Positions 1-64,000 of a stretch of 64,000 nucleotides of DNA are shown one piece after another. Source of the DNA: Phytoseiulus persimilis. Lineage: Eukaryota > Arthropoda > Arachnida > Mesostigmata > Phytoseiidae. The notes beneath the pieces are model-generated. The model made no database searches. It worked only from the letters and a program-made list of their open reading frames with translations, and had not been told where the DNA came from. The position numbers and the translations under genes were made by a program. The stretch spans positions 30,340,723 to 30,404,722 of the forward strand of contig CM075103.1 of assembly GCA_037576195.1 (NCBI GenBank). Direction: 5' to 3'. Every line of letters begins with the position of its first letter. Within the stretch, counting starts at the first letter, position 1.

Positions 1-19
1 GATACTCCAGGCTCCTAAA

Positions 20-970
20 ATGTTTAACCAGAAATTGAGCAACACATTGTTGAGTCTCAATATGGTCGAGTTGACCAGAAGCAAGTTGGACTCTTGCTTG
101 TACTTTCCAAATCCTCCGACTCGAGTTTTTGTTCTGATATACGTTGATGATGGCCTGATAGGCTCCAACGATGAACAAATGAATCAAAGAATAATAAAGG
201 AACTAGAGAAAACCTTTAAACTTACCACGGCGCCGCTCGAGTTTTTATTGGGATTGAGGATTGCGATCTCTCCCGACGGAGGTAGGATCCATTAGGATCA
301 AGCCCAGTATGTTACCGAGCTACTAGATCGTTTCCGGATGTCAGATTGGAACGTGTCTTCTGTACCAATCGACTCAACGTCGAAATCTGCATTTGAAGGA
401 AGAATCGATCTTACTCTGATGTATAGAGAGCTCGAAGGGGTTTTGAGGTTCGTGGCGGTGGGAACTAGAGGATATAGTTCCTACGCTGTTGGACTAAAGT
501 CAAGATACGTAGACAAGCCAACACGCCACCTATGGAACGTCGGTCTAAAAACGTTGAGGTTTCCATCAGAAACCCGGAACCACGGTCCCACGTATACTGG
601 CGGTGCTCACGCCCAGATTGATGCCTGCTGTAATGTGCTTGCAGAAACACTCGGTGCAGTACCAGTGGAGCAGCTCAAATGTTTGGTGGAGCGCCAGTAT
701 GTTGGTCTTCAAGAAGCCAAAGCTGTATAACGCTTCCATCCCATTTGAAAGCAATATCGTGGAATGCATTGAAATGAGTAAGACCTGTTTGGGGCTGAGA
801 AGGCTGTTACAGAAAGTCGGACATCAAATCACTCCGACTCTCCACGTGGACAACACAAGTTGCATCCAACTGTTGACAGAAGCCCAGGAATCTGAACGTT
901 ACAAAACGTTACAATACAGCCATATGATACTTCTGGCTCAAGGAACGGAGAGAAGATGGCATTACAGATA
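20..970 (+). pseudogene. copia A reverse transcriptase and RNase H remnant
   Basis: The stretch encodes the second half of a copia reverse transcriptase, with the polymerase motif YVDD at about 143-154, followed by the connection region (LEFLLGLRI) and RNase H. It aligns piece by piece with copia B (for example FNQKLSNTLLSLN against FNKKLSDTLLSLR). It is spread over more than one frame and is broken. It would have copied the element's RNA inside a cytoplasmic capsid. The N-terminal half of RT, integrase, protease and gag lie outside the window. Confidence 0.85.
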
Positions 971-1321
971 ATGCAGTTCGCTCTCCTCCTGGTAGCGGCA
1001 AAAGCGGCTGCGTCCTCCCAGTGCGAGGATGATTGCCTCCCGCAGTGCAACCGACAGAGACAACCCTGTATGAGATCCGTACTGAACATCGATTATTTCC
1101 CATGCGATTGCTTGATAAGCGATCAAATCTGCATTGAGAGAGCATCTCCTGTTGCGGCTCTCCTGTTGCCAAATGGAACAACATTTGGAGGAGTCGATAT
1201 CTTTATCGAATCCTATAACTATACACATGAGAAACCACCAGCACCTACACCTGTTTCATCAAGTGGAACAAAATTCCTCCAGGTCCACGCAACTGTGATC
1301 ACTACACTTGTTGTGATGTAA
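956..1321 (+). CDS. small secreted or membrane Cys-rich protein of copia A
   Basis: A 121-residue frame opens at the end of RNase H. Residues 1-20 form a signal-peptide-like stretch (MALQIMQFALLLVAAKAAAS), followed by a cysteine-rich domain (C-x3-C-x6-C pattern near residue 24), sequons NGTT and NYTH, and a second hydrophobic stretch at the C-terminus. The ORF at 55922-56263 in copia B is a clear homologue: both contain LPNGTT, a GG-[VE]DI block, YNYTH, and a Pro-rich segment before [KS]FLQ. Conservation between two diverged copies argues that it is real. It may be a type I membrane glycoprotein of the element. I do not recognise the family. Confidence 0.6.
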   Translation: MALQIMQFALLLVAAKAAASSQCEDDCLPQCNRQRQPCMRSVLNIDYFPCDCLISDQICIERASPVAALLLPNGTTFGGVDIFIESYNYTHEKPPAPTPVSSSGTKFLQVHATVITTLVVM

Positions 1322-1354
1322 GTCTGCTCAAAAGGCATAACCTGCTCGATTCAA

Positions 1355-1837
1355 TCAGGGCGGCGTAGACAGTACCAGCGATGGGTGAAATCCTGCCTTC
1401 TGCAGGTTAACACCCGACGGGACCCGAGTCACCACACCAATCCACTGTAGAAGATGAATGAGAGGCTGATATTGAGACTTCCCATTCACAAAATGAATAA
1501 TTGAATCTATGATGATCGGATTTGATCCTAAGCATAAGAACTTCACCAGGTCAGTACTTGATCTCTGAGATTTGGCATGCTCCGAGGGTGATGCGAACTC
1601 TTCGGTCTCATCATACCGGAGCACATGGATCTCAGGCCTCAAAGCAGTAGATCGGTGGACAAACACACATTTCCTGTCCAACACTGACTGGTGAATCCGA
1701 TTGTATTCAAAAGTGATACATTTGTATCTTCTGGTAGAAATGGGAAGGCTCTTAGACCGTACCTCGGTGGTGGTGGTGTAATCAGCCGAAGCGCTAGGTG
1801 GCTGTGTCTGTGACGCTGAGTTCTGTGGTGCCGTCAT
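1355..1837 (-). pseudogene. antisense ORF, C-terminal Cys-containing domain (copia A)
   Basis: This 160-residue minus-strand frame starts in a Ser/Thr/Pro-rich stretch and continues into a block with YKC, YNR, LDRKCVFVHRST and EEFAS. The same block is at the end of the minus-strand ORF 56502-57830 in copia B (YDC, YNR, LDRVCILVRRST, EKFAS). It is convergent to the sense pol and lies only about 30 bp beyond the small sense ORF. The function is unknown. A Ser/Thr-rich stalk before a Cys-containing head would suit an extracellular glycoprotein, but that is inference. The copy is fossil. Confidence 0.5.
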
Positions 1838-2764
1838 CCGATGCCGGAGTGGTGTTGCTGAAGTCTCAGTGGGCTCTCAGAACTGCTCGGCACGGCTGGA
1901 TCAGAAGCTTCAGTTGTGTTTGAAGACAGAGAGAAAGTGCTGGACGGAGGGGCTGAAGTGGTACTCGAGCCGACTGACGCTTCGACTCATCGACGTCCTG
2001 GTCCGGCTCAGTCCCAATAGCAAGAACTCGCACGACCCACTCATGACTGTTGTTGTTGAATGCTGAAGCCACGAATTGGGCTAACGGTCATGACTGGTAC
2101 AAGTTGGGAAACAAATGAGATGTTAAGACCGGCTGAAGTACAGCAGTCTCAAATAATGTAATAGCAGTGAGAAAAGGTTGAAACAAAATGAGTAGGAAAT
2201 CAAAGATTCAGACCAGACATAGTGAGAATCCGTTAAGCGATCTCACCGGCTCTCTAACCTGACAATGACACCGAGGAAAGGGACGAAGGTACTGAGTCAG
2301 GGAGGGTAGATGTCAAAAGAACAATCGGTTTGATCATCGACTGAGACATCCTCGTGATAATCTCGGGCAGATATCCCGTCGTTCTTGAAAGGCTTGGAGT
2401 TCGAGTGAATGACTTTTGAGAAACTGGTCTTTCCGAACTGGAGTGTATGTTATCCCATTCAGACATGAATCTGGAGAAAATCGGGCTCACGTGGAAAGTG
2501 AACGCTCGTGAGTGGCGCGGCCACAAAACATGAAGTACGAGTTGGATTGATATGAACAGGGGTTGTTAATAAGTCCCATTCGGCCGGTGCACTAAACAGC
2601 GGGGTGAGTGATGGTGAGACCACACTCTGGGAAACAGAAGAAGATTTGGGAATTGGTTCAAAAGTAACCTCCCTCGGAACGAACACTGGAGTCGACTCGA
2701 TGAGATAAAATGACTCGTGTTCTGATCATGAAATACATGAATGGCGGGAAGGATGAAAACCTGG

Positions 2765-2968
2765 CTATGCCCTTCCACCGGATGATCGAAGATTGGACAC
2801 TTTGAGCATCAGAAGCACAGCTGCCGATGCAGGTGGATGGAGCCAATCTTGCTTACGACATCCAGGTCCAGAATTGCTTGGAAGCATTCGGACAGAGAAT
2901 CCCGAGACTCCTAAGATGGCAATGGCACTAAGAAAGCCTCCAGTGCACCATAGAAACTTGGAAGCCAT
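2765..2968 (-). pseudogene. antisense ORF, signal-anchor N-terminus (copia A)
   Basis: The minus-strand frame from an ATG at 2968 begins MASKFLW followed by a hydrophobic run (LSAIAILGVSGFSV), as in a signal peptide or signal anchor. Copia B has the matching start at 58008 (MSSRVSWFMWG, then a hydrophobic run ending LGVLGLGVRV). In both copies it lies upstream, on the minus strand, of the Ser/Thr-rich and Cys-containing frame. This suggests both belong to one antisense gene, though I do not assemble it. The stretch 1838-2764 holds only short frames. Confidence 0.45.
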
Positions 2969-3285
2969 GATGAGAGTCAGGACCGGAACCAAAGAATGCT
3001 GATCCGTAGTAATGATCGAAGCATTCCAGGGATCCTCATATTCAAAAGGGAGAGCGCTGATTGCTAATGACACTCTGACCCGAAAAGAAAGGCACCATGA
3101 TCAAATAAGCCAGATCATGTAGTAACACTCGAATAAGAACAACTGCCCAGGAAACAAATGCATTTGGAGTGGAAACAAATTGGCAAAGCTCCCCATGCCC
3201 GCTAGAGGCGGACGGCGACGGACAAGATCAAGTACGTCTACAGTGACGGTAGTATCCGTCTGGACCACATGGATGGGATGCTGCC

Positions 3286-4660
3286 CTAAGACGAACATAC
3301 AACGTATGATGGAACCCCAGAGGGTCCATCGATGAGCAGGCATTCTAATCCCAAGTGGTGGCGGCATTTCCAGCCCATTTCAACACGAGAGTACCAACAT
3401 GCCCTGGCTGAGATTAGTCGGCTTGGAAGAGTTGGACCGATGGTGAGAGTCGTTGTCGATATAGGAGTGGAGCTTTCTTCATCCTCAGAAGACCACTCAG
3501 CAGTGGTTCGGTAGATCTTGAGAACCGAGTGACGGTCAATGGACTGCAGTGGAACTGCGACCAGCAAAGGAACCCCAGTCTCACTTGGAATGATGAACCA
3601 TAAGACTCCTCCTGAAAACAATCAAGACAACTTTAAGACTCACCATCACACAGAAGGAAAAAAAAAGAGAGCTTGATAACCAATACAGGCAAAAGCGGTA
3701 AGAAATCGACTCACCGATAAAAAGCACGGCAAAGATGGCGAGCAGCACCCATTTTCGCTTGGGAAGCATGGCCGCCACTTGGCCAACAAAGGCCTGAATT
3801 AAAGAGAAAACATTGGACTGAACGGGATGATCAAAATCCCGAGCCCTGACATCCTCGACAGACGAGTGGACTCTCGTTTTGGCAGGCTGATCCGAAGAAG
3901 AGCTCACCCTTCCGACAGCCGTTGTCAAAAGAAACCTGGTAGGTTTTGACGATATCAATCTCATGAGAGAGATTGCCAATGCATGTGATGTTGTGTGAGA
4001 AATATGCTCTCATTCCCTGACAAATTGCACCTCGATGTTGGAATTCCAGATCCAATAGATCAGTATATATCTTGATCTTGGATTCGAACGATTTAAACGA
4101 GGCTTCAGGATCCTTGACGTTACCATGTTCCCCTGGAGGTTGGTAACAGTGCTGTTGGATGACACAGCTGTAGCGGACACTTCGGTCGGAGGTTGGTTGA
4201 TTTTCTGTTGAAGTGTGTTCACCTCGAAACGGAGGCTCTGAAGATGACGAGCCTGACCAAATTGATACCATATTACCAGCAAGGTAATCCCGACGTAGAT
4301 CGAGTCCCTGCTGCTCTTCCTTGGCCAAGCGGAGTAAGTTTTTCGGCTCATCTACAGTCCTTCTCATCTGATCAAATGCTACAATGACTTCCTTTACCAC
4401 TGAGGTTTGGACCACAGACTTCGCGAACAGAGTGAGCTGTGCCAAGAGCTTAGCATCGTTGTCAGCAAATTTCCCCTGCTGAACGCTCAACCGCTGAACG
4501 GTGTCGAATAATTCCCAAACAAGTTGGAATCCTGCGGTACAACTGAGTGAGTCTTCTCGACACAAAGCTAGACACATCACTGTGCACATCACTCAAAATT
4601 AGACCCATGAGCAGCTTCCGGTAGTTTGCGGCAAGCTGGGATTCCTGAACATTCACCACG
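3286..4660 (-). pseudogene. antisense coiled-coil/transmembrane gene region (copia A)
   Basis: Minus-strand frames in this interval encode a helical, heptad-like region (for example VQRLSVQQGKFADNDAKLL), then a transmembrane segment WVLLAIFAVLFI near 3710-3750, and further on the frame 3286-3621. Copia B has the homologue at 59211-59990 (VKQLARRIDTIDENFSKLM and LVFFAVFFMI). In both copies the hydrophobic segment runs directly into a GTGAGT hexamer matching a splice donor, so introns are likely. The region is a fossil with several breaks. A long coiled coil next to a membrane segment recalls fusion or adhesion proteins, but no family is recognised. Confidence 0.5.
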
Positions 4661-4700
4661 ACCAGACTCCCATCAGAAACTCGACCGCTGTTGGTAGGAG

Positions 4701-5868
4701 CTACCTCAGCGCTGGTTCGATGAACCAGTTCTTTCTTCTTGTCTGCTGTTGCGAGAGATGAAAGATACGATACCTTTGGTGGTATGACAAAGTCTGGATG
4801 GGGACTGTGTCCTCGAAGGACAACAACAGGAATGAGCTAGAACATCTAGGATGATGAGTTCCTTGACCCCCACAGGAGTCAGAAAAGAAAAAGGAAAGCA
4901 ATTCAAGCTAAACAGGAAAGATCAAATTTGCTGTGGAAGAAAGCAAGTTCTTGAACAAACTCAAGTGTGACGATCAAATGCGCTTCCGAAGCAATGCAAC
5001 TCAGAAAGCTAGATCGCGAGAAAGTTCCAAAGGTCCTTCTTTAGAAGAGACCTCTTCAAGAAAAAAAAAAAGGGACTAATGACACGCGAACAACATATCG
5101 TTGGGAATCACAGTCGAAGTTGGACACAAAGACTGAATGGATACCCCAAAGCCGAGTTCGTGTCTGATCCCTAATTGGAATCGTATGCACGCCAAGAAGC
5201 TGAAGAGCGCTTGGATGCGTGGGAGCTAAATGGAGATCTTCCTGGTTGTCGATAGGAAGAGAAATCGCCCCGGAGGAGAGAACTTCAAAAGCTATGGATA
5301 GCGCCTCCCCTTGACTGGACGGTCACACGGGTCGGATCAACTCCCTCGCCACGCTTGGGATTCACTTGCCATCTCAGAACAACAGAAACCATCAACGGTT
5401 CATAGTGTTGTTCAGACCCCAGAAAAAGTACTAACAAGTTTCACGTGAACAACGTAAGAATGGAACCTCAGCAAAGCTGAAACAAGGTGAAAGTGAACTA
5501 AACCAGAGCACTCGAGGTTTTCCCATACACGGCAAGGTGCTAAACCAATAATAAGGAAGGACCTTGAGAGACGACAAGCACAGGATGGCGACAATCGTCT
5601 CAGGATCCCTGCTGTCGCACCTCAGGTCAAATGAGTTCAAACAGTTTAACGAGAACTATTACGATGTGTTTATGTAGCAGTCGGGCAACCCCGACCTGTA
5701 CCAAACGGTGAGAAAGAACCCTGGTACACCTGGGAGTTCCACAGAACATTGTGTACTAATAACTCCACTAACTGCATGGGAAAGTTGAGTCCAAATTTGA
5801 CCGAAGCCTGTGAATTATCACTGATTGCAAACATGATCATCTGGTTGTAAAAAGAGACTGTTTCATCT
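4701..5868. other. copia A internal region without a recognisable gene
   Basis: Only short frames occur here. Position suggests promoter or 5' untranslated sequence of the antisense gene, and the 3' untranslated part of the sense element. An A-rich run lies at about 5060-5075. Nothing else stands out. Confidence 0.4.
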
Positions 5869-5877
5869 AAGGGAGGG
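5869..5877 (+). other. polypurine tract of copia A
   Basis: AAGGGAGGG lies directly against the TG that opens the LTR at 5878. This is the usual plus-strand primer site of LTR elements. It fixes the element's orientation as plus and shows that the minus-strand ORFs lie inside the element. Confidence 0.75.
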
Positions 5878-6180
5878 TGTTGAGAAATATCGTTACACTT
5901 CAGTATCTGAAACATGTCTCAACTACTCACACCCGTAACGGGGACAAGGACAAGCCCTGTGCGTGATTACGCCACCGGGCTTAGACACTTAGATTTGGCC
6001 GCGGTCAGCTCACGCTTTCCCGCCAAGTATAAATACTGCAATAAAGAAGTTTCGCTCTTGAGGAGCTACGCATTCCCTAACCGGAACTCTGTCTGTTTAT
6101 TTCGTGCCGTGATCTTCCAGCTTCCAGAGAACTTCCAGATCGGTGTCTACCGACTGACTTCAGGGAACGAATATCCAACA
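5878..6180 (+). repeat. 3' LTR of copia A
   Basis: This 303-bp sequence starts TGTTGAGAAATATC and ends ATATCCAACA. It shares its beginning (TGTTGA, AATATC, GTATCTGAAACA) and its end (TTTATTTCGTGCCGTGATCT, TAC/CACCGACTGA, AAxxTCCAACA) with the 357-bp LTRs at 46424-46780 and 51028-51384. The middle differs, so the two belong to separate subfamilies. The sequence TATAAATA is at about 6028. Confidence 0.85.
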
Positions 6181-8155
6181 GGAAGTAATGCTCAGATTGG
6201 TCTCGGCATCACCCTTCCAGAGTTGGGAAGTAATGCTCAGATTGGTCTCGGAATCACCCCTCCAGAGTTGGGAAGTAATGCTCAGATTGGTCTCGGAATC
6301 ACCCCTCCAGAGTTTGGAAGTAATGCTCAGATTGGTCTCGGAATCACCCCTCCAGAGTTGGGAAGTAATGCTCAGATTGATCTCGGAATCACCCCTCCAG
6401 AGTTGGGAAGTAATGCTCAGATTGGTCTCGGAATCACCCCTCCAGAGTTGGGAAGTAATGCTCAGATTGGTCTCGGAATCACCCCTCCAGAGTTGGGAAG
6501 TAATGCTCAGATTGGTCTCGGAATCATTCCTCCAGAGTTGAGAAGTAATGCTCAGATTGATCTCGGAATCACCCCTCCAGAGTTGGGAAATAATGCTCAG
6601 ATTGGTCTCGGAATCACCCCTCCAGAGTTGGGAAGTAATGCTCAGATTGGTCTCGGAATCACCCCTCCAGAGTTGAGAAGTAATGCTCAGATTGCTCACG
6701 GAATCACCCCTCCAGAGTTGAGAAGTAATGCTCAGATTGGTCTCGGAATCACCCCTCCAGAGTTGGGAAATAATGCTCAGATTGGTCTCGGAATCACCCC
6801 TCCAGAGTTGAGAAGTAATGCTCAGATTGCTCTCGGAATCACCCCTCCAAAGTTGTGAAGTAATGCTCAGATTGGTCTTGGAATCACCCCTCCAGAGTTG
6901 TGAAGTAATGCTCAGATTGGTCTTGGAATCACCCCTCCAGAGTTGAGAAGTAATGCTCAGATTGGTCTCGGAATCACCCCTCCAGAGTTGAGAAGTGATG
7001 CTCAGATTGGTCTCGGAATCACCCCTCCAGAGTTGAGAAGTAATGCTCAGATTGGTCTCGGAATCACCCCTCCAGAGTTGGAAAGTAATGCTCAGATTGG
7101 TCTCGGAATCACCCCTCCAGAGTTGGGAAGCAATGCTCAGAGTGGTCTCGGAATCACCCCTCCAGAGTTGGGAAGTAATGCTCAGATTGGTCTCGGAATC
7201 ACCCCTCCAGAGTTGGGAAGTAATGCTCAGATTGGTCTCGGAATCATTCCTCCAGAGTTGAGAAGTAATGCTCAGATTGATCTCGGAATCACCCCTCCAG
7301 AGTTGGGAAATAATGCTCAGATTGGTCTCGGAATCACCCCTCCAGAGTTGGGAAGTAATGCTCAGAGTGGTCTCGGAATCACCCCTCCAGAGTTGGGAAG
7401 TAATGCTCAGATTGGTCTCGGAATCACCCCTCCAGAGATGGAAAGTAATGCTCAGATTGGTCTCGGCATCACCCCTCCAAAGTTGTGAAGTAATGCTCAG
7501 ATTGGTCTTGGAATCACCGCTCCAGAGTTGAGAAGTAATGCTCAGATTGGTCTCGGAATCACCCCTCCAGAGTTGGGAAATAATGCTCAGATTGGTCTCG
7601 GAATCACCCCTCCAGAGTTGGGAAGTAATGCTCAGATTGGTCTCGGAATCACCCCTCCAGAGTTGAGAAGTAATGCTCAGATTGCTCTCGGAATCACCCC
7701 TCCAGAGTTGAGAAGTAATGCTCAGATTGCTCTCGGAATCACCCCTCCAGAGTTGAGAAGTAATGCTCAGATTGCTCTCGGAATCACCCCTCCAGAGTTG
7801 AGAAGTAATGCTCAGATTGCTCTCGGAATCACCCCTCCAGAGTTGTGAAGTAATGCTCAGATTGGTCTTGGAATCACCCCTCCAGAGTTGTGAAGTAATG
7901 CTCAGATTGGTCTTGGAATCACCCCTCCAGAGTTGAGAAGTAATGCTCGGATTGGTCTCGGAATCACCCCTCCAGAGTTGAGAAGTAATGCTCAGATTGG
8001 TCTCGGAATCACCCCTCCAGAGTTGGGAAATAATGCTCAGATTGGTCGCGGAATCACCCCTCCAGAGTTGGAAAGTAATGCTCAGATTGGTCTCGGAATC
8101 ACCCCTCCAGAGTTGGAAAGTAATGCTCAGATTGGTCTTGGAATCACCCCTCCAC
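6181..8155. repeat. 45-bp minisatellite, about 44 units
   Basis: The unit, of the form GGAAGTAATGCTCAGATTGG followed by TCTCGGAATCACCCCTCCAG and AGTTG, is 45 bp and repeats without spacers. Because 45 is divisible by three, long frames stay open on both strands: GSNAQIGLGITPPEL on plus, with occasional stops, and RGDSETNLSITSQLW on minus, unbroken for 722 residues from 8328 to 6160. The array abuts the LTR end at 6180. The same unit recurs at 10061-10255 inside another element. Coding is not needed to explain the frames. Confidence 0.95.
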
Positions 8156-8367
8156 GTTTTGAAAAGTATGGTCAGATCGGTTCTAGAATCACCCCTCCAG
8201 CTTTTGAAAAGTATAGTCAGACTCGTACCGGAATCACCTCTCCAGACTCGGGAGAGTATGTTCAGATTGGTCCCGGAATCACCTTCATGTCTTCCAGAAA
8301 AAGTGCGGACGAACTGACAAACTGACAAACTGACAGACTAAGCCGATTATATATAGTAAGGATTTCG
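8156..8367. repeat. diverged edge units and inverted-repeat terminus of the minisatellite element
   Basis: Three or four diverged units (AAGTATGGTCAG, GAATCACC) are followed by GTGCGGACGAACTGACAAAC and a terminus CTAAGCCGATTATATATAGT-AAGGATT. The same terminus ends the minisatellite element at 10298, and its inverted copy opens that element at 9938. Edge decay of repeat units and shared ends indicate a TIR element whose interior expanded. The left end would be upstream, beyond the copia insertion. Confidence 0.65.
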
Positions 8368-8440
8368 CCTGTGAAATAATTTGTGTAGCTATACTCCTCG
8401 TTCCGACATCATATCGTAATAACATCATGGGAGGGGGAGA

Positions 8441-8768
8441 TGTTGATAATGCGCTTTTGTAAATGCGCGCCAAGCGCAAGCACGCCCTCAGGCGACAGTT
8501 ACAATAAATACTCAATCTAGCCTCGTGCTCCTACGACTCAACACCTCCTTGTATCTCTTTGCCGATGATCAACTCATCGCCCTTCATCCTAGACTAACTG
8601 ACTGGTGTTCGGGTTTCGACGGGTCCCTCAAAACACGTGCCTGGAGAGAAGAGACGACGCGTTCGTGTCGCCGGCTGGAAGACCGGTGTGCCGGTTGTGC
8701 GTTTATTATTGTAAGGCGGTGGCGCTAACGGAACGGGAAGGGAGCGCGCAATATTTCGAAGTACAACA
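8441..8768 (-). repeat. probable 3' LTR of the gypsy element
   Basis: This 328-bp block starts TGTTGATAAT and ends GTACAACA, so both strands show the TGTTG...CAACA form. On minus it follows a purine tract (CAAGGGGAAGT, 8779-8769) about 70 bp after the integrase ends, which favours assignment to the gypsy element. On plus it is also preceded by a purine tract (GGGAGGGGGAGA, 8429-8440), so a plus-strand owner cannot be excluded. AATAAA occurs on both strands. Confidence 0.6.
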
Positions 8769-8836
8769 ACTTCCCCTTGCTTTTTGATAAAAGTTCTACA
8801 AAATATTCGGATTATCACAAGTATGGCTCCATCGTA

Positions 8837-9680
8837 TCAGGGCCCATCATGACCGTAGCGAGCTGGCGGTTTTCCTTTGTTTCCACGCATCGATTGTCGA
8901 GGCCCCTCAATTGATGTCTCCTCAATCCGGTTGTCGTCTGTATTCTTCGTTTCAACTACGTCGAAGAATTCCTCGTCCGAGCCGGCCTCAGGTTCTGCGG
9001 ACACGACCCCTGCAACTTCTGATCTATCTTGCTCAATGATTTTTGGGGGCTGAGGCCACCATATGGTTGTATTCTCTTCTGCTGCCAGTGATTTCGGGGG
9101 ATAGTTGAGCTTGCATTTTCGGAGTTGATCCACATGTCTTTTCCAAGCTTTTCCGTCGACTTTGACCGTTCGCAACTTCAAGCCGCGGATTTGTGTGACT
9201 CTACCAACGCGCCATCTGCAAGTAGGATTCCTGTAATCACGAGCCATGATCACTTCCCCAACCGCGAATTTCGCTGGTGCATGTTGCGAAGATGTCTGCA
9301 TTCGTTCGGGTTCTTCAGCAGGTCCAGTTTTGATCGGATTTCACGATCGAGCATCCTCAAAGCTGGTGTACAGCCGGTGGATCTCACAACCATCCATTTG
9401 CCTGAACAAAAACCGAGACAAATTTTGGTGTAGGTCGCTGTCCTCCTCTCGGAGCTTCCTCAATGCATTCTTCAATGTTTGAACATATCTTTCGACCTGG
9501 CCGTTAGAAGCTGGGTGGAAGGGCGGCGACGTTTTGTGTCGAATCCCGTAATGCTTACAGAAGTTCTCAACGAGGCACGAGACGAAAGTCGGATCGTCAT
9601 CCGTGACTAGTACGTACGGGATCCCAAACCTTGCGATGCTTTCGCCGAGATGTCTGAGCGTGGTTTCCGACGTTTTGTTG
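8837..9680 (-). pseudogene. gypsy integrase, catalytic and C-terminal part
   Basis: On minus, the core part contains LVTDDDPTFVS, the HKTSPPFHPASNGQVERYVQ motif with the catalytic Glu region, and then the C-terminal DNA-binding region (FAVGEVIMARDYR, WRVGRV) and an acidic tail. Integrase joins the element's DNA to the host chromosome. The upstream half is at 10587-11054, separated by the nested hAT element. It is broken. Confidence 0.8.
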
Positions 9681-9688
9681 GATGTAAT

Positions 9689-10578
9689 CAGAGTTGGGCA
9701 GATTCGAATCACTTTGATTCGAATCACTTTTGATTCGAATCACCTGATTCGAATCAAGAAACATCGAATCAAAAGTGATTCGAATCAAAAACCGTCGAAT
9801 CAGGCTGATTCGAATCAAAAGTGATTCGAATCATTTTGATTCGAATCAGGATGATTCGAATCACATCTGATCCGATCTGATTCGAATCAGAAAATGATTC
9901 GAATCAAAATTTGATTCGAATAATTTTCTGGTTCGAATCCTTACTACATATAATCGGCTTAGTCGGGGACCAGTCTGACCATACTTTTCAAAAGCTGGAG
10001 GGGTGATTCCGAGACCAATCTGAGCATTACTTCCATACTCTGGAGGGGGTGATCCTTCAGAGTTGGAAAGTAATGCTCAGATTGGTCTCGGAATCACCCC
10101 TCCAGAGTTGGAAAGTAATGCTCAGATTGGTCTCGGAATCACCCCTCCAGAGTTGGAAAGTAATGCTCAGATTGGTCTCGGAATCACCCCTCCAGAGTTG
10201 GAAAGTAATGCTCAGATTGGTCTCGGAATCACCCCTCCAGAGTTGGAAAGTAATGTGCGGACAAACTGACAAACTAAGCCGATCATATACAGTAGGGATT
10301 CGAATCAGAAAATGATTCGAATCAGAAAATGACTCGGATCAAAATTTGATTCGAGTCACGTGATTCGAATCCTCTGATTCGAATCAAAAATGATTCGAAT
10401 CAGCATCATCGAATCACTTGATTCGAACCAGAAATGATTCGAATCAGAATGATTCGACTCAGAAGCTATCGAATCACGTGATTCGAATCGGAAGTGATTC
10501 GAATCATTTTGATTCGAATCAGGATGATTCGAATCAGAAGAGATTCGAATCAAAATGATTCGAATCTGCCCAACTCTG
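9689..10578. mobile_element. non-autonomous hAT element inside the gypsy integrase
   Basis: The ends are perfect inverted repeats starting CAGAGTTGGGCAGATTCGAA on the left, with its complement on the right (TTCGAATCTGCCCAACTCTG). The 8-bp direct repeat GATGTAAT flanks both sides (9681-9688 and 10579-10586). An 8-bp target duplication and a CAG start are hallmarks of hAT. There is no transposase. The arms are packed with the palindromic motif TGATTCGAATCA, and the centre is a second, minisatellite-bearing element. Confidence 0.9.
9938..10298. mobile_element. small TIR element with 45-bp minisatellite core
   Basis: The left end AATCCTTACTACATATAATC and the right end, complementary to AATCCCTACTGTATATGATC, are inverted copies of about 27 bp continuing into GGCTTAG. 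Inside are about four and a half copies of the same 45-bp unit as at 6181-8155, on one side preceded by an inverted diverged unit. It is nested within the hAT element. No transposase is present and no clear target duplication was resolved against the GATTCGAATC background. Confidence 0.65.
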
Positions 10579-10586
10579 GATGTAAT

Positions 10587-11054
10587 GAAGACCTCGAGCC
10601 ATTTCGAGTAGGCATCCACCAGCAGCAAGAAGTATTTTCCTTGAAACGGCCCTGCATAGTCCATGTGAATTCTTTCGAAAGGCCGAATCGCCGGCTCCCA
10701 TTGATGCGTAGACTTCGGAGGGCTTCGAGCATGGGTGAGACACGGTGAGCAGCGCAGGGTGACGTTGTTGATCTCTTCGTCTATTGACCTCCACCAGACG
10801 TAGCGGCGGGCCAATTCCTTCATTCTGCTAGGGCCGTAATGCCTTTCGTGTAGTTCGGCCAAAACTACTGGCCGACACACTTGGGGAACAATTACGCGGT
10901 GTCCTCTGAGGATGATGGAGTCTTCATGAAGCGTGAACTCGCAAATATCAAGACCGAAGTATCTGATCTTACTCTGTTCCTTTGAGCCCCTCAGGATCCT
11001 CAGCAATGGAGAGAGTTCCGGACATGTTTTCGTCTTCTCAGCTATTTCTTCCAT
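10587..11054 (-). pseudogene. gypsy integrase, N-terminal part
   Basis: On minus it shows the zinc-binding H-H-C-C module (HERHYGPSRMKELARRY, then CSPCLTHAR), and the start of the catalytic core (HMDYAGPFQGKYFLLLVDAYSKW, split here as HMDYAGPF and LLLVDAYSKW). It ends where the hAT element inserted. Confidence 0.85.
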
Positions 11055-11069
11055 ACGTAGGGGAGCACT

Positions 11070-12800
11070 TCAAATTTGGTTGACGATGAACGTTTGAGCT
11101 GGGTCAGTTCCTGGTAGTTCGTCGCTACTTACTGGGAGTCGCGAAAGGGCGTCTGCATTTGAGTTTCCTTCCGACGGTCGGTACTTGATGGTGAAGTTGA
11201 ATCCCATCAGGTAGATCGCGTAATGTTGCATCCGTATTGCCGACAGAGGGGGGAGATTTTTATCGGGTGAGAAAATCTGGACCAAGGGACGCGAATCCGT
11301 GATCAGGCGGAAACGGCGTCCAAACAGGTAATGGAAGAATTTTTCCACGCCTGTTTTGATCGCAAGTGCCTCTCCGTCGAGTTGGCAGTATTTTCTCTCC
11401 GTTGACGTCAATGTTCTGCAGTAGAAGGCAATGGGTTTTTCACCCTGGTTATCGTAGTCATGTGATAGTACCGCAGAAATTCCCATCGGAGACGCGTCTG
11501 TTGCAAGCACCACTTGCTTTTTAGGATTGAACGGAACTGAAACCCTTTCTGAGCACAGTTCGTCTTTCACACTGTTGAAAGAAGCATCAGTTTCAGCTGT
11601 CCAGTCGAACGGGACGTCGCTCCTCAACAAATCGCACAACGGTGCGGCGAGGTCCGCGAGGCGTTGAGCGAACGGCGCGTAAAACTGGATGAGTCCAAGG
11701 AAAGCTCGAAGCTCTGAAATGTTTCTCGGAATCGATGCTCTGCGGATGGCGTCCACCTTGTCTGTGCATTTTCTGATTTCGCCGCGCTTGAGGTTGAACC
11801 CACAGAACCTGACGCTGTCCTGGAAGTAAACACACTTTTCTCGATTCAGCCGGATGTCATGTTGGTCCAGTGTGCGAAGGACGCTTTCGAGACGTTGAAG
11901 ATGTTGCTCGTCGTTAACTCCGGAGATGATGATGTCGTCTATGACGCACTCGACGCCGGGGATTCCCCCGAGAATTCCCTCGATGAATCGCTGCCAAACG
12001 GCAGGTGCATTGCACAGGCCGTTCGACATTCGCAGGAATTTGAAGAGGCCACGATGCGTATTCACCACAACGTATTTCTGATCGGACTCTCGTACAGGCA
12101 TATGTAGAAACGCATTTGATATATCCAATTTCGAAAAACTCCCACCGTTTCCGATGTTATCCAGAGCATGCCGTATATTCTTGAGCGGGTGCTCGTCGAT
12201 TCGTATGTATCGGTTGATGCCTGTCTTGAAATCCCCGCAGATTCGCACTTTCCTTCCCTGGGCACGCGGAACCACGACAATTGGGTGAGCCCAGTCAGAC
12301 CCGGGAATCTTCTCAATGACTCGCTGTTCCTCTAGAAAAGTGGGTTCCCGGTCCGTTAATTCAAGCATGGAGTGAGCAACTGGCCTCGCTCTGGCGTATG
12401 TGATTTGAGGGGTGTCGGTGTTCAGCTCCAGCCGTGCTTCTGCATTGGGTATGCAACCGATACCTGGTTTCGTAAGGTTCGGGTATTTCTTGCGAAGATT
12501 TTCGGCTGCAACCTTGTAATATGAAGTCTGCAGTTGATAGCATCGATTTGATGATTCAAACGTTAGCAGAGAATTTATATCTATAGGGAGTGCTCGTAGC
12601 CATGCCCTTCCAATCAACGTGGGGAAAACTTGGTTTTGGATCAAGTACAAGCGAAGATTAGCATTGCTGCCTTTGTACGATACATGAACATCCGCAGATG
12701 AATGGGGTTGAAATTGTTCACCTGTTGCTGATCTGAGTTGAATATCGTTATTTTTCAACTTCTGATGAGGCAGAATTCTTTTGAATTCATCAAGCTTCAT
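11070..12800 (-). CDS. gypsy pol: protease end, reverse transcriptase, RNase H (fossil)
   Basis: The 576-residue frame begins with the end of an aspartic protease domain (FPTLIGRAWLRAL). Reverse transcriptase follows at about residues 150-340 (KLDISNAFLHMPV, LCNAPAVWQRF, VIDDIIISG), then RNase H at about 420-540 (ATDASPMGISAVL, LDGEALAI, LITDSRPLV). It copies the element's RNA to DNA. It lies between gag upstream and integrase downstream on the minus strand, as expected for Ty3/gypsy. Confidence 0.9.
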   Translation of the reverse strand: MKLDEFKRILPHQKLKNNDIQLRSATGEQFQPHSSADVHVSYKGSNANLRLYLIQNQVFPTLIGRAWLRALPIDINSLLTFESSNRCYQLQTSYYKVAAENLRKKYPNLTKPGIGCIPNAEARLELNTDTPQITYARARPVAHSMLELTDREPTFLEEQRVIEKIPGSDWAHPIVVVPRAQGRKVRICGDFKTGINRYIRIDEHPLKNIRHALDNIGNGGSFSKLDISNAFLHMPVRESDQKYVVVNTHRGLFKFLRMSNGLCNAPAVWQRFIEGILGGIPGVECVIDDIIISGVNDEQHLQRLESVLRTLDQHDIRLNREKCVYFQDSVRFCGFNLKRGEIRKCTDKVDAIRRASIPRNISELRAFLGLIQFYAPFAQRLADLAAPLCDLLRSDVPFDWTAETDASFNSVKDELCSERVSVPFNPKKQVVLATDASPMGISAVLSHDYDNQGEKPIAFYCRTLTSTERKYCQLDGEALAIKTGVEKFFHYLFGRRFRLITDSRPLVQIFSPDKNLPPLSAIRMQHYAIYLMGFNFTIKYRPSEGNSNADALSRLPVSSDELPGTDPAQTFIVNQI

Positions 12801-12986
12801 TGTGCTGATTTATGTTCCGGTGTCAATTTCCATGGGGACGTCGTGTCCAGCAATCGAAACGGTTGTGTAAATCGGCGTCTTGGGTCCGTTTCGGTGCAGT
12901 TGATGCTGCTCCAGGAAGTTGTGCCGCAACTGTGTTTTTCGACAGACTGCTTGAAGATGATCGACGTATCCGCACGCACTGCAGGT

Positions 12987-13808
12987 TTAATTGATATGCC
13001 GGCAAGTATTTACCATGTGAGAGGGGTCGCCGCAGCGGTAGCACTTCGCTGATCGTGGTGGCTCGCCTTTCGTCGGCGGCGGAACTCCGTTTTTATGAGG
13101 TTTCCTGCCTGACCTACTGGAACCTTGTTGTTGGAAATGCTTCTGAAATCGCTTCCGGGGATAGGAGTTAACTTTGAAGACCGACGCGTCCTCTACTGAT
13201 GTTGCAATACCTGTGAGGTTCGACGTGGCCCTCTGCACCATCATAACTGTGGCAGCGAGAGCGGACACGGCCTCGAGAGGTTTGAAATTTTCATCATTTT
13301 CAGTTCTCATGAGCAGATTCTGAACAACCGTTTTGTCCCCCAGACCTTCGATGAACTGTTCAATGAGTCTCTCTTCGAGCTGCTCTGCTCCGAAATTGCA
13401 ATGTATCGCAGCATGACGTAGGCGATTCTCATAGTCAGCGAAGGACTCACCGGAGTTTTGTCTTACTTTCCTAAATTGGCTTCTTTCGGAAAACTTATTT
13501 TTCCTTGGTTCAAAAATCAGTCGCAGCGTTCTCACAATCTCACTGTAGCCCACATCTTTGATTTCTTTTTGTGGCTTCAGTCGCTCGTGCAACCTTCGGT
13601 AGCCTTCGGCACGTTTTTGCCTTGGTTCCTCCGAAACACCTTGTAGTTCGAGATGGTTCTCGAGACGATCAATCCACTGTGATATTGTCTCGTTCTGTGC
13701 TCTGAATTCTTGGAATATCGGGATGCCGGGACCCATGGTGATCTGTAGGGGATGACTCGCTCTTTCTTCAGAAGGAAGAAATATTTTGTGACGTGGTGAT
13801 TCCAGCAC
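12987..13808 (-). CDS. gypsy gag with zinc knuckle (fossil)
   Basis: This 273-residue frame has a retrotransposon gag region (WIDRLENHLEL, IVRTLRLIFEPRKNKF, FADYENRLRHAAIHC) and a CCHC zinc knuckle CYRCGDPSHMVNTC near residues 256-269. Gag forms the capsid and packages the RNA. It is the first gene of the minus-strand element. The start at 13808 is uncertain because another open stretch runs upstream to about 13999. Confidence 0.85.
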   Translation of the reverse strand: MLESPRHKIFLPSEERASHPLQITMGPGIPIFQEFRAQNETISQWIDRLENHLELQGVSEEPRQKRAEGYRRLHERLKPQKEIKDVGYSEIVRTLRLIFEPRKNKFSERSQFRKVRQNSGESFADYENRLRHAAIHCNFGAEQLEERLIEQFIEGLGDKTVVQNLLMRTENDENFKPLEAVSALAATVMMVQRATSNLTGIATSVEDASVFKVNSYPRKRFQKHFQQQGSSRSGRKPHKNGVPPPTKGEPPRSAKCYRCGDPSHMVNTCRHIN

Positions 13809-14000
13809 TTCTCTTGAATTCTTTCAGCAGCCCGAAAGTAGGTTCTTTCGAATCCTCGTCGCCAATTGTTCGGGTTTCGACTCAGATGCCCTACCTTATT
13901 CAATTCCGAGCCGGTTTTCCTCAAATAAGTTCCCATCTCAACAGCAAGCCTGAGTAGGTTCCCTACTATCCTCTCCGATGTGAATCCTCGAGCTGACAAA

Positions 14001-14613
14001 TATATCTAATTCCCATCAGATCGTCCACACGCTCGCCGCACGGCCAAACTCGTGACTTGATGCAGCAACAAACAAGGAATAGGGAGATTATTTGAGGACT
14101 CGTGATTCCAATCTCAACTTCATAAGCTATCCGCTCCAATACTCAGTTCCAAGCGTACTTCCACGCTAGCACGTCCGCGAATTCAGTTCTGGAACGTTAA
14201 ACCGAATGCGCATCTCATGCTGAGAGAAGAGAGAAGAATACCGTCGCTCCAGATGGAATACTTTGAATTATTCAATCAATAACTCATGTCTTCACCGGGA
14301 TCCCGTCTCGGCAGCACCGCTGAGGGCCACCTAAGCAGCATCTTAGCACGACGCCTCCCGCTCGGCCGCCAAACCAGCGGCCGGATGTCCCTTTAGAAAT
14401 TCATCCATTTGATTAACAAGGATAAAATGATAGGCACCCCTATAACCGGGTCTATGCCATTTGATCTAAAGTAAACAACAACGCAGACGACGGATCAGAG
14501 GGAGATATAGATACATAGAGGTTGGTTGGCCGCTGAGTGGGAGGCTGAGAGGGCCGCCAAATTCAAAAGCTTGAGGGCCTTCTACGGCTCCTCATGTTGC
14601 ATCAAGTAGTAGT
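14001..14613. other. no recognisable feature
   Basis: No credible frame or repeat was seen. It may include the lost 5' end of the gypsy element or unrelated flank. Confidence 0.4.
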
Positions 14614-14621
14614 GCCTAGAG

Positions 14622-15324
14622 CAGTGGTTGGCGAAGCGTGGCCCGCGGGAGAGATTTGGCCCACCAGCCTTCTTTGAGCCCGCGACACTAAGACCGTGTT
14701 CCCGTACTGACTGGATCTTCGAGAATTGTGCCTTCAAGAGAACAAGAGACCCAGTGAAGGTGTCATTCTTGTCTCTACAAGAGTTCGGTTCGAGGACGAG
14801 GAACCTCACTGGTCCAGTTTCTTGGAAAACAATACCATCATGGAACCGTTCGGAGAGCTCGTTCTCTCGGCGGAAGAATTCAAAGTTTGAGATGCACTCC
14901 ATACTGAATTTCGGGATTGGTCAGCACTCCCAAAAAGTCTCTCCGACTGTTCTTGTCACTGATCTGTCAGACTGGGCTATGGATGCTCGACCCTGATGGA
15001 GCTGACGGGGTATATTCGAGCGAGAACCAACTCTGATCATATCCCAGTTCTTACGTCCGTGTAACGAAAGTAAGCGTGCGAAATCAAGCTTAACGATCTC
15101 GAGTTCTGAATTGTCGAATTTCGCCAACCTTCTCGTGAGTGATGATTGATGATACCTTATGCTCATCGGGAACATAGAAGCGGAATTTCCGAATGGGAAA
15201 GTTGAAAAACAGGATGGTGAGAGTGGACATCCATCTGGTGCAGACCATGTTTGAAGTGCATGGCCCGTCGGAAGAATCTCAGCCCACGTTCTGGCCCGCG
15301 GGAGATATTCGGTGCCCACCACTG
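14622..15324. mobile_element. non-autonomous hAT MITE
   Basis: The left end is CAGTGGTTGGCGAAGCGTGG and the right end is complementary to CAGTGGTGGGCACCGAAT. Both continue into CCCGCGGG-containing arms in opposite orientation. Flanking 8-mers GCCTAGAG and GTCTGGAG match at six of eight positions, consistent with an aged 8-bp duplication. The frames inside are not transposase-like. Confidence 0.65.
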
Positions 15325-15741
15325 GTCTGGAGGGATATGGGAACGTGAAGGTCATCCTTGAGAAGAAGCGTAGATTCAAATACGCAATCTGGACTGGGAG
15401 GAGCGCATTGCTAAAGCGTTGCATTACGTCCGAATCGGACGATTTCATGTGAGAAAAACAATGCACAGGCTCCCATTACACCTCCAACTGAGACGCGGAA
15501 ACTTTTTCGTTTCCTCGGGTCGTTTCCGAGCCCTCCACCATTTATTGTATCGTCCAATCACAGCCTATTCAGCTCAGCCTATTTAGGTCTCGCCAGAAGG
15601 AGCCTAAAAGAAGGAGACCTAGAATTGTATCAAGAAGTATTTGATTCAGTTTCCTCTAGGAAGGCAGGGTTGATGAACATATTCGAGGAGTTATTGCTTC
15701 GGAGGAGGACCGGTCTCCCTCTACCTATTTGAGATCTACCT

Positions 15742-16140
15742 AACGACTTCGACCGGAGGATCTCATCCCTCCGGCCGAGCTCCCAGGGCCAATCGCCACC
15801 CTGGGAGCCGAGGACCCCTCACTCCTTCCTCGCCTCAACTCTTCCTTGAGCCTATGCAATGTTGGGTGGGGCCCCCGGGCCTACAAGCTCTTGGCGCCTA
15901 TATGTACTTGCTGGTTTATGCATCTCGTTCCGTTGCGCCTTTACGCTAACCAACTTTACACTTTTCACAGGGTTTGAGAATAACCTAGCGGCCTCGGCCG
16001 GAGGATCTCATCCCTCCGACCGAGCTCCCAGGGCCAACCGCCACCCTAGGAGCCGAGGACCCCTCACTCCTTCCTCGCCTCGACTCTCCATTCAGTCCAT
16101 GCGATGTTGGGTGGGGCCCTCGGGCCTACAAACCGCGTCT
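15742..16140. repeat. two direct copies of a GC-rich repeat of about 150 bp
   Basis: Copies at about 15742-15890 and 15977-16132 share GGAGGATCTCATCCCTCC, GAGCTCCCAGGGCCAA, GAGCCGAGGACCCCTCACTC and GCxATGTTGGGTGGGGCCC. They are diverged by scattered substitutions and separated by about 90 bp. The origin is unknown. 15325-15741 and 16141-16440 hold nothing recognisable. Confidence 0.7.
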
Positions 16141-16917
16141 GTGCGCCTCCCCTTCTAACTCTTTCGGTTGCCTCCTCCGTCCCTAATACACTCCCCACAA
16201 AGTCCTCCTTTTGCGATTCATTCCTCCTCCTTCATACAACATCGTTGGAGGATGAAACGAGTCACGGGCCGCATTGAAGAGCCGGAGCAAATGGTGCCAG
16301 CTATGACACGTGGAAACTGACTCGGGATTGAGCACGAATTGCGAGTGGCACAGTCAGGAGTCGAGTTGGAGAAGAGCCTGGATTGGAGATGTTTGTGCAG
16401 TGTATCCAGTCCCCGCTAACTTTCACGGGTTCCCAGACGCTCACCTCACGCAGATGGACCAGAATACGATGTATCCATTTCCCAAAACTTGATGTAGGAC
16501 TACTTCATCCAACAAATCTACAGGATTCAGAGAGTAATTGTGATCGACCAGGGCCTGCGACTGGGAGGTACGTCCATGATCCTGGGCTCCATCGTGTGTC
16601 TCTTGGCGTATCTCTTGCGAAACTGCGTCGTCGACGTCCAGAACTCGGTCAAGCGACCCTTGCTGCTGGTTATTCGGTTGCGCTTCTTCTTCGTCTTCAT
16701 GGGTCGCAGCCTGTGCGACTATCCAGATGTGCAAATCTTGAGCTGCTGCGGTCTCCTCTGTTCCTTGGGGGAGGCCGCGCTTCAATAAAGCTGAAAACGA
16801 GCATAAGAAAGAGCCCGTGAATGAATAGTCGCTGGCGTTCGCGATTGCAATGATAAGCATCATTCGAAGCAAACTGGTATCAATCTGGATTTTCGTACAA
16901 CTTCGAAGGAACAACTT

Positions 16918-17160
16918 ACATCCATCGATTCTATACTTGGTGCGCTCGACAAACGTTTTCGGGGTAATGAGCCCTGCTAACAATAAGCTCCAATTTTCCT
17001 GGATCAAGTTTTCGTTTCCCAGAGTAACTGTGTTGGGCACGGATCGTATAGGGCCTGGTGCTCTGACACGGCTCGCCCGGTCGATGGCTGTGTCCTGTGC
17101 AATCCTCACGAGAACGGCTGGAATATATTCAGACAGAGCGGCTACAGAGGGGATGATCAC
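16918..17160 (-). other. possible exon of unknown protein
   Basis: The minus-strand frame reads IIPSVAALSEYIPAVL, then IRSVPNTVTLGNENL and ITPKTFVERTKYRID, and meets GTAAGT at the end, a good splice donor. Codon pattern and amphipathic content look coding. The same frame continues open to 16441 but looks less protein-like after the donor. No family is recognised. It could be an exon of a host gene or of a mobile element. Confidence 0.3.
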
Positions 17161-17241
17161 TCACATAAGTGTGTTTGAAATCTGAAAGAAAAAACTAACC
17201 CAGTAAATCCCACGCCGGCCCGTGCGCGTGTGTGTTCCGGT

Positions 17242-18326
17242 TCAGGTAGGCATTGCGGCTTTACACGGCGTTGTTGGTACGACACGGCGCCCGGTATAAG
17301 GAGAGACTTTCGGGACCTGTCTTGTGGATCCATCCCTCGCGGAAGTATTCGACGAAGGGCATGAACTAGAAAAGGAACGCGTGCTGTTAGAGCAAGATAA
17401 TGAAAGTTGCATCAGGACAGGAGTCGTGTAAGGGGTCATTTCGCGAAACTGCTTGCTATAGAAGACTGATCGATGTTTCGAAATACTAACCCGCGAAGAA
17501 ACGGCCAGTGATTCGAGTGCACAGACATGGAATGTTGGGATGATGTGGTTCGGAGGGAGTAGCGGGAGAGCCGCAAAAGCCAGAAACCTCTTGAGCACGT
17601 CTCCAGGGCGCCTGATGTCGCTAGCGAGGCCAACTGCGGGCTCGCTGACGTGTTTCACAAGGCACTGGGCGAAGTGAAACGAGCATCCGTAGATGCGAAC
17701 GCCAGGAAACTCCGCCCGCATCGCTGCACGCATTGCTTTATCAAAGTCGCCCATGTATGCTGGGGGATGGAGTGCGGCACTTCTCGTTTGAGGACTCTGA
17801 ATACTTCGGCATATGCCTCGGTGTTGGCCGACGTCATGAATGCGAAGGCTACCATCCCGACCTTCGGTGGAGAATGAGTCATTAGTCGCGCGTATATTCG
17901 TTGCGGAGACATTTCACATGCCGGTGATGGCACGAAGCTGGCCACTAAGCGCGATACAGGGATTGACATATGGTGGATGAGAGTGCTCACTTGACCCTCC
18001 CAACTTCCGTGTATGGTATAGAGTTGACGCCCGAAACCCCGGGGAACCACCTTGTAGGTGGCGTCGGCGTGAAGCATTGTAGCCGAGGAAAGGAGGTCCA
18101 ACTGCCGACGGGTTGTGATGAGGAGGCTGTCACGTTCTGAGCACCGGAAACTTATCAGGCAGTGTCCATCGAAGGTGCTCGTGAATCCGGGAACGTCGAG
18201 CGTTGCGATGGCATGATGCAGCTCGTCCAGAGAACGCACTTTCCGGGGCCGGCCAGCGGCTCGAAAGCGTTGGGCTGTGCGATAGTGTTGAACGGGTACA
18301 ACGGTGACGGCGGCTTCCATTGGCAT
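17242..18326 (-). pseudogene. MULE (Mutator-like) transposase, frameshifted
   Basis: The minus-strand frame 18326-17655 holds the first catalytic Asp in LHADATYKVVPRGFGRQLY and the fold that follows (RIYARLMTH, VAFAFMTSANTEAY, FRVLKR). The next block, MGDFDKAMRAAMRAEFPGVR and YGCSFHFAQCLVKH, which is the classic MULE second-Asp and C-x2-H region, lies in a different frame from 17754 on. The frames change at a C-run near 17765-17770, so one single-base slip explains it. The protein would cut and paste the element. Terminal inverted repeats were not found. The C-terminal part is unclear. Confidence 0.8.
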
Positions 18327-18330
18327 CCTG

Positions 18331-18766
18331 AGGTAGCGAATCTCGTCAGATATTCAAACCAGCTGTAACGGAGCAGTCGACGCCTCGGCTGGAAAAGTCA
18401 AGAATGAGTTGAGAACAAAGAGCGGTGTTTCCAGGAGCGTGCAAAGGAGAATTGGAAGAGGAGTGGTTGCGGGCCTCACTGGGAGAAAGCTCCCTACAAG
18501 TTCTTCAAGGAACGGTATTTCGGACTCCTGCTTGGCCTCTTTTGATTGCTGCTCCGAATCGACATGCTGATAGCATCGCTTGCTACTTGCAAGCCGCTGG
18601 CTGTTGCCCACAGCATTGGGAAGACCTTTCCCCAAGAGCTCTTGGAAAGAGTCCGTAGAGCCGTAGCATCCCAGAAACCATGAGAGGTGCTCTCTCTCTC
18701 TCTTTCCTCTATCTATCAACTGAGAATGAACATGAACATATCGGGATGCACTGTGGAGACTTCATT
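18331..18766. other. no recognisable feature
   Basis: Only shadow frames and a short CT repeat (about 18690-18712) are seen between the MULE remnant and the LINE 3' tail. Confidence 0.4.
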
Positions 18767-18855
18767 CTTTGATTGATTGATTGATTTTATTTCGATCTTC
18801 CATATGCACATATGGTCCCTTTCGTTTCAGGGGTGAAGTGTTTTGCATTCACAGA

Positions 18856-21800
18856 TCATTTTTCTCGGTTCTCCCAGCATCGTAAGATTTCCTTCGTCCT
18901 TCTAATGTCCTTCGGTGTTGAGTCAGGGTGAAGTCCAATTCGGAACGGGAATTCTCGTGGGGGATACCTTCCTTCTTCGCATTCCATCACGACGTGTGTG
19001 TCGGTTTCGGGTCTTCCGCATATGTTGCAGTTCAAGTCGATAGAAGGATCGCGGTTATGTCGTTGGGTTCTGGTGTTGAGCATTCCTGCTCTTGTTAACG
19101 CCAGAAGCCGACTGCCCCGCGAGTTATCGTACATATCCAGTTGGAGACCTCTTGTCTCTTTGAATTGTCGATAAATGCACAGTGTGGACTTGGATTCCAT
19201 GTTTTGTTTCCATGTATTGTCCAGTTTATTCTGCACCCTCATTTTGAGTTCTTTGCGGAATAGAGTCCACATTGCTGTGCCCGATGTATTTCTGGTCAGC
19301 CCGAGGTTTTCCAGGTCGAATTGCAATCTCAATTTCTTGAGTCTCTCTGTTGCAGTGACCGAGGTGTTTGTTATCTCGGTCGCCGTGAGGACAAGCTTGG
19401 GCCATCTCGTTGGGTCCATAGATCTTATCCTTTCGAAGTACATCGTTTTGCTCGTGGTTTCCCGGGCGTCGAAGGAGCTCCAGCCTGGTTCTCCCTCGAT
19501 GAACTCCTTTGATATGGTGGAGTGGGGTATCCCGAGAGCCCATCTCCCCGCATCTCTTTGCCTGACTTCGATGAGGTTTCTCAGTCTTTTGGGCATTGTG
19601 ATTGCCGCGTTGCAATATGTGAGTTGCGGGACAGCGGTGGCTTTCCAGAGAATTTTGGATACTTCGAAACGGTTGAAGCTCCAGAGTGTTCTCGCGTTGA
19701 GTCTTTGGATCGCCTTATTTGCCGTTTCGGTCAACTTCACCCAATGTTGGGCCAAGTAGTCTTTTTCGGCTGATAATTCGATTCCGAGATACTTATATGA
19801 TGCTACCTCTGGTATTTGCATCCCTTGTATACTCAGGTTTCGATTTTGGATATGTGTCTTTGGTGGTCGAGAGAAAACCAATGTGCCGCTCTTTTGAGGA
19901 TTGAATTTGATGGACCGGGCGTCTCCAAATTCTGTTGTTACCTTCAAAAGCGTTTCCATATCCTTCCATTCGTGTGCCATCAGAACGATGTCGTCGGCAA
20001 ACATCAGGCCAGGGATCGTGAAATATTTTTTCTCTTTCACGTCCCAGAAATTGCCTTTTTTCGCAAGTCTAAAGCCAATCTCTTTTGAGAGTAGTTGCCG
20101 CTCGAGATCTGCGATATACAGGCTGAAGAGGATCGGAGATAGAGGACATCCCTGACGAAGTCCGGTGGGTATGGACATTTCGTTCGAGGTGTGGTCACCG
20201 TATTGAATGAAGATGTAGGTGTCTTCATACAGGTGTTTAATGAGCTCAATCAGTGTTGGGTTCATTCCTCTTTCCTCAAGGGTTTGCCACAGCTTCCGTC
20301 GATCGATGCGATCGAAGGCTTTCGTAGCATCCAAGAACACGCAAATCAGACCCGTTTGTTGGGCTCTAGCGGTCTCAATTGCCGTTGTTAGAACAAAAAT
20401 GTTGTCCTCGCCCCGGCGGTCTTTCCTGAACCCATTTTGCATCTCCGATAGTTGTTCTGTCTCCTCTGTCCATTTTTGTATGTGTTTCCCCAGTATTTTG
20501 GTGAATACTCGATACATGACGTCGGATACAGTGATGGGTCTGTAAGTGGTAAGGTTTCCCTTCGTTGAGTTCGGTTTTTCAAGAAGGGAGACCCTGCCTA
20601 TCCTCCATTCCATCGGCAGCTCGTGAGTGCCTTCCAGAATCTCATTGAACACATCGGAGACATATTCGTAGCCGATATCGTTCAATGCTTTGAGGATTTT
20701 CGTCGGTATCTTGTCGGGTCCAGTGGCTGAATTCTCGGAGATTCCTGCCAGGGTGGTTTTCACCTCCGAACCTGTTGTGACAAGATCGACTCGTGGCCTC
20801 GAGAGGAAGCATCGATCCTTATGGTTAGGATTGTCTTCGGCTTCCAGCAGGTGATTTGCTACTCTAGTAAGGTAAGCTGTCATATCCAGCGGTTGGACAT
20901 CGTTACCAGCTTCATTTACTATTCGTATCCTGTCTGGTGCCTTTCTCTCGTTCTTCTTGATGTACTCCCAGAATGCTTTGGTTTTTGCTTGTCTGGGGGC
21001 TCTCATTATTTGATCGTACATTTTACGATCCCTGATATGGAGTTGGTTCGCGATTTCAGTTCGGACAGCGTCTTGTGCTATTCGATACTGCCTTTTCGCT
21101 TCTTCCACGCCAATTCCAGTGTGTCTGGCTTTCCTCCATGCACGATTCTGTTCCCTTCTGTATCTCGAAAGTTGTGATATTTCGGGGGTGAGTATTCTCT
21201 TTCTCGTGTCTACATTGATGAGTTTAGTACTTTTGGTCATTGCATTTTGGAGGGTAGTCACCAGATCCCTGTAGTTGGCCGATCTTGGTGATCTGACCAA
21301 AGTTTCCAGTTCACTTGTGGCTGTTTCCGCTGCTTTTTGTAACCGTAATACTTTCACTCGTGCCTTTTGGAGTTTGCCGTTTCTCTTGCCCTTACCGAGG
21401 TGTAGGGTAATGAGGTTATGGTCGCTCCAGTTAAGGACTTCTTTGTTCTCGTCTATGTGCATGGACATGACCTCTCGGTATGCTGTAGCGTTGCAGAGTA
21501 CATAGTCGATTGAAGACGAATGACCACCCTGTGTTCGGGTGATCTTTCCTTCGCATTTTTCGGACAGATTCAGAATTGTGAGGTCGTGTTGGTCGGCTAG
21601 CTCAATGATGAGCCGGCCCCGACCATCTAGTCTTCCGTCAAGCTGTTGGATATGGGCGTTCATGTCGCCTGCAATCACTAGCTTGGTGTCCTTCTCAACT
21701 CTAGCTCGGATAACATCTCCTATATGTCGGAATTGTTCCTTATTCGAGTTTCGATCGGCGATGGCGGCGTAGACTGAGATGAAGACCCATTGTCGGTTTC

Positions 21801-22170
21801 CTATCTCAGCGCCTATTTCAATGAAATCAGTCCCTTTTTCGGTCCAGCGTATCTCGTCCATGGTAGATCGGATAAGTATCCCTGTTCCACCGGATGATTT
21901 ACTGCCAGAGGGTCCGTTTCGATTGTTCCCGTAAAATGTGAACCCTTCGATCCGAGGTGGATTTTCTAGGTTCATCAGGTGGGTTTCTGAGAGGAGGAGG
22001 ATATCATAGTGGTCTGATAGTCTCCTGGTTTCAATTTTGAGAAGGTCTTGGTAGAGACTTTCCCACTTGGCTGGGTTTTTCCCCCCTTGCATGTTGAAAA
22101 CACCAATCTTAATGCGAAAATGTATTTTTATTTTTTCATCGTAGATGGTGCCTTCGGGGGGAGCGGACCG
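18856..22170 (-). CDS. LINE ORF2: endonuclease and reverse transcriptase
   Basis: The first ATG is at 22092 (1078 residues), but the frame is open up to the ORF1 stop at 22171. The start of the endonuclease fold (IKIGVFNMQGG) lies partly before that ATG. Counting from the ATG, endonuclease is at 1-230 (SETHL at 35, AGDMNAH at 141, SIDYVLCN at 194, SDHNL at 223). Reverse transcriptase spans about 490-740 (YRPITVSD, NGFRKDRRGEDN, FLDATKAFD, LRQGCPLSP, FADDIV at 698). A C-terminal zinc motif CNICGRPETDTHVVMEC is at about 1023. The enzyme nicks target DNA and primes reverse transcription there. All visible catalytic motifs are present. Confidence 0.93.
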   Translation of the reverse strand, partial: RSAPPEGTIYDEKIKIHFRIKIGVFNMQGGKNPAKWESLYQDLLKIETRRLSDHYDILLLSETHLMNLENPPRIEGFTFYGNNRNGPSGSKSSGGTGILIRSTMDEIRWTEKGTDFIEIGAEIGNRQWVFISVYAAIADRNSNKEQFRHIGDVIRARVEKDTKLVIAGDMNAHIQQLDGRLDGRGRLIIELADQHDLTILNLSEKCEGKITRTQGGHSSSIDYVLCNATAYREVMSMHIDENKEVLNWSDHNLITLHLGKGKRNGKLQKARVKVLRLQKAAETATSELETLVRSPRSANYRDLVTTLQNAMTKSTKLINVDTRKRILTPEISQLSRYRREQNRAWRKARHTGIGVEEAKRQYRIAQDAVRTEIANQLHIRDRKMYDQIMRAPRQAKTKAFWEYIKKNERKAPDRIRIVNEAGNDVQPLDMTAYLTRVANHLLEAEDNPNHKDRCFLSRPRVDLVTTGSEVKTTLAGISENSATGPDKIPTKILKALNDIGYEYVSDVFNEILEGTHELPMEWRIGRVSLLEKPNSTKGNLTTYRPITVSDVMYRVFTKILGKHIQKWTEETEQLSEMQNGFRKDRRGEDNIFVLTTAIETARAQQTGLICVFLDATKAFDRIDRRKLWQTLEERGMNPTLIELIKHLYEDTYIFIQYGDHTSNEMSIPTGLRQGCPLSPILFSLYIADLERQLLSKEIGFRLAKKGNFWDVKEKKYFTIPGLMFADDIVLMAHEWKDMETLLKVTTEFGDARSIKFNPQKSGTLVFSRPPKTHIQNRNLSIQGMQIPEVASYKYLGIELSAEKDYLAQHWVKLTETANKAIQRLNARTLWSFNRFEVSKILWKATAVPQLTYCNAAITMPKRLRNLIEVRQRDAGRWALGIPHSTISKEFIEGEPGWSSFDARETTSKTMYFERIRSMDPTRWPKLVLTATEITNTSVTATERLKKLRLQFDLENLGLTRNTSGTAMWTLFRKELKMRVQNKLDNTWKQNMESKSTLCIYRQFKETRGLQLDMYDNSRGSRLLALTRAGMLNTRTQRHNRDPSIDLNCNICGRPETDTHVVMECEEGRYPPREFPFRIGLHPDSTPKDIRRTKEILRCWENREK

Positions 22171-22173
22171 CTA
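22171..22173 (-). promoter_or_regulatory. candidate readthrough stop codon (UAG-CGG)
   Basis: ORF1 ends with TAG and ORF2 continues in the same frame. The next codon is CGG, a 3' context known from readthrough signals in RNA viruses. No ATG lies between this stop and the conserved endonuclease start, so readthrough is a simple way to make ORF2. A termination-reinitiation mechanism is the alternative. Confidence 0.5.
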
Positions 22174-23613
22174 GGATGATGGTTTTTTGAGGGCTTCTTG
22201 TAGGATTCTGGAAAGCTCTATTTTTTCCTCCTCCTTGGTCACCTGTCGCTGAGGAGTCGAAGTTTGCGGGTGAGATTTTTTCTCTCTCCGCTCCTCAGGT
22301 TCTGGGTGGTGACTCCGGCCCTGTCTCCGGTTATCGTGGCTTTGAGGGGCTACGTGGGGTCGCCCCTTCTTTTGCTCACTGGTCCCCAACTCGAGTGAGG
22401 TATCTCCCACACTTCTTTTTTTCCCCGCGCCTCTTGGTGGCTGCGGCTTATTGAAGTGTGGTCGATCCAAGTCGGGGACTCGACCAGAGGTCTGATCTGT
22501 GTGGCTCGGACGCCTGGGGTGGCCTCCGAAATTGCTCGGACGGGTCGGAGCGTTACGAGCACCAGAGGTGGAGGGTTTCTCCTTGGTCTCGGTTGTCTCG
22601 ACCTTGGGTTCCGGCTGCGCACACAGATTTTTTGCGCCGTCGGACAGCAGCTGATCGATCTCGGCCGAGGGTATATGCAGGCCTTCGCCTATTCGGCGAC
22701 TAATCCTGATCATTGCCTCGACCTGACCAGCTTTATTCCAGCCCTGGTTTGAGTTAAACGCAGGGCGTTCTGAAATATACCTGAGATCTATTGTCTCAGT
22801 GCTGCCCTTCAGCTGAGTCAGCAGGCTGTCTATGTACGCAGAGTGGCCATAGTTCTTGTTGTCTACACGGAAGGTTGTGTAGACTGCCCTGTTGACTTTC
22901 TCGTGTCTCCCGAGCTCCTCGAGTGCTTGCTGCGCTTCCGCGACAGCCTCGCTCCTCTGGTACGAGGCCTCTTGGAAGACACTTTGACCTCCCCACACGA
23001 GGACTGTGGCAGAGCAGGTGTAGTCTGCCTTCTCCAGCTCAGCTGCTGCCTTTTGGCAGAGCTGCGCGGTGGAGAGAGGCCCGTACGTCCTGACTCTCAG
23101 TCCTCTGTGTTTGTTGAGGAGCGCATATATGGTGTTCGACGGGAACAGATCGGCACAGTGCCGGTCCATGCATAACATCACTATAGGTCCACGGTAGACC
23201 TGTTTATGTGGTGCCGTCTTAAACTGCATGGGACTTTGGCTGATTGCTTCCCTCAGTTGGTTTTCGAGTTCGGCACATCTTGCCTCTGTTGCAGCAACGG
23301 TTGCTGCGAGGCTAGCCAATTTGAAGTCCCTAGCCTTCACTTCTTGGTTCTGCCACTCAATATAGTTTAGAGCGGCAGCCCGCTCAGTCATCAGAGCAAG
23401 GCGCTCTGACCCTGCGCAGGTGTGACACTGTAAGATTACAGAGTCGTTGGGGTTCATGTCCGTCCCCATCAGCTTCTCCTCACACTGACTGCAGATGTCG
23501 AATGTGGGATTAGCTCTGAGGGTTTCCGGACTGAATTCCATTCTGAGGGGTATTTGGAAAAGGTATTTTATTTCCACCCACTCACTCCTCTCCCTATTTT
23601 TCGGAGCTTCCAA
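22171..23613 (-). CDS. LINE ORF1: zinc finger, coiled coil, possible SGNH-like domain
   Basis: The frame has 480 residues. Met-25 (MEFSPETL) is also conserved in the fragment at 25861-26419, so the true start may be there. A two-CxxC zinc module (CSQCEEKL, CHTCAG) is at about residues 41-71. A coiled coil follows at about 75-125. A globular region at about 140-290 contains VMLCMDRHCADLF, TVLVWGGQSVF and NYGHSAYIDSLL. The spacing recalls the SGNH/esterase-type domain of some CR1 ORF1 proteins, but the usual GDS motif is not evident. The basic, Pro-rich C-terminus (about 340-480) would bind RNA. It acts as the RNP partner of ORF2. Confidence 0.8.
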   Translation of the reverse strand: MEAPKNRERSEWVEIKYLFQIPLRMEFSPETLRANPTFDICSQCEEKLMGTDMNPNDSVILQCHTCAGSERLALMTERAAALNYIEWQNQEVKARDFKLASLAATVAATEARCAELENQLREAISQSPMQFKTAPHKQVYRGPIVMLCMDRHCADLFPSNTIYALLNKHRGLRVRTYGPLSTAQLCQKAAAELEKADYTCSATVLVWGGQSVFQEASYQRSEAVAEAQQALEELGRHEKVNRAVYTTFRVDNKNYGHSAYIDSLLTQLKGSTETIDLRYISERPAFNSNQGWNKAGQVEAMIRISRRIGEGLHIPSAEIDQLLSDGAKNLCAQPEPKVETTETKEKPSTSGARNAPTRPSNFGGHPRRPSHTDQTSGRVPDLDRPHFNKPQPPRGAGKKRSVGDTSLELGTSEQKKGRPHVAPQSHDNRRQGRSHHPEPEERREKKSHPQTSTPQRQVTKEEEKIELSRILQEALKKPSS

Positions 23614-23735
23614 CGGTTGGACAGCTCCTACTTCCGATGTTTATCGGTAACGTAAACACTGCCTCTCGATGGTTCACGGTGAACCTTCGATGGATTCTTA
23701 GCTGTTTTAGAGATTCCAGACAGTGATACGTTGTC

Positions 23736-24900
23736 TAGGGCGTGTCGATATTCAAGTCGCTAGGCGTACCTCGAGGCGGTAGTCCTTTTTGCGATTTTCC
23801 GACCTTGGGAGTTTTTTTGTTCGACGAACCTGGTCTGTGGAGGTGCACGGGCCTGGGGGGTGGTTCTTGGGTTCGGATCCGGTATGTTTTTCCACCTTCA
23901 CCACTTTTTTTCAGGCACTTTCCTCGGAGCTCGAGATTCGCGTTGCCTTCTCGTCTGTCGTAGCAGACGACTTCTTCTTTTATTGATCAAATGATCCGTT
24001 TCACAGCGAGACCTGTATGCTTTGTTGCGCAAGCTACTCCTTCATTCGGCGCATGAGTGCATCTGGGGTCGTCTCTCAGAGTGATTCCATGCCGGCTTCA
24101 TTTTGCACTCGCGATTTTGCTCTCAGAATCAAATCCATATTAGACCAGAGATGAAGAGGGGAGAAGCATTATACAGTTTCGGACTCGTGAACTGCACATC
24201 GGGTACTTAGATCCTAATTCTCCAATGAGCCGCGGTTTGGAACCTGGTCCTCATGATCTCATTTGACTGCGGTTCTGGGAATCTTGACTGGAACTGGGAT
24301 TCGACATCACTGGAATTGATCGCGGAAGGTTCGCTCATCTACGACCCGGATCTTCGGCCTGAGTATCATAGAGCCCTACTTCCGCAGAAGAGCTGGAATT
24401 CGAGGGTAAATGGACACGTTAGAGTTCAGGGAACTTGTAGACAGCACAGGCATAGAGCCTTCTTTGGGTGAACACAGATATAGAGCGGAAGAAAGTACTG
24501 AGACTTGGACCCATCATCCGTGGTGGCTTGTAATCAGAGAGAGGGGGGAGGGAATGGTCCCTGAGCGCTTCTCAGGTCTTTTTCCCCTCGTAGAGACGCA
24601 GGGAGTCGCCAGAAAATCGAGAAATGTCTCAGCATTGAAGTTAAAATTTCAGCTCAGGAAGCGAGAACCATATCGTTTGCCGGATTGATTCGCGAATGTT
24701 GCCCGAGGAAAAATACATCCATTGTCAGGGAGGGCCGATCGCCCAACCGTCCCTGCGTCTGTACCCGCCACTGGTGGGCTTGAGGGAGAAACTCAGTGTT
24801 CGGAGACAGTGAGTCGCTGGGATTCGAGAAGAAAACAAGACCTGACGATGATTCTCGTGAAGATTGCAACGGCATAATCACCATGAACTGAGGGAAAATG
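23736..24900. other. no recognisable feature
   Basis: There are short frames only and no repeat structure was seen. Confidence 0.4.
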
Positions 24901-24904
24901 TACT

Positions 24905-25037
24905 CACGTTCGCCACCTTTCGCATCGTAAATATTGGTCACCGTCCGCCGACAGGCCGTTCTTGTAAAAGTAGAATGCCCCAGTTCCCTGTTGCCCAGCA
25001 ACCGAGCAAAATTCCCGGGGGTCACACCACATCAATT
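24905..25037 (-). other. FLYWCH-like exon, possibly of the MULE
   Basis: On minus, between an acceptor-like CTGTCATTAG and a donor GTGAGT, one frame reads FCSVAGQQGTGAFYFYKNG, then DQYLRCERWR. The pattern of aromatic residues, then YLRC and W, resembles the first half of a FLYWCH zinc finger, which commonly precedes MULE transposases. The MULE remnant at 17242-18326 has the same strand, and the LINE 18767-23735 lies between. The link is inference. A longer frame (MTPGNFARLL, 25025-24654) overlaps and is probably a shadow. 25040-25600 holds nothing else. Confidence 0.35.
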
Positions 25038-25602
25038 CGCCCTAATGACAGGCATCACTCAAGATCATCCTATTTCCGCCTTGATCCATGGCGTCGATTC
25101 AATTTCATGGAAGGTTCTGCGTCGCATTCTAGGAACCTGTCCGAACTTGTCAACTCCGTCGACCCTCTCCCGGACCTGGAAATTCTCTGAGCAAACCCCC
25201 TAGTGATTATTAGTTTCTGGACATCTGTGACTTCCTCGAGGAAAACACCCCTAGCTGTTCTTCCGCAACACAACAGCGCAGCTTTATTCGGTCCGCTCGG
25301 CATGAGATGTAATCGAACAGATTTAGACCAAGAAGTCTTCCCGTAAGGTTATGCACCGTCGAAACTTCCTTGAGCTGCGCAGCACCCTAGAGATTTCGAC
25401 TGTAGCGGGCTCTCTTAGTCTCCGTTGGCTGCCGACCGCTCTCCCTTTCCCACGGATTCGGCTGCTCCCTCGTTGTTCACATTAGATCAAATGGCGGTGC
25501 TCCAAATTACCTACACCCTAGACCCTTTCCATCGCCTCCTCGGTGCCCTCTCCCCTGAAAGCCGTCTGCTCCGCCGCCATGTTTTTCGGAAGATTGATCT
25601 TT

Positions 25603-25842
25603 GTTTTCCGGCTGAACCTCTCAGCCAGCCCTCAGGAGTGTCCCGGGATCACCTTTCGGTATTGCTTCAGTAACACTCCCTATCGTCTCGCAAATCCCAT
25701 TGCGGGCGGTGGGCTTGGGTCTTACGATGGTTCAAATCTAATTCGTATGAATTAAATCATTTTTTTACCACATAAGAATATTTTGTTGTCGGCCGGGGAT
25801 CGAACCCGCAATCGCTAGCTTAGCGTGGCACCCAAGGGTGAT
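25603..25842 (-). mobile_element. tRNA-derived SINE, copy 1
   Basis: On minus the 5' head carries a B-box GGTTCGATCCCCGG preceded by a GCCACGCTAAGCTAGC stretch. The body includes ACCCAAGCCCACCGCCCGCA and GTGTTACTGAAGCAATAC, and the end is GAGGTTCAGCCGG plus an A-rich tail. Four other copies occur (32091-32358, 49403-49561, 54007-54165, 54190-54432). This copy's left part of the head is replaced by unrelated sequence next to a LINE fragment. Confidence 0.8.
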
Positions 25843-25860
25843 CTAGACCCATCCATACAC

Positions 25861-26419
25861 ACCATCACTATAGGTCCACGGTAGACCTGTTAGGGTGGTA
25901 CCGTCTTGAACTGAACGGGACTCAGGCTGATGGCTTCCCTCAGTTAATTCTCGAGTTCGGCACTTCTTGCCCCTGTTGCAGCAACGATTGCTTCGAGGCT
26001 GGCCAATTTGAAGTCCCCAGCCTTCGCTTCTTGGTTCTGCCGGGCCACTCAGTATAGTTTAAGGCGGCAGCCCGCTCAGTCATCAGAGCGAGTCGCTCTG
26101 ACCCTGCGCAGGTGTGACACTGTAGGATTAAAGAGTCGTTGGAGTTCGGGTCCGTTCCCATGAGCCCTCCCCACGCTCACTGCAGATGTCGACTGTGGGA
26201 TTAGCTCTAAGGGTATCCGGATTGAACTCCATTTCGAGGGGTATCCGGAGAAAGCATTTTATTTCCACCCACTCTCCTCTTCCTATTTTTCGGAACTTCC
26301 AAGAATTGGACAGCTCCTACTTCCGATGTTTATCGGTAGCGTAAACACTGTCCCTCGATGGTTCACGGTGAATCTTCTATGTATTCTCATCTGTCCTAGA
26401 GATTCCAGACAGTGAAACG
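25861..26419 (-). pseudogene. 5' fragment of the same LINE family
   Basis: The minus strand matches 23170-23735 of the full LINE, covering the 5' UTR and the first part of ORF1 (LQCHTCAGSERLALMTERAA). It is diverged by substitutions and small indels. The 3' part is missing, which is the reverse of the usual 5' truncation, so later deletion or recombination is likely. A SINE abuts its 3' side. Confidence 0.85.
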
Positions 26420-27090
26420 GGTATTTTTCGAGAAAACGCGAGCACATGGGAAGGGTTGGCTCGGTCTCCAGCAAAGACGATCAGGTGAGCTGAATTCGGG
26501 CTACATGAAGCGCGCAATCGATTGTCCCTTTTGATTCCAACCGCATGGCCGGGCGATGTATCCATACTTTCTCGCAAGAGTACGCTGCTAACTCGCGAGT
26601 GGGGGGAAAAATAAATGGAAACTCACGCTTTGCGGCACCATTGTTATCAACGACGGCGACGGGGCTCGTATTGCCAAGAGGCCGGCATAGGAGACCTCCT
26701 CGCGGGGGAAGCGAACGCCGGCGGCCTCGCCTGCCTGATGAGTCGAATGCGTAGCTTGCGCAGCTTCCGGAACTGATAGTTAATGATCCGATGAAGGATC
26801 CACCAGCGACCGAGTTGAAGCTTTGGTAGTGTTCCGCTAGGCTCCCAACATGCTGCCGCCAGGCGAGGGAAGCCGCCGGCTCACAGAGCGGAGTGTCTAT
26901 CGCGACGGGCCGGCAGCGGCTGCAGCGGCAGCGGTTGGCAGCGCGAGCTTTCAAATATTTTCTCATTTACTAGTTTATCGGAGAGTTCAGGGAAGGGAAA
27001 ATAAAGATTTTGAACGGATTTCAATTCACTTCTCCCTCTTCGGATGAATTCTGTGCTGAGTTTACCGCTGTGCTTGATTAAACATGTCAT
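26420..27090. other. unassigned GC-rich stretch
   Basis: A minus-strand frame 26966-26481 contains SYAFDSSGRRGRRRSLPP and AVVDNNGAAKR followed by a donor-like GTGAGT at about 26627. It could include a first exon, but no family is recognised. 26900-26950 is rich in CAGCGG. Confidence 0.2.
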
Positions 27091-27094
27091 TGGG

Positions 27095-27266
27095 TCAGGT
27101 TGGGTTAGGTTCCTGGCGAGCGAGCGAAGCGATGCGAGCTGACCGATAGCATGCGGCCCCGAAGCAGTGCGGGGGATTGGATAGGGTTAGGTTTGGTTCC
27201 TGGCGAGCGAGCGAAGCGATGCGAGCAGACTGACAACAAGCGGGCACCAAGCAGTGCGGGGAGACG
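27095..27266. repeat. tandem duplication of an about 85-bp unit
   Basis: Two head-to-tail copies share GGTTCCTGGCGAGCGAGCGA, AGCGATGCGAGC and AAGCAGTGCGGGG. Short GGGTTAGGTT motifs precede each. The function is unknown. 27267-27600 has no recognisable gene. Confidence 0.75.
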
Positions 27267-27599
27267 CGTTTATGACCAACCCATACCGACAATCAGCGTA
27301 TTGATAGCCATGGAGGCTGAAAAAGGTGCCCGATTCAAACGACATGGCCCTCTCCTTAAACGCTCTCCAATGCGCCGCCATGCTGGCCAGTGCTTGAAAC
27401 GCCATTTTGGCGACTTGATCGTGTTGGGAGCCAACCGGAAAAATGCCGAAGCTTTGATATAACTCGACAAAAGAAACTGCTTCTTCGTTCTATAAAGTCC
27501 AATTCGAGACGCACGAAATAGGTCGCTAGCGAGCGGCAGAAATTGCGACCCCACTCGCACATAGCGCACGGCAATCAGTGGGAAAACTGCCGTTGAAAT

Positions 27600-27939
27600 A
27601 TGGCCGATGAGGGCGAGGACTCTGATTTGAATTTAGGAGAAGTTTCGCGAAGTCTCCGTGAAGCTCAGCCGTTCACAGCCGTTGAGTTTTTTTTTCCTGT
27701 CGAGTGCTACCGTTGCTTAGCTTCCAGAAGTTATCTCGATGCGTTCCCTACTGTCGCTGTTCAAGATGTCTCAGTTTCCACTTTCGGACCATACCTACGC
27801 GCTCCGAGCGAGCGAATCGGGGACTCCAGCGATTGAAGTCGCACCCTCAGGTGTCACTCTCTTCACGTTACCGAAGACTGAGGTCGAGGCTGTTTCCTCC
27901 CTCCAAGAAAGCATGGAATGAAGCTCTCCGCGAAGTGTG
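27600..27939 (+). pseudogene. Merlin-type transposase, upstream part
   Basis: The frame ending SKKAWNEALREVCFQ at 27940 is the segment that normally precedes the catalytic core in IS1016/ISXO2-like Merlin transposases. It resumes beyond the hAT insertion as YIQRRP at 30627. The frame from 27600 (MADEGEDSDLNLGEVSRS) may be the N-terminus but is in another frame and is uncertain. Confidence 0.55.
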
Positions 27940-28234
27940 CTTCCAATTAGGCTTTGCAAATAACCGCATTTCTAAATGACCGCGGTTACGGTTAACCGCA
28001 AACTTAGGACCGAAAACCGCGGTTATAACCGCAAATGACCGCGGTTATATGGAAGAATGCTTCCTGGAGAATTTCCAGGAAGCTTCTCTTTTTTTATCAG
28101 AAAGAAGGTTACATAATTAGCGGATACAACGCGATCTCGAAACACATCTCTTGAAGACTCGTTTGTTACAGCTCGATCTTGATCAATTGGGGCCGGGAAC
28201 ATTGGTTGAACGTTTCAGGTCACGAAATCTTCAA

Positions 28235-28636
28235 AAAGGGTCTGGGCGGTTTCTGTCCATGGTGACGGATTTCGCTGAAAATTGCACTGAAGCATCCCTG
28301 CGTAGAGTGGAGCTACCACAGCAAGTTTCAGCCTCCGGCGATCCTCCGTTCGCTTTAAACAATGAAGTTAAGTCTTGAAAAAAAAAAACTTAAAATCGTT
28401 ATATCTCGAGAACTACTGGGGCTACCGCGCCGATCGACAACTTTTTGGAATGCTCTCGCCAAGGGCCATCTTCTGGCGTTATAGGATCTAAGATAGGTCG
28501 ATTGCTTCCATGATTTTGTTAATCAAAGTGTCACTTCCTGGCGAGTGGCCACTCTGGTAAGTACCTAAAAATATAGTCCTAGGACCCCCCTACATGCTGG
28601 GGAAATATCAGCGAGATCGGAGTGTTCCTTCCCTAT
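28235..28636 (+). repeat. left arm of a near-perfect inverted repeat
   Basis: It pairs with 29354-29754. I saw only one substitution and one length difference, at an A/T run, along about 400 bp. The loop of about 700 bp contains a 45-bp minisatellite. Confidence 0.9.
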
Positions 28637-28844
28637 TGATTTGATAAAAGTAGTATGTCGATCAGATCAGGGTTTTGCTATGTCGCCTCGAAGCGTCACC
28701 GAAGCTGCCTGGAGCTCGCTGTTCTACGTTGTTTCGAAGTGAGGGACCTTGGCACGCCTCGGAGACGAGAAGAAAATACACTGTTTCTTGCGTAGAAAAT
28801 ACTTACCATGAGCTATAGGCGTTATGGTCAGGTCGAGCTCAGAA

Positions 28845-29250
28845 TCACCTCCATAGACCCCTAAAAGTATGGTCAGGTCGACCTAGGAATCACCTCCATA
28901 GAACCTCAAAAGTAAGGTCAGGTCGACCTAGGAATCACCTCCATAGACCCTCAAAAGTATGGTCAAGTCGACCCAGGAATCACCTCCATAGACCCTCAAA
29001 ACTATGGTCAGGTCGACCCGGGAATCATCTCCATAGACCCCCAAAAGTATGGTCAGGTCAACCCGGGAATCACCTCCATAGACCCCCAAAAGTATGGTCA
29101 GGTCGACCCGGGAATCACCTCCATAGACCCTCAAAAGTATGGTCAGGCTGACCTGAGAATCACCTCCATAGACCCTCAAAAGTATGGTCAAGTCGACCCA
29201 GGAATCACCTCCATAGACCCCCAAAAGTATGGTCAGGTCGACCCGGGAAT
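28845..29250. repeat. 45-bp minisatellite, second family member, about 9 units
   Basis: Unit of the form ATAGACCCCCAAAAGTATGG followed by TCAGGTCGACCCGGGAATCA and CCTCC, 45 bp. Length and core (AAGTATGGTCAG-TCG, GGAATCACCTCC) match the diverged edge units at 8156-8290, so the two arrays are related. Confidence 0.9.
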
Positions 29251-29326
29251 CAGGGTCGACCCTGATTCCCGGGGTCGACCCTGGACGACGAGCCCTGGAC
29301 GGACCCTAAAGACCCTGGACGACCCC

Positions 29327-29380
29327 AGCGAGATCGGAGTGTTCCTTCCCTATATAGGGAAGGAACACTCCGATCTCGCT
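29327..29380. repeat. perfect 54-bp palindrome
   Basis: AGCGAGATCGGAGTGTTCCT through TTCCCTAT is followed immediately by its reverse complement, with no spacer. It marks the inner boundary of the right arm. Confidence 0.95.
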
Positions 29381-29754
29381 GATATTTCCCCAGCATGTAG
29401 GGGGGTCCTAGGACTATATTTTTAGGTACTTACCAGAGTGGCCACTCGCCAGGAAGTGACACTTTGATTAACAAAATCATGGAAGCAATCGACCTATCTT
29501 AGATCCTATAACGCCAGAAGATGGCCCTTGGCGAGAGCATTCCAAAAAGTTGTCGATCGGCGCGGTAGCCCCAGTAGTTCTCGAGATATAACGATTTTAA
29601 GTTTTTTTTTTCAAGACTTAACTTCATTGTTTAAAGCGAACGGAGGATCGCCGGAGGTTGAAACTTGCTGTGGTAGCTCCACTCTACGCAGGGATGCTTC
29701 AGTGCAATTTTCAGCGAAATCCGTCACCATGGACAGAAACCGCCCAGACCCTTT
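29354..29754 (-). repeat. right arm of the near-perfect inverted repeat
   Basis: It is the reverse complement of 28235-28636, outside the loop with the minisatellite. Confidence 0.9.
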
Positions 29755-30626
29755 ATCCTGATGCAAAAGAGATCTTGTTTCGTGGAGCCCTCCGCCCGAT
29801 GAATGTAGTCAGCAATGTTGGGTTCAACTCCTCACGATCCGCTGAGGAACTGTTGCAAACTCTGAGATGTGGAAGTGGCTCCGATTTCTGCACGGTTTCA
29901 CGAGCAAAGAGTGCCCAAAGGCATGCTACCTTGTTGGGTTGAGATGACTTGCGTAATTCCACGTCCTGATTCTCGAGTTTTTTCCTATACGGAATCCTCG
30001 AGGTCGTCTTTTGAGGTGCTTCCAATTTCTTTCTGACTCCAAATCACTGCTCCTGGCTTCGATGTCACCGTTGTCGGCTTTGAAACTGGCGTATGCTCTC
30101 CTTTCCGACCAGTGCATGAGTGATAGCCGTTTTCTCGTAGGACTTCATCACAGTCGTCTTATCGATGCCCCCAAATGGGGGTGCAGCCCACACAATAGCT
30201 ATTTCCACTGTGCTCTGCTCCCTGAACTTACCAGATGCGCAACGGCTCTAAGATTGAGCCTTCCGCTTCCGATGCTAGCTCATCGATTCCTTGAACGGCT
30301 TGCTCATGGGTACATGAGGAGGCTGTTCCTGATGTGTGTCCAGGTATCATTGCTAGCCAGGTCCGGCTATCGGAAGCGTGTACGAACTTGGTTTAAACGG
30401 AGTCATCACACAAGATCTTACAGGTCCAGGAGCAGTTCATTTCTCTCCAATTCTCAGCACCTAGTTCCTGATTCCCAGCCAGAGTACACTCATCAGACAC
30501 GACGCTTTCTTGAAGAATCAAACGTTTCGGAAAATTGCGGTTAAATGTGGTTATAACCGCAGTTTGCTCGCGGTTATCGCGGTTGTTAACCGCGGCTGAA
30601 TAACCGTTGCAAAGCCTACTTCCAAT

Positions 30627-31152
30627 ACATCCAACGAAGACCTCGCACCAAACTCGGGGGCCCTGGTACCATCGAAGAGATCGACGAAACTCTTTTCACG
30701 AAACCTAACAACCAAGCAGGCCGCATCCTGCACCAGCAATGGGTCTTCGGTGGTCTCTGTAGGGAAACGAAGAAGTCTTTCATGCTCGCGGTTCCTGAAG
30801 GACGGCCAGCACGCTGTTCCGAGCAATCCAGGACAATATCGGAGTCGGCTGCCTGATCATTTACAGTGACAGCTGGGCAGGCTACAAGACAGCCGAGTTA
30901 GAACTAGCAGGCTTCACTCATTTGATGGTCAACCATGAGAAGAACTTCGTGGACCCAACAACGAAAGCACACACCCAGAATGTGGAGCGTCTGTGGGGTT
31001 CCGCCGAATGCAGAAACAAAAGACATCGTGGCACCTCCCATTCCCATCTCGATTCTTTCCTCGTAGAATTCGCCTGGCGAAAGCAAGTGGTTGGCAAGGC
31101 GTTCGATGATGAGTACCGCGGCCGGTCCTCCGGGGCGAAATACTCTGGATAA
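30627..31152 (+). pseudogene. Merlin/ISXO2-like transposase, catalytic part
   Basis: The frame gives LGGPGTIEEIDETLF (first Asp), RILHQQWVFGGLCRETKKSF, then in a second frame LIIYSDSWAGY (second Asp), THLMVNHEKNFVDP, AHTQNVERLWG (Glu) and HLDSFLVEFAWRK. These are the ordered motifs of the ISXO2-like DDE family found in Merlin transposons. The frame changes once near 30797-30803. The protein would cut and paste the element. Its upstream part is beyond the hAT insertion at 27600-27939. Confidence 0.85.
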
Positions 31153-31533
31153 GCCTGGCCGTCCTCCTGCCTATATGATTCCGAAGTTTCACCATAATCG
31201 TGCGCTTATAGCTTTCACCGGATTAAAGAAGGACGATTTCTCCTGAATCAACAGAATGGACTTATAGCCGTTTGGAGTCGGGCGCGTCAATCGTGGTTAT
31301 TCATTTGAAGTGAGCGCCCCGACCATGTATCACACACAGTGTCCATACTCTCAAATAATTTGCGGTAACCGAAAATTCCCGGCGTATTCGACGTTTTTCT
31401 CCCCCAGAAATGCGGACTCAAATCAGGGATGTGTATTATCTGATACGCATATGATTTTTGGGGAAACCTATTATCTGATGAGCATAGTGGGGAGGACTGA
31501 GGTATCGAATTTGGCGCTTAGAAATGAACAGAA
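31153..31533. other. no clear gene; junction between Merlin and hAT remnants
   Basis: The frame 31310-31597 (MSAPTMYHTQ) may hold decayed 5' transposase sequence near its end, but nothing is recognised in most of it. Confidence 0.35.
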
Positions 31534-33230
31534 ATGTCGAAATCGGGTTTTTTTCTGCGTTATGTTACTTCAAGGGACAAAAAGAAAGTCATTGTAGAAA
31601 ACTTTCTGATGTTTTGCGAAGTATCGGACCGAACGGGCAGCGGACTCGCTAAGTTAATCCTAAATACCTTGACAGCTGAAGGTATCGATATCGCCAAGAT
31701 GAGAGGACAAGGGTACGACGGTTGCAGTACCATGAGTGGAGAGTTCAAGGGAGTTCAGAGTCAGATAAAATCTGGAATTCCTCAGGCTCTATACTTCCAT
31801 TACACGAGCCATTGCTTGAACCTTGCCATGGTACACTCTTCACAACATGGAACAATAAGGAATACTGTGGGCACGGTCGCCAGCAATTACTCCTTCATTT
31901 CGAACTCTTCCCCTCGCATCGCCAGTCTCGAGACTCAAGTCAAGCTACTTTTCAACGATGAGGTGGCGCGTAGGCTCAAGCCGTTGTGTGCGACCAGATG
32001 GGTGGAAAGTCACAAGGCCTTCATTACCTTCAGGGAGATGTTCGTGCCGATCGTTGGCGCGTTCGAAGACATCAGCACAAACAGGAGAGACCTTTGTTTG
32101 CTGAACCTCTCAGCCAGCCCTCAGAAGTGTCCCGGGATCACCTTTCGGTATTGCTTTAGTAACACTCCCTATCGCCTCGCAAATCCCATTGCGGGCGGTG
32201 GGCTTGGGTCTTAAGATGGTTGAGATCTGATTCTGATATAGATTAAATCCTCTTTTTACCACATAAGAAATTTTTGTTGTCGGCCGGGGATCGAACCCGC
32301 GATTGCTAGCTTAGCGTGGCACCAAAGGCGTTTATGCCACACGGCCAACGAGCCGACAAAACAGGAGAGATGCAAGTGATCGCGCTCATGAGCTGCTAAC
32401 CTCGATTTGCTCGTGCGGATTTGTGGCAGCCCTTCTCGTCATAGAGAGCTAGTCGTCACTCATACTCACCCTGTCAGTAAATCTTCAGTCCGCCGAACTC
32501 GATATATTGAGTGCACTCGATACCGTCGACAGTATGACGTCTGTTTTGCAGCAGCGAAGAGAAAACGCTGGAGCAGTATTTGCCGGAATTTTCAGCCAGG
32601 TCGAATCGATTTGTTCTCAACTGGACATCGACGTCAAACTCCCCAGATTGTGCCACATTCAGAGAAACAGAGAGAACCATCCCTCGCAAACAGTTGAAGA
32701 GTTGTTCAGAGTCTCACTGTACATAGCATACTTGGATGAGCTCATCAACGAGATGGCTAGCCTCTTCGAGGACTGTGGAAAAGAAGCTCTGAAGATTTAA
32801 TATATTGTGCCGAGATTTATCGGGGATAGCGAATCTCAAATATGTGACGGAATTCTATCAGAACGACCTGGGTTGTAGCTTGAGTAAAATTGAGGGCGAA
32901 TATGAACGTGGGAAACTGAAGTGGACGAATATCCCGAAGGAGGAGCGACCGCGAAGCGCACTGGAGACGATGAACCGCAGCTCTGAGGAGGACTATCCCA
33001 AAATCTCGACCCTGCTCCAAATTTTCGCGACACTGCCGGTGACAACTTCGACTCCCGAACGTACTTTCAGTGTGCTGAAGATGCTGAAAACACACCTGCG
33101 AACCTCCATGGAAGAAGAGAGACTCAACGGTCCCACAGCGATGGAGATTCACCGGGAAATTCCCATCGCGGTTGAGGAGGTCGTTGAACTACTCGCTGCT
33201 AGCTCACGAAAGCCCGATCTTATCCTATAA
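31534..33230 (+). pseudogene. hAT transposase (ZMYM1/DUF4371-like), split by a SINE
   Basis: The N-terminal block has VIVENFLMFCEVSDRTGSGL, MRGQGYDGCSTMSGEF, FHYTSHCLNLAMV and LCATRWVESH, typical of DUF4371 hAT transposases. A SINE interrupts at 32091-32358. The rest follows in more than one frame: LQQRRENAGAVFAGIF (from 32507), then 32805-33230 with FYQNDLGCSL and the C-terminal dimerisation motif YPKISTLLQIFATLPVTTST, followed by RTFSVLKMLKTHLRTSM. The 5' end with the zinc finger is missing. It is a decayed DNA transposon. Confidence 0.85.
32091..32358 (-). mobile_element. tRNA-derived SINE, copy 2 (complete)
   Basis: The whole SINE lies between two copies of the 12-bp AAACAGGAGAGA (32079-32090 and 32359-32370), a LINE-type target duplication. 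On minus, the head GTTGGCCGTGTGGCA works as an A-box and GGTTCGATCCCC as a B-box for RNA polymerase III. It landed in the hAT transposase gene. Confidence 0.9.
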
Positions 33231-33473
33231 ACTCTTCTACATGCGGACTTCCCAATACCCGTTGTGTACGTGATAAATTAAATGGTTCCCTCTCAATTGT
33301 GGAGAGATATCACGGAATCGCAGTCGTGGCTCTTTCCCTACCGTTCCAATAGTTTTAATTGCAATGAGCGTAGCACAAGGCACATACGCAAAAGAAAGCA
33401 CACAAAGTCATACGCTGGTCCTCAGCATCTACGGCATCATGATGATCATCATCGTCATCATCATCACATCCCT

Positions 33474-33509
33474 TGGCCCCCCAAGAAAAAAAGCTGGATA
33501 CGCCCCTGA
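33474..33509 (-). repeat. hAT-type terminal repeat (right end)
   Basis: The minus strand reads CAGGGGCGTATCCAGCTTTT, a hAT-like terminus, about 250 bp after the transposase stop. The left partner was not found. It probably is the 3' end of the element at 31534-33230. Confidence 0.5.
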
Positions 33510-34467
33510 TCACACAGAGACCATGGCATAGCGCCACGAGGAATTCGCCGCGCAGCACTTGTTTCCATGGACCGGTTCCTATTCGAAATCATTGAGTCCC
33601 AGTGCCGCATTTCGCCGATTTCTACCCTCGCGGAAGCCGAAGTTCTCGTCTTTCGCTGGGATGTTCCTCTCAAAGAAATACTCTCGGTTCACCGAGTTGT
33701 ATCTCTCGAATGATCCTCCGATTCCGGTGAATCGATCATGCATACTGGATGAGATCGTGATAGAAAAAGAAGCAAAAGGGGCTTGCGCGCGCTGCCATAC
33801 ATGTGGGGAGCTCTCAACTTATTGCTTCGGGGAAGTGCTGACTGCCGACAACCTATCTTGCGGACTCTTCGTACACCGCTGGAAACAATCTGGGGACCGC
33901 ACATTCCTGCGGTTCAGAGGCTCCGCTATCTACTCCTAGGTCTGGCTGCTAAATAACTTTCGAATCATTGAGACATCACTGACCTCCGAAGCTATTGGGG
34001 ACTGATCAATAGGGTTGCCCCGTTATGAAATATCGATCCATCTGATGGAGTCGAGCAGCTAGAGCAGACCCTCCCAGGAATTGCATCTCATATTTGCTTC
34101 CCCTTGAAAACCTAATCTCCTAGGCTGACCGTCCTCCGGACGATGGATACGAGACTTCCATGCCCTGAACCGTGATACTTGAGCATCCTTTCTTGCTCCT
34201 TTCACGAAGCTTGCTTTTTTCTTCTATTTTCGAAGCATTGCGGCGAGCTTCCAAGCTCTCCCTCCATCAAATAATCATGCCTGTCTACTTATCGTCTCAA
34301 CTTCCCGATGCTCCCGAGTTTCCGAAAACTGATTGAAATCGCCTGGACTCAATATGGATGATGATGATGATGAGGACTCCGGCGACGTTGGATTGATAAT
34401 TGGATGGTAACTGAGAGTTATTATTGATGGGATGGGCTAGTATTGAGAATTTGAAGCTGGTAGAATA
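33510..34467. other. no recognised gene
   Basis: A plus-strand frame 33559-33939 (126 residues, with CARCHTCGEL) is open but resembles nothing known to me. Short GAT/CAT repeats lie at 33429-33470 and 34360-34378. Confidence 0.3.
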
Positions 34468-35223
34468 TCATGGATGGGTGTTGGCACGGTTTCGAGTTGA
34501 AGAATTAGATACGGCTGGAGGTAATTGTGCTGTTGATGATGATAATTGCGCGGCAGAATCACGAAGGTTGAAAGGAGGTCGGAAACCAGAACGTGTTTGT
34601 AGTGTGCTGCTTGTGGGCGAGGTGTTCGGAGTATACTGTGGTGAATTGAATGGAGGAATGGAGTTTGATCCTGAGCTATTTGATGAATTTAGTACGATTT
34701 GTAACGCCTGTGCAAATATATCTGTAGTTGTGTGACGCGCAGCTGATTGCGGATGCGACGGTATGTTCGATTGAATAACATGTACGGGCTGAGGGACTTG
34801 TTGTGTTTGTGGTTGTTCTTGTTGTGACTGTTGATGCTCGTGTGTCCAGATAGAATTGGACCGCGCATGCCGGAAATGGTGCCGCCACACTTGTCGAGAG
34901 ACCACGTAATGGATTTGAATTCCACTACGAGGTAAGAGCTCATCGAACAAGCGGGCGGACACCCGCTGAACACACCTCACAAGAATGTGAAAGTGTGCGT
35001 ACAGCGCCCGGTATGGGGTCTGAACTGCAACAGTGTGGGTACGCCGTGCTTCATGAAGAATTCGACAACGGCGCACCAGGGGGCATTGTGTTAGTGTTGT
35101 GAGTATTGTGTGTTCCAGATTCCGGTCCCTCCTTTTAGATGGAATGATGATCTGCCAGATATCGCGCATTATGTCGTCCGGGTCCTCGCTAGATGAATTT
35201 GATGATGGTGAAAAATGAGCCAT
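34468..35223 (-). CDS. orphan protein with Gln/Asn/Ser-rich C-terminal half
   Basis: The frame has 251 residues. Residues 1-30 are acidic and Ser-rich (SSSEDPDDIMRDIWQ). Residues 30-125 are basic and could be a small folded domain. The remainder is low complexity (QQSQQEQPQTQQ, then Ser/Asn/Pro). The start at 35223 is the first ATG after a TATA-containing stretch at 35520. No neighbour explains it and no family is recognised. It may be a host gene or an orphan transposon protein. Confidence 0.4.
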   Translation of the reverse strand: MAHFSPSSNSSSEDPDDIMRDIWQIIIPSKRRDRNLEHTILTTLTQCPLVRRCRILHEARRTHTVAVQTPYRALYAHFHILVRCVQRVSARLFDELLPRSGIQIHYVVSRQVWRHHFRHARSNSIWTHEHQQSQQEQPQTQQVPQPVHVIQSNIPSHPQSAARHTTTDIFAQALQIVLNSSNSSGSNSIPPFNSPQYTPNTSPTSSTLQTRSGFRPPFNLRDSAAQLSSSTAQLPPAVSNSSTRNRANTHP

Positions 35224-35519
35224 GATGACGATGATGGTGGTGTCGGCGATGAAGAATGAATGAATGTGATATGAGCTGGGATGAACTTGATTGATGAATG
35301 AAATAATATGATGAATTTATATCTAGATGAGGATCTGTGAAAAAAGTATTTTTTAAACACAGGCTTGTGAATATTCTTCGTTAACATCAGAACATGTCTA
35401 GGACCACCTGGTACTTACATTGCATAGGTGAAAGTTGGTGATAGTTGGTGACAGCTCGGGAGCTGTCGGCTTGCGTGGACCGAGGTTACCACACAAACAA
35501 AGAAAAATGCTCAGAACGG

Positions 35520-35530
35520 ACCTTATATAG
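35520..35530 (-). promoter_or_regulatory. TATA box candidate
   Basis: The minus strand reads CCACTATATAAGG, a strong TATA match about 300 bp upstream of the ATG at 35223. Confidence 0.4.
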
Positions 35531-35734
35531 TGGAAGGATCACATGCACGTTCCCTGCGTACACGCACGTATCGAAAAATGTGTGCATCACCTGCGAGCAT
35601 GTGACAAACGTGCACCATGTGCTGGTGATGACCTAATTTGAGGAAAGTGTGCGTTGCTGAGAGTTGCGCATGCGCACATCAGAGGCTCAGGCGCAACCTA
35701 CGCTTCTCAGTGCAAAATAGCCTGAGCTGCTCGT

Positions 35735-36255
35735 GGAAATCAGCCTTAGTCTGAGGGGTGTTTGTAGAAATTAGCCTTAGCCTTCGGCTAAGGTATGCTC
35801 GCGGGAATTAGCCTTAGCTCAAGGCATGCTTCTGGAATTAAGCCTTCGGCTAAGGTATGCTCGCGGGAATTCGGCTAAGGTTGAGGCATGCTTATGGAGA
35901 TTCAGCCTTAAGATAAGTCTAAGGTGTGCTTGTGGAAATTAGCCTTAGCTTAAGGCAGACTTGTCGAGATTCGCCTCAGCCTTAGGCTAAGGTGTGCTTG
36001 TGGAAATTCGGCTAAGGTGTGCTAAGGTGATTAGTCTAAGGTTGGCTTGTGGGAATTAGGCTTAGCCCAAGGTATGCTCGTGTAAATTAGCATAAGCCAA
36101 AGGTTGGATTCTGGAAATGAACCCTCAAGATCAGACTACATTATGCTTGTGGAATTTAGCCTTAGGCTAAGTCATGCTTCTGGAATTTGTACTTAGCCTT
36201 AGGCTGAGGTATGCTCGCGGAAAGTAGCCTCAGCCTTAGGCTAAGATATGCTCGC
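35735..36255. repeat. degenerate minisatellite with palindromic core
   Basis: Many imperfect copies of a 30-45-bp unit are built on TTAGCCTTAGGCTAAGG plus TATGCTCGCGGAAATT or TGTGCTTGTGGAAATT. The CCTTAGGCTAAGG core is itself palindromic. No coding is evident. Confidence 0.85.
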
Positions 36256-36260
36256 AGAAG

Positions 36261-37560
36261 AAGCAAGGACAAAGCAGATCCGCTATACTTGTTCTTTCTT
36301 GAGCGTTTGCTCGGAAAGTCTCGTATAAAATCCAATCCGCGGTCGCCTTTCTTCGTCCTTTTTTTACCTCACCTCGGAGAATCATCGTTGGTCCGCCATG
36401 ATCAGGTCCGGCTTTGCGGATCGGCGTATCCGAGGTTCATTGGAAAGCGCAGCGTTGTCACCAAACGTGAAACCCAGGTGACCTCGGCGATGAGAACTCT
36501 TTTCTCTATCCGACCCACCATGCAGACGCCTTCGGAATTAGCTCCGCAGTAGCGAGGCGACGATGGAATTCGCCCGCAAATCTCAGCCGATGTCGAAAAT
36601 CAAGCGATGGGCGGAGAATTCAGATTCTCAAACAACGTTCCCCAGAACTCTAGCAAGACCTGTTTGATCTTCCGACTTCAGGCGAACAGCGGGTAGAAAG
36701 ATTCTTGATTGCGGTCGATTGGAATTCGGCCGGCCCCACGATGCCTGCACTCTAGTTACAAAACATTGCTCACGCTGAGAATATTCCCCCGGTTTCTCAG
36801 ATATCAGTCGAGGCCATTGCTGGCTGTGATCCCCCAGGTATGCGAGATGGCTGATCACGATGCGGACGGCAGATCCCCAAATCATGTCGGTCTCCATAGA
36901 GTTGGCTACAGTCATGCTCATGATAGAATGTTGATAATCTCTGAATGACTGAGACTACCAGTATCAGCTCTCGCGTCGTGGGTCTCCCGACTCGCCGGCC
37001 CGCCAGAGTCGCGAATCATTCCCCTCTGAGATTGTCATTTTGCATATTCCATGGTTGTGTCTATGATATTTATGGTCACAAGGATTATTCCGATTGGGAT
37101 CACAAATTTTATGACACGCAAACTTCCCTGCGGGCTGTTAACCGATTCGAGGTTTCTGCCTGGATCAGATTGCGCCCGACCGGGGTAGCTCATATAAATT
37201 CCCTATACCGTAAGGGGTTCTGCAAACAATTGACTAGGCATGCAAAGGACTCATTCAACTCGAACTCACATTCTTCGACAGCACCCGGAAGTTGATTCAC
37301 GGGCAAGCTAATGGAGGTTCGAATCGTTCCCGAAGTAACGGCGCTCCTCGTTGACTCCAGTCTGGTCATGATGTATCCACACCACGGAGATCTATGGGAT
37401 TCAAGTGATATGATTCAAAACCATGATGGTTCGAGAGGATGAGTCACATGACCTCTCTTGCTTGGAACTCGGTGATCTTTCGATCTAAGGGGTCTTTCCT
37501 GATCAATGCTCGTCGACAAGACTTTGTACACGTTCCGAAATCGGCCTCCAATGAATTATG
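36261..37560. other. no recognised gene
   Basis: Open frames at 36211-36552 and 36945-37295 resemble no family. Nothing repeated was noticed. Confidence 0.35.
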
Positions 37561-37844
37561 GCCAGAGGAATACCAGGAGCCACGATTCACTCGATTTCCA
37601 TCGCCAACTATCTCAGAGATGATCGGCGAAGTGAGCTCAGACTCATTCGATGAAGGGAGAACCTCGAAAGAATTCCGAATGCAGAGTATGGAATCCTACC
37701 CACTGGTCTTTGAACGAGCAGCGACTCCTTCCTTTCGAGTCGGCAAGAATCGAGTTGGGAGTCAGAGCCTCCCCAGAAATCGGCTTTGCGCCTTGAGTGC
37801 ACAGAGTCTTGAGACTCCTCACCCGAGGGCGTGTCTAGGCGGTG

Positions 37845-38416
37845 CTACTCGATTTGAGCGCGGATCGATTCAAGCGCAGCATCAATCTGTGCGCAGTTGA
37901 TTTGAGCGAGGTCGATCTAAGCGCAGTGGATTTGAGCGCAGTTGATTTGAGCGCAATTGATTTGAGCGCAACGAATTCATTCGCACTGCTGTGAGTGTGG
38001 AGTGTGAGATAGAGGAAGAGTAAATTCCCCCACCTATCCTTCGATCGCAGACTACTCGACCGACAAACAAAGTACGGTTGCTCGGTGGAATATGGAGAGG
38101 AGAAACCCAACCTGACCTACCCTCATCAAAAACATTTCTCCTTCTCGAGCCAAGCTATGTCCCTTCGTCTGATTCATCGAGGGAATGTCGTCAACGAGGT
38201 ATCTCATGCCGTCGTCCAAATTCTCCTCTCCATATTACCCCGAGCAACCGTACTTTCTCTTTTCATCGTTTCCTCTTCCTCCATATCATATTCTACATAC
38301 ACAGCAGCGCGAGTGAATTCGTTGCGCTCAAATCAAGTGCGCTCAAATCAAGCGCGCTCAAATCAAGTGCGCTCAAATCGACTGCGCTCAAATCAACTGC
38401 GCTCTAATCGACTGAC
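37845..38416. mobile_element. foldback-like element in unit 1
   Basis: The left arm has tandem 15-bp repeats of the type GATTTGAGCGCAGTT, then AACGAATTCATTCGC and GATAGAGGAAGAG. The right arm is the inverted copy, with CTCTTCCTCCATAT, GCGAGTGAATTCGTT and tandem TGCGCTCAAATCAA. Long inverted repeats made of short direct repeats are the signature of foldback elements. The middle (about 38030-38270) has no transposase. The boundaries are approximate and no target duplication was found. Confidence 0.7.
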
Positions 38417-38433
38417 ACGGTCGAGGCGGACCC

Positions 38434-38726
38434 TGTGATACCACCGTTTGGACTTATACTACAAGAGGGAATACTCTGGTCTGGATCTGGAATCCTCCTG
38501 TAGACGCCGTCGTGGCCGCTCTCTCTTGTGCTCGGTTCGTTGTCTCTCAAACGCTGTGAGACACCTGACTGCCGACCGACTGTCGGCTGCCCACCGGCAT
38601 CGCCACTGCCGGCGCATGCGCAGTGGGCCGGTCGCACGGAGAGAACAGCACGCGGCGTACAGTTGAGGATGTACTTTATTCGGTATTTATCAATAAACTC
38701 TGAAGCACTCTGCCGAGTGCGTGACA
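38434..38726 (-). repeat. BEL 3' LTR (relative to the minus-strand element)
   Basis: It is 293 bp, TGTGATACC...GTGACA on plus. AATAAA occurs on plus (38692-38697) and on minus (38680-38675), so polyadenylation is possible in both directions. On minus it follows a purine-rich GGCCGGGAG tract. Confidence 0.95.
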
Positions 38727-39016
38727 CTCCCGGCCAAATTCTCAATTTACACTGGTTTCCTGCCTAGAGCACTTTTGACACATTTTGGTGACCCGAGATG
38801 GTCGACCGGAACTTGAGAATTTGAGTATCTAGAACTAGCGCGTGGTGCAACCGAGACTTCCGAAATTCGAGCGATTGAGGTCTTGAACCCGACACGGGAT
38901 GAGCCTTAACGAGACGGAAATCTCGCCAATTCTGAGAGGACACCGACATTTTCCCTTTCTCACGGACTGAAACTCTGGCTTTTCCGAACTTCCGAAATCA
39001 TTCCCCGAGTCGTTTT

Positions 39017-39466
39017 GTGACCCTGCACCACGCGATGTCTCTATCGAGTTTCGAGCGCAGCCCGTTGGGCGTCTTCGTTGTTTCGTTGTCCGTGTCCGGA
39101 CACTTCGCCGGGACCCCGTATGCCCACCTCCGGGCCGCCGCGAGACGCGTGTGGGACAATGCCACCCCGGAAACCCGCCAGCCCTTCTACGTGAGTGCCA
39201 CCGTCGCCCGACGCCGCGGAACGCGGAACCCGCCCCCACTGCACGTCCCATCCGTGCTCGTCGATGCCGTCCACGCCGCGGTGGCGGACCTGCGAGAGGT
39301 GGGCCCGTCCAGCGGGCCGCCTGGAGCGGTGCCCCCACAACCCGCCGAGACCCCCGCGCCGGAGAGCTCCTCCACCCCAGAGTGTCCCACCAAGGAGGTG
39401 GGCACTCAGACCAACGGGTTCGAGATGGGGCTGGCGCGCAGCCGCCACCTGTCCCCGTTTGTCTGA
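39017..39466 (+). CDS. GC-rich ORF antisense to the BEL polyprotein
   Basis: The 149-residue plus-strand frame lies between the polyprotein stop and the 3' LTR. Of the 36 codons at 39101-39208, 31 end in G or C, unlike the flanks, which suggests real coding. The second Met, MSLSSFERS, is a likely start. Residues 30-60 (YAHLRAAARRVWDNATPETR) look helical. The C-terminus is Pro/Glu-rich and ends with TKEVGTQTNGFEMGL. No family is recognised. It could be an accessory or regulatory product of the element, or a captured gene. Confidence 0.5.
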   Translation: MTLHHAMSLSSFERSPLGVFVVSLSVSGHFAGTPYAHLRAAARRVWDNATPETRQPFYVSATVARRRGTRNPPPLHVPSVLVDAVHAAVADLREVGPSSGPPGAVPPQPAETPAPESSSTPECPTKEVGTQTNGFEMGLARSRHLSPFV

Positions 39467-39578
39467 TTTGTAATATGTCTGGTGATTCCGAAAATATACT
39501 CGAATTTTCCTTTTGGAAGGCCGTCTTTTCCTTGTATAACTGACATCGTTCTTCCCTCTTCTGCCGCAGCTCACCCGA

Positions 39579-42500
39579 TTAGACTTCCAGTGGGAATAGT
39601 AGCTGTATTGGTCGATTTAGAGTTTGGCCTGTGGCCGTCTTGATCAGGCAGGATCGCTTGCGTCGATCCGTTCTCTCCCCGCCGGAAAGACCGAGAACGC
39701 GACACAACGGCCAGTGCGCTCGCGAAGGATTTGCGTCCTTAAGGAGGCAAGTGTCGCCTACCGCTATCGGTCTGCGAGCCTCCGGTGGCCGAATGTGCGC
39801 GGAACGTAGGTAGGACAGATACTCTCCCCGGAACCGTTTCCACAGCGCGCGCAAAATTGACCGTTGGTGTTCCCAACGCTTTGAGTAGACTATTGCTGTC
39901 GCCGCTTCGCGGTCGTTCGCTTTTAACTTAGTTTCCGGGAGACCCTGTTTGGCTCTGTAGCCGTAGAGGAGATCCGCTGGGCAGAGAGCGCCCACTTCGT
40001 TGAGGTCGCCCTGAACTGCCGTGAGCGGTCTCTGGTTGACCATCGCCTCCACTTCTGCCAAGATTGTCTCCAGCTCCCGGAACGGTAACGAGTTTTTGCC
40101 CAAGATCTTCCTAAGTGGTCTTTTTACGCACTGCACCAAGCGTTCCCACCATCCGCCTTGCCAGGGAGCCCTGGCTGTGATGAATTCCCATTCTATTTCT
40201 GCGGAAGCTAGGTGGTGCTGAACGGCTGGCGACTTGACGTGCTCGAAGATGATCTTCAGCTCCTTGGCTGCTCTAACGAACGCGAGCCCGTTGTCGGACA
40301 TGATTCTGGTGGTTCCGCTGAACCGGCTCAAGAATTTTCTCAATGCCAGCAAGAATTCGTATGTTGACAGGTCTGGAACCAATTGCAACTGGACTGCTCT
40401 CGTATTCGAGCACACGAATAGCAGTATGTACGACTTGGCGAGATCTCCGCTTGGGAGACGATAGCTGATTGGTCCCGCGTGATCTACTCCGCAAACCGTG
40501 AATGGAGGGGCTGTTGACAGCCTGAAACTCGGAATCGGGGGCGCTGGCTCCGCTGCCGCCTCGATCCTGAACAACATGCAAACTTTACAGTCTCTGAGGA
40601 CTGCTTTGACTGCCTTGCGCGCCGCGAGAATGAAATACTTCTTCCTCAACATGCTCAATGTTGCCGCGACTCCGCCTACGTGGAAACATTTTTTCTCGTG
40701 GAAAAACCTGATGAGCAATCTGACGGCGTGCGCTTCCCCTTGAAGCACGATTGGATACCTTTCATCGTATCCCCACTCTTCGCCGCGTTCCAATCTGGAA
40801 CGACACCTAATTAATCCTTCGGCATCCAGGAACGGTGCCAATTTGAACAGCTTGCTCTCTTTCTGGATTTCCTTACAGTCTGACTCCAGCTCTGCCCTAA
40901 ACTGGCTTTTTTGGAGACTTTGGATTACTTTGACTGTTGCTCTCCATGCCTCGGTTGCTGAAACCGGAGCATCCCGCGGGGTTTGTCTCGCTGGCGAGTA
41001 TCGGCTTGAAAGCCACCTGAGGATTCGCTCCGTGGAGTTGACCAGCACGCTCCAAGATGATAATCGGGAGCCCTCTAATATTGACTGATTTTGCTCTACC
41101 GTCAACATGCTGATCGCTTTTCTTTCTGACTCTATTTCGCTTTCGAAGAACTTGTTCAGTGAGTGCCTTTCTGTTGGCCGCCCTTTCTCTGCTAGCCAAC
41201 TCGGCCCTTTAAGCCACATGGAACTGTATTCCTCTGACGCGATGTTTGCTCCGCGACTCAACAGGTCGGCCGGGTTCTGCGCGGAGGTGACGTAGTCCCA
41301 CTCCGGCGCCGCTGTCAGGGATTGAATTTCTCTCACTCTATTCGCTACGAAAACTTTCAGTCTGTCCGGCGACTCTCTGATCCAGTGTAGCGTCGGGGAG
41401 TTGTCGGACCAGTAATGGGTCGCCTCGAAATGATAATTGAGATACTGCTTAATCCTCGACCCCATTCTGGCCGCCATGACTGCCCCGACGAGCTCTAACT
41501 TATGAATCGAGTAGGTCGACTTTATTGGAACTACTCTCGCCTTTGAGGCGACGAAAAAGATCTGCGCGGCGCCGCGTTTCGACATTTCTCTGATGTATGC
41601 CACACATCCGAGTGCCGACAGGCTCGCGTCGCAGAACACGTGCAGTTCTCGGGTGACGTCGCGCTCGTTTGTGTTTATGTTCCGTTGTATGCGAAATTCC
41701 CGTGCGTGTTTGAGCGCGTCTGTAGTTTCTAAGAATTCTCTGCGAGTGTCTCCTGTCAGCTCTGTGTTCCAATCGAGTTTTTGTTTCCAGCATGTTTGTA
41801 GCAGTATTTTGGGTCTGACCGTGAGCGGAGAAATGAGACCGAGGGGATCGAAAATCTGTGCTGTGCCCTTCAATATGGTTCTCTTCGACGGAATGCTTGC
41901 TTCTAGAGTTTCTATCGCCGGCGCGACGTCTATGTGAAGCTGATCTGTTTTCTGGTTCCAACCTATTCCTAGGAATTTGAAATCCTCTTGATCGAAGGAG
42001 ACCTGAACATCTGGGTCGCTGAGCGATCTTTCCATCTCTCGACCTAACGCTGAACTATTTGTTGCCCATTTCCGCAGCCTGAAGCCTCCCGTCTGGAACG
42101 CCTTGAACATGAACTTGAAACACTCCGCGCCTTCGTTTTCTGAATCTATTGTGAAGACCAGATCGTCCATGTAGAAATGTTGTTCTAAGTCTTTGAGAAA
42201 ATGCGCTTTGTCTGGGTGTTGTTGCGCGAGGTGTCTGATGTGGTACGTCAACCCGGCGCAATGAATGAATTGCGACGCCGATGTCCCGAAGTCGAGCGTC
42301 GTGCTCCAAAACTCCTTGATCGGCGCCCGCGGATCGCTGCTAATTCCCGGGGCCCAAAAAAATCTCAAGAAAGTGCGGTGGTCGGGGCGGATCCTGTATT
42401 GCAGGAATGCTTTTTCAATGTCCGACACCACCGCGATCTCGTCCCTTCTAAATCTCAATAGGACCTTGAAAATGTCCGGCAATAGGTTTGGACCATCGTG

Positions 42501-45134
42501 GAGAACGTCGTTGAGCGCTGCCTCGTCTTTTCTGCGCGCGCCCGCGTCCTTCACGACTCTGACCTTTAGAAGCTTCTTCTCTGGGTCTCTCTTGACCACC
42601 GGCAGAATCGAGAGATAATGAACTAGTTCGCCCGGCCTTTTCGGTGATGCTAATTCCGCATAGCCTTTCCCTATGTACTGACTCATCTCTTCATCTACTG
42701 CCGCGAGGAGTTCTCTGTCTTTGGAAGCCTTGAGTAGAAATCTCTTTAAACTGCCTCGCGCGATATTCTCGTTGTCCCCCAGCGTTCTCAGATTCTCCTT
42801 GAAGGGGAGACTGACCATGTATCGGCCTTCTTCTAGCCTCTCCAGATTATTTTTGAAAAATTTTTGTAGTTCTGCCTCGACCGCGTCGCCCGACTCCTGG
42901 CCTGGATCTTCGATCCCCAGCAATTCTGTTGACCACAGAAGCTGTAGATCGGCTTTGATTTCCTCATGGAATGCTGACCTGTCGGCGGTCTTCGACTGCG
43001 CGTCTTCCGCTGAACCCAATACCGCTGGACTGGATGTAGTCGGTGCTGTGCCGGTTTCCGGTGTGCTAACCGCTGTTGCTGTTGCCATACTGACAACTTG
43101 TGCTGATCTTAGTCTGGTACCTGGCTGGTACAAATTTGCTGTCACGAAGACCTGCGACTGCGCGCCTCTGTTCCGCGACTCGTCCATTCCCGCCACTATC
43201 CAGCCGAAGATGGTTTCGTTCGCGACCATTCTGTTTTCGAAAACGCGCTCCGTTCCGCACTTAATTTTCGGTATGATATCCCAGCCCAAGAGAACGTCTA
43301 TCTCACGCCTTCCTATGTTCTCGCCGTGGTCCGCCAATGGAGCGAGGTTCCACGATTCCGGCGACACCGGGAAGTGTCCCCGGGCTATTTCTGGAAGTTC
43401 TGTCGCCTCGAGTTCCACTGCCATCTCGCTGTTGAATCTGCTTTGAAGCCCGATGCGGTACACGTTGTGCTTCTTGAAGCTGGATACGTTTCCGCCTATC
43501 GTGATCATTGCCAGGCTTTCCTGGTATACGGGTTTTAATCCGAGAGCCCTGACGACATGCTCTGATACGTAAGACCGCTCTGACCCCGAGTCCAGGAAGA
43601 ATCTAAACACTTGTCTGCCTGAAGGGCAGTTCACCCAAACTAGACCGGTCTGAAAGAAAACTAGACCCTTCGGCGTCCTTTTAAGTTTGCCCGTGTCTAT
43701 CTGGGTTGAGAGTGCCTCTGTTTGCTGCCCCGTTGCTCTGTCGGCGTTGCACATTATCGCGTAATGCCCTCGGTTGCACCTTTCGCACTTGACATTTCTG
43801 GCCCTGCATTTTTTCGCGAAATGGTTGCGCCTGAGGCACCTGAAACACGCGCTGTTTTTGTCGCAAAGTTCCTTCTTTTCTTCATACGATAATGATTTTC
43901 TACACGATTTTGACTCGTGTTTCGGGCTGGAGCAAAATATGCAAGAGTGGTCTACTGCTGCGTCCTTTGCGAGAAATCCAACGGTGCCCCTGCCTGGCTC
44001 GTGTTGACTACCTTTCCAGTTACCCGGTTTTGAGTGAAATTGCCTGTCTTTATCGCTAGAGCTGAAATCCCTACCGAAGCGGGAACTGTGGGGACTGCTT
44101 GGTCCCGGCTGGGCCGACGGACCGCAGGATCGTTTGATCTCTACCTCTCTCTCTAGGTACTCTAGAAGTAATTTAAGCTCGCTGTCCGAGCCGCCTGGCG
44201 CCGTCACGGTTTCGAAATTCTTTCTCGTGAACTCTTCGCTCATTACTCTGGGCAGGCATCTGAGGATGTCCTGCGCGACTGCCATGGAGATTGATTCGAA
44301 ACTCTTCCCTAAGGATAGCAGCGCCTTGACGTTCTGGGACAGCGAGGATACAAAACGGAAGAACTTATCGTTCGCGTGTAGATCCCTGGCTGAACACAGT
44401 TTCCGAATTTCCTGGAGATGCTCTTTTTCGGCTGCGCGTTGGCATCCGAACTTCTTTTCGATGATTCTGACTGCTTCATCGTACTGGTCCGGGCTGAATT
44501 CCAAGTGTGCGATCTCGAAGGATGGGGGTCCTTGCAGCGCCTCCTTCAATAGCGTGAATTTCCCGATGGGGTCCATCCCCCTCTTGTGGACATGGACGTT
44601 GAAAAGTTGCCACCACTCCCGAAACCCCTTTAGGTCGCCCGTGAACTTCGGTAGTTTGAAGTGCCTGCTTGCAGTCTGGCACGCGTGGGTTGGTGCTGGC
44701 ATCTTCGGCCCGTGATCTGGTGCTTCCTTCGACCGGCTCGCATGCGCTGCTGCCGTTTTCTTCTTCAGGAAACTTACGGTGCGAGCGTACTGTTTGTCGT
44801 AAGCTGCAACCCGCTCCATCGCGTCGTCGAATTGGGCGATGGCGCATTTGACGAGTAGCGGGGTGATCTGGGAGTTGAGTGAGCGCAACTCCGAGTAGAT
44901 GTCATCGAATTCTTGCCACTCCGCGTCAATCTGTTCCTCTGGCACCTCAACCTCCGTCTTCGCCTCGAGGTCCCTAGCTTTCTTCGTGAATCTGGTTCTG
45001 ACGTTCCGTCGCACCTTGATCAATGTGGTGAACTCTGTCTGTTCCTCGACGGTTGGGACTCGGGACCTGAGCTGTGACTCGGCATCCAGCTCGAGCTGAT
45101 CGGCGTCCTCCAAGGGTGTGGATGCCATCGTCAA
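39579..45134 (-). CDS. BEL/Pao gag-pol polyprotein
   Basis: Gag with the DUF1759-type block spans residues 155-330 (LPKFTGDLKGFREWWQLF). Zinc knuckles are at about 398-462 (CFRCLRRNHFAKKC, CERCNRGHYAIMC). The aspartic protease is around residue 515 (FFLDSGSERSYVSE). Reverse transcriptase spans about 850-1060 with YMDD at 988. Pao-type RNase H lies at about 1163-1290 (HVFCDASLSALGCVAY). The integrase zinc module is at about 1478-1519, the catalytic core has VDHAGP at 1550, SDNGLAF at 1613 and WQGGWWERLV at 1658, and the C-terminal DUF5641-like domain follows. All domains appear in family order in a single frame of normal length. Confidence 0.97.
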   Translation of the reverse strand: MTMASTPLEDADQLELDAESQLRSRVPTVEEQTEFTTLIKVRRNVRTRFTKKARDLEAKTEVEVPEEQIDAEWQEFDDIYSELRSLNSQITPLLVKCAIAQFDDAMERVAAYDKQYARTVSFLKKKTAAAHASRSKEAPDHGPKMPAPTHACQTASRHFKLPKFTGDLKGFREWWQLFNVHVHKRGMDPIGKFTLLKEALQGPPSFEIAHLEFSPDQYDEAVRIIEKKFGCQRAAEKEHLQEIRKLCSARDLHANDKFFRFVSSLSQNVKALLSLGKSFESISMAVAQDILRCLPRVMSEEFTRKNFETVTAPGGSDSELKLLLEYLEREVEIKRSCGPSAQPGPSSPHSSRFGRDFSSSDKDRQFHSKPGNWKGSQHEPGRGTVGFLAKDAAVDHSCIFCSSPKHESKSCRKSLSYEEKKELCDKNSACFRCLRRNHFAKKCRARNVKCERCNRGHYAIMCNADRATGQQTEALSTQIDTGKLKRTPKGLVFFQTGLVWVNCPSGRQVFRFFLDSGSERSYVSEHVVRALGLKPVYQESLAMITIGGNVSSFKKHNVYRIGLQSRFNSEMAVELEATELPEIARGHFPVSPESWNLAPLADHGENIGRREIDVLLGWDIIPKIKCGTERVFENRMVANETIFGWIVAGMDESRNRGAQSQVFVTANLYQPGTRLRSAQVVSMATATAVSTPETGTAPTTSSPAVLGSAEDAQSKTADRSAFHEEIKADLQLLWSTELLGIEDPGQESGDAVEAELQKFFKNNLERLEEGRYMVSLPFKENLRTLGDNENIARGSLKRFLLKASKDRELLAAVDEEMSQYIGKGYAELASPKRPGELVHYLSILPVVKRDPEKKLLKVRVVKDAGARRKDEAALNDVLHDGPNLLPDIFKVLLRFRRDEIAVVSDIEKAFLQYRIRPDHRTFLRFFWAPGISSDPRAPIKEFWSTTLDFGTSASQFIHCAGLTYHIRHLAQQHPDKAHFLKDLEQHFYMDDLVFTIDSENEGAECFKFMFKAFQTGGFRLRKWATNSSALGREMERSLSDPDVQVSFDQEDFKFLGIGWNQKTDQLHIDVAPAIETLEASIPSKRTILKGTAQIFDPLGLISPLTVRPKILLQTCWKQKLDWNTELTGDTRREFLETTDALKHAREFRIQRNINTNERDVTRELHVFCDASLSALGCVAYIREMSKRGAAQIFFVASKARVVPIKSTYSIHKLELVGAVMAARMGSRIKQYLNYHFEATHYWSDNSPTLHWIRESPDRLKVFVANRVREIQSLTAAPEWDYVTSAQNPADLLSRGANIASEEYSSMWLKGPSWLAEKGRPTERHSLNKFFESEIESERKAISMLTVEQNQSILEGSRLSSWSVLVNSTERILRWLSSRYSPARQTPRDAPVSATEAWRATVKVIQSLQKSQFRAELESDCKEIQKESKLFKLAPFLDAEGLIRCRSRLERGEEWGYDERYPIVLQGEAHAVRLLIRFFHEKKCFHVGGVAATLSMLRKKYFILAARKAVKAVLRDCKVCMLFRIEAAAEPAPPIPSFRLSTAPPFTVCGVDHAGPISYRLPSGDLAKSYILLFVCSNTRAVQLQLVPDLSTYEFLLALRKFLSRFSGTTRIMSDNGLAFVRAAKELKIIFEHVKSPAVQHHLASAEIEWEFITARAPWQGGWWERLVQCVKRPLRKILGKNSLPFRELETILAEVEAMVNQRPLTAVQGDLNEVGALCPADLLYGYRAKQGLPETKLKANDREAATAIVYSKRWEHQRSILRALWKRFRGEYLSYLRSAHIRPPEARRPIAVGDTCLLKDANPSRAHWPLCRVLGLSGGERTDRRKRSCLIKTATGQTLNRPIQLLFPLEV

Positions 45135-45545
45135 GACTGACTCCGGAACCTCTCGCGGCCGTGACAGTGTCGGCGCGTTGAGCCTCGGAATAGCAACTCA
45201 ACGAACTGGACTCGCCTTGGTAATGAAATCCAGCCGCCTGGGGTGGTTGCACTTGAAGCACTGCCGCTGGACACTGAATGCGGGTTGCGCGCGTGAGGGA
45301 CGCCCTCGCTGACGCAGCACTTTTGAAGTTGTCGGAACCTGGATATTTCCCCGAAATATCCGCTGCGAGTCTCACGTAGGACTGTGAGGACTCCTCGATA
45401 GCTGATTGCCCTCTTCGGCCGTCTGGATGAACTGAATAATGCGACGAACTCTGTCCGAGGTCACGCCGTCTGACTCGGCGGATCTGGAATCCTGGTTGAC
45501 GCTTCTTCTTGAGACTGGCTGGGGTCGCTTAACTCGCTGCCACCA

Positions 45546-45838
45546 TGTGATACCACCGTTTGGACTTATACTACAAGAGGGAATACTCTGGTCTGGATCT
45601 GGAATCCTCCTGTAGACGCCGTCGTGGCCGCTCTCTCTTGTGCTCGGTGCGTTGTCTCTCAAACGCTGTGAGACACCTGACTGCCGACCGACTGTCGGCT
45701 GCCCACCGGCATCGCCACTGCCGGCGCATGCGCAGTGGGCCGGTCGCACGGAGAGAACAGCACGCGGCGTACAGTTGAGGATGTACTTTATTCGGTATTT
45801 ATCAATAAACTCTGAAGCACTCTGTCGAGTGCGTGACA
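45546..45838 (-). repeat. BEL 5' LTR (relative to the minus-strand element)
   Basis: It is 293 bp and nearly identical to 38434-38726. On minus it ends ATCACA and is followed at once by TGGTGGCAGCGAG, a plausible tRNA primer site. Confidence 0.95.
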
Positions 45839-45869
45839 GACCCTAACCTATCTCGAACCGGTGGCGGCT

Positions 45870-45926
45870 CCTATAAAATGCCAGGACCCCGCAGTGGAGC
45901 CGTTTTCGTTCGTTAACGCTTCAGGA
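45870..45926 (+). promoter_or_regulatory. TATA-type promoter candidate in the duplicated flank
   Basis: CTATAAAATG at 45872 lies about 50 bp before an ATG (45926) that opens a short frame (MKSFPHFNQDFSSSQ). Unit 2 has the same sequence at about 50475-50530. The downstream product is unknown, and the frame is not equally open in both copies. Confidence 0.35.
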
Positions 45927-46103
45927 TGAAATCTTTCCCGCACTTCAATCAGGATTTCTCTTCGTCGCAAACCTACAATAAGCATTCTGTCAATATGGAC
46001 CCTGTGTCCATGTTCACTCCGGCGAACGACGGAAACTTGGGTGGTTCCGAGTGGGGGTTCAGGTCAGCTTACCATCTACAGTCCTATAAACCGCTGAGAA
46101 TCT

Positions 46104-46423
46104 TGGAGCTTCCGAGGACTTCTGCACGACATCGGCCGGAACAACCTCTCGGTACCCGGAAAACGGTCTCGCGCCTCCACAGTCCCTCGAGCAGTCATCG
46201 AGCATATGGCCTGAGATACTGCCGTTGCAAAAGGCCCAGAACGCTAATCCGGAACTCCGAGGAAATTCCGGGATGAGCCACGGTGCAGCATCCGAGGGCT
46301 TCCACTCGATCTCGGCCGGAACAGCTGCTGGGTACCCGGAGAATGGCAGCTGGCCTTCTCAGTCCTTCAGCCACTCATCAAGCATGTGGCTGGAGATGCC
46401 GCCGGTGCAAGTGACCCGGAACG
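46104..46423 (+). repeat. two diverged direct copies of about 165 bp beside the copia LTR
   Basis: Both copies contain ATCTCGGCCGGAACA or ACATCGGCCGGAACA, GGTACCCGGA, CAGTC and ATCGAGCAT or ATCAAGCAT, GAGATxCCG, GTTGCAA or GGTGCAA. They recur in unit 2 at about 50708-51027. The function is unknown. Confidence 0.6.
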
Positions 46424-46780
46424 TGTTGAAATATCACTCTGTTCCTGGTATCTGAAACACGTCTTAGTTCAGACGATCATCTTAGTGTATACAGGGACGG
46501 TAATACAGTGCCGTGGGCGACAAGCCCTTACTGGGAGATACAGTACAGCAGTATCTAAGAATTGTGAGTAACTCTGAGCCGAAGGCCCTCCGCCTTCGGC
46601 TCATGCAAACCCACACTCTCGTTTGGGTACACATACACACAATAAAGGCAAGGCCCAATAGGAGTTGAGTAAGAGTAACAGACCCCTGTCTCTTTATTTC
46701 GTGCCGTGATCTTTCAGACCACAGACTGTACTTCCAGATTGAGTGTCCACCGACTGAGCACAGTGGACTAAAATCCAACA
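46424..46780 (+). repeat. copia B 5' LTR, unit 1 copy
   Basis: It is 357 bp, TGTTGAAATATC...AAAATCCAACA, and nearly identical to 51028-51384. It contains an AATAAA at about 46640 and the TTTATTTCGTGCCGTGATCT block shared with the copia A LTR. Confidence 0.9.
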
Positions 46781-46869
46781 TTCGTTATTGCGCACGACGA
46801 ACCTACGGACACGACGTCTCGGAAAGTACATTGTGAAAGTGTGTGACTCTCTAGTGTGGTGTCTCATCA

Positions 46870-49344
46870 GTGCACGCTCTAACATCGAAGATGGACCCAA
46901 TGGAGAGTCCCCGAGTACCGGAAGATTCCACCAGCTCCCACGGCTATAGTGACTTAGGTGACGACATGCGAGGACCCTCAAGAAGATACACTGACGGCCT
47001 GAAAGAAGACAACAAGGAGGATGTAGGCTTCAACGCACTCGACATCGGGACAAAACACCGAGAACTCGTCGTTCTGAAACTTGATGGCTCGAATTTTACA
47101 GCATGGAAAGTAATGATTTACGCAGCGTTGGATGCAGACCCGTATGCCCTCGATGTAACAACCGGGAAGCTGATTCCACCTCCACCGCGAACAGACCCCA
47201 AGGAGGCGGCCATACAACAACAGAAGTATGAGGCAGGAGACCGAGCGGGAAGGTGTACCCTATTTGCATCAATCCAAACGGCCCTGGCGGTCTCCCTTTT
47301 CTCCGACGACGCAGCTGTCATCGAAGCCACTGAAATGTGGAGACTGATTACTGAGAAGTTAAAAGCTACCAGCGGAGGACTGAAACAGTTGGCCCTCACC
47401 AAACTCATGGGCTACAAATATCAGCAAAACAAATCAGCCGGAGACAACCTGTTCCGTTTCAAACAGATTACGGGACACAACGAGACACTAGGGATAAAGG
47501 TCCCACAGGACATGAGGATCACCATACTTCTGGCCAGCCTTCCGTCATCATGGGAACCTCTCAAACAAGCGTTCACAGCCAGGGAGGACTCAGCAAAATT
47601 TCTGACTCATCTCATGGCAGCCATCGAGAGCGAAGCCCTCCGACGTGGCAACCACGACGTAAATGAGGTAACGGCTTCGTTCTCCAAGCTCCATACTTTC
47701 TATGGAAGACGACGCCGGAACACCTACCATCGAAAGACCAGCGTCAATAGGACCACCACGAGCACCACCGAGAGGACCTGTTACAACTGTGGACGATCAA
47801 GTCATCTGATTGCTCAGTGTCGGGCTCCTCGACAGAACAAGAACCCAGGACAGGCTCAACGACAAACAACTCGCTCCAGAGCCAACCAGGGTGGACGACG
47901 ACCATTCAACCGCCGACAAAAACAAGGGCAGGCAAGTGCCAACCACACCCTAGTGCGTGCCATCGAAGCCCTCAACTGCGAGATAGCGGTGGTAGAATCA
48001 CACTCTGTCACCATCGACAACCAATATCTCGTTGATAGCGGATCCAACTTTCATATGACCCACAGCAGGGATAATATGATCAACTACACGCCCTACTCTC
48101 AGCCACGGGAGATCAGACTAGGCGGTTCCAGGACCCTAAGCTCACCAGGCTACGGAACTGTTGGTGTTGGTCTCATGGTGAATGGAACTCCATGCACCAT
48201 ACTGCTGAAGGAGGTGCTGTACGTTCCAAGGCTACGCAACAACCTCCTGTCGGCTTCCAAACTCGCGGATGACGGTTTTGACATCAGTATCAAACCTGAG
48301 AAGATCATCATCTCCCGCGACGGTCACAGCATTTTTGCCAAGCGCAAAAATGGTCTCTACATCATCTCCGCAACCTACATCGCGGAGGGAAACCGGGCCG
48401 AAGATAAAAAGAAGGTCAGCCTACTCGAAGTTCACCGAAATTTTGCCCACATCAACGTAGGATGGCTCAAGCCAATGTTAGAGAGAGGAGGCCATGGAGT
48501 GAACTCTGATGGAGGTTCTGAATTCAAGAACAGCACAGTACAGTCACTCCTGAGGTCGACAGGTTGTGACCATTCGTATTCGGCACCGAGGACCCCGCAG
48601 CATAATTCGATTTCGGAAAGATTAAATCGAACGTTGCCAAACCTCGCCAGAACTATGATCATTGACAGTGAGTTACAAAAGCCTGTTTGGGCTGAGGCTG
48701 TGAATTTCGCGACGCACTGCCTCAACATCACGAAGTTCAATGATCTGGTTGGTGAAACTCAATTTGAGATGATCACGGGCGAGAAACCATACATCAAACG
48801 CACTCGAAGATTTGGCACAAGATGTTGCTTTTACAACATCCAACCAACAAAGGACCAGCTGGATCAACGAGCATTCGCTGGAGCAATTGTTGGCATCGAT
48901 GTAGACGGACTAAGCTACAGAGTCCTTGAATTAGGGACAAGGAACATCCGTCGGATCCGTGACATCATAGTGAAGGAACCCTCACCTATACCTGAAGGCG
49001 CTAACAAACTCCCACTACTACCGGAAGTGCCAGGATCATCAGACATCAACAAACCTTTGCAGTCCAAAGAAGAAAGTGATCCCACATTAGAAGATCTCAG
49101 CGAACCAACACCCGAAGACTTAAACGATTCAGGCACTGCAGAAGATGAAGAATGGAGCGGAGAAAGGAATGTGGATGAAGAATTAGGGGTAGCTGTTGAT
49201 CATGAATCCAGCCACCCCTCTCCGCCTGCCACAAGTCCGCGCGGACACGCCAAGAGGAATCTTGCACCGGCAAGGATGGACAAAGTCGAGGGACGCAAGT
49301 ATAATTCACGTGATTGGAGTACTCTTAAGAAGCCGGCTCGCTAA
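46870..49344 (+). pseudogene. copia B gag-protease-integrase frame, duplicated copy
   Basis: The 824-residue frame has gag (about 60-260), a zinc knuckle CYNCGRSSHLIAQC at 304-317, aspartic protease YLVDSGSNFHM at 386, the pre-integrase block LLEVHRNFAHINVGWL near 520 and integrase motifs SDGGSEFKN and TPQHNSISERLN. It is shorter than a family-standard copia polyprotein and looks defective. The tandem duplication removed everything downstream, so this copy is a fossil. The start may be the second Met (MDPMESP). Confidence 0.85.
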
Positions 49345-49402
49345 GGGGCAGGCTCGGCCGACCATGCCTCGTGTAGTTATACGACCTCTCAGACTAGCCA
49401 AC

Positions 49403-49561
49403 ATTATCAGAATTAAATCTGAACCTTCTTAAGACTCAAGCCCACCGCCCGCAATGGGATTTGCGAGGCGATAGGGAGTGTTACTGAAGCAATACTTAAT
49501 GTGATTCCGGGACACTCCTGAGGGCTGGCTGTGAGGTTCAGCCGGAAAAAAAAAAAAAAAA
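49403..49561 (+). mobile_element. SINE tail part, unit 1 copy
   Basis: The plus strand carries the 3' half of the SINE (GACTCAAGCCCACCGCCCGC, GAGGTTCAGCCGG) and an A-run. It stops at the duplication junction. The equivalent in unit 2 is 54007-54165. Confidence 0.8.
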
Positions 49562-49873
49562 GATGTTGGCTAGTCTTTTTTGTTTTATTGCCAGAGGAAT
49601 ACCAGGAGCCACGATTCACTCGATTTCCATCGCCAACTATCTCAGAGATGATCGGCGAAGTGAGCTCAGACTCATTCGATGAAGGGAGAACCTCGAAAGA
49701 ATTCCGAATGCAGAGTATGGAATCCTACCCACTGGTCTTTGAACGAGCAGCGACTCCTTCCTTTCGAGTCGGCAAGAATCGAGTTGGGAGTCAGAGCCTC
49801 CCCAGAAATCGGCTTTGCGCCTTGAGTGCACAGAGTCTTGAGACTCCTCACCCGAGGGCGTGTCCAGGCGGTG

Positions 49874-50430
49874 CTACTCGATTTGAGCGCGGATCGATTC
49901 AAGCGCAGCATCAATCTGTGCGCAGTTTATTTGAGCGAGGTCGATCTAAGCGCAGTGGATTTGAGCGCAGTTGATTTGAGCGCAACGAATTCATTCGCAC
50001 TGCTGTGAGTGTGGAGTGTGAGATAGAGGAAGAGTAAATTTCCCCACCTATCCTTCGATCGCAGACTACTCGACCGACAAACAAAGTACGGTTGCTCGGT
50101 GGAATATGGAGAGGAGAAACCCAACCTGACCTACCCTCATCAAAAACATTTCTCCTTCTCGAGCCAAGCTATGTCCCTTCGTCTGATTCATCGAGGGAAT
50201 GTCGTCAACGAGGTATCTCATGCCGTCGTCCAAATTCTCCTCTCCATATTACCCCGAGCAACCGTACTTTCTCTTTTCATCGTTTCCTCTTCCTCCATAT
50301 CATATTCTACATACACAGCAGCGCGAGTGAATTCGTTGCGCTCAAATCAAGTGCGCTCAAATCAAGCGCGCTCAAATCAAGTGCGCTCAAATCGACTGCG
50401 CTCAAATCAACTGCGCTCTAATCGACTGAC
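49874..50430. mobile_element. foldback-like element in unit 2
   Basis: It has the same structure as 37845-38416, with one fewer 15-bp repeat in the left arm. Confidence 0.7.
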
Positions 50431-51027
50431 ACGGTCGAGGCGGACCCTAACCTATCTCGAACCGGTGGCGGCTCCTATAAAATGCCAGGACCCCGCAGTG
50501 GAGCCGTTTTCGTTCGTTAACGCTTCAGGATGAAATCTTTCCCGCACTTCAATCAGGATTTCTCTTCGTCGCAAACCTACAATAAGCATTCTGTCAATAT
50601 GGACCCTGTGTCCATGTCCACTCCGGCGAACGACGGAAACTTGGGTGGTTCCGAGTAGGGGTTCAGGTCAGCTTACCATCTACAGTCCTATAAACCGCTG
50701 AGAATCTTGGAGCTTCCGAGGACTTCTGCACGACATCGGCCGGAACAACCTCTCGGTACCCGGAAAACGGTCTCGCGCCTCCACAGTCCCTCGAGCAGTC
50801 ATCGAGCATATGGCCTGAGATACTGCCGTTGCAAAAGGCCCAGAACGCTAATCCGGAACTCCGAGGAAATCCCGGGATGAGCCACGGTGCAGCATCCGAG
50901 GGCTTCCACTCGATCTCGGCCGGAACAGCTGCTGGGTACCCGGAGAATGGCAGCTGGCCTTCTCAGTCCTTCAGCCACTCATCAAGCATGTGGCTGGAGA
51001 TGCCGCCGGTGCAAGTGACCCGGAACG

Positions 51028-51384
51028 TGTTGAAATATCACTCTGTTTCTGGTATCTGAAACACGTCTTAGTTCAGACGATCATCTTAGTGTATACAGGG
51101 ACGGTAATACAGTACCGTGGGCGACAAGCCCTTACTGGGAGATACAGTACAGCAGTATCTAAGAATTGTGAGTAACTCTGAGCCGAAGGCCCTCCGCCTT
51201 CGGCTCATGCAAACCCACACTCTCGTTTGGGTACACATACACACAATAAAGGCAAGGCCCAATAGGAGTTGAGTAAGAGTAACAGACCCCTGTCTCTTTA
51301 TTTCGTGCCGTGATCTTTCAGACCACAGACTGTACTTCCAGATTGAGTGTCCACCGACTGAGCACAGTGGACTAAAATCCAACA
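51028..51384 (+). repeat. copia B 5' LTR
   Basis: It is 357 bp and differs from the unit 1 copy by a few substitutions. Confidence 0.9.
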
Positions 51385-51473
51385 TTCGTTATTGCGCACG
51401 ACGAACCTACGGACACGACGTCTCGGAAAGTACATTGTGAAAGTGTGTGACTCTCTAGTGTGGTGTCTCATCA

Positions 51474-53948
51474 GTGCACGCTCTAACATCGAAGATGGAC
51501 CCAATGGAGAGTCCCCGAGTACCGGAAGATTCCACCAGCTCCCACGGCTATAGTGACTTAGGTGACGACATGCGAGGACCCTCAAGAAGATACACTGACG
51601 GCCTGAAAGAAGACAACAAGGAGGATGTAGGCTTCAACGCACTCGACATCGGGACAAAACACCGAGAACTCGTCGTTCTGAAACTTGATGGCTCGAATTT
51701 TACAGCATGGAAAGTAATGATTTACGCAGCGTTGGATGCAGACCCGTATGCCCTCGATGTAACCACCGGGAAGCTGATTCCACCTCCACCGGGAACAGAC
51801 CCCAAGGAGGCGGCCATACAACAACAGAAGTATGAGGCAGGAGACCGAGCGGGAAGGTGTACCCTATTTGCATCAATCCAAACGGCCCTGGCGGTCTCCC
51901 TTTTCTCCGACGACGCAGCTGTCATCGAAGCCACTGAAATGTGGAGACTGATTACTGAGAAGTTAAAAGCTACCAGCGGAGGACTGAAACAGTTGGCCCT
52001 CACCAAACTCATGGGCTACAAATATCAGCAAAACAAATCAGCCGGAGACAACCTGTTCCGTTTCAAACAGATTACGGGACACAACGAGACACTAGGGATA
52101 AAGGTCCCACAGGACATGAGGATCACCATACTTCTGGCCAGCCTTCCGTCATCATGGGAACCTTTCAAACAAGCGTTCACAGCCAGGGAGGACTCAGCAA
52201 AATTTCTGACTCATCTCATGGCAGCCATCGAGAGCGAAGCCCTCCGACGTGGCAACCACGACGTAAATGAGGTAACGGCTTCGTTCTCCAAGCTCCATAC
52301 TTTCTATGGAAGACGACGCCGGAACACCTACCATCGGAAGACCAGCGTCAATAGGACCACCACGAGCACCACCGAGAGGACCTGTTACAACTGTGGACAA
52401 TCAAGTCATCTGATTGCTCAGTGTCGGGCTCCTCGACAGAACAAGAACCCAGGACAGGCTCAACGACAAACAACTCGCTCCAGAGCCAACCAGGGTGGAC
52501 GACGACCATTCAACCGCCGACAAAAACAAGGGCAGGCAAGTGCCAACCACACCCTAGTGCGTGCCATCGAAGCCCTCAACTGCGAGATAGCGGTGGTAGA
52601 ATCACACTCTGTCACCATCGACAACCAATATCTCGTTGATAGCGGATCCAACTTTCATATGACCCACAGCAGGGATAATATGATCAACTACACGCCCTAC
52701 TCTCAGCCACGGGAGATCAGACTAGGCGGTTCCAGGACCCTAAGCTCACCAGGCTACGGAACTGTTGGTGTTGGTCTCATGGTGAATGGAACTCCATGCA
52801 CCATACTGCTGAAGGAGGTGCTGTACGTTCCAAGGCTACGCAACAACCTCCTGTCGGCTTCCAAACTCGCGGATGACGGTTTTGACATCAGTATCAAACC
52901 TGAGAAGATCATCATCTCCCGCGACGGTCACAGCATTTTTGCCAAGCGCAAAAATGGTCTCTACATCATCTCCGCAACCTACATCGCGGAGGGAAACCGG
53001 GCCGAAGATAGAAAGAAGGTCAGCCTACTCGAAGTTCACCGAAATTTTGCCCACATCAACGTAGGATGGCTCAAGCCAATGTTAGAGAGAGGAGGCCATG
53101 GAGTGAACTCTGATGGAGGTTCTGAATTCAAGAACAGCACAGTACAGTCACTCCTGAGGTCGACAGGTTGTGACCATTCGTATTCGGCACCGAGAACCCC
53201 GCAGCATAATTCGATTTCGGAAAGATTAAATCGAACGTTGCCAAACCTCGCCAGAACTATGATCATTGACAGTGAGTTACAAAAGCCTGTTTGGGCTGAG
53301 GCTGTGAATTTCGCGACGCACTGCCTCAACATCACGAAGTTCAATGATCTGGTTGGTGAAACTCAATTTGAGATGATCACGGGCGAGAAACCATACATCA
53401 AACGCACTCGAAGATTTGGCACAAGATGTTGCTTTTACAACATCCAACCAACAAAGGACCAGCTAGATCAACGAGCATTCGCTGGAGCAATTGTTGGCAT
53501 CGATGTAGACGGACTAAGCTACAGAGTCCTTGAATTAGGGACAAGGAACATCCGTCGGATCCGTGACATCATAGTGAAGGAACCCTCACCTATACCTGAA
53601 GGCGCTAACAAACTCCCACTACTACCGGAAGTGCCAGGATCATCAGACATCAACAAACCTTTGCAGTCCAGAGAAGAAAGTGATCCCACATTAGAAGATC
53701 TCAGCGAACCAACACCCGAAGACTCAAACGATTCAGGCACTGCAGAAGATGAAGAATGGAGCGGAGAAAGGAATGTGGATGAAGAATTAGGGGTAGCTGT
53801 TGATCATGAATCCAGCCACCCCTCTCCGCCTGCCACAAGTCCGCGCGGACACGCCAAGAGGAATCTTGTACCGGCAAGGATGGACAAAGTCGAGGGACGC
53901 AAGTATAATTTACTTGATTGGAGTACTCTTAAGAAGCCGGCTCGCTAA
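51474..53948 (+). pseudogene. copia B gag-protease-integrase frame
   Basis: It has 824 residues and the same domains as the frame at 46870-49344, from which it differs at roughly ten residues, showing how recent the duplication is. It is broken relative to the family norm. Confidence 0.85.
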
Positions 53949-54006
53949 GGGGCAGGCTCGGCCGACCATGCCTCGTGTAGTTATACGACCTCTCAGACTA
54001 GCCAAC

Positions 54007-54165
54007 ATTATCAGAATTAAATCTGAACCATCTTAAGACTCAAGCCCACCGCCCGCAATGGGATTTGCGAGGCGATAGGGAGTGTTACTGAAGCAATACT
54101 TAATGTGATTCCGGGACACTCCTGAGGGCTGGCTGTGAGGTTCAGCCGGAAAAAAAAAAAAAAAG
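54007..54165 (+). mobile_element. SINE 3' half, plus orientation, in copia B
   Basis: It matches the body and tail of the SINE family and ends in an A-run at about 54151-54164. With the next SINE it forms a head-out, tail-to-tail pair. Confidence 0.8.
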
Positions 54166-54189
54166 ATGTTGGCTAGTCTTTTTTGTTTT

Positions 54190-54432
54190 CCGGCTGAACC
54201 TCTCAGCCAGCCCTCAGGAGTGTCCCGGAATCACATTAAGTATTGCTTCAGTAACACTCCCTATCGCCTCGCAAATCCCATCGCGGGCGGTGGGCTTGGG
54301 TCTTAAGATGGTTCAGATTCCATTCTGATATGAATTAAATCCTCTTTTACCACATAAGAAATTTCTGTCCCGCGATTGCTATTATAGCTTAGCGTGGCAC
54401 CCAGTGTTGGTTTATGCCACCCGGCCAGCGAG
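54190..54432 (-). mobile_element. SINE, minus orientation, in copia B
   Basis: The minus-strand copy is nearly full length, with a short loss around the B-box region. It sits about 25 bp from the oppositely oriented SINE, so a transcript through both could fold into a long hairpin. Confidence 0.8.
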
Positions 54433-55920
54433 CGGGGAGATGAATGGTTAGCAGCGATGGCTTTGGAACTAGAATCGTTCCGATCCAACCAGGCTCATAA
54501 GCTGGTTGAGCCGGCTCCAGGACAGCATGTCCTGTCGAACCGATGGGTGTTCACCTTGAAGGCTGACAAGGATGGGAACATCATCAAAAGAAAGGCGAGA
54601 CTTGTGGTTCGTGGCTGTGCCCAGCGACCAGGTCTCGACTACGAGAGTTTTTTCAGCCCTGTAGCTAGATTTGAAACGATAAGACTCGTACTCTCAGTAG
54701 CAGCCAGGGAACATCTCTTTCTCACTCAGGCAGATGTCTGCACCGCATTCCTCTCAGCTCCTCTGGACAGGAAACTCTACATGCGGCAGCCAGCCGGCTC
54801 TGAGGACGGTAGCAAAAGAGTTTGTGAGCTTTTGAAAGCGGTCTACGGGACCGTCCAAGCTCCTAAATGCTTCAATAAGAAATTGAGCGACACTCTGCTT
54901 AGTTTGAGGACAATAAAATTGGAAAGAAGCAAGCAGGATCCATGCCTGTACTTCCCAAATCCCCCTCGAAGAGTTTTCATCCTAATCTATGTGAATGACT
55001 GCCTGATTGGTTCACATGACGAACAACTGACCAAGGCAATACTCAAAGAACTCCAGAAAACATCCGAACTCACGTTCAAGCCTCTGGAATTCCTCTTGGG
55101 ACTGAGAGTCAACATCTCACCAGACCGAGGGAGGATTCAAATCAATCAAGCCCAATACATAGCTGAGATTCTAGAACGTTTCAAAATGACTGACTGTAAG
55201 GTGTCACCCATCCCAATTGATGCTACATCTTAGTCAGCATTTGAGGGAGAAATAGACTTGAATCTGAAGTATCGAGAGCTTGTGGGGGCCTTGATGTTTG
55301 CCTCTATAGCAAGCCGCGGAGATATCCGCTATGCGGTCGGTTTCATTTCAAGATATTTGGACAAGCCAACAAGTCATCTTTGGAATACCGGTTTGAAAGG
55401 ATTACGATACCTTTCCGGTACAAGAAACTTTGGTCCAACGTATCTTGGTGAAACCCACGGCCGACTCGACGCATACTGCGATGCGGACTGGGCAGGTTGC
55501 AAAACAACGCGTAGGAGTACAAGCGGCTCAGCCATTCTTTTTGGCGGAGCAATGGTAATTTGGTCATCACAACGCCAAAGTTGTGTAACCCTCAGTAGCA
55601 TGGAGAGTGAAATAGTCGCGTGCAGTGGAATGGCAAAGTCTTGCCTCTGGTTTACCAGACTACTCCATGAAGTCGGATAACCTGTGAAGCCCGTATTGCA
55701 CATCGACAACATTGGTTGTATCCAGCTCTTCACTGAAGCCCAGGTAACAAAACGGTCAAAGCACATTGAGGCTAGGCATTTTTGACTCAAGGAGAAGATA
55801 GAGGACGGTGATTTCAAAATAGAACATTGCCCTTCTGACGAAAATATATCTGATCTTGGTACGAAGGCCCTGGCAGAAACTCACTTCGTTCGTTTACGAT
55901 CCTTAGCTGGCATTCTGAAT
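54433..55920 (+). pseudogene. copia B reverse transcriptase and RNase H
   Basis: Starts in the RT N-terminal region (EWLAAMALELESF, NRWVFTLKADKDG, RKARLVVRGCAQ) and continues through LTQADVCTAFLSAPLD and LKAVYGTVQAP to the connection and RNase H (YCDADWAGCKTTRRSTSG, LSSMESEIVA). It is broken. The preceding integrase portion lies beyond the SINE pair. Confidence 0.9.
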
Positions 55921-55921
55921 C

Positions 55922-56263
55922 ATGCTACAGATACACGTCATCGGTATTCTCCTGCTGGCGGCAACGACCGTCGCGTTCTCCCAGTACGGCACTGATTGTT
56001 TGCCGTGGTGTATCCAACAGAAAATACCATGCATGATATCCGAACTGAGCCCAGTCCATTTCCCGATCGACTGTTTCGATTCAACGGCCACCTGTATAGA
56101 GAGTGCATCACAAACAGTGGCCTGTCTACTACCAAACGGAACAACTGTTGGTGGTGAAGATATTTGGATAGCATACTACAATTACACTCATCCGATACCA
56201 CCGGCACCTGTTCCACACAACGGAACGAGTTTCCTCCAGATCTACGCGGCAGTCGTAACGTAA
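55922..56263 (+). CDS. small secreted or membrane Cys-rich protein of copia B
   Basis: The frame has 113 residues. A signal peptide spans residues 1-20 (MLQIHVIGILLLAATTVAFS). It is followed by cysteines (CLPWC, PCM, DC, TC, AC) and sequons NGTT, NYTH and NGTS. A hydrophobic stretch and a basic Cys/Arg-rich segment follow just downstream. Homologous to 956-1321 in copia A. It sits directly after RNase H in both elements, the place where accessory or env-like genes of LTR elements lie. Fossil. Confidence 0.6.
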   Translation: MLQIHVIGILLLAATTVAFSQYGTDCLPWCIQQKIPCMISELSPVHFPIDCFDSTATCIESASQTVACLLPNGTTVGGEDIWIAYYNYTHPIPPAPVPHNGTSFLQIYAAVVT

Positions 56264-56501
56264 CAACACTATTGCTTGTTTACGGCACAACGTGCTGCAT
56301 CCGATGCATGCTCCAAACATGGCGTCGGAGACGCTACCAACAACTCAGTCAGAACGAGGTCTCCTCCTCTCACCCCGGCATGGCGGCAGCCACCGGCTCG
56401 CCATATCAACCCACGGTAGATGAGGCATAGCTGAACTCACTCTGCACATCCGACGAATTTCACCAATAAAGATTCCTTCTAAACAACATAAAATTTATTC
56501 C

Positions 56502-57830
56502 TTAAGCGGTCAATTTCATGTAGTTCCCGCAAGATTGATTAAACATCTCATGCTCCATGGCAGAAGCGAATTTCTCAATTCCACTGTATGGTTGGACGGA
56601 GATTACACTTGTCAAAGGTGTCGATCTCCTAACCAGTATACAGACTCTGTCAAGAATCGAAATAAATGACCGATTATAGTGAATCTTTTTACAATCATAC
56701 CTAGCACCGGGAATCGGAAAATCTATTGGTGCGATAGTCGTGGGTAGAAGAGAGGTTGTGGTTGAGGAGGATCTGCCCTCTGTACTGGACCTCATCTGCG
56801 AGTCCTCAGTGCTCAAAGCACTAGTTGTTGATTTGTGGGTGACGGGACTGGTCGACGAGGCCATGGTCAAAGGCCGTGAAGTTGTTGTTCCCAGTGCGGT
56901 CTTCACGGCTTTTGGAGTTGAGGATGGTCGCCGAGTGGTTTTGGTAGTTGTAGCTTTACTCACACTTGAATTCGAAACTACCGGCCTCGAATCCAAAGCT
57001 ACCAGCTCGAACTCTACCTCTCTCAGATCACTTCTCTCCGTGGTCCTAGCTACAATGGCCCCGGGACTCGAGAGAAACCCAGCGCTAACGGACTGGACCA
57101 CACTGGGAGCAATCGAATCTGATGAGGGAGTCCAACTCGAGTTAGTCCTAGAGGACGCCACGATCGATGTCAGTCGATTGAAATTGGTGCTCTTGAGGAT
57201 AGGAGACGACGAGGCGGGAGATAGAACGGAAAACGAGCGTAGAGATGACGAAGAAAAGGACGGGAACACGAGTGTCGACTCAGGACTAAGATTGGCCACT
57301 GACCGAGTCGAATAATCTCGATCCCATCCTCGCGACGTCGGTATAGAAGTGACCAACGGGATGGAGTGGCTAGCCTGAAGAGCAACAAACCGCGAACGAA
57401 AAGCTCGGCGAGAAAGAAGCGCTGCAGACTGTTGATCCAGAAAAGCTAATCGGGACCTTCTACGGTGACTTTCTGGCATATTCCATTCTGACCGTGCGCG
57501 ATCCCTTGCTGATCGTAACAACTCAGGCTCGGTTGTCCTTCTTGACACGGATTCTGAGGGAAGACTGACCTTCAGGGTACGTGTCGGGGCAATAAGTTCA
57601 TGGTATACAAATTCACTGATTTCTGTTGTGATACCCGGAGAAGGTGAGAAAAGAACAGTCGAAGGACGACCGTGCTCTGTTGATATCTCTTGCCACTGTG
57701 GACTCATGGTCTCAGCCACTGATGAGCTCCAGTGAAACTGACATGAGCATGGTGATTCTGAGTTTGATGTAGATGAATATCCTATCTGGTCATTCGGACT
57801 AATAACTCCCAAACTTGGAGTAGAAAGCAA
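56502..57830 (-). CDS. antisense Ser/Thr-rich protein with Cys-containing C-terminus (copia B)
   Basis: The 442-residue minus-strand frame is dominated by Ser, Thr and Val from residue 1 to about 370, mucin-like (TTTKTTRRPSSTPKAV, SSTTTSLLPTTIAP). It ends in a conserved block YDC, YNRSFISILDRVCILVRR, PYSGIEKFAS shared with 1355-1837 of copia A. A signal-anchor start lies just upstream at 58008. It may be a glycosylated surface protein. No family is recognised. Plus-strand frames here (56740-57315) are shadows. Confidence 0.55.
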   Translation of the reverse strand: MLSTPSLGVISPNDQIGYSSTSNSESPCSCQFHWSSSVAETMSPQWQEISTEHGRPSTVLFSPSPGITTEISEFVYHELIAPTRTLKVSLPSESVSRRTTEPELLRSARDRARSEWNMPESHRRRSRLAFLDQQSAALLSRRAFRSRFVALQASHSIPLVTSIPTSRGWDRDYSTRSVANLSPESTLVFPSFSSSSLRSFSVLSPASSSPILKSTNFNRLTSIVASSRTNSSWTPSSDSIAPSVVQSVSAGFLSSPGAIVARTTERSDLREVEFELVALDSRPVVSNSSVSKATTTKTTRRPSSTPKAVKTALGTTTSRPLTMASSTSPVTHKSTTSALSTEDSQMRSSTEGRSSSTTTSLLPTTIAPIDFPIPGARYDCKKIHYNRSFISILDRVCILVRRSTPLTSVISVQPYSGIEKFASAMEHEMFNQSCGNYMKLTA

Positions 57831-58008
57831 GCAACATATCCTTTGAAGAACGGACTGGATGGCTGTTAGAGACGTGTGGTAAAGATGTGTGGGAAAAATA
57901 AGTGTCCTGAAGTGTTGAAGCTATTACTCGCACACCTAGCCCCAAAACACCAAGGGCTGCACATAACATCACGAATCCCCACATAAACCATGATACTCGG
58001 GAACTCAA
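57799..58008 (-). pseudogene. antisense signal-anchor N-terminus (copia B)
   Basis: MSSRVSWFMWGFVMLCAAL and LGVLGLGVRVIA form a signal anchor or signal peptide. The homologue in copia A begins at 2968. It is followed on minus by the Ser/Thr-rich frame. Confidence 0.45.
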
Positions 58009-58805
58009 TGTTCACTGTCTGATAAACATGAACGAAGTGATCCAATAACGGTTCGACTCAAACACCTTCAGCGAGCCAAAGGAAAGGAGCTTGATGAGGG
58101 AATGCACCGAAGAAGAATATCAAGAAACCACAAGCCAGCTAGTCTGTATCCATTGGAATATGTTTATAATCAATAACAGCCCAAGGCTGAAAGTTCACAC
58201 CAATGACGGCATCGGATGAAAGGGACACAAACACCGATGTTGGCCGTCTGAATGGAAAAGAAAAAGGAAAACGGTTGAGAATAACCGAAGTGCTGAATCA
58301 ATCAGAGGAGGAAGGAGAAAAGCTGTTTCTTCTCCTTTAGTTTGCCTTTGGGAAACGATTGCACCTGTGAACGTGTCCATTGGCAGGACACAATTTCGAT
58401 GTTACGATACTGTGGCAGACTGCCATGCTTGACAGTGGCTATGGACCAGCGATCAACAGACACCGGTTATCGTCCTTGTTGTGACAGAGCCACTTGTGTC
58501 CCACACGACGACACGAGTAGCTGAGAAGACCGAATCTGGATCGGTCTGGATCAAGCTGTTTGACAACAACCGCATATCGAATACGAGGGAACTCTCACCG
58601 GTGTACTCTCTGATATTCAATGATACCGTAATCGAGATCAAAGGAAAACGATCGCCCTCACCGCGCTGCCAGCTGCGTGCGATTCGGATGACTTCAACGC
58701 TAAGAGTCCGATCGGGAGGAACTTCCTTGGTCGCAAGCGGAGTTTGGCTCTCGACTTCGCTTGCTTTGTTGAATGTTCCTTCCTCCCTCTTTAGAGGAAC
58801 TCATA

Positions 58806-59990
58806 CTAGTGGGCGGTCGTCGATGTGCAAAGAGGTAGACAGGTTGAGTCATGGGGCTGGCTCAAGATCCTGTGCAAACGGCACGAGATCATCGCATAGG
58901 TATGAGGAGCGGTTCTCTCATCAAGGTCCATCGGTTGCTCGGCGAATTCGACCGGCCTTGGTCGAATTCGCCGGACTGGGTGTGGTCGTCGGAGGCTCTG
59001 GGATGTCATCATCATCCTCCGGAAGTGTCGCAGAATGCGAGACTTTCCTCCGATCAGTTGTTGAAACTGGAGGCAGTTCCAGGGTCGAAGATCTTCGTGT
59101 TGAGGCGGCGTAAATGAATAGTCCACCAGAAGCTGAAACAGAAGCCTAAATGATCAAGTGCCCGGTTCTATTAAATCGGTAGAGGCTAAATTTTTCTCTT
59201 TCCTGCCCAGCTACTCACTGATCATGAAGAACACGGCGAAGAACACCAAGGTCTTCCAGTTCAACACGGACGATGCCAGCCTCCTGAGACGAGTCTTTGG
59301 GGCCCGAGGATCGCTTGAATCTTCTGCCATGATCTGCTCGGCAGTAAGCTGGAATCGGGTTTCCGCTGGCGAATTAGAGCCAGCAAGTGAACCTTGAAAT
59401 ACCGAATCATGAATGAGGACAGAATGTTCCCGATCCCCTGGAAGTTCTTCCACCTCCAGGGTCAAGGTACCGATGGCGGTCGACTTCCGGACTGATTGAC
59501 TCCTCAGCTCCCGGACAATGGTCTCCAGATTGATTATCCGGAGATTGTCCTGGTCAGAGTTCTGCTTCATTGTCGATGAGGGCAGCAGGGCTCCATTGAT
59601 GGAGCCCTGCTGCTCTTCAACTCGGTCTTGAAAGTCGGCCAGAGAATCAACAACCTGCTTCATCGGAATCTGCGGAGTCACATACTTCGCGGAGGCATTG
59701 AGCTGAACCATGAGCTTGGAGAAATTCTCATCAATCGTGTCAATGCGACGTGCCAGTTGTTTCACTGTGTCACAGACACCAGTGAGCTGTCCCGGGTTCT
59801 CAGTTAGAGACACCATTTCGGTCCGATAGAACTCGAGATTTCTCTCGACTCTGCGAACCTGATCCATGGTTACCTTACAGACACTGCCCGCAAAGGCGGC
59901 TTCTTGTAGGGAAACGGTGACCAGACTTGAGTCAGGTTTCGGAACAACCTCCGAGGCTGTACCGACACAGGCCATCTCCTGATCTATCAT
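58806..59990 (-). CDS. antisense coiled-coil/transmembrane protein (copia B)
   Basis: Frame 59990-59211 has 259 residues. A coiled coil spans about 55-180 (VKQLARRIDTIDENFSKLM, QVVDSLADFQDRVEEQQ, LETIVRELRSQ). Residues 240-256 are a transmembrane segment (LVFFAVFFMI). The frame then meets GTGAGT, a splice-donor match, as in copia A. The homologue is at 3286-4660. Downstream (59130-58806) are Thr/Pro-rich frames. It may be an envelope-like or adhesion protein, but no fusion peptide is evident. Confidence 0.5.
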
Positions 59991-60000
59991 GGTACGGCTG

Positions 60001-60700
60001 AACTGGGTTCTTCTCGCTGGGAACAGTATCCAATTAACGATGAACGGACAGCGGCACAGTCAAGAGCAGACTGACACAAGACTGAGTTTCAACCCTAATT
60101 TAAAGGAAGCCATCGAACATCGATGCGAGACTGTGGAGTTCAGCGATTCATTCCTAATCCTAATAAACCAATATTGACATTTGCTTTATGCTCTCAGATG
60201 TGAGACCGACTCGGAGCATTAATGTCGACAGAGGATGGAATTCGCTGGAAAAACATCCAGATCGCATCGAGATCCATGGATCCGAGAATCTCGACCAAGG
60301 TCTCGAAATAGACTGTTTATGGCTCCCAGATGCGCATAAACAAAGCTGCTCCGGATCAGCAACAGATGCAAAAACACAAAGGAAAATTGGTAAAAATACA
60401 GTTGAAGCTGTATCAAATTGGCTCCAATAAACATCAAAACATGCGGCTGAGATCACAAACACACCGCTCAGCGAGAACGCATAAATCGGAGCCGACTATC
60501 GAACTTTGGACATGAGCAGACTTTCTCCCCCAACCAAAATGATGATGATCCAAGGGGGAGCGGTCTGCGCTCCCACGATCTATAGCGAGTGAGATGCGGA
60601 GGCGGTTCTTTTCTTGTCTTCCGCCTAAAAACAGCTCTCACTAAAAAGCTGAGAAATAAAAGCTTGAGTCAAGCTGAGGTCCGAATTATTCCAATTCATA
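60001..60700. other. no recognised gene; possible end of copia B
   Basis: Only short frames are present. A purine run CCAAGGGGGAG at 60549-60559 resembles a polypurine tract, but no LTR follows. Confidence 0.3.
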
Positions 60701-60712
60701 CCAAAGTTCACG

Positions 60713-61342
60713 ATGGTTCGTCCCCAAGCCATCCATTTCGGTAACCTCGAGAGTGATACGGGGGACGTTGTCATGCACAACATCAATGACACACGTATCC
60801 CCTGTTGGTGCAACGACAAGGGGTGTTCCCTGTCTGGATTCGACCACCAGGAATCAATCTTCCGAGGACCGTGGGTGGCCATCCCGTTCCGGAGTGGGTA
60901 ACTCGCACGCTACCAATGGAAATACCCAGCAGTGCACTCAGTGGTTCGTGAGCACTGTAGCAGGCTGAACCGGAGAGCCGAGTTCCGGCCACGACCGAAT
61001 TGCGGGATGATCCCGCAAAGACATCTCATCATCAGCGAGATGCCCACGAGATACGGAGCACGCCTCTCCGAAGATCTCTACCCAAAGATCTGGGCGGCCA
61101 CCTCGGGCGACTGGAAGTTCCAGTTCAACCTCATTGCCCGAGGTCACATTCTGACACGACACCGTCAGGCCGTGATGAAAGCCATCATGAAGCATTCGAA
61201 CGAGAGCACTCTGGTGGCAATCAACGACGAGATACAAAATGAACAACTCAGTTGCTTCATCAGAAGAAAGATGTTCAAAGCGATTCTACCTGAGGACTTT
61301 GTTCCCTTAGGTAAAAAGATTGAGTTCCATCCTAGGTACTAA
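60713..61342 (+). pseudogene. orphan coding region, probably disrupted
   Basis: Two frames in the same phase, 60713-60901 (MVRPQAIHFGNLESDTG, PCWCNDKGCSLSGF) and 60932-61342 (LIISEMPTRYGARL, SGDWKFQFNLIARGHILTRH, FIRRKMFKAILPEDF), have a protein-like composition. Between them an overlapping frame (60753-60968) also looks coding, so a shift may exist near 60890-60980. The family is not recognised. It abuts the LINE fragment that follows. Confidence 0.35.
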
Positions 61343-61850
61343 TCCTGGAAACTCTGGCAGTCGATGAACATAAAAGAAGAAAGCTACACGAAGTGGCAAC
61401 GTGCCTGGGACGCTGCAACCACGGGAAGATGGACCCACTCATGCATACCAGATGTCAAGAGATGGTGCGAGAGAGATTTCGGCGAGTTAACCTACTACAC
61501 GTCACAGTTCTTCACGGGCCACGGCAACTTCGAGAAGTATCTACACTTCATCAGGAAGAGACAGAGCCCGAAATGCGTGAACTGTGACAGCGCGGAAGAA
61601 GACGACGTACATCACACAGTGTTCGTTTGCCCGGCCTTTGCAGGGCAGAGAGTTGCTTTTGGGGCGACCACGGGGCCGGAGTTGGTTAAGAAGATGCTTG
61701 AATCGGAGGAAGAGTGGAACAAAACAAGCCGTAAAATAGCATGTATCCTCAAGAAGAAGGACGCGCTCATCCGGCAAATAACGACAGTCTCTACGGGCCG
61801 GGCTGGACCCCCGGCAGGCCAGACGTGAAAAGAATTTGTGACCCAGATAG
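61343..61850 (+). pseudogene. LINE 3' fragment (R1/Jockey-type C-terminus)
   Basis: The frame 61364-61828 (154 residues) reads GRWTHSCIPDVKRWCERDFG, QFFTGHGNFEKYL and a zinc motif CVNCDSAEEDDVHHTVFVC. This is the typical C-terminal end of R1/Jockey-like reverse transcriptases. It is truncated at its 5' end, as is usual for dead LINE copies, and differs from the LINE at 18767-23735. Confidence 0.8.
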
Positions 61851-62077
61851 CAGGAGAACAGAGTGTATAAGATAGGAATGCTCCTGGTGACCCGGAAGTA
61901 ATGCAAACAACAGATTCCTGTGAACAGGTATCTCGGAAGTCCCCAGTCACCAGAGGGCGGAGATAGGTGTGTTTTTTAGAGGAATCACCTCAGTACCAGA
62001 AAGTTGGCGTACCTCTGGTCTCCGAAGGGATTTTTCACATCATACTCGATAATTATGAAAAAAAAAAAGTAGGAACA

Positions 62078-62213
62078 CATAATAAAAGGAAACTGTTTCC
62101 CTTTCCACAGCTGTACAGGTGGTATTCAGGGCAGTGTTTTCCACATAATTTACCCACAACACGCGCCAAACAAACCTGGCAATAAACGTCTTTTGCAGCA
62201 TAATAAAAGGAAA
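62078..62213 (+). mobile_element. 106-bp insert between 15-bp direct repeats
   Basis: CATAATAAAAGGAAA occurs at 62078-62092 and 62199-62213. The insert between them ends CAATAAACGTCTTTTGCAG, with a polyadenylation signal near its 3' end. It resembles a retroposed transcript end or a very short SINE-like piece. Confidence 0.5.
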
Positions 62214-62870
62214 TCGTTACGTAAACCCACTCGTACGAAGAACTCTTTCTTGGAACATAAAATACTTAATGGCCATAGGTGGATTCTGTACCCCCTCTGC
62301 ATGTAAAACCAAACTAGTATAGAACCACAGACCTCACGCCTTAGCAGCGTTAGAGGTAGGACTGGACCTAGGTTTTGGTAGGGATAGAATCAGTAAAATT
62401 CAAGATCATATCTGAACTGACAGTTTCATCTTACAAGGGAACTATACGAAGTGTAACACCCAGATTTGAATTAAAGTGTGCCCATTTTGTAGTCCATGGT
62501 GGGTCATGTTCAGGCCCACAGTTAGTCGTCTTAAATGGGCCCGTGGTTTTTTTTTCTAGAGAGGTCCGAAATTCGAAAAAAAAGAGGTTTTCCGGCTTTC
62601 CCGGGCCGATTTACTCCCCTGGTCTTCATTGGTGACTCGAGTTTTCGACTCTGAATCAGTGACTGATGCAGGGAACACACAGCGAGATCGACTAAACACT
62701 CACTTCTTTCTCCTGGATCGTTCGCCACCGAGGGGCGGCACGATGAGAGACATCCTTGTGGTCATGATCGTGGATTACGCATGCGTGTACTTGCTTTAGC
62801 ATAAAAGACAATCATGATCTCGTTGCCGGATTGGGTTTCATGAGACAACGAATACAAACAAAAATTTAAC
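62214..62870. other. no recognised gene; probable 5' flank of the Tc5-like element
   Basis: No frame or repeat is recognised. Terminal inverted repeats of the transposon were not identified. Confidence 0.35.
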
Positions 62871-62875
62871 TGCAA

Positions 62876-64000
62876 ATGGAGGGCTCTATGAGGCCCGAGA
62901 TGGTACAAGCCCTGCTCAAAGAACTTCTCACGTCCATGGGCCTAGACGTCCTGAGGACGACGGAAGCAACTTCTATCGAGAGACATATGGCGCAAAAAAT
63001 TTACGAAATGGTGCGGAGCTGCGAAGAGCAGGACGAAGTCTACATCGAGGAGACAGACGAGTTACACGAGTCGCATTACCATTCAAAAGAATACGAAGTG
63101 GTGTACGAAGACACGGCTGATGCATCCGACTTCATCACCTTTGAGTACATGTGCCAAGTTCTAGACTACATCGACGCCAACCAAAACCACACCTGGAAAA
63201 CCATCAGAGCGAGGTTCCCGAGAGTGAAGCATCGGAATTATATCGGCAGATTCAGGACGTACAGGGAAAATCTCGGCAGCAGTCGTGAACGTTTCCTCAA
63301 AATCAGTCAACATTGCAAAGAGCGGTTTGATGACGCTCGGGCGAACGGACTCCTCATCCATGACCGCACTATTCGCATGTGGGCTCTAGAAAGAGCCCGG
63401 GAGCTGGGTCTGACAACATTCCAAGCGAGCCCAGGATGGATCGCGAAGTTCAAGAACATTTACCGTGTATCATCCAGGAAGATCGTCAAGACTGTGACGC
63501 ACAGGCATCAACAATGTCACGGAGAAATCGTTGAAGAATCGAGGCGGCTCCTTCAAGACTTCGTTGAACATTTCAAATACGAGTTCGAACCCGCCGAAGT
63601 TTTCAACACAGATCAGTCTGGGTTCAACTATAATATATTGTTCATACAGGTCGGACGTTGTCTTACACCGGAGAGCGATCAACTGTTGCAAGCTTCAACA
63701 GTTCGAACGCTCTGGCCCACAGCTATACGATTCAACCGCTTCTGAATATGGATGGCCGCCTTGTTGGGAAATTGCTCATGAATTTACAGGAGAAAAGTGG
63801 GTCTTTCGGTCCGAACGTATCGAGAGATTTGCCAAACTTTTCAAATTTATATGTCACATGCTCCAAATCCGGGAAGCTCACGAAAGACTTGGTGCGTTGC
63901 TGGAGCTCCCAAGTGTTCTCTCCAGAAGTCGCGAAATTGCGTCGCGATCGATGTGTCTTATACGTGGATTCATGGGGTGGCCATCGAGATAGTGAGCTCT
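62876..64000 (+). pseudogene. Tc5/pogo-type transposase, frameshifted, cut by the window edge
   Basis: The N-terminal part has an acidic region, then a CENP-B/Tc5-type helix-turn-helix (IRMWALERARELGLTTFQAS, PGWIAKFKNIYRVSSRKIVK) at about residues 175-220. The first catalytic Asp lies in VFNTDQSGFNY. From about 63650 the family sequence continues in another frame (GRTLSYTGERSTVA, HSYTIQPLLNMDGRLVGKLL, CSKSGKLTKDLV, VLYVDSWGGHRDSE with the second Asp) to the end of the window. One small indel near 63645-63655 explains this. The protein would bind its own ends and move the element. Confidence 0.85.

What the first reader, a model, noticed from the sequence alone, without database searches (positions are those of the whole stretch)
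1321..5877. Copia-type elements with a multi-kilobase antisense membrane-protein module
Seen: in copia A, minus-strand frames encoding a coiled coil plus transmembrane segment, a signal-anchor start, and a Cys-containing C-terminus lie between the sense RNase H and the polypurine tract/LTR at 5869-6180. Copia B carries homologous frames in the same order and strand (56502-59990), with clearly diverged sequences. Known: copia elements normally end soon after RNase H, and env-like genes where known are in sense. Inference: this is a stable lineage of copia elements with an antisense, probably spliced, envelope- or adhesion-like gene set.
Basis: partly seen in the sequence, partly recalled or inferred. 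Interest (0 to 1): 0.92.

Follow-up and report, generated by a model that had tools for sequence, protein, structure and literature searches.

The report
Copia retrotransposons with antisense membrane-protein genes
A large family of copia-type jumping genes in an unnamed, probably animal genome carries, behind its polymerase, one membrane-protein gene in the normal direction and, in many copies, one or two membrane-protein genes on the opposite strand that appear to be spliced, an arrangement that looks like an unusual envelope gene set and was not found in the families and papers searched.

Summary
Copia A is bounded by identical LTRs (303 of 303 bases), with the minus-strand module between pol and the polypurine tract. 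In A and in copia B the antisense genes are damaged, but relatives in the same genome carry them open.

Gene 1 has an apparent short phase-1 intron at its transmembrane segment in 7 of 7 copies read, six lineages. Purifying selection acts in the antisense frame (dN/dS 0.11 in the most informative pair). Of 147 ORF-S loci, 95 have an antisense hit downstream on the opposite strand, against 11 on the pol side.

Best reading: an ambisense, envelope-like set of membrane proteins. That the genes are real is well supported. The envelope role is inferred: no homology to any known envelope, two low-confidence models without a useful fold match, no expression data. Nearest precedents: plant elements with antisense ORFs (Retand, Grande, RIRE2) and the plant copia SIRE-1.

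The parts
2..968 (+). Copia A: end of pol (RT and RNase H), broken over three frames compared with lineage C
956..1318 (+). Copia A ORF-S: sense type I membrane-protein gene, cut short (121 aa) compared with the 164-172 aa of longer relatives
1358..3073 (-). Copia A antisense gene 2 remnant: Cys domain at 1535-1807, stalk pieces to 2608, signal-anchor start within 2765-3073 (by eye)
3289..3621 (-). Copia A antisense gene 1, Cys-rich exon 2 remnant; assigned by eye against L066, no tblastn hit at 1e-3
3584..4743 (-). Copia A antisense gene 1, coiled-coil-like and TM exon, frameshifted
5869..5877 (+). Polypurine tract
5878..6180 (+). Copia A 3' LTR, 303/303 identical to the 5' LTR at C3:30337541-30337843
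51028..51384 (+). Copia B 5' LTR; a second copy at 46424-46780 lies in a tandem duplication
51459..53945 (+). Copia B gag to integrase
   Evidence: Pfam hits on the near-identical copy 46855-49341; 98.9% identity
54388..55677 (+). Copia B RT (RVT_2, 1e-50) and RNase H
55922..56427 (+). Copia B ORF-S, changes frame near 56260
56505..58008 (-). Copia B antisense gene 2 (472-aa open part plus N-terminal piece in another frame)
58342..59132 (-). Copia B antisense gene 1 exon 2, with an insert of about 370 nt near 58573-58943
59220..59990 (-). Copia B antisense gene 1 exon 1 (coiled-coil-like, TM), about 320 nt shorter than in L076

Best explanation
These are copia retrotransposons with an ambisense set of membrane-protein genes between pol and the 3' LTR. 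ORF-S follows pol in sense; gene 2 and gene 1 are read from the other strand, probably from a promoter near the 3' LTR, and gene 1 is spliced. Because the genomic RNA that is reverse transcribed is the sense strand, introns of the antisense genes cannot be spliced out of it and so survive each round of copying (inference from the orientation of the splice sites). The proteins most likely act together at a membrane as an envelope-like complex: ORF-S as a small type I protein with a sorting signal in its tail, genes 1 and 2 as type II proteins whose Cys-rich ends face outward, gene 1 reaching inward through its coiled-coil-like part, perhaps to Gag. Shown: open frames under selection, order, strand, conserved splice-like sites, place between LTRs. 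Inferred: promoter, splicing itself, topology, complex formation, envelope role. Sub-confidence: genes real 0.95; antisense splicing 0.85; envelope-like role 0.5.
For: Identical LTRs in copia A and in a lineage-C element that also has a 5-bp target-site duplication, so the module moves with the element. dN/dS for gene 1 exon 1: 0.11 (L065/L066), 0.13 (L074/L075), 0.35 (L076/window B); for gene 2: 0.17-0.35 in seven of the eight pairs with a finite dS (two of the seven, both in D, rest on 2 and 6 differences). Phase-1 intron-like gap in frame with a Cys exon in 7 of 7 copies from lineages B, C, D, E, F, H. Co-location 95 of 147 against 11 of 147 on the pol side; same-strand hits 0, 1, 1 and 0. 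YxxPhi and PY in the tail of 9 of 9 ORF-S sequences examined (a further copy, L010, has PC in place of PY). Three ORF-S relatives in other public data, 44-46% identical. The two antisense Cys ends resemble each other weakly (hhalign P 3.6e-4, probability 37%, 45 columns).
Against: No homology of the three proteins to a known envelope among the hits listed: Pfam, solved structures; the weak Pfam hits to viral envelope models (E 0.012 and 0.015) are below the curated cut-offs and not shared between copies. Models are poor: ORF-S mean pLDDT 37.9; gene 2 Cys domain 54.2, whose best PDB match has E 1.6, none at E <= 0.001. No basic cleavage motif in the ORF-S ectodomain by a simple scan of 9 sequences; the only RRRR matches (2) are in tails. 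The family is not uniform: lineage H lacks the long coiled-coil-like part; lineage F has a sense ORF of that look and one recognised antisense gene. Copia A spreads with a broken module. 52 of 147 ORF-S loci have no antisense hit. Window copy of B against L081 for gene 2: dN/dS 0.70. Between lineages gene 1 exon 2 ratios that are finite run 0.42-0.69, and ORF-S pairs within D run 0.28-1.77 on few differences. Hydropathy at the cut-off used found no TM in the unspliced lineage-C exon (the segment is split by the intron) and no N-terminal hydrophobic segment in ORF-S of C, D, E, P0002 and P0003.
Confidence: 0.6

Rival explanations
1. The proteins are real membrane proteins but serve an intracellular or regulatory role, for example assembly of particles at host membranes, control of copy number or interference with competing elements, not cell entry.
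For: No homology to envelopes found; ORF-S is small (164-172 aa) and keeps a constant tail; plant antisense ORFs are proposed to be regulatory (PMC7264820, PMC11963269, passages read).
Against: Cys-rich ends, N-glycosylation motifs in ORF-S and a Ser/Thr-rich stalk (30% S+T in gene 2 of B and D) suit an outward-facing role; in the passages read, plant antisense proteins are nuclear or predicted DNA-binding, while these have TM segments.
Confidence: 0.3
2. Only the antisense RNA matters (silencing or dampening of the sense RNA); the reading frames are by-products.
For: Sense and antisense genes converge, with about 80 bp between the stop codons of ORF-S and gene 2 in lineage C (L016), so antisense transcripts could pair with sense RNA. 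Antisense non-coding transcripts are known from other retrotransposons (PMC7264820).
Against: Third-position excess and dN/dS 0.11 in the antisense frame, 0 stops there against 14-22 in the other five; conserved cysteines between lineages at 25-47% identity.
Confidence: 0.05
3. The antisense genes are a host gene or a second mobile element that inserted next to copia copies by chance.
For: One gene-1 copy lies beside a host gene without other element parts seen in 4.7 kb (L084); 20 of 65 gene-1 hits and 23 of 42 F-type gene-1 hits have no ORF-S partner.
Against: Same order and strand and similar spacing in several lineages (median 2,891 bp to gene 1 of the A/B queries and 240 bp to gene 2), inside LTRs with a target-site duplication.
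Confidence: 0.03
4. The minus-strand ORFs are chance frames in a decayed element.
For: In copia A and B of the window they are interrupted.
Against: Open in relatives, under purifying selection, with conserved intron-like sites.
Confidence: 0.01

Closest known systems
Retand, Grande, RIRE2 and PvRetro13 plant LTR elements with antisense ORFs between pol and 3' LTR (PMC11963269, PMC7264820; passages read)
   Same: LTR elements with conserved antisense coding regions in the pol-3'LTR interval, kept across many copies; for Grande an antisense promoter is reported.
   Different: Plants. Retand is Ty3/gypsy; that Grande and RIRE2 are too is recalled. The antisense proteins there are nuclear (Grande) or carry a TRP28 domain predicted to bind DNA (Retand), and no sense ORF with TM was found in Retand. 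Here the elements are copia-type and the antisense genes encode membrane proteins, with an apparent intron and a sense membrane gene.
SIRE-1, a copia element of soybean with an envelope-like ORF (seen only as a cited title)
   Same: Copia-type element with an extra, envelope-like gene.
   Different: Plant host; a single sense ORF and no antisense genes as far as I recall.
Bdelloid rotifer LTR elements with captured ORF3 (PMC5408684, passages read)
   Same: Animal LTR elements with extra ORFs bearing TM, cysteines or coiled coil after pol; one clade has a paramyxovirus-type fusion protein.
   Different: The passages read describe no antisense gene set; no sequence comparison with them was made here.
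Gypsy elements (errantiviruses) and BEL/Pao elements with envelope genes in insects (PMC13172572, passages read)
   Same: Arthropod LTR elements carrying envelope genes.
   Different: Sense orientation (recalled), other element classes, viral-type fusion glycoproteins.
HBZ antisense gene of HTLV (the HTLV antisense promoter in the 3' LTR is in the passages of PMC7264820; the rest recalled)
   Same: Antisense gene of a retroelement, transcribed from the 3' LTR and spliced.
   Different: HBZ is a nuclear regulator; the envelope gene is in sense.

Membership tests
Ty1/copia LTR retrotransposon (Pseudoviridae) | RT of the RVT_2 type | tested here: met
   window 54388-55230, PF07727 E 1e-50; 150 hits in the genome, 150 of 443 candidates scored
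Ty1/copia LTR retrotransposon (Pseudoviridae) | integrase upstream of RT, copia-type gag | tested here: met
   Retrotran_gag_2, Pol_BBD, rve (below cut-off, 0.002), SH3_retrovirus in order on 46855-49341; the near-identical copy 51459-53945 precedes the RT
Ty1/copia LTR retrotransposon (Pseudoviridae) | LTRs, PPT, short target-site duplication | tested here: met
   lineage C: LTRs 345/345, PPT, TSD GGAAC; copia A: LTRs 303/303 and PPT but no TSD
Retrovirus-like element with env | membrane-spanning glycoprotein-like gene after pol | tested here: met
   ORF-S: TM segment and at least one N-x-S/T in each of six lineages, one sequence each (B, C, D, E, H, whose script stopped after those rows; F)
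Retrovirus-like element with env | homology or fold match to a known viral fusion or attachment protein | tested here: inconclusive
   no convincing sequence hit; models of pLDDT 37.9 and 54.2; PDB fold search best E 1.6; search of viral structures not answered
Retrovirus-like element with env | particles carry the protein and infect cells | not testable with these tools
   -
Plant Retand-type elements | Ty3/gypsy RT | tested here: not met
   RT is RVT_2, the copia type
Plant Retand-type elements | antisense ORF with TRP28 domain | tested here: inconclusive
   no TRP28 among the Pfam hits shown; one search showed 25 of 36 families

The most novel reading that the evidence does not exclude
An ancient animal copia clade has a complete ambisense envelope: a sense type I glycoprotein and two related, spliced, antisense type II glycoproteins. 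The elements behave as enveloped retrovirus-like agents, and antisense placement lets their introns persist through reverse transcription.
Probability: 0.4. Interest if true: 0.95.

Novelty: new variant of a known kind. Interest (0 to 1): 0.85.

Why it matters
Copia elements are usually seen as intracellular, with gag and pol only. A copia clade that keeps a sense and often one or two antisense membrane-protein genes under selection would be a separate route to an envelope-like gene set, and a case in which gene orientation explains how introns survive in a retroelement. It also gives concrete sequences with which to ask whether animal copia particles move between cells.

Tried and rejected
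Led nowhere: homologs of gene 1 (the 8000 candidates sharing most words scored) and of the gene 2 Cys domain (41 candidates) in the large protein set: none. ORF-S relatives in viral and prokaryote contigs: none. Megablast of copia A pol against phages: none. Own-genome search with the 472-aa gene 2 frame: asked six times, never answered. Fold of ORF-S: mean pLDDT 37.9, not searched. Fold of the gene 2 Cys domain of the window: 54.2, strands and one helix; against the PDB no match at E <= 0.001, best E 1.6; the viral library was busy twice. ORF-S and gene 2 profiles do not match each other. Paper searches: (24, 77 and 122 returned nothing; one search was an input error); in the listings, titles and starts of abstracts, I saw no copia element with antisense membrane genes. 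Passages were read in four papers, none in full.

Rejected: chance ORFs and antisense RNA alone; a host gene next to copia by accident; a sense-only envelope.

Limits: the ORF-S search scored 150 of 207 candidates, so counts are lower bounds. In one search I left out second pieces and overlapping rows of the same copy: 65 of 107 rows kept, 33 of 41, 42 of 44, 57 of 59. An earlier count with gene 1 queries alone gave 42 of 76 ORF-S hits with a partner within 9 kb (the 76 best of 150 hits). Of the 52 loci without an antisense hit, 21 belong by my reading to a group of short hits, each with at least one stop. Splice sites were chosen by eye before the frame was checked. In one search 17 of 23 rows went into the tree; the other 6 had no open segment of 150 aa; A and H were not among the 23.
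Full report
What was checked. The window lies at C3:30340723-30404722 of an unnamed 181-Mb genome. BEL/Pao-, gypsy-, LINE- and Tc5-type sequences are present; BEL/Pao is an animal group as I recall, so an animal host is likely, but the species was not identified. The flanks are arrays of a 45-bp satellite in opposite orientations, and no target-site duplication was seen. So the whole minus-strand module lies between the LTRs of what looks like a young insertion.

The genes. Searches of the own genome found 150 hits to the sense ORF after pol (150 of 207 candidates scored), 56 to gene 1 of copia A, 51 to gene 1 of copia B and, with a D-lineage query, 59 to the gene 2 end. Relatives in lineages C, D, E and B carry long open frames. 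Three genes emerge. ORF-S (164-172 aa, counting the three relatives from other data) starts at the end of pol and has an ectodomain with conserved cysteines, a TM segment, and a tail with YxxPhi and PY in 9 of 9 sequences examined (L010 has PC). Gene 2 (502 and 536 aa in B and D) has a TM segment near its N-terminus, 30% serine plus threonine, and a C-terminal Cys domain 39-47% identical between lineages. Gene 1 has a coiled-coil-like part (23-28% identity between lineages), a TM segment, and a Cys-rich end with six invariant cysteines in the five-row alignment A3. The two Cys ends match each other weakly, which would fit a duplication. The coiled-coil label rests on the look of the sequence and on weak Pfam hits to coiled-coil families; no coil predictor was run.

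Splicing. In seven copies from six lineages (two from C; one each from B, D, E, F, H) gene 1 has a GT-AG gap of 78-131 bp that splits a codon after its first base within or beside the TM segment, and the second exon is open in the matching frame. The sites were chosen by eye, so frame agreement is supporting evidence, not a blind test. Gene 2 shows intron-like sites in lineages C and H and is open in one exon in B and D. Splice sites of this direction do not work on the sense RNA, which would explain why the introns persist; this step is inference, and no RNA was examined.

Selection. For gene 1 exon 1 the pair L065/L066 gives dS 0.70, dN 0.075; differences by codon position are 45, 20 and 124; the frame has no stop while the other five have 14-22. 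L074/L075 gives 0.13, L076 against window B 0.35; pairs with L073 that have a finite dS give 0.25-0.44 near saturation. Gene 1 exon 2 gives 0.22-0.45 within C, 0.34 within D, and 0.42-0.69 in the between-lineage pairs with a finite dS. For gene 2 the within-lineage pairs give 0.17-0.35 in six of seven and 0.70 for the window copy of B against L081; of the between-lineage pairs only C-B had a finite dS (3.1), ratio 0.25. For ORF-S the pairs between B, C, D and E with a finite dS give 0.14-0.33; within C 0.15-0.30; B pair 0.55; within D 0.28-1.77 on few differences.

Linkage. After joining split hits, 147 ORF-S loci remain. An antisense gene hit lies within 6.5 kb downstream on the opposite strand in 95 of 147, on the pol side in 11 of 147, and on the same strand downstream in 0, 1, 1 and 0 cases for the four query sets. 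Median distances are 2,891 bp (gene 1 of A/B), 1,716 bp (gene 1 of H), 1,635 bp (gene 1 of F) and 240 bp (gene 2). Fifty-two ORF-S loci have no hit. A lineage-C element at C3:33992200-34002925 has 345/345 identical LTRs and the target-site duplication GGAAC.

Variation. Lineage labels are mine. In the RT tree B, C, D and F form clades; E has one row, and A and H were not in it (17 of 23 rows used). Lineage H (L083) has a short gene 1 without the long coiled-coil-like part; lineage F (L003, L078) has a 328-aa sense ORF of coiled-coil look and one antisense gene with TM and Cys-rich exon. Copia A shares 90% of its LTR with C; the compared copies match L041 at 94.7-99.8% over most stretches, except L060 and L064 at 86%; its pol, gene 1 and gene 2 are broken compared with C, so it is probably carried by other elements.

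Outside relatives. ORF-S has three relatives in other public data (sources lgn and ena) at 44-46% identity to the lineage-C sequence; their species are not shown, so spread beyond this species is likely but not proven. None was found for the antisense genes; this is weak evidence, since the search needs shared exact words and coiled-coil words are common.

Structure. Both models have low confidence (mean pLDDT 37.9 for ORF-S; 54.2 for the gene 2 Cys domain). The second, mostly strands and one helix, has no PDB match better than E 1.6.

Reading. Membrane segments, glycosylation motifs and fast-evolving Cys-rich ends suggest surface proteins; the nearest functional analogy is an envelope with type II attachment-type proteins (recalled from paramyxoviruses, not tested). 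Nothing here shows entry or particles. In the papers found here, antisense ORFs in this position are described from plant LTR elements, with nuclear or predicted DNA-binding products. I therefore file it as a new variant of a known kind, an LTR retrotransposon with extra genes, with high interest.

Noticed in passing
window 6181-8330 and around 10 kb; L069, L070, L072, L083, L010: A 45-bp satellite flanks copia A and follows an H-lineage element, similar repeats flank the lineage-C element, and it occurs in L010; the elements may favour it as a target.
   Followed up: partly
window 45839-49586 and 50443-54189: Tandem duplication of 3.7 kb, 99.5% identical, covering the copia B LTR and gag-integrase region.
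   Followed up: no
window 58573-58943: Insert of about 370 nt in copia B gene 1 exon 2 compared with L076; origin not examined.
   Followed up: partly
L076 1-483: A copia gag fragment, 60% identical to that of copia B, lies upstream of gene 1 on the same strand as gene 1; nested or rearranged element.
   Followed up: partly
L084 (C2:47294900-47299600): Gene-1-like copy with TM and Cys exons beside what looks by eye like a host rhomboid protease gene, with no pol or ORF-S seen in the 4.7 kb: truncated or solo copy.
   Followed up: partly
L065 against L066: Gene 1 exon 1 differs far more (dS 0.70) than exon 2 (dS 0.13) in the same pair, which suggests recombination between lineages.
   Followed up: no
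L078 525-1508: Lineage F has a sense 328-aa coiled-coil-like ORF after ORF-S, with no Pfam hit above cut-off.
   Followed up: partly
L078 3526-5995 (-): A further, reversed copia fragment with its own start of an ORF-S-like frame.
   Followed up: no
window 39582-45197, 18859-22170, 11073-12809 (all -): BEL/Pao element with an 1872-aa open frame, a LINE with endonuclease and RT, and a gypsy-type RT.
   Followed up: no
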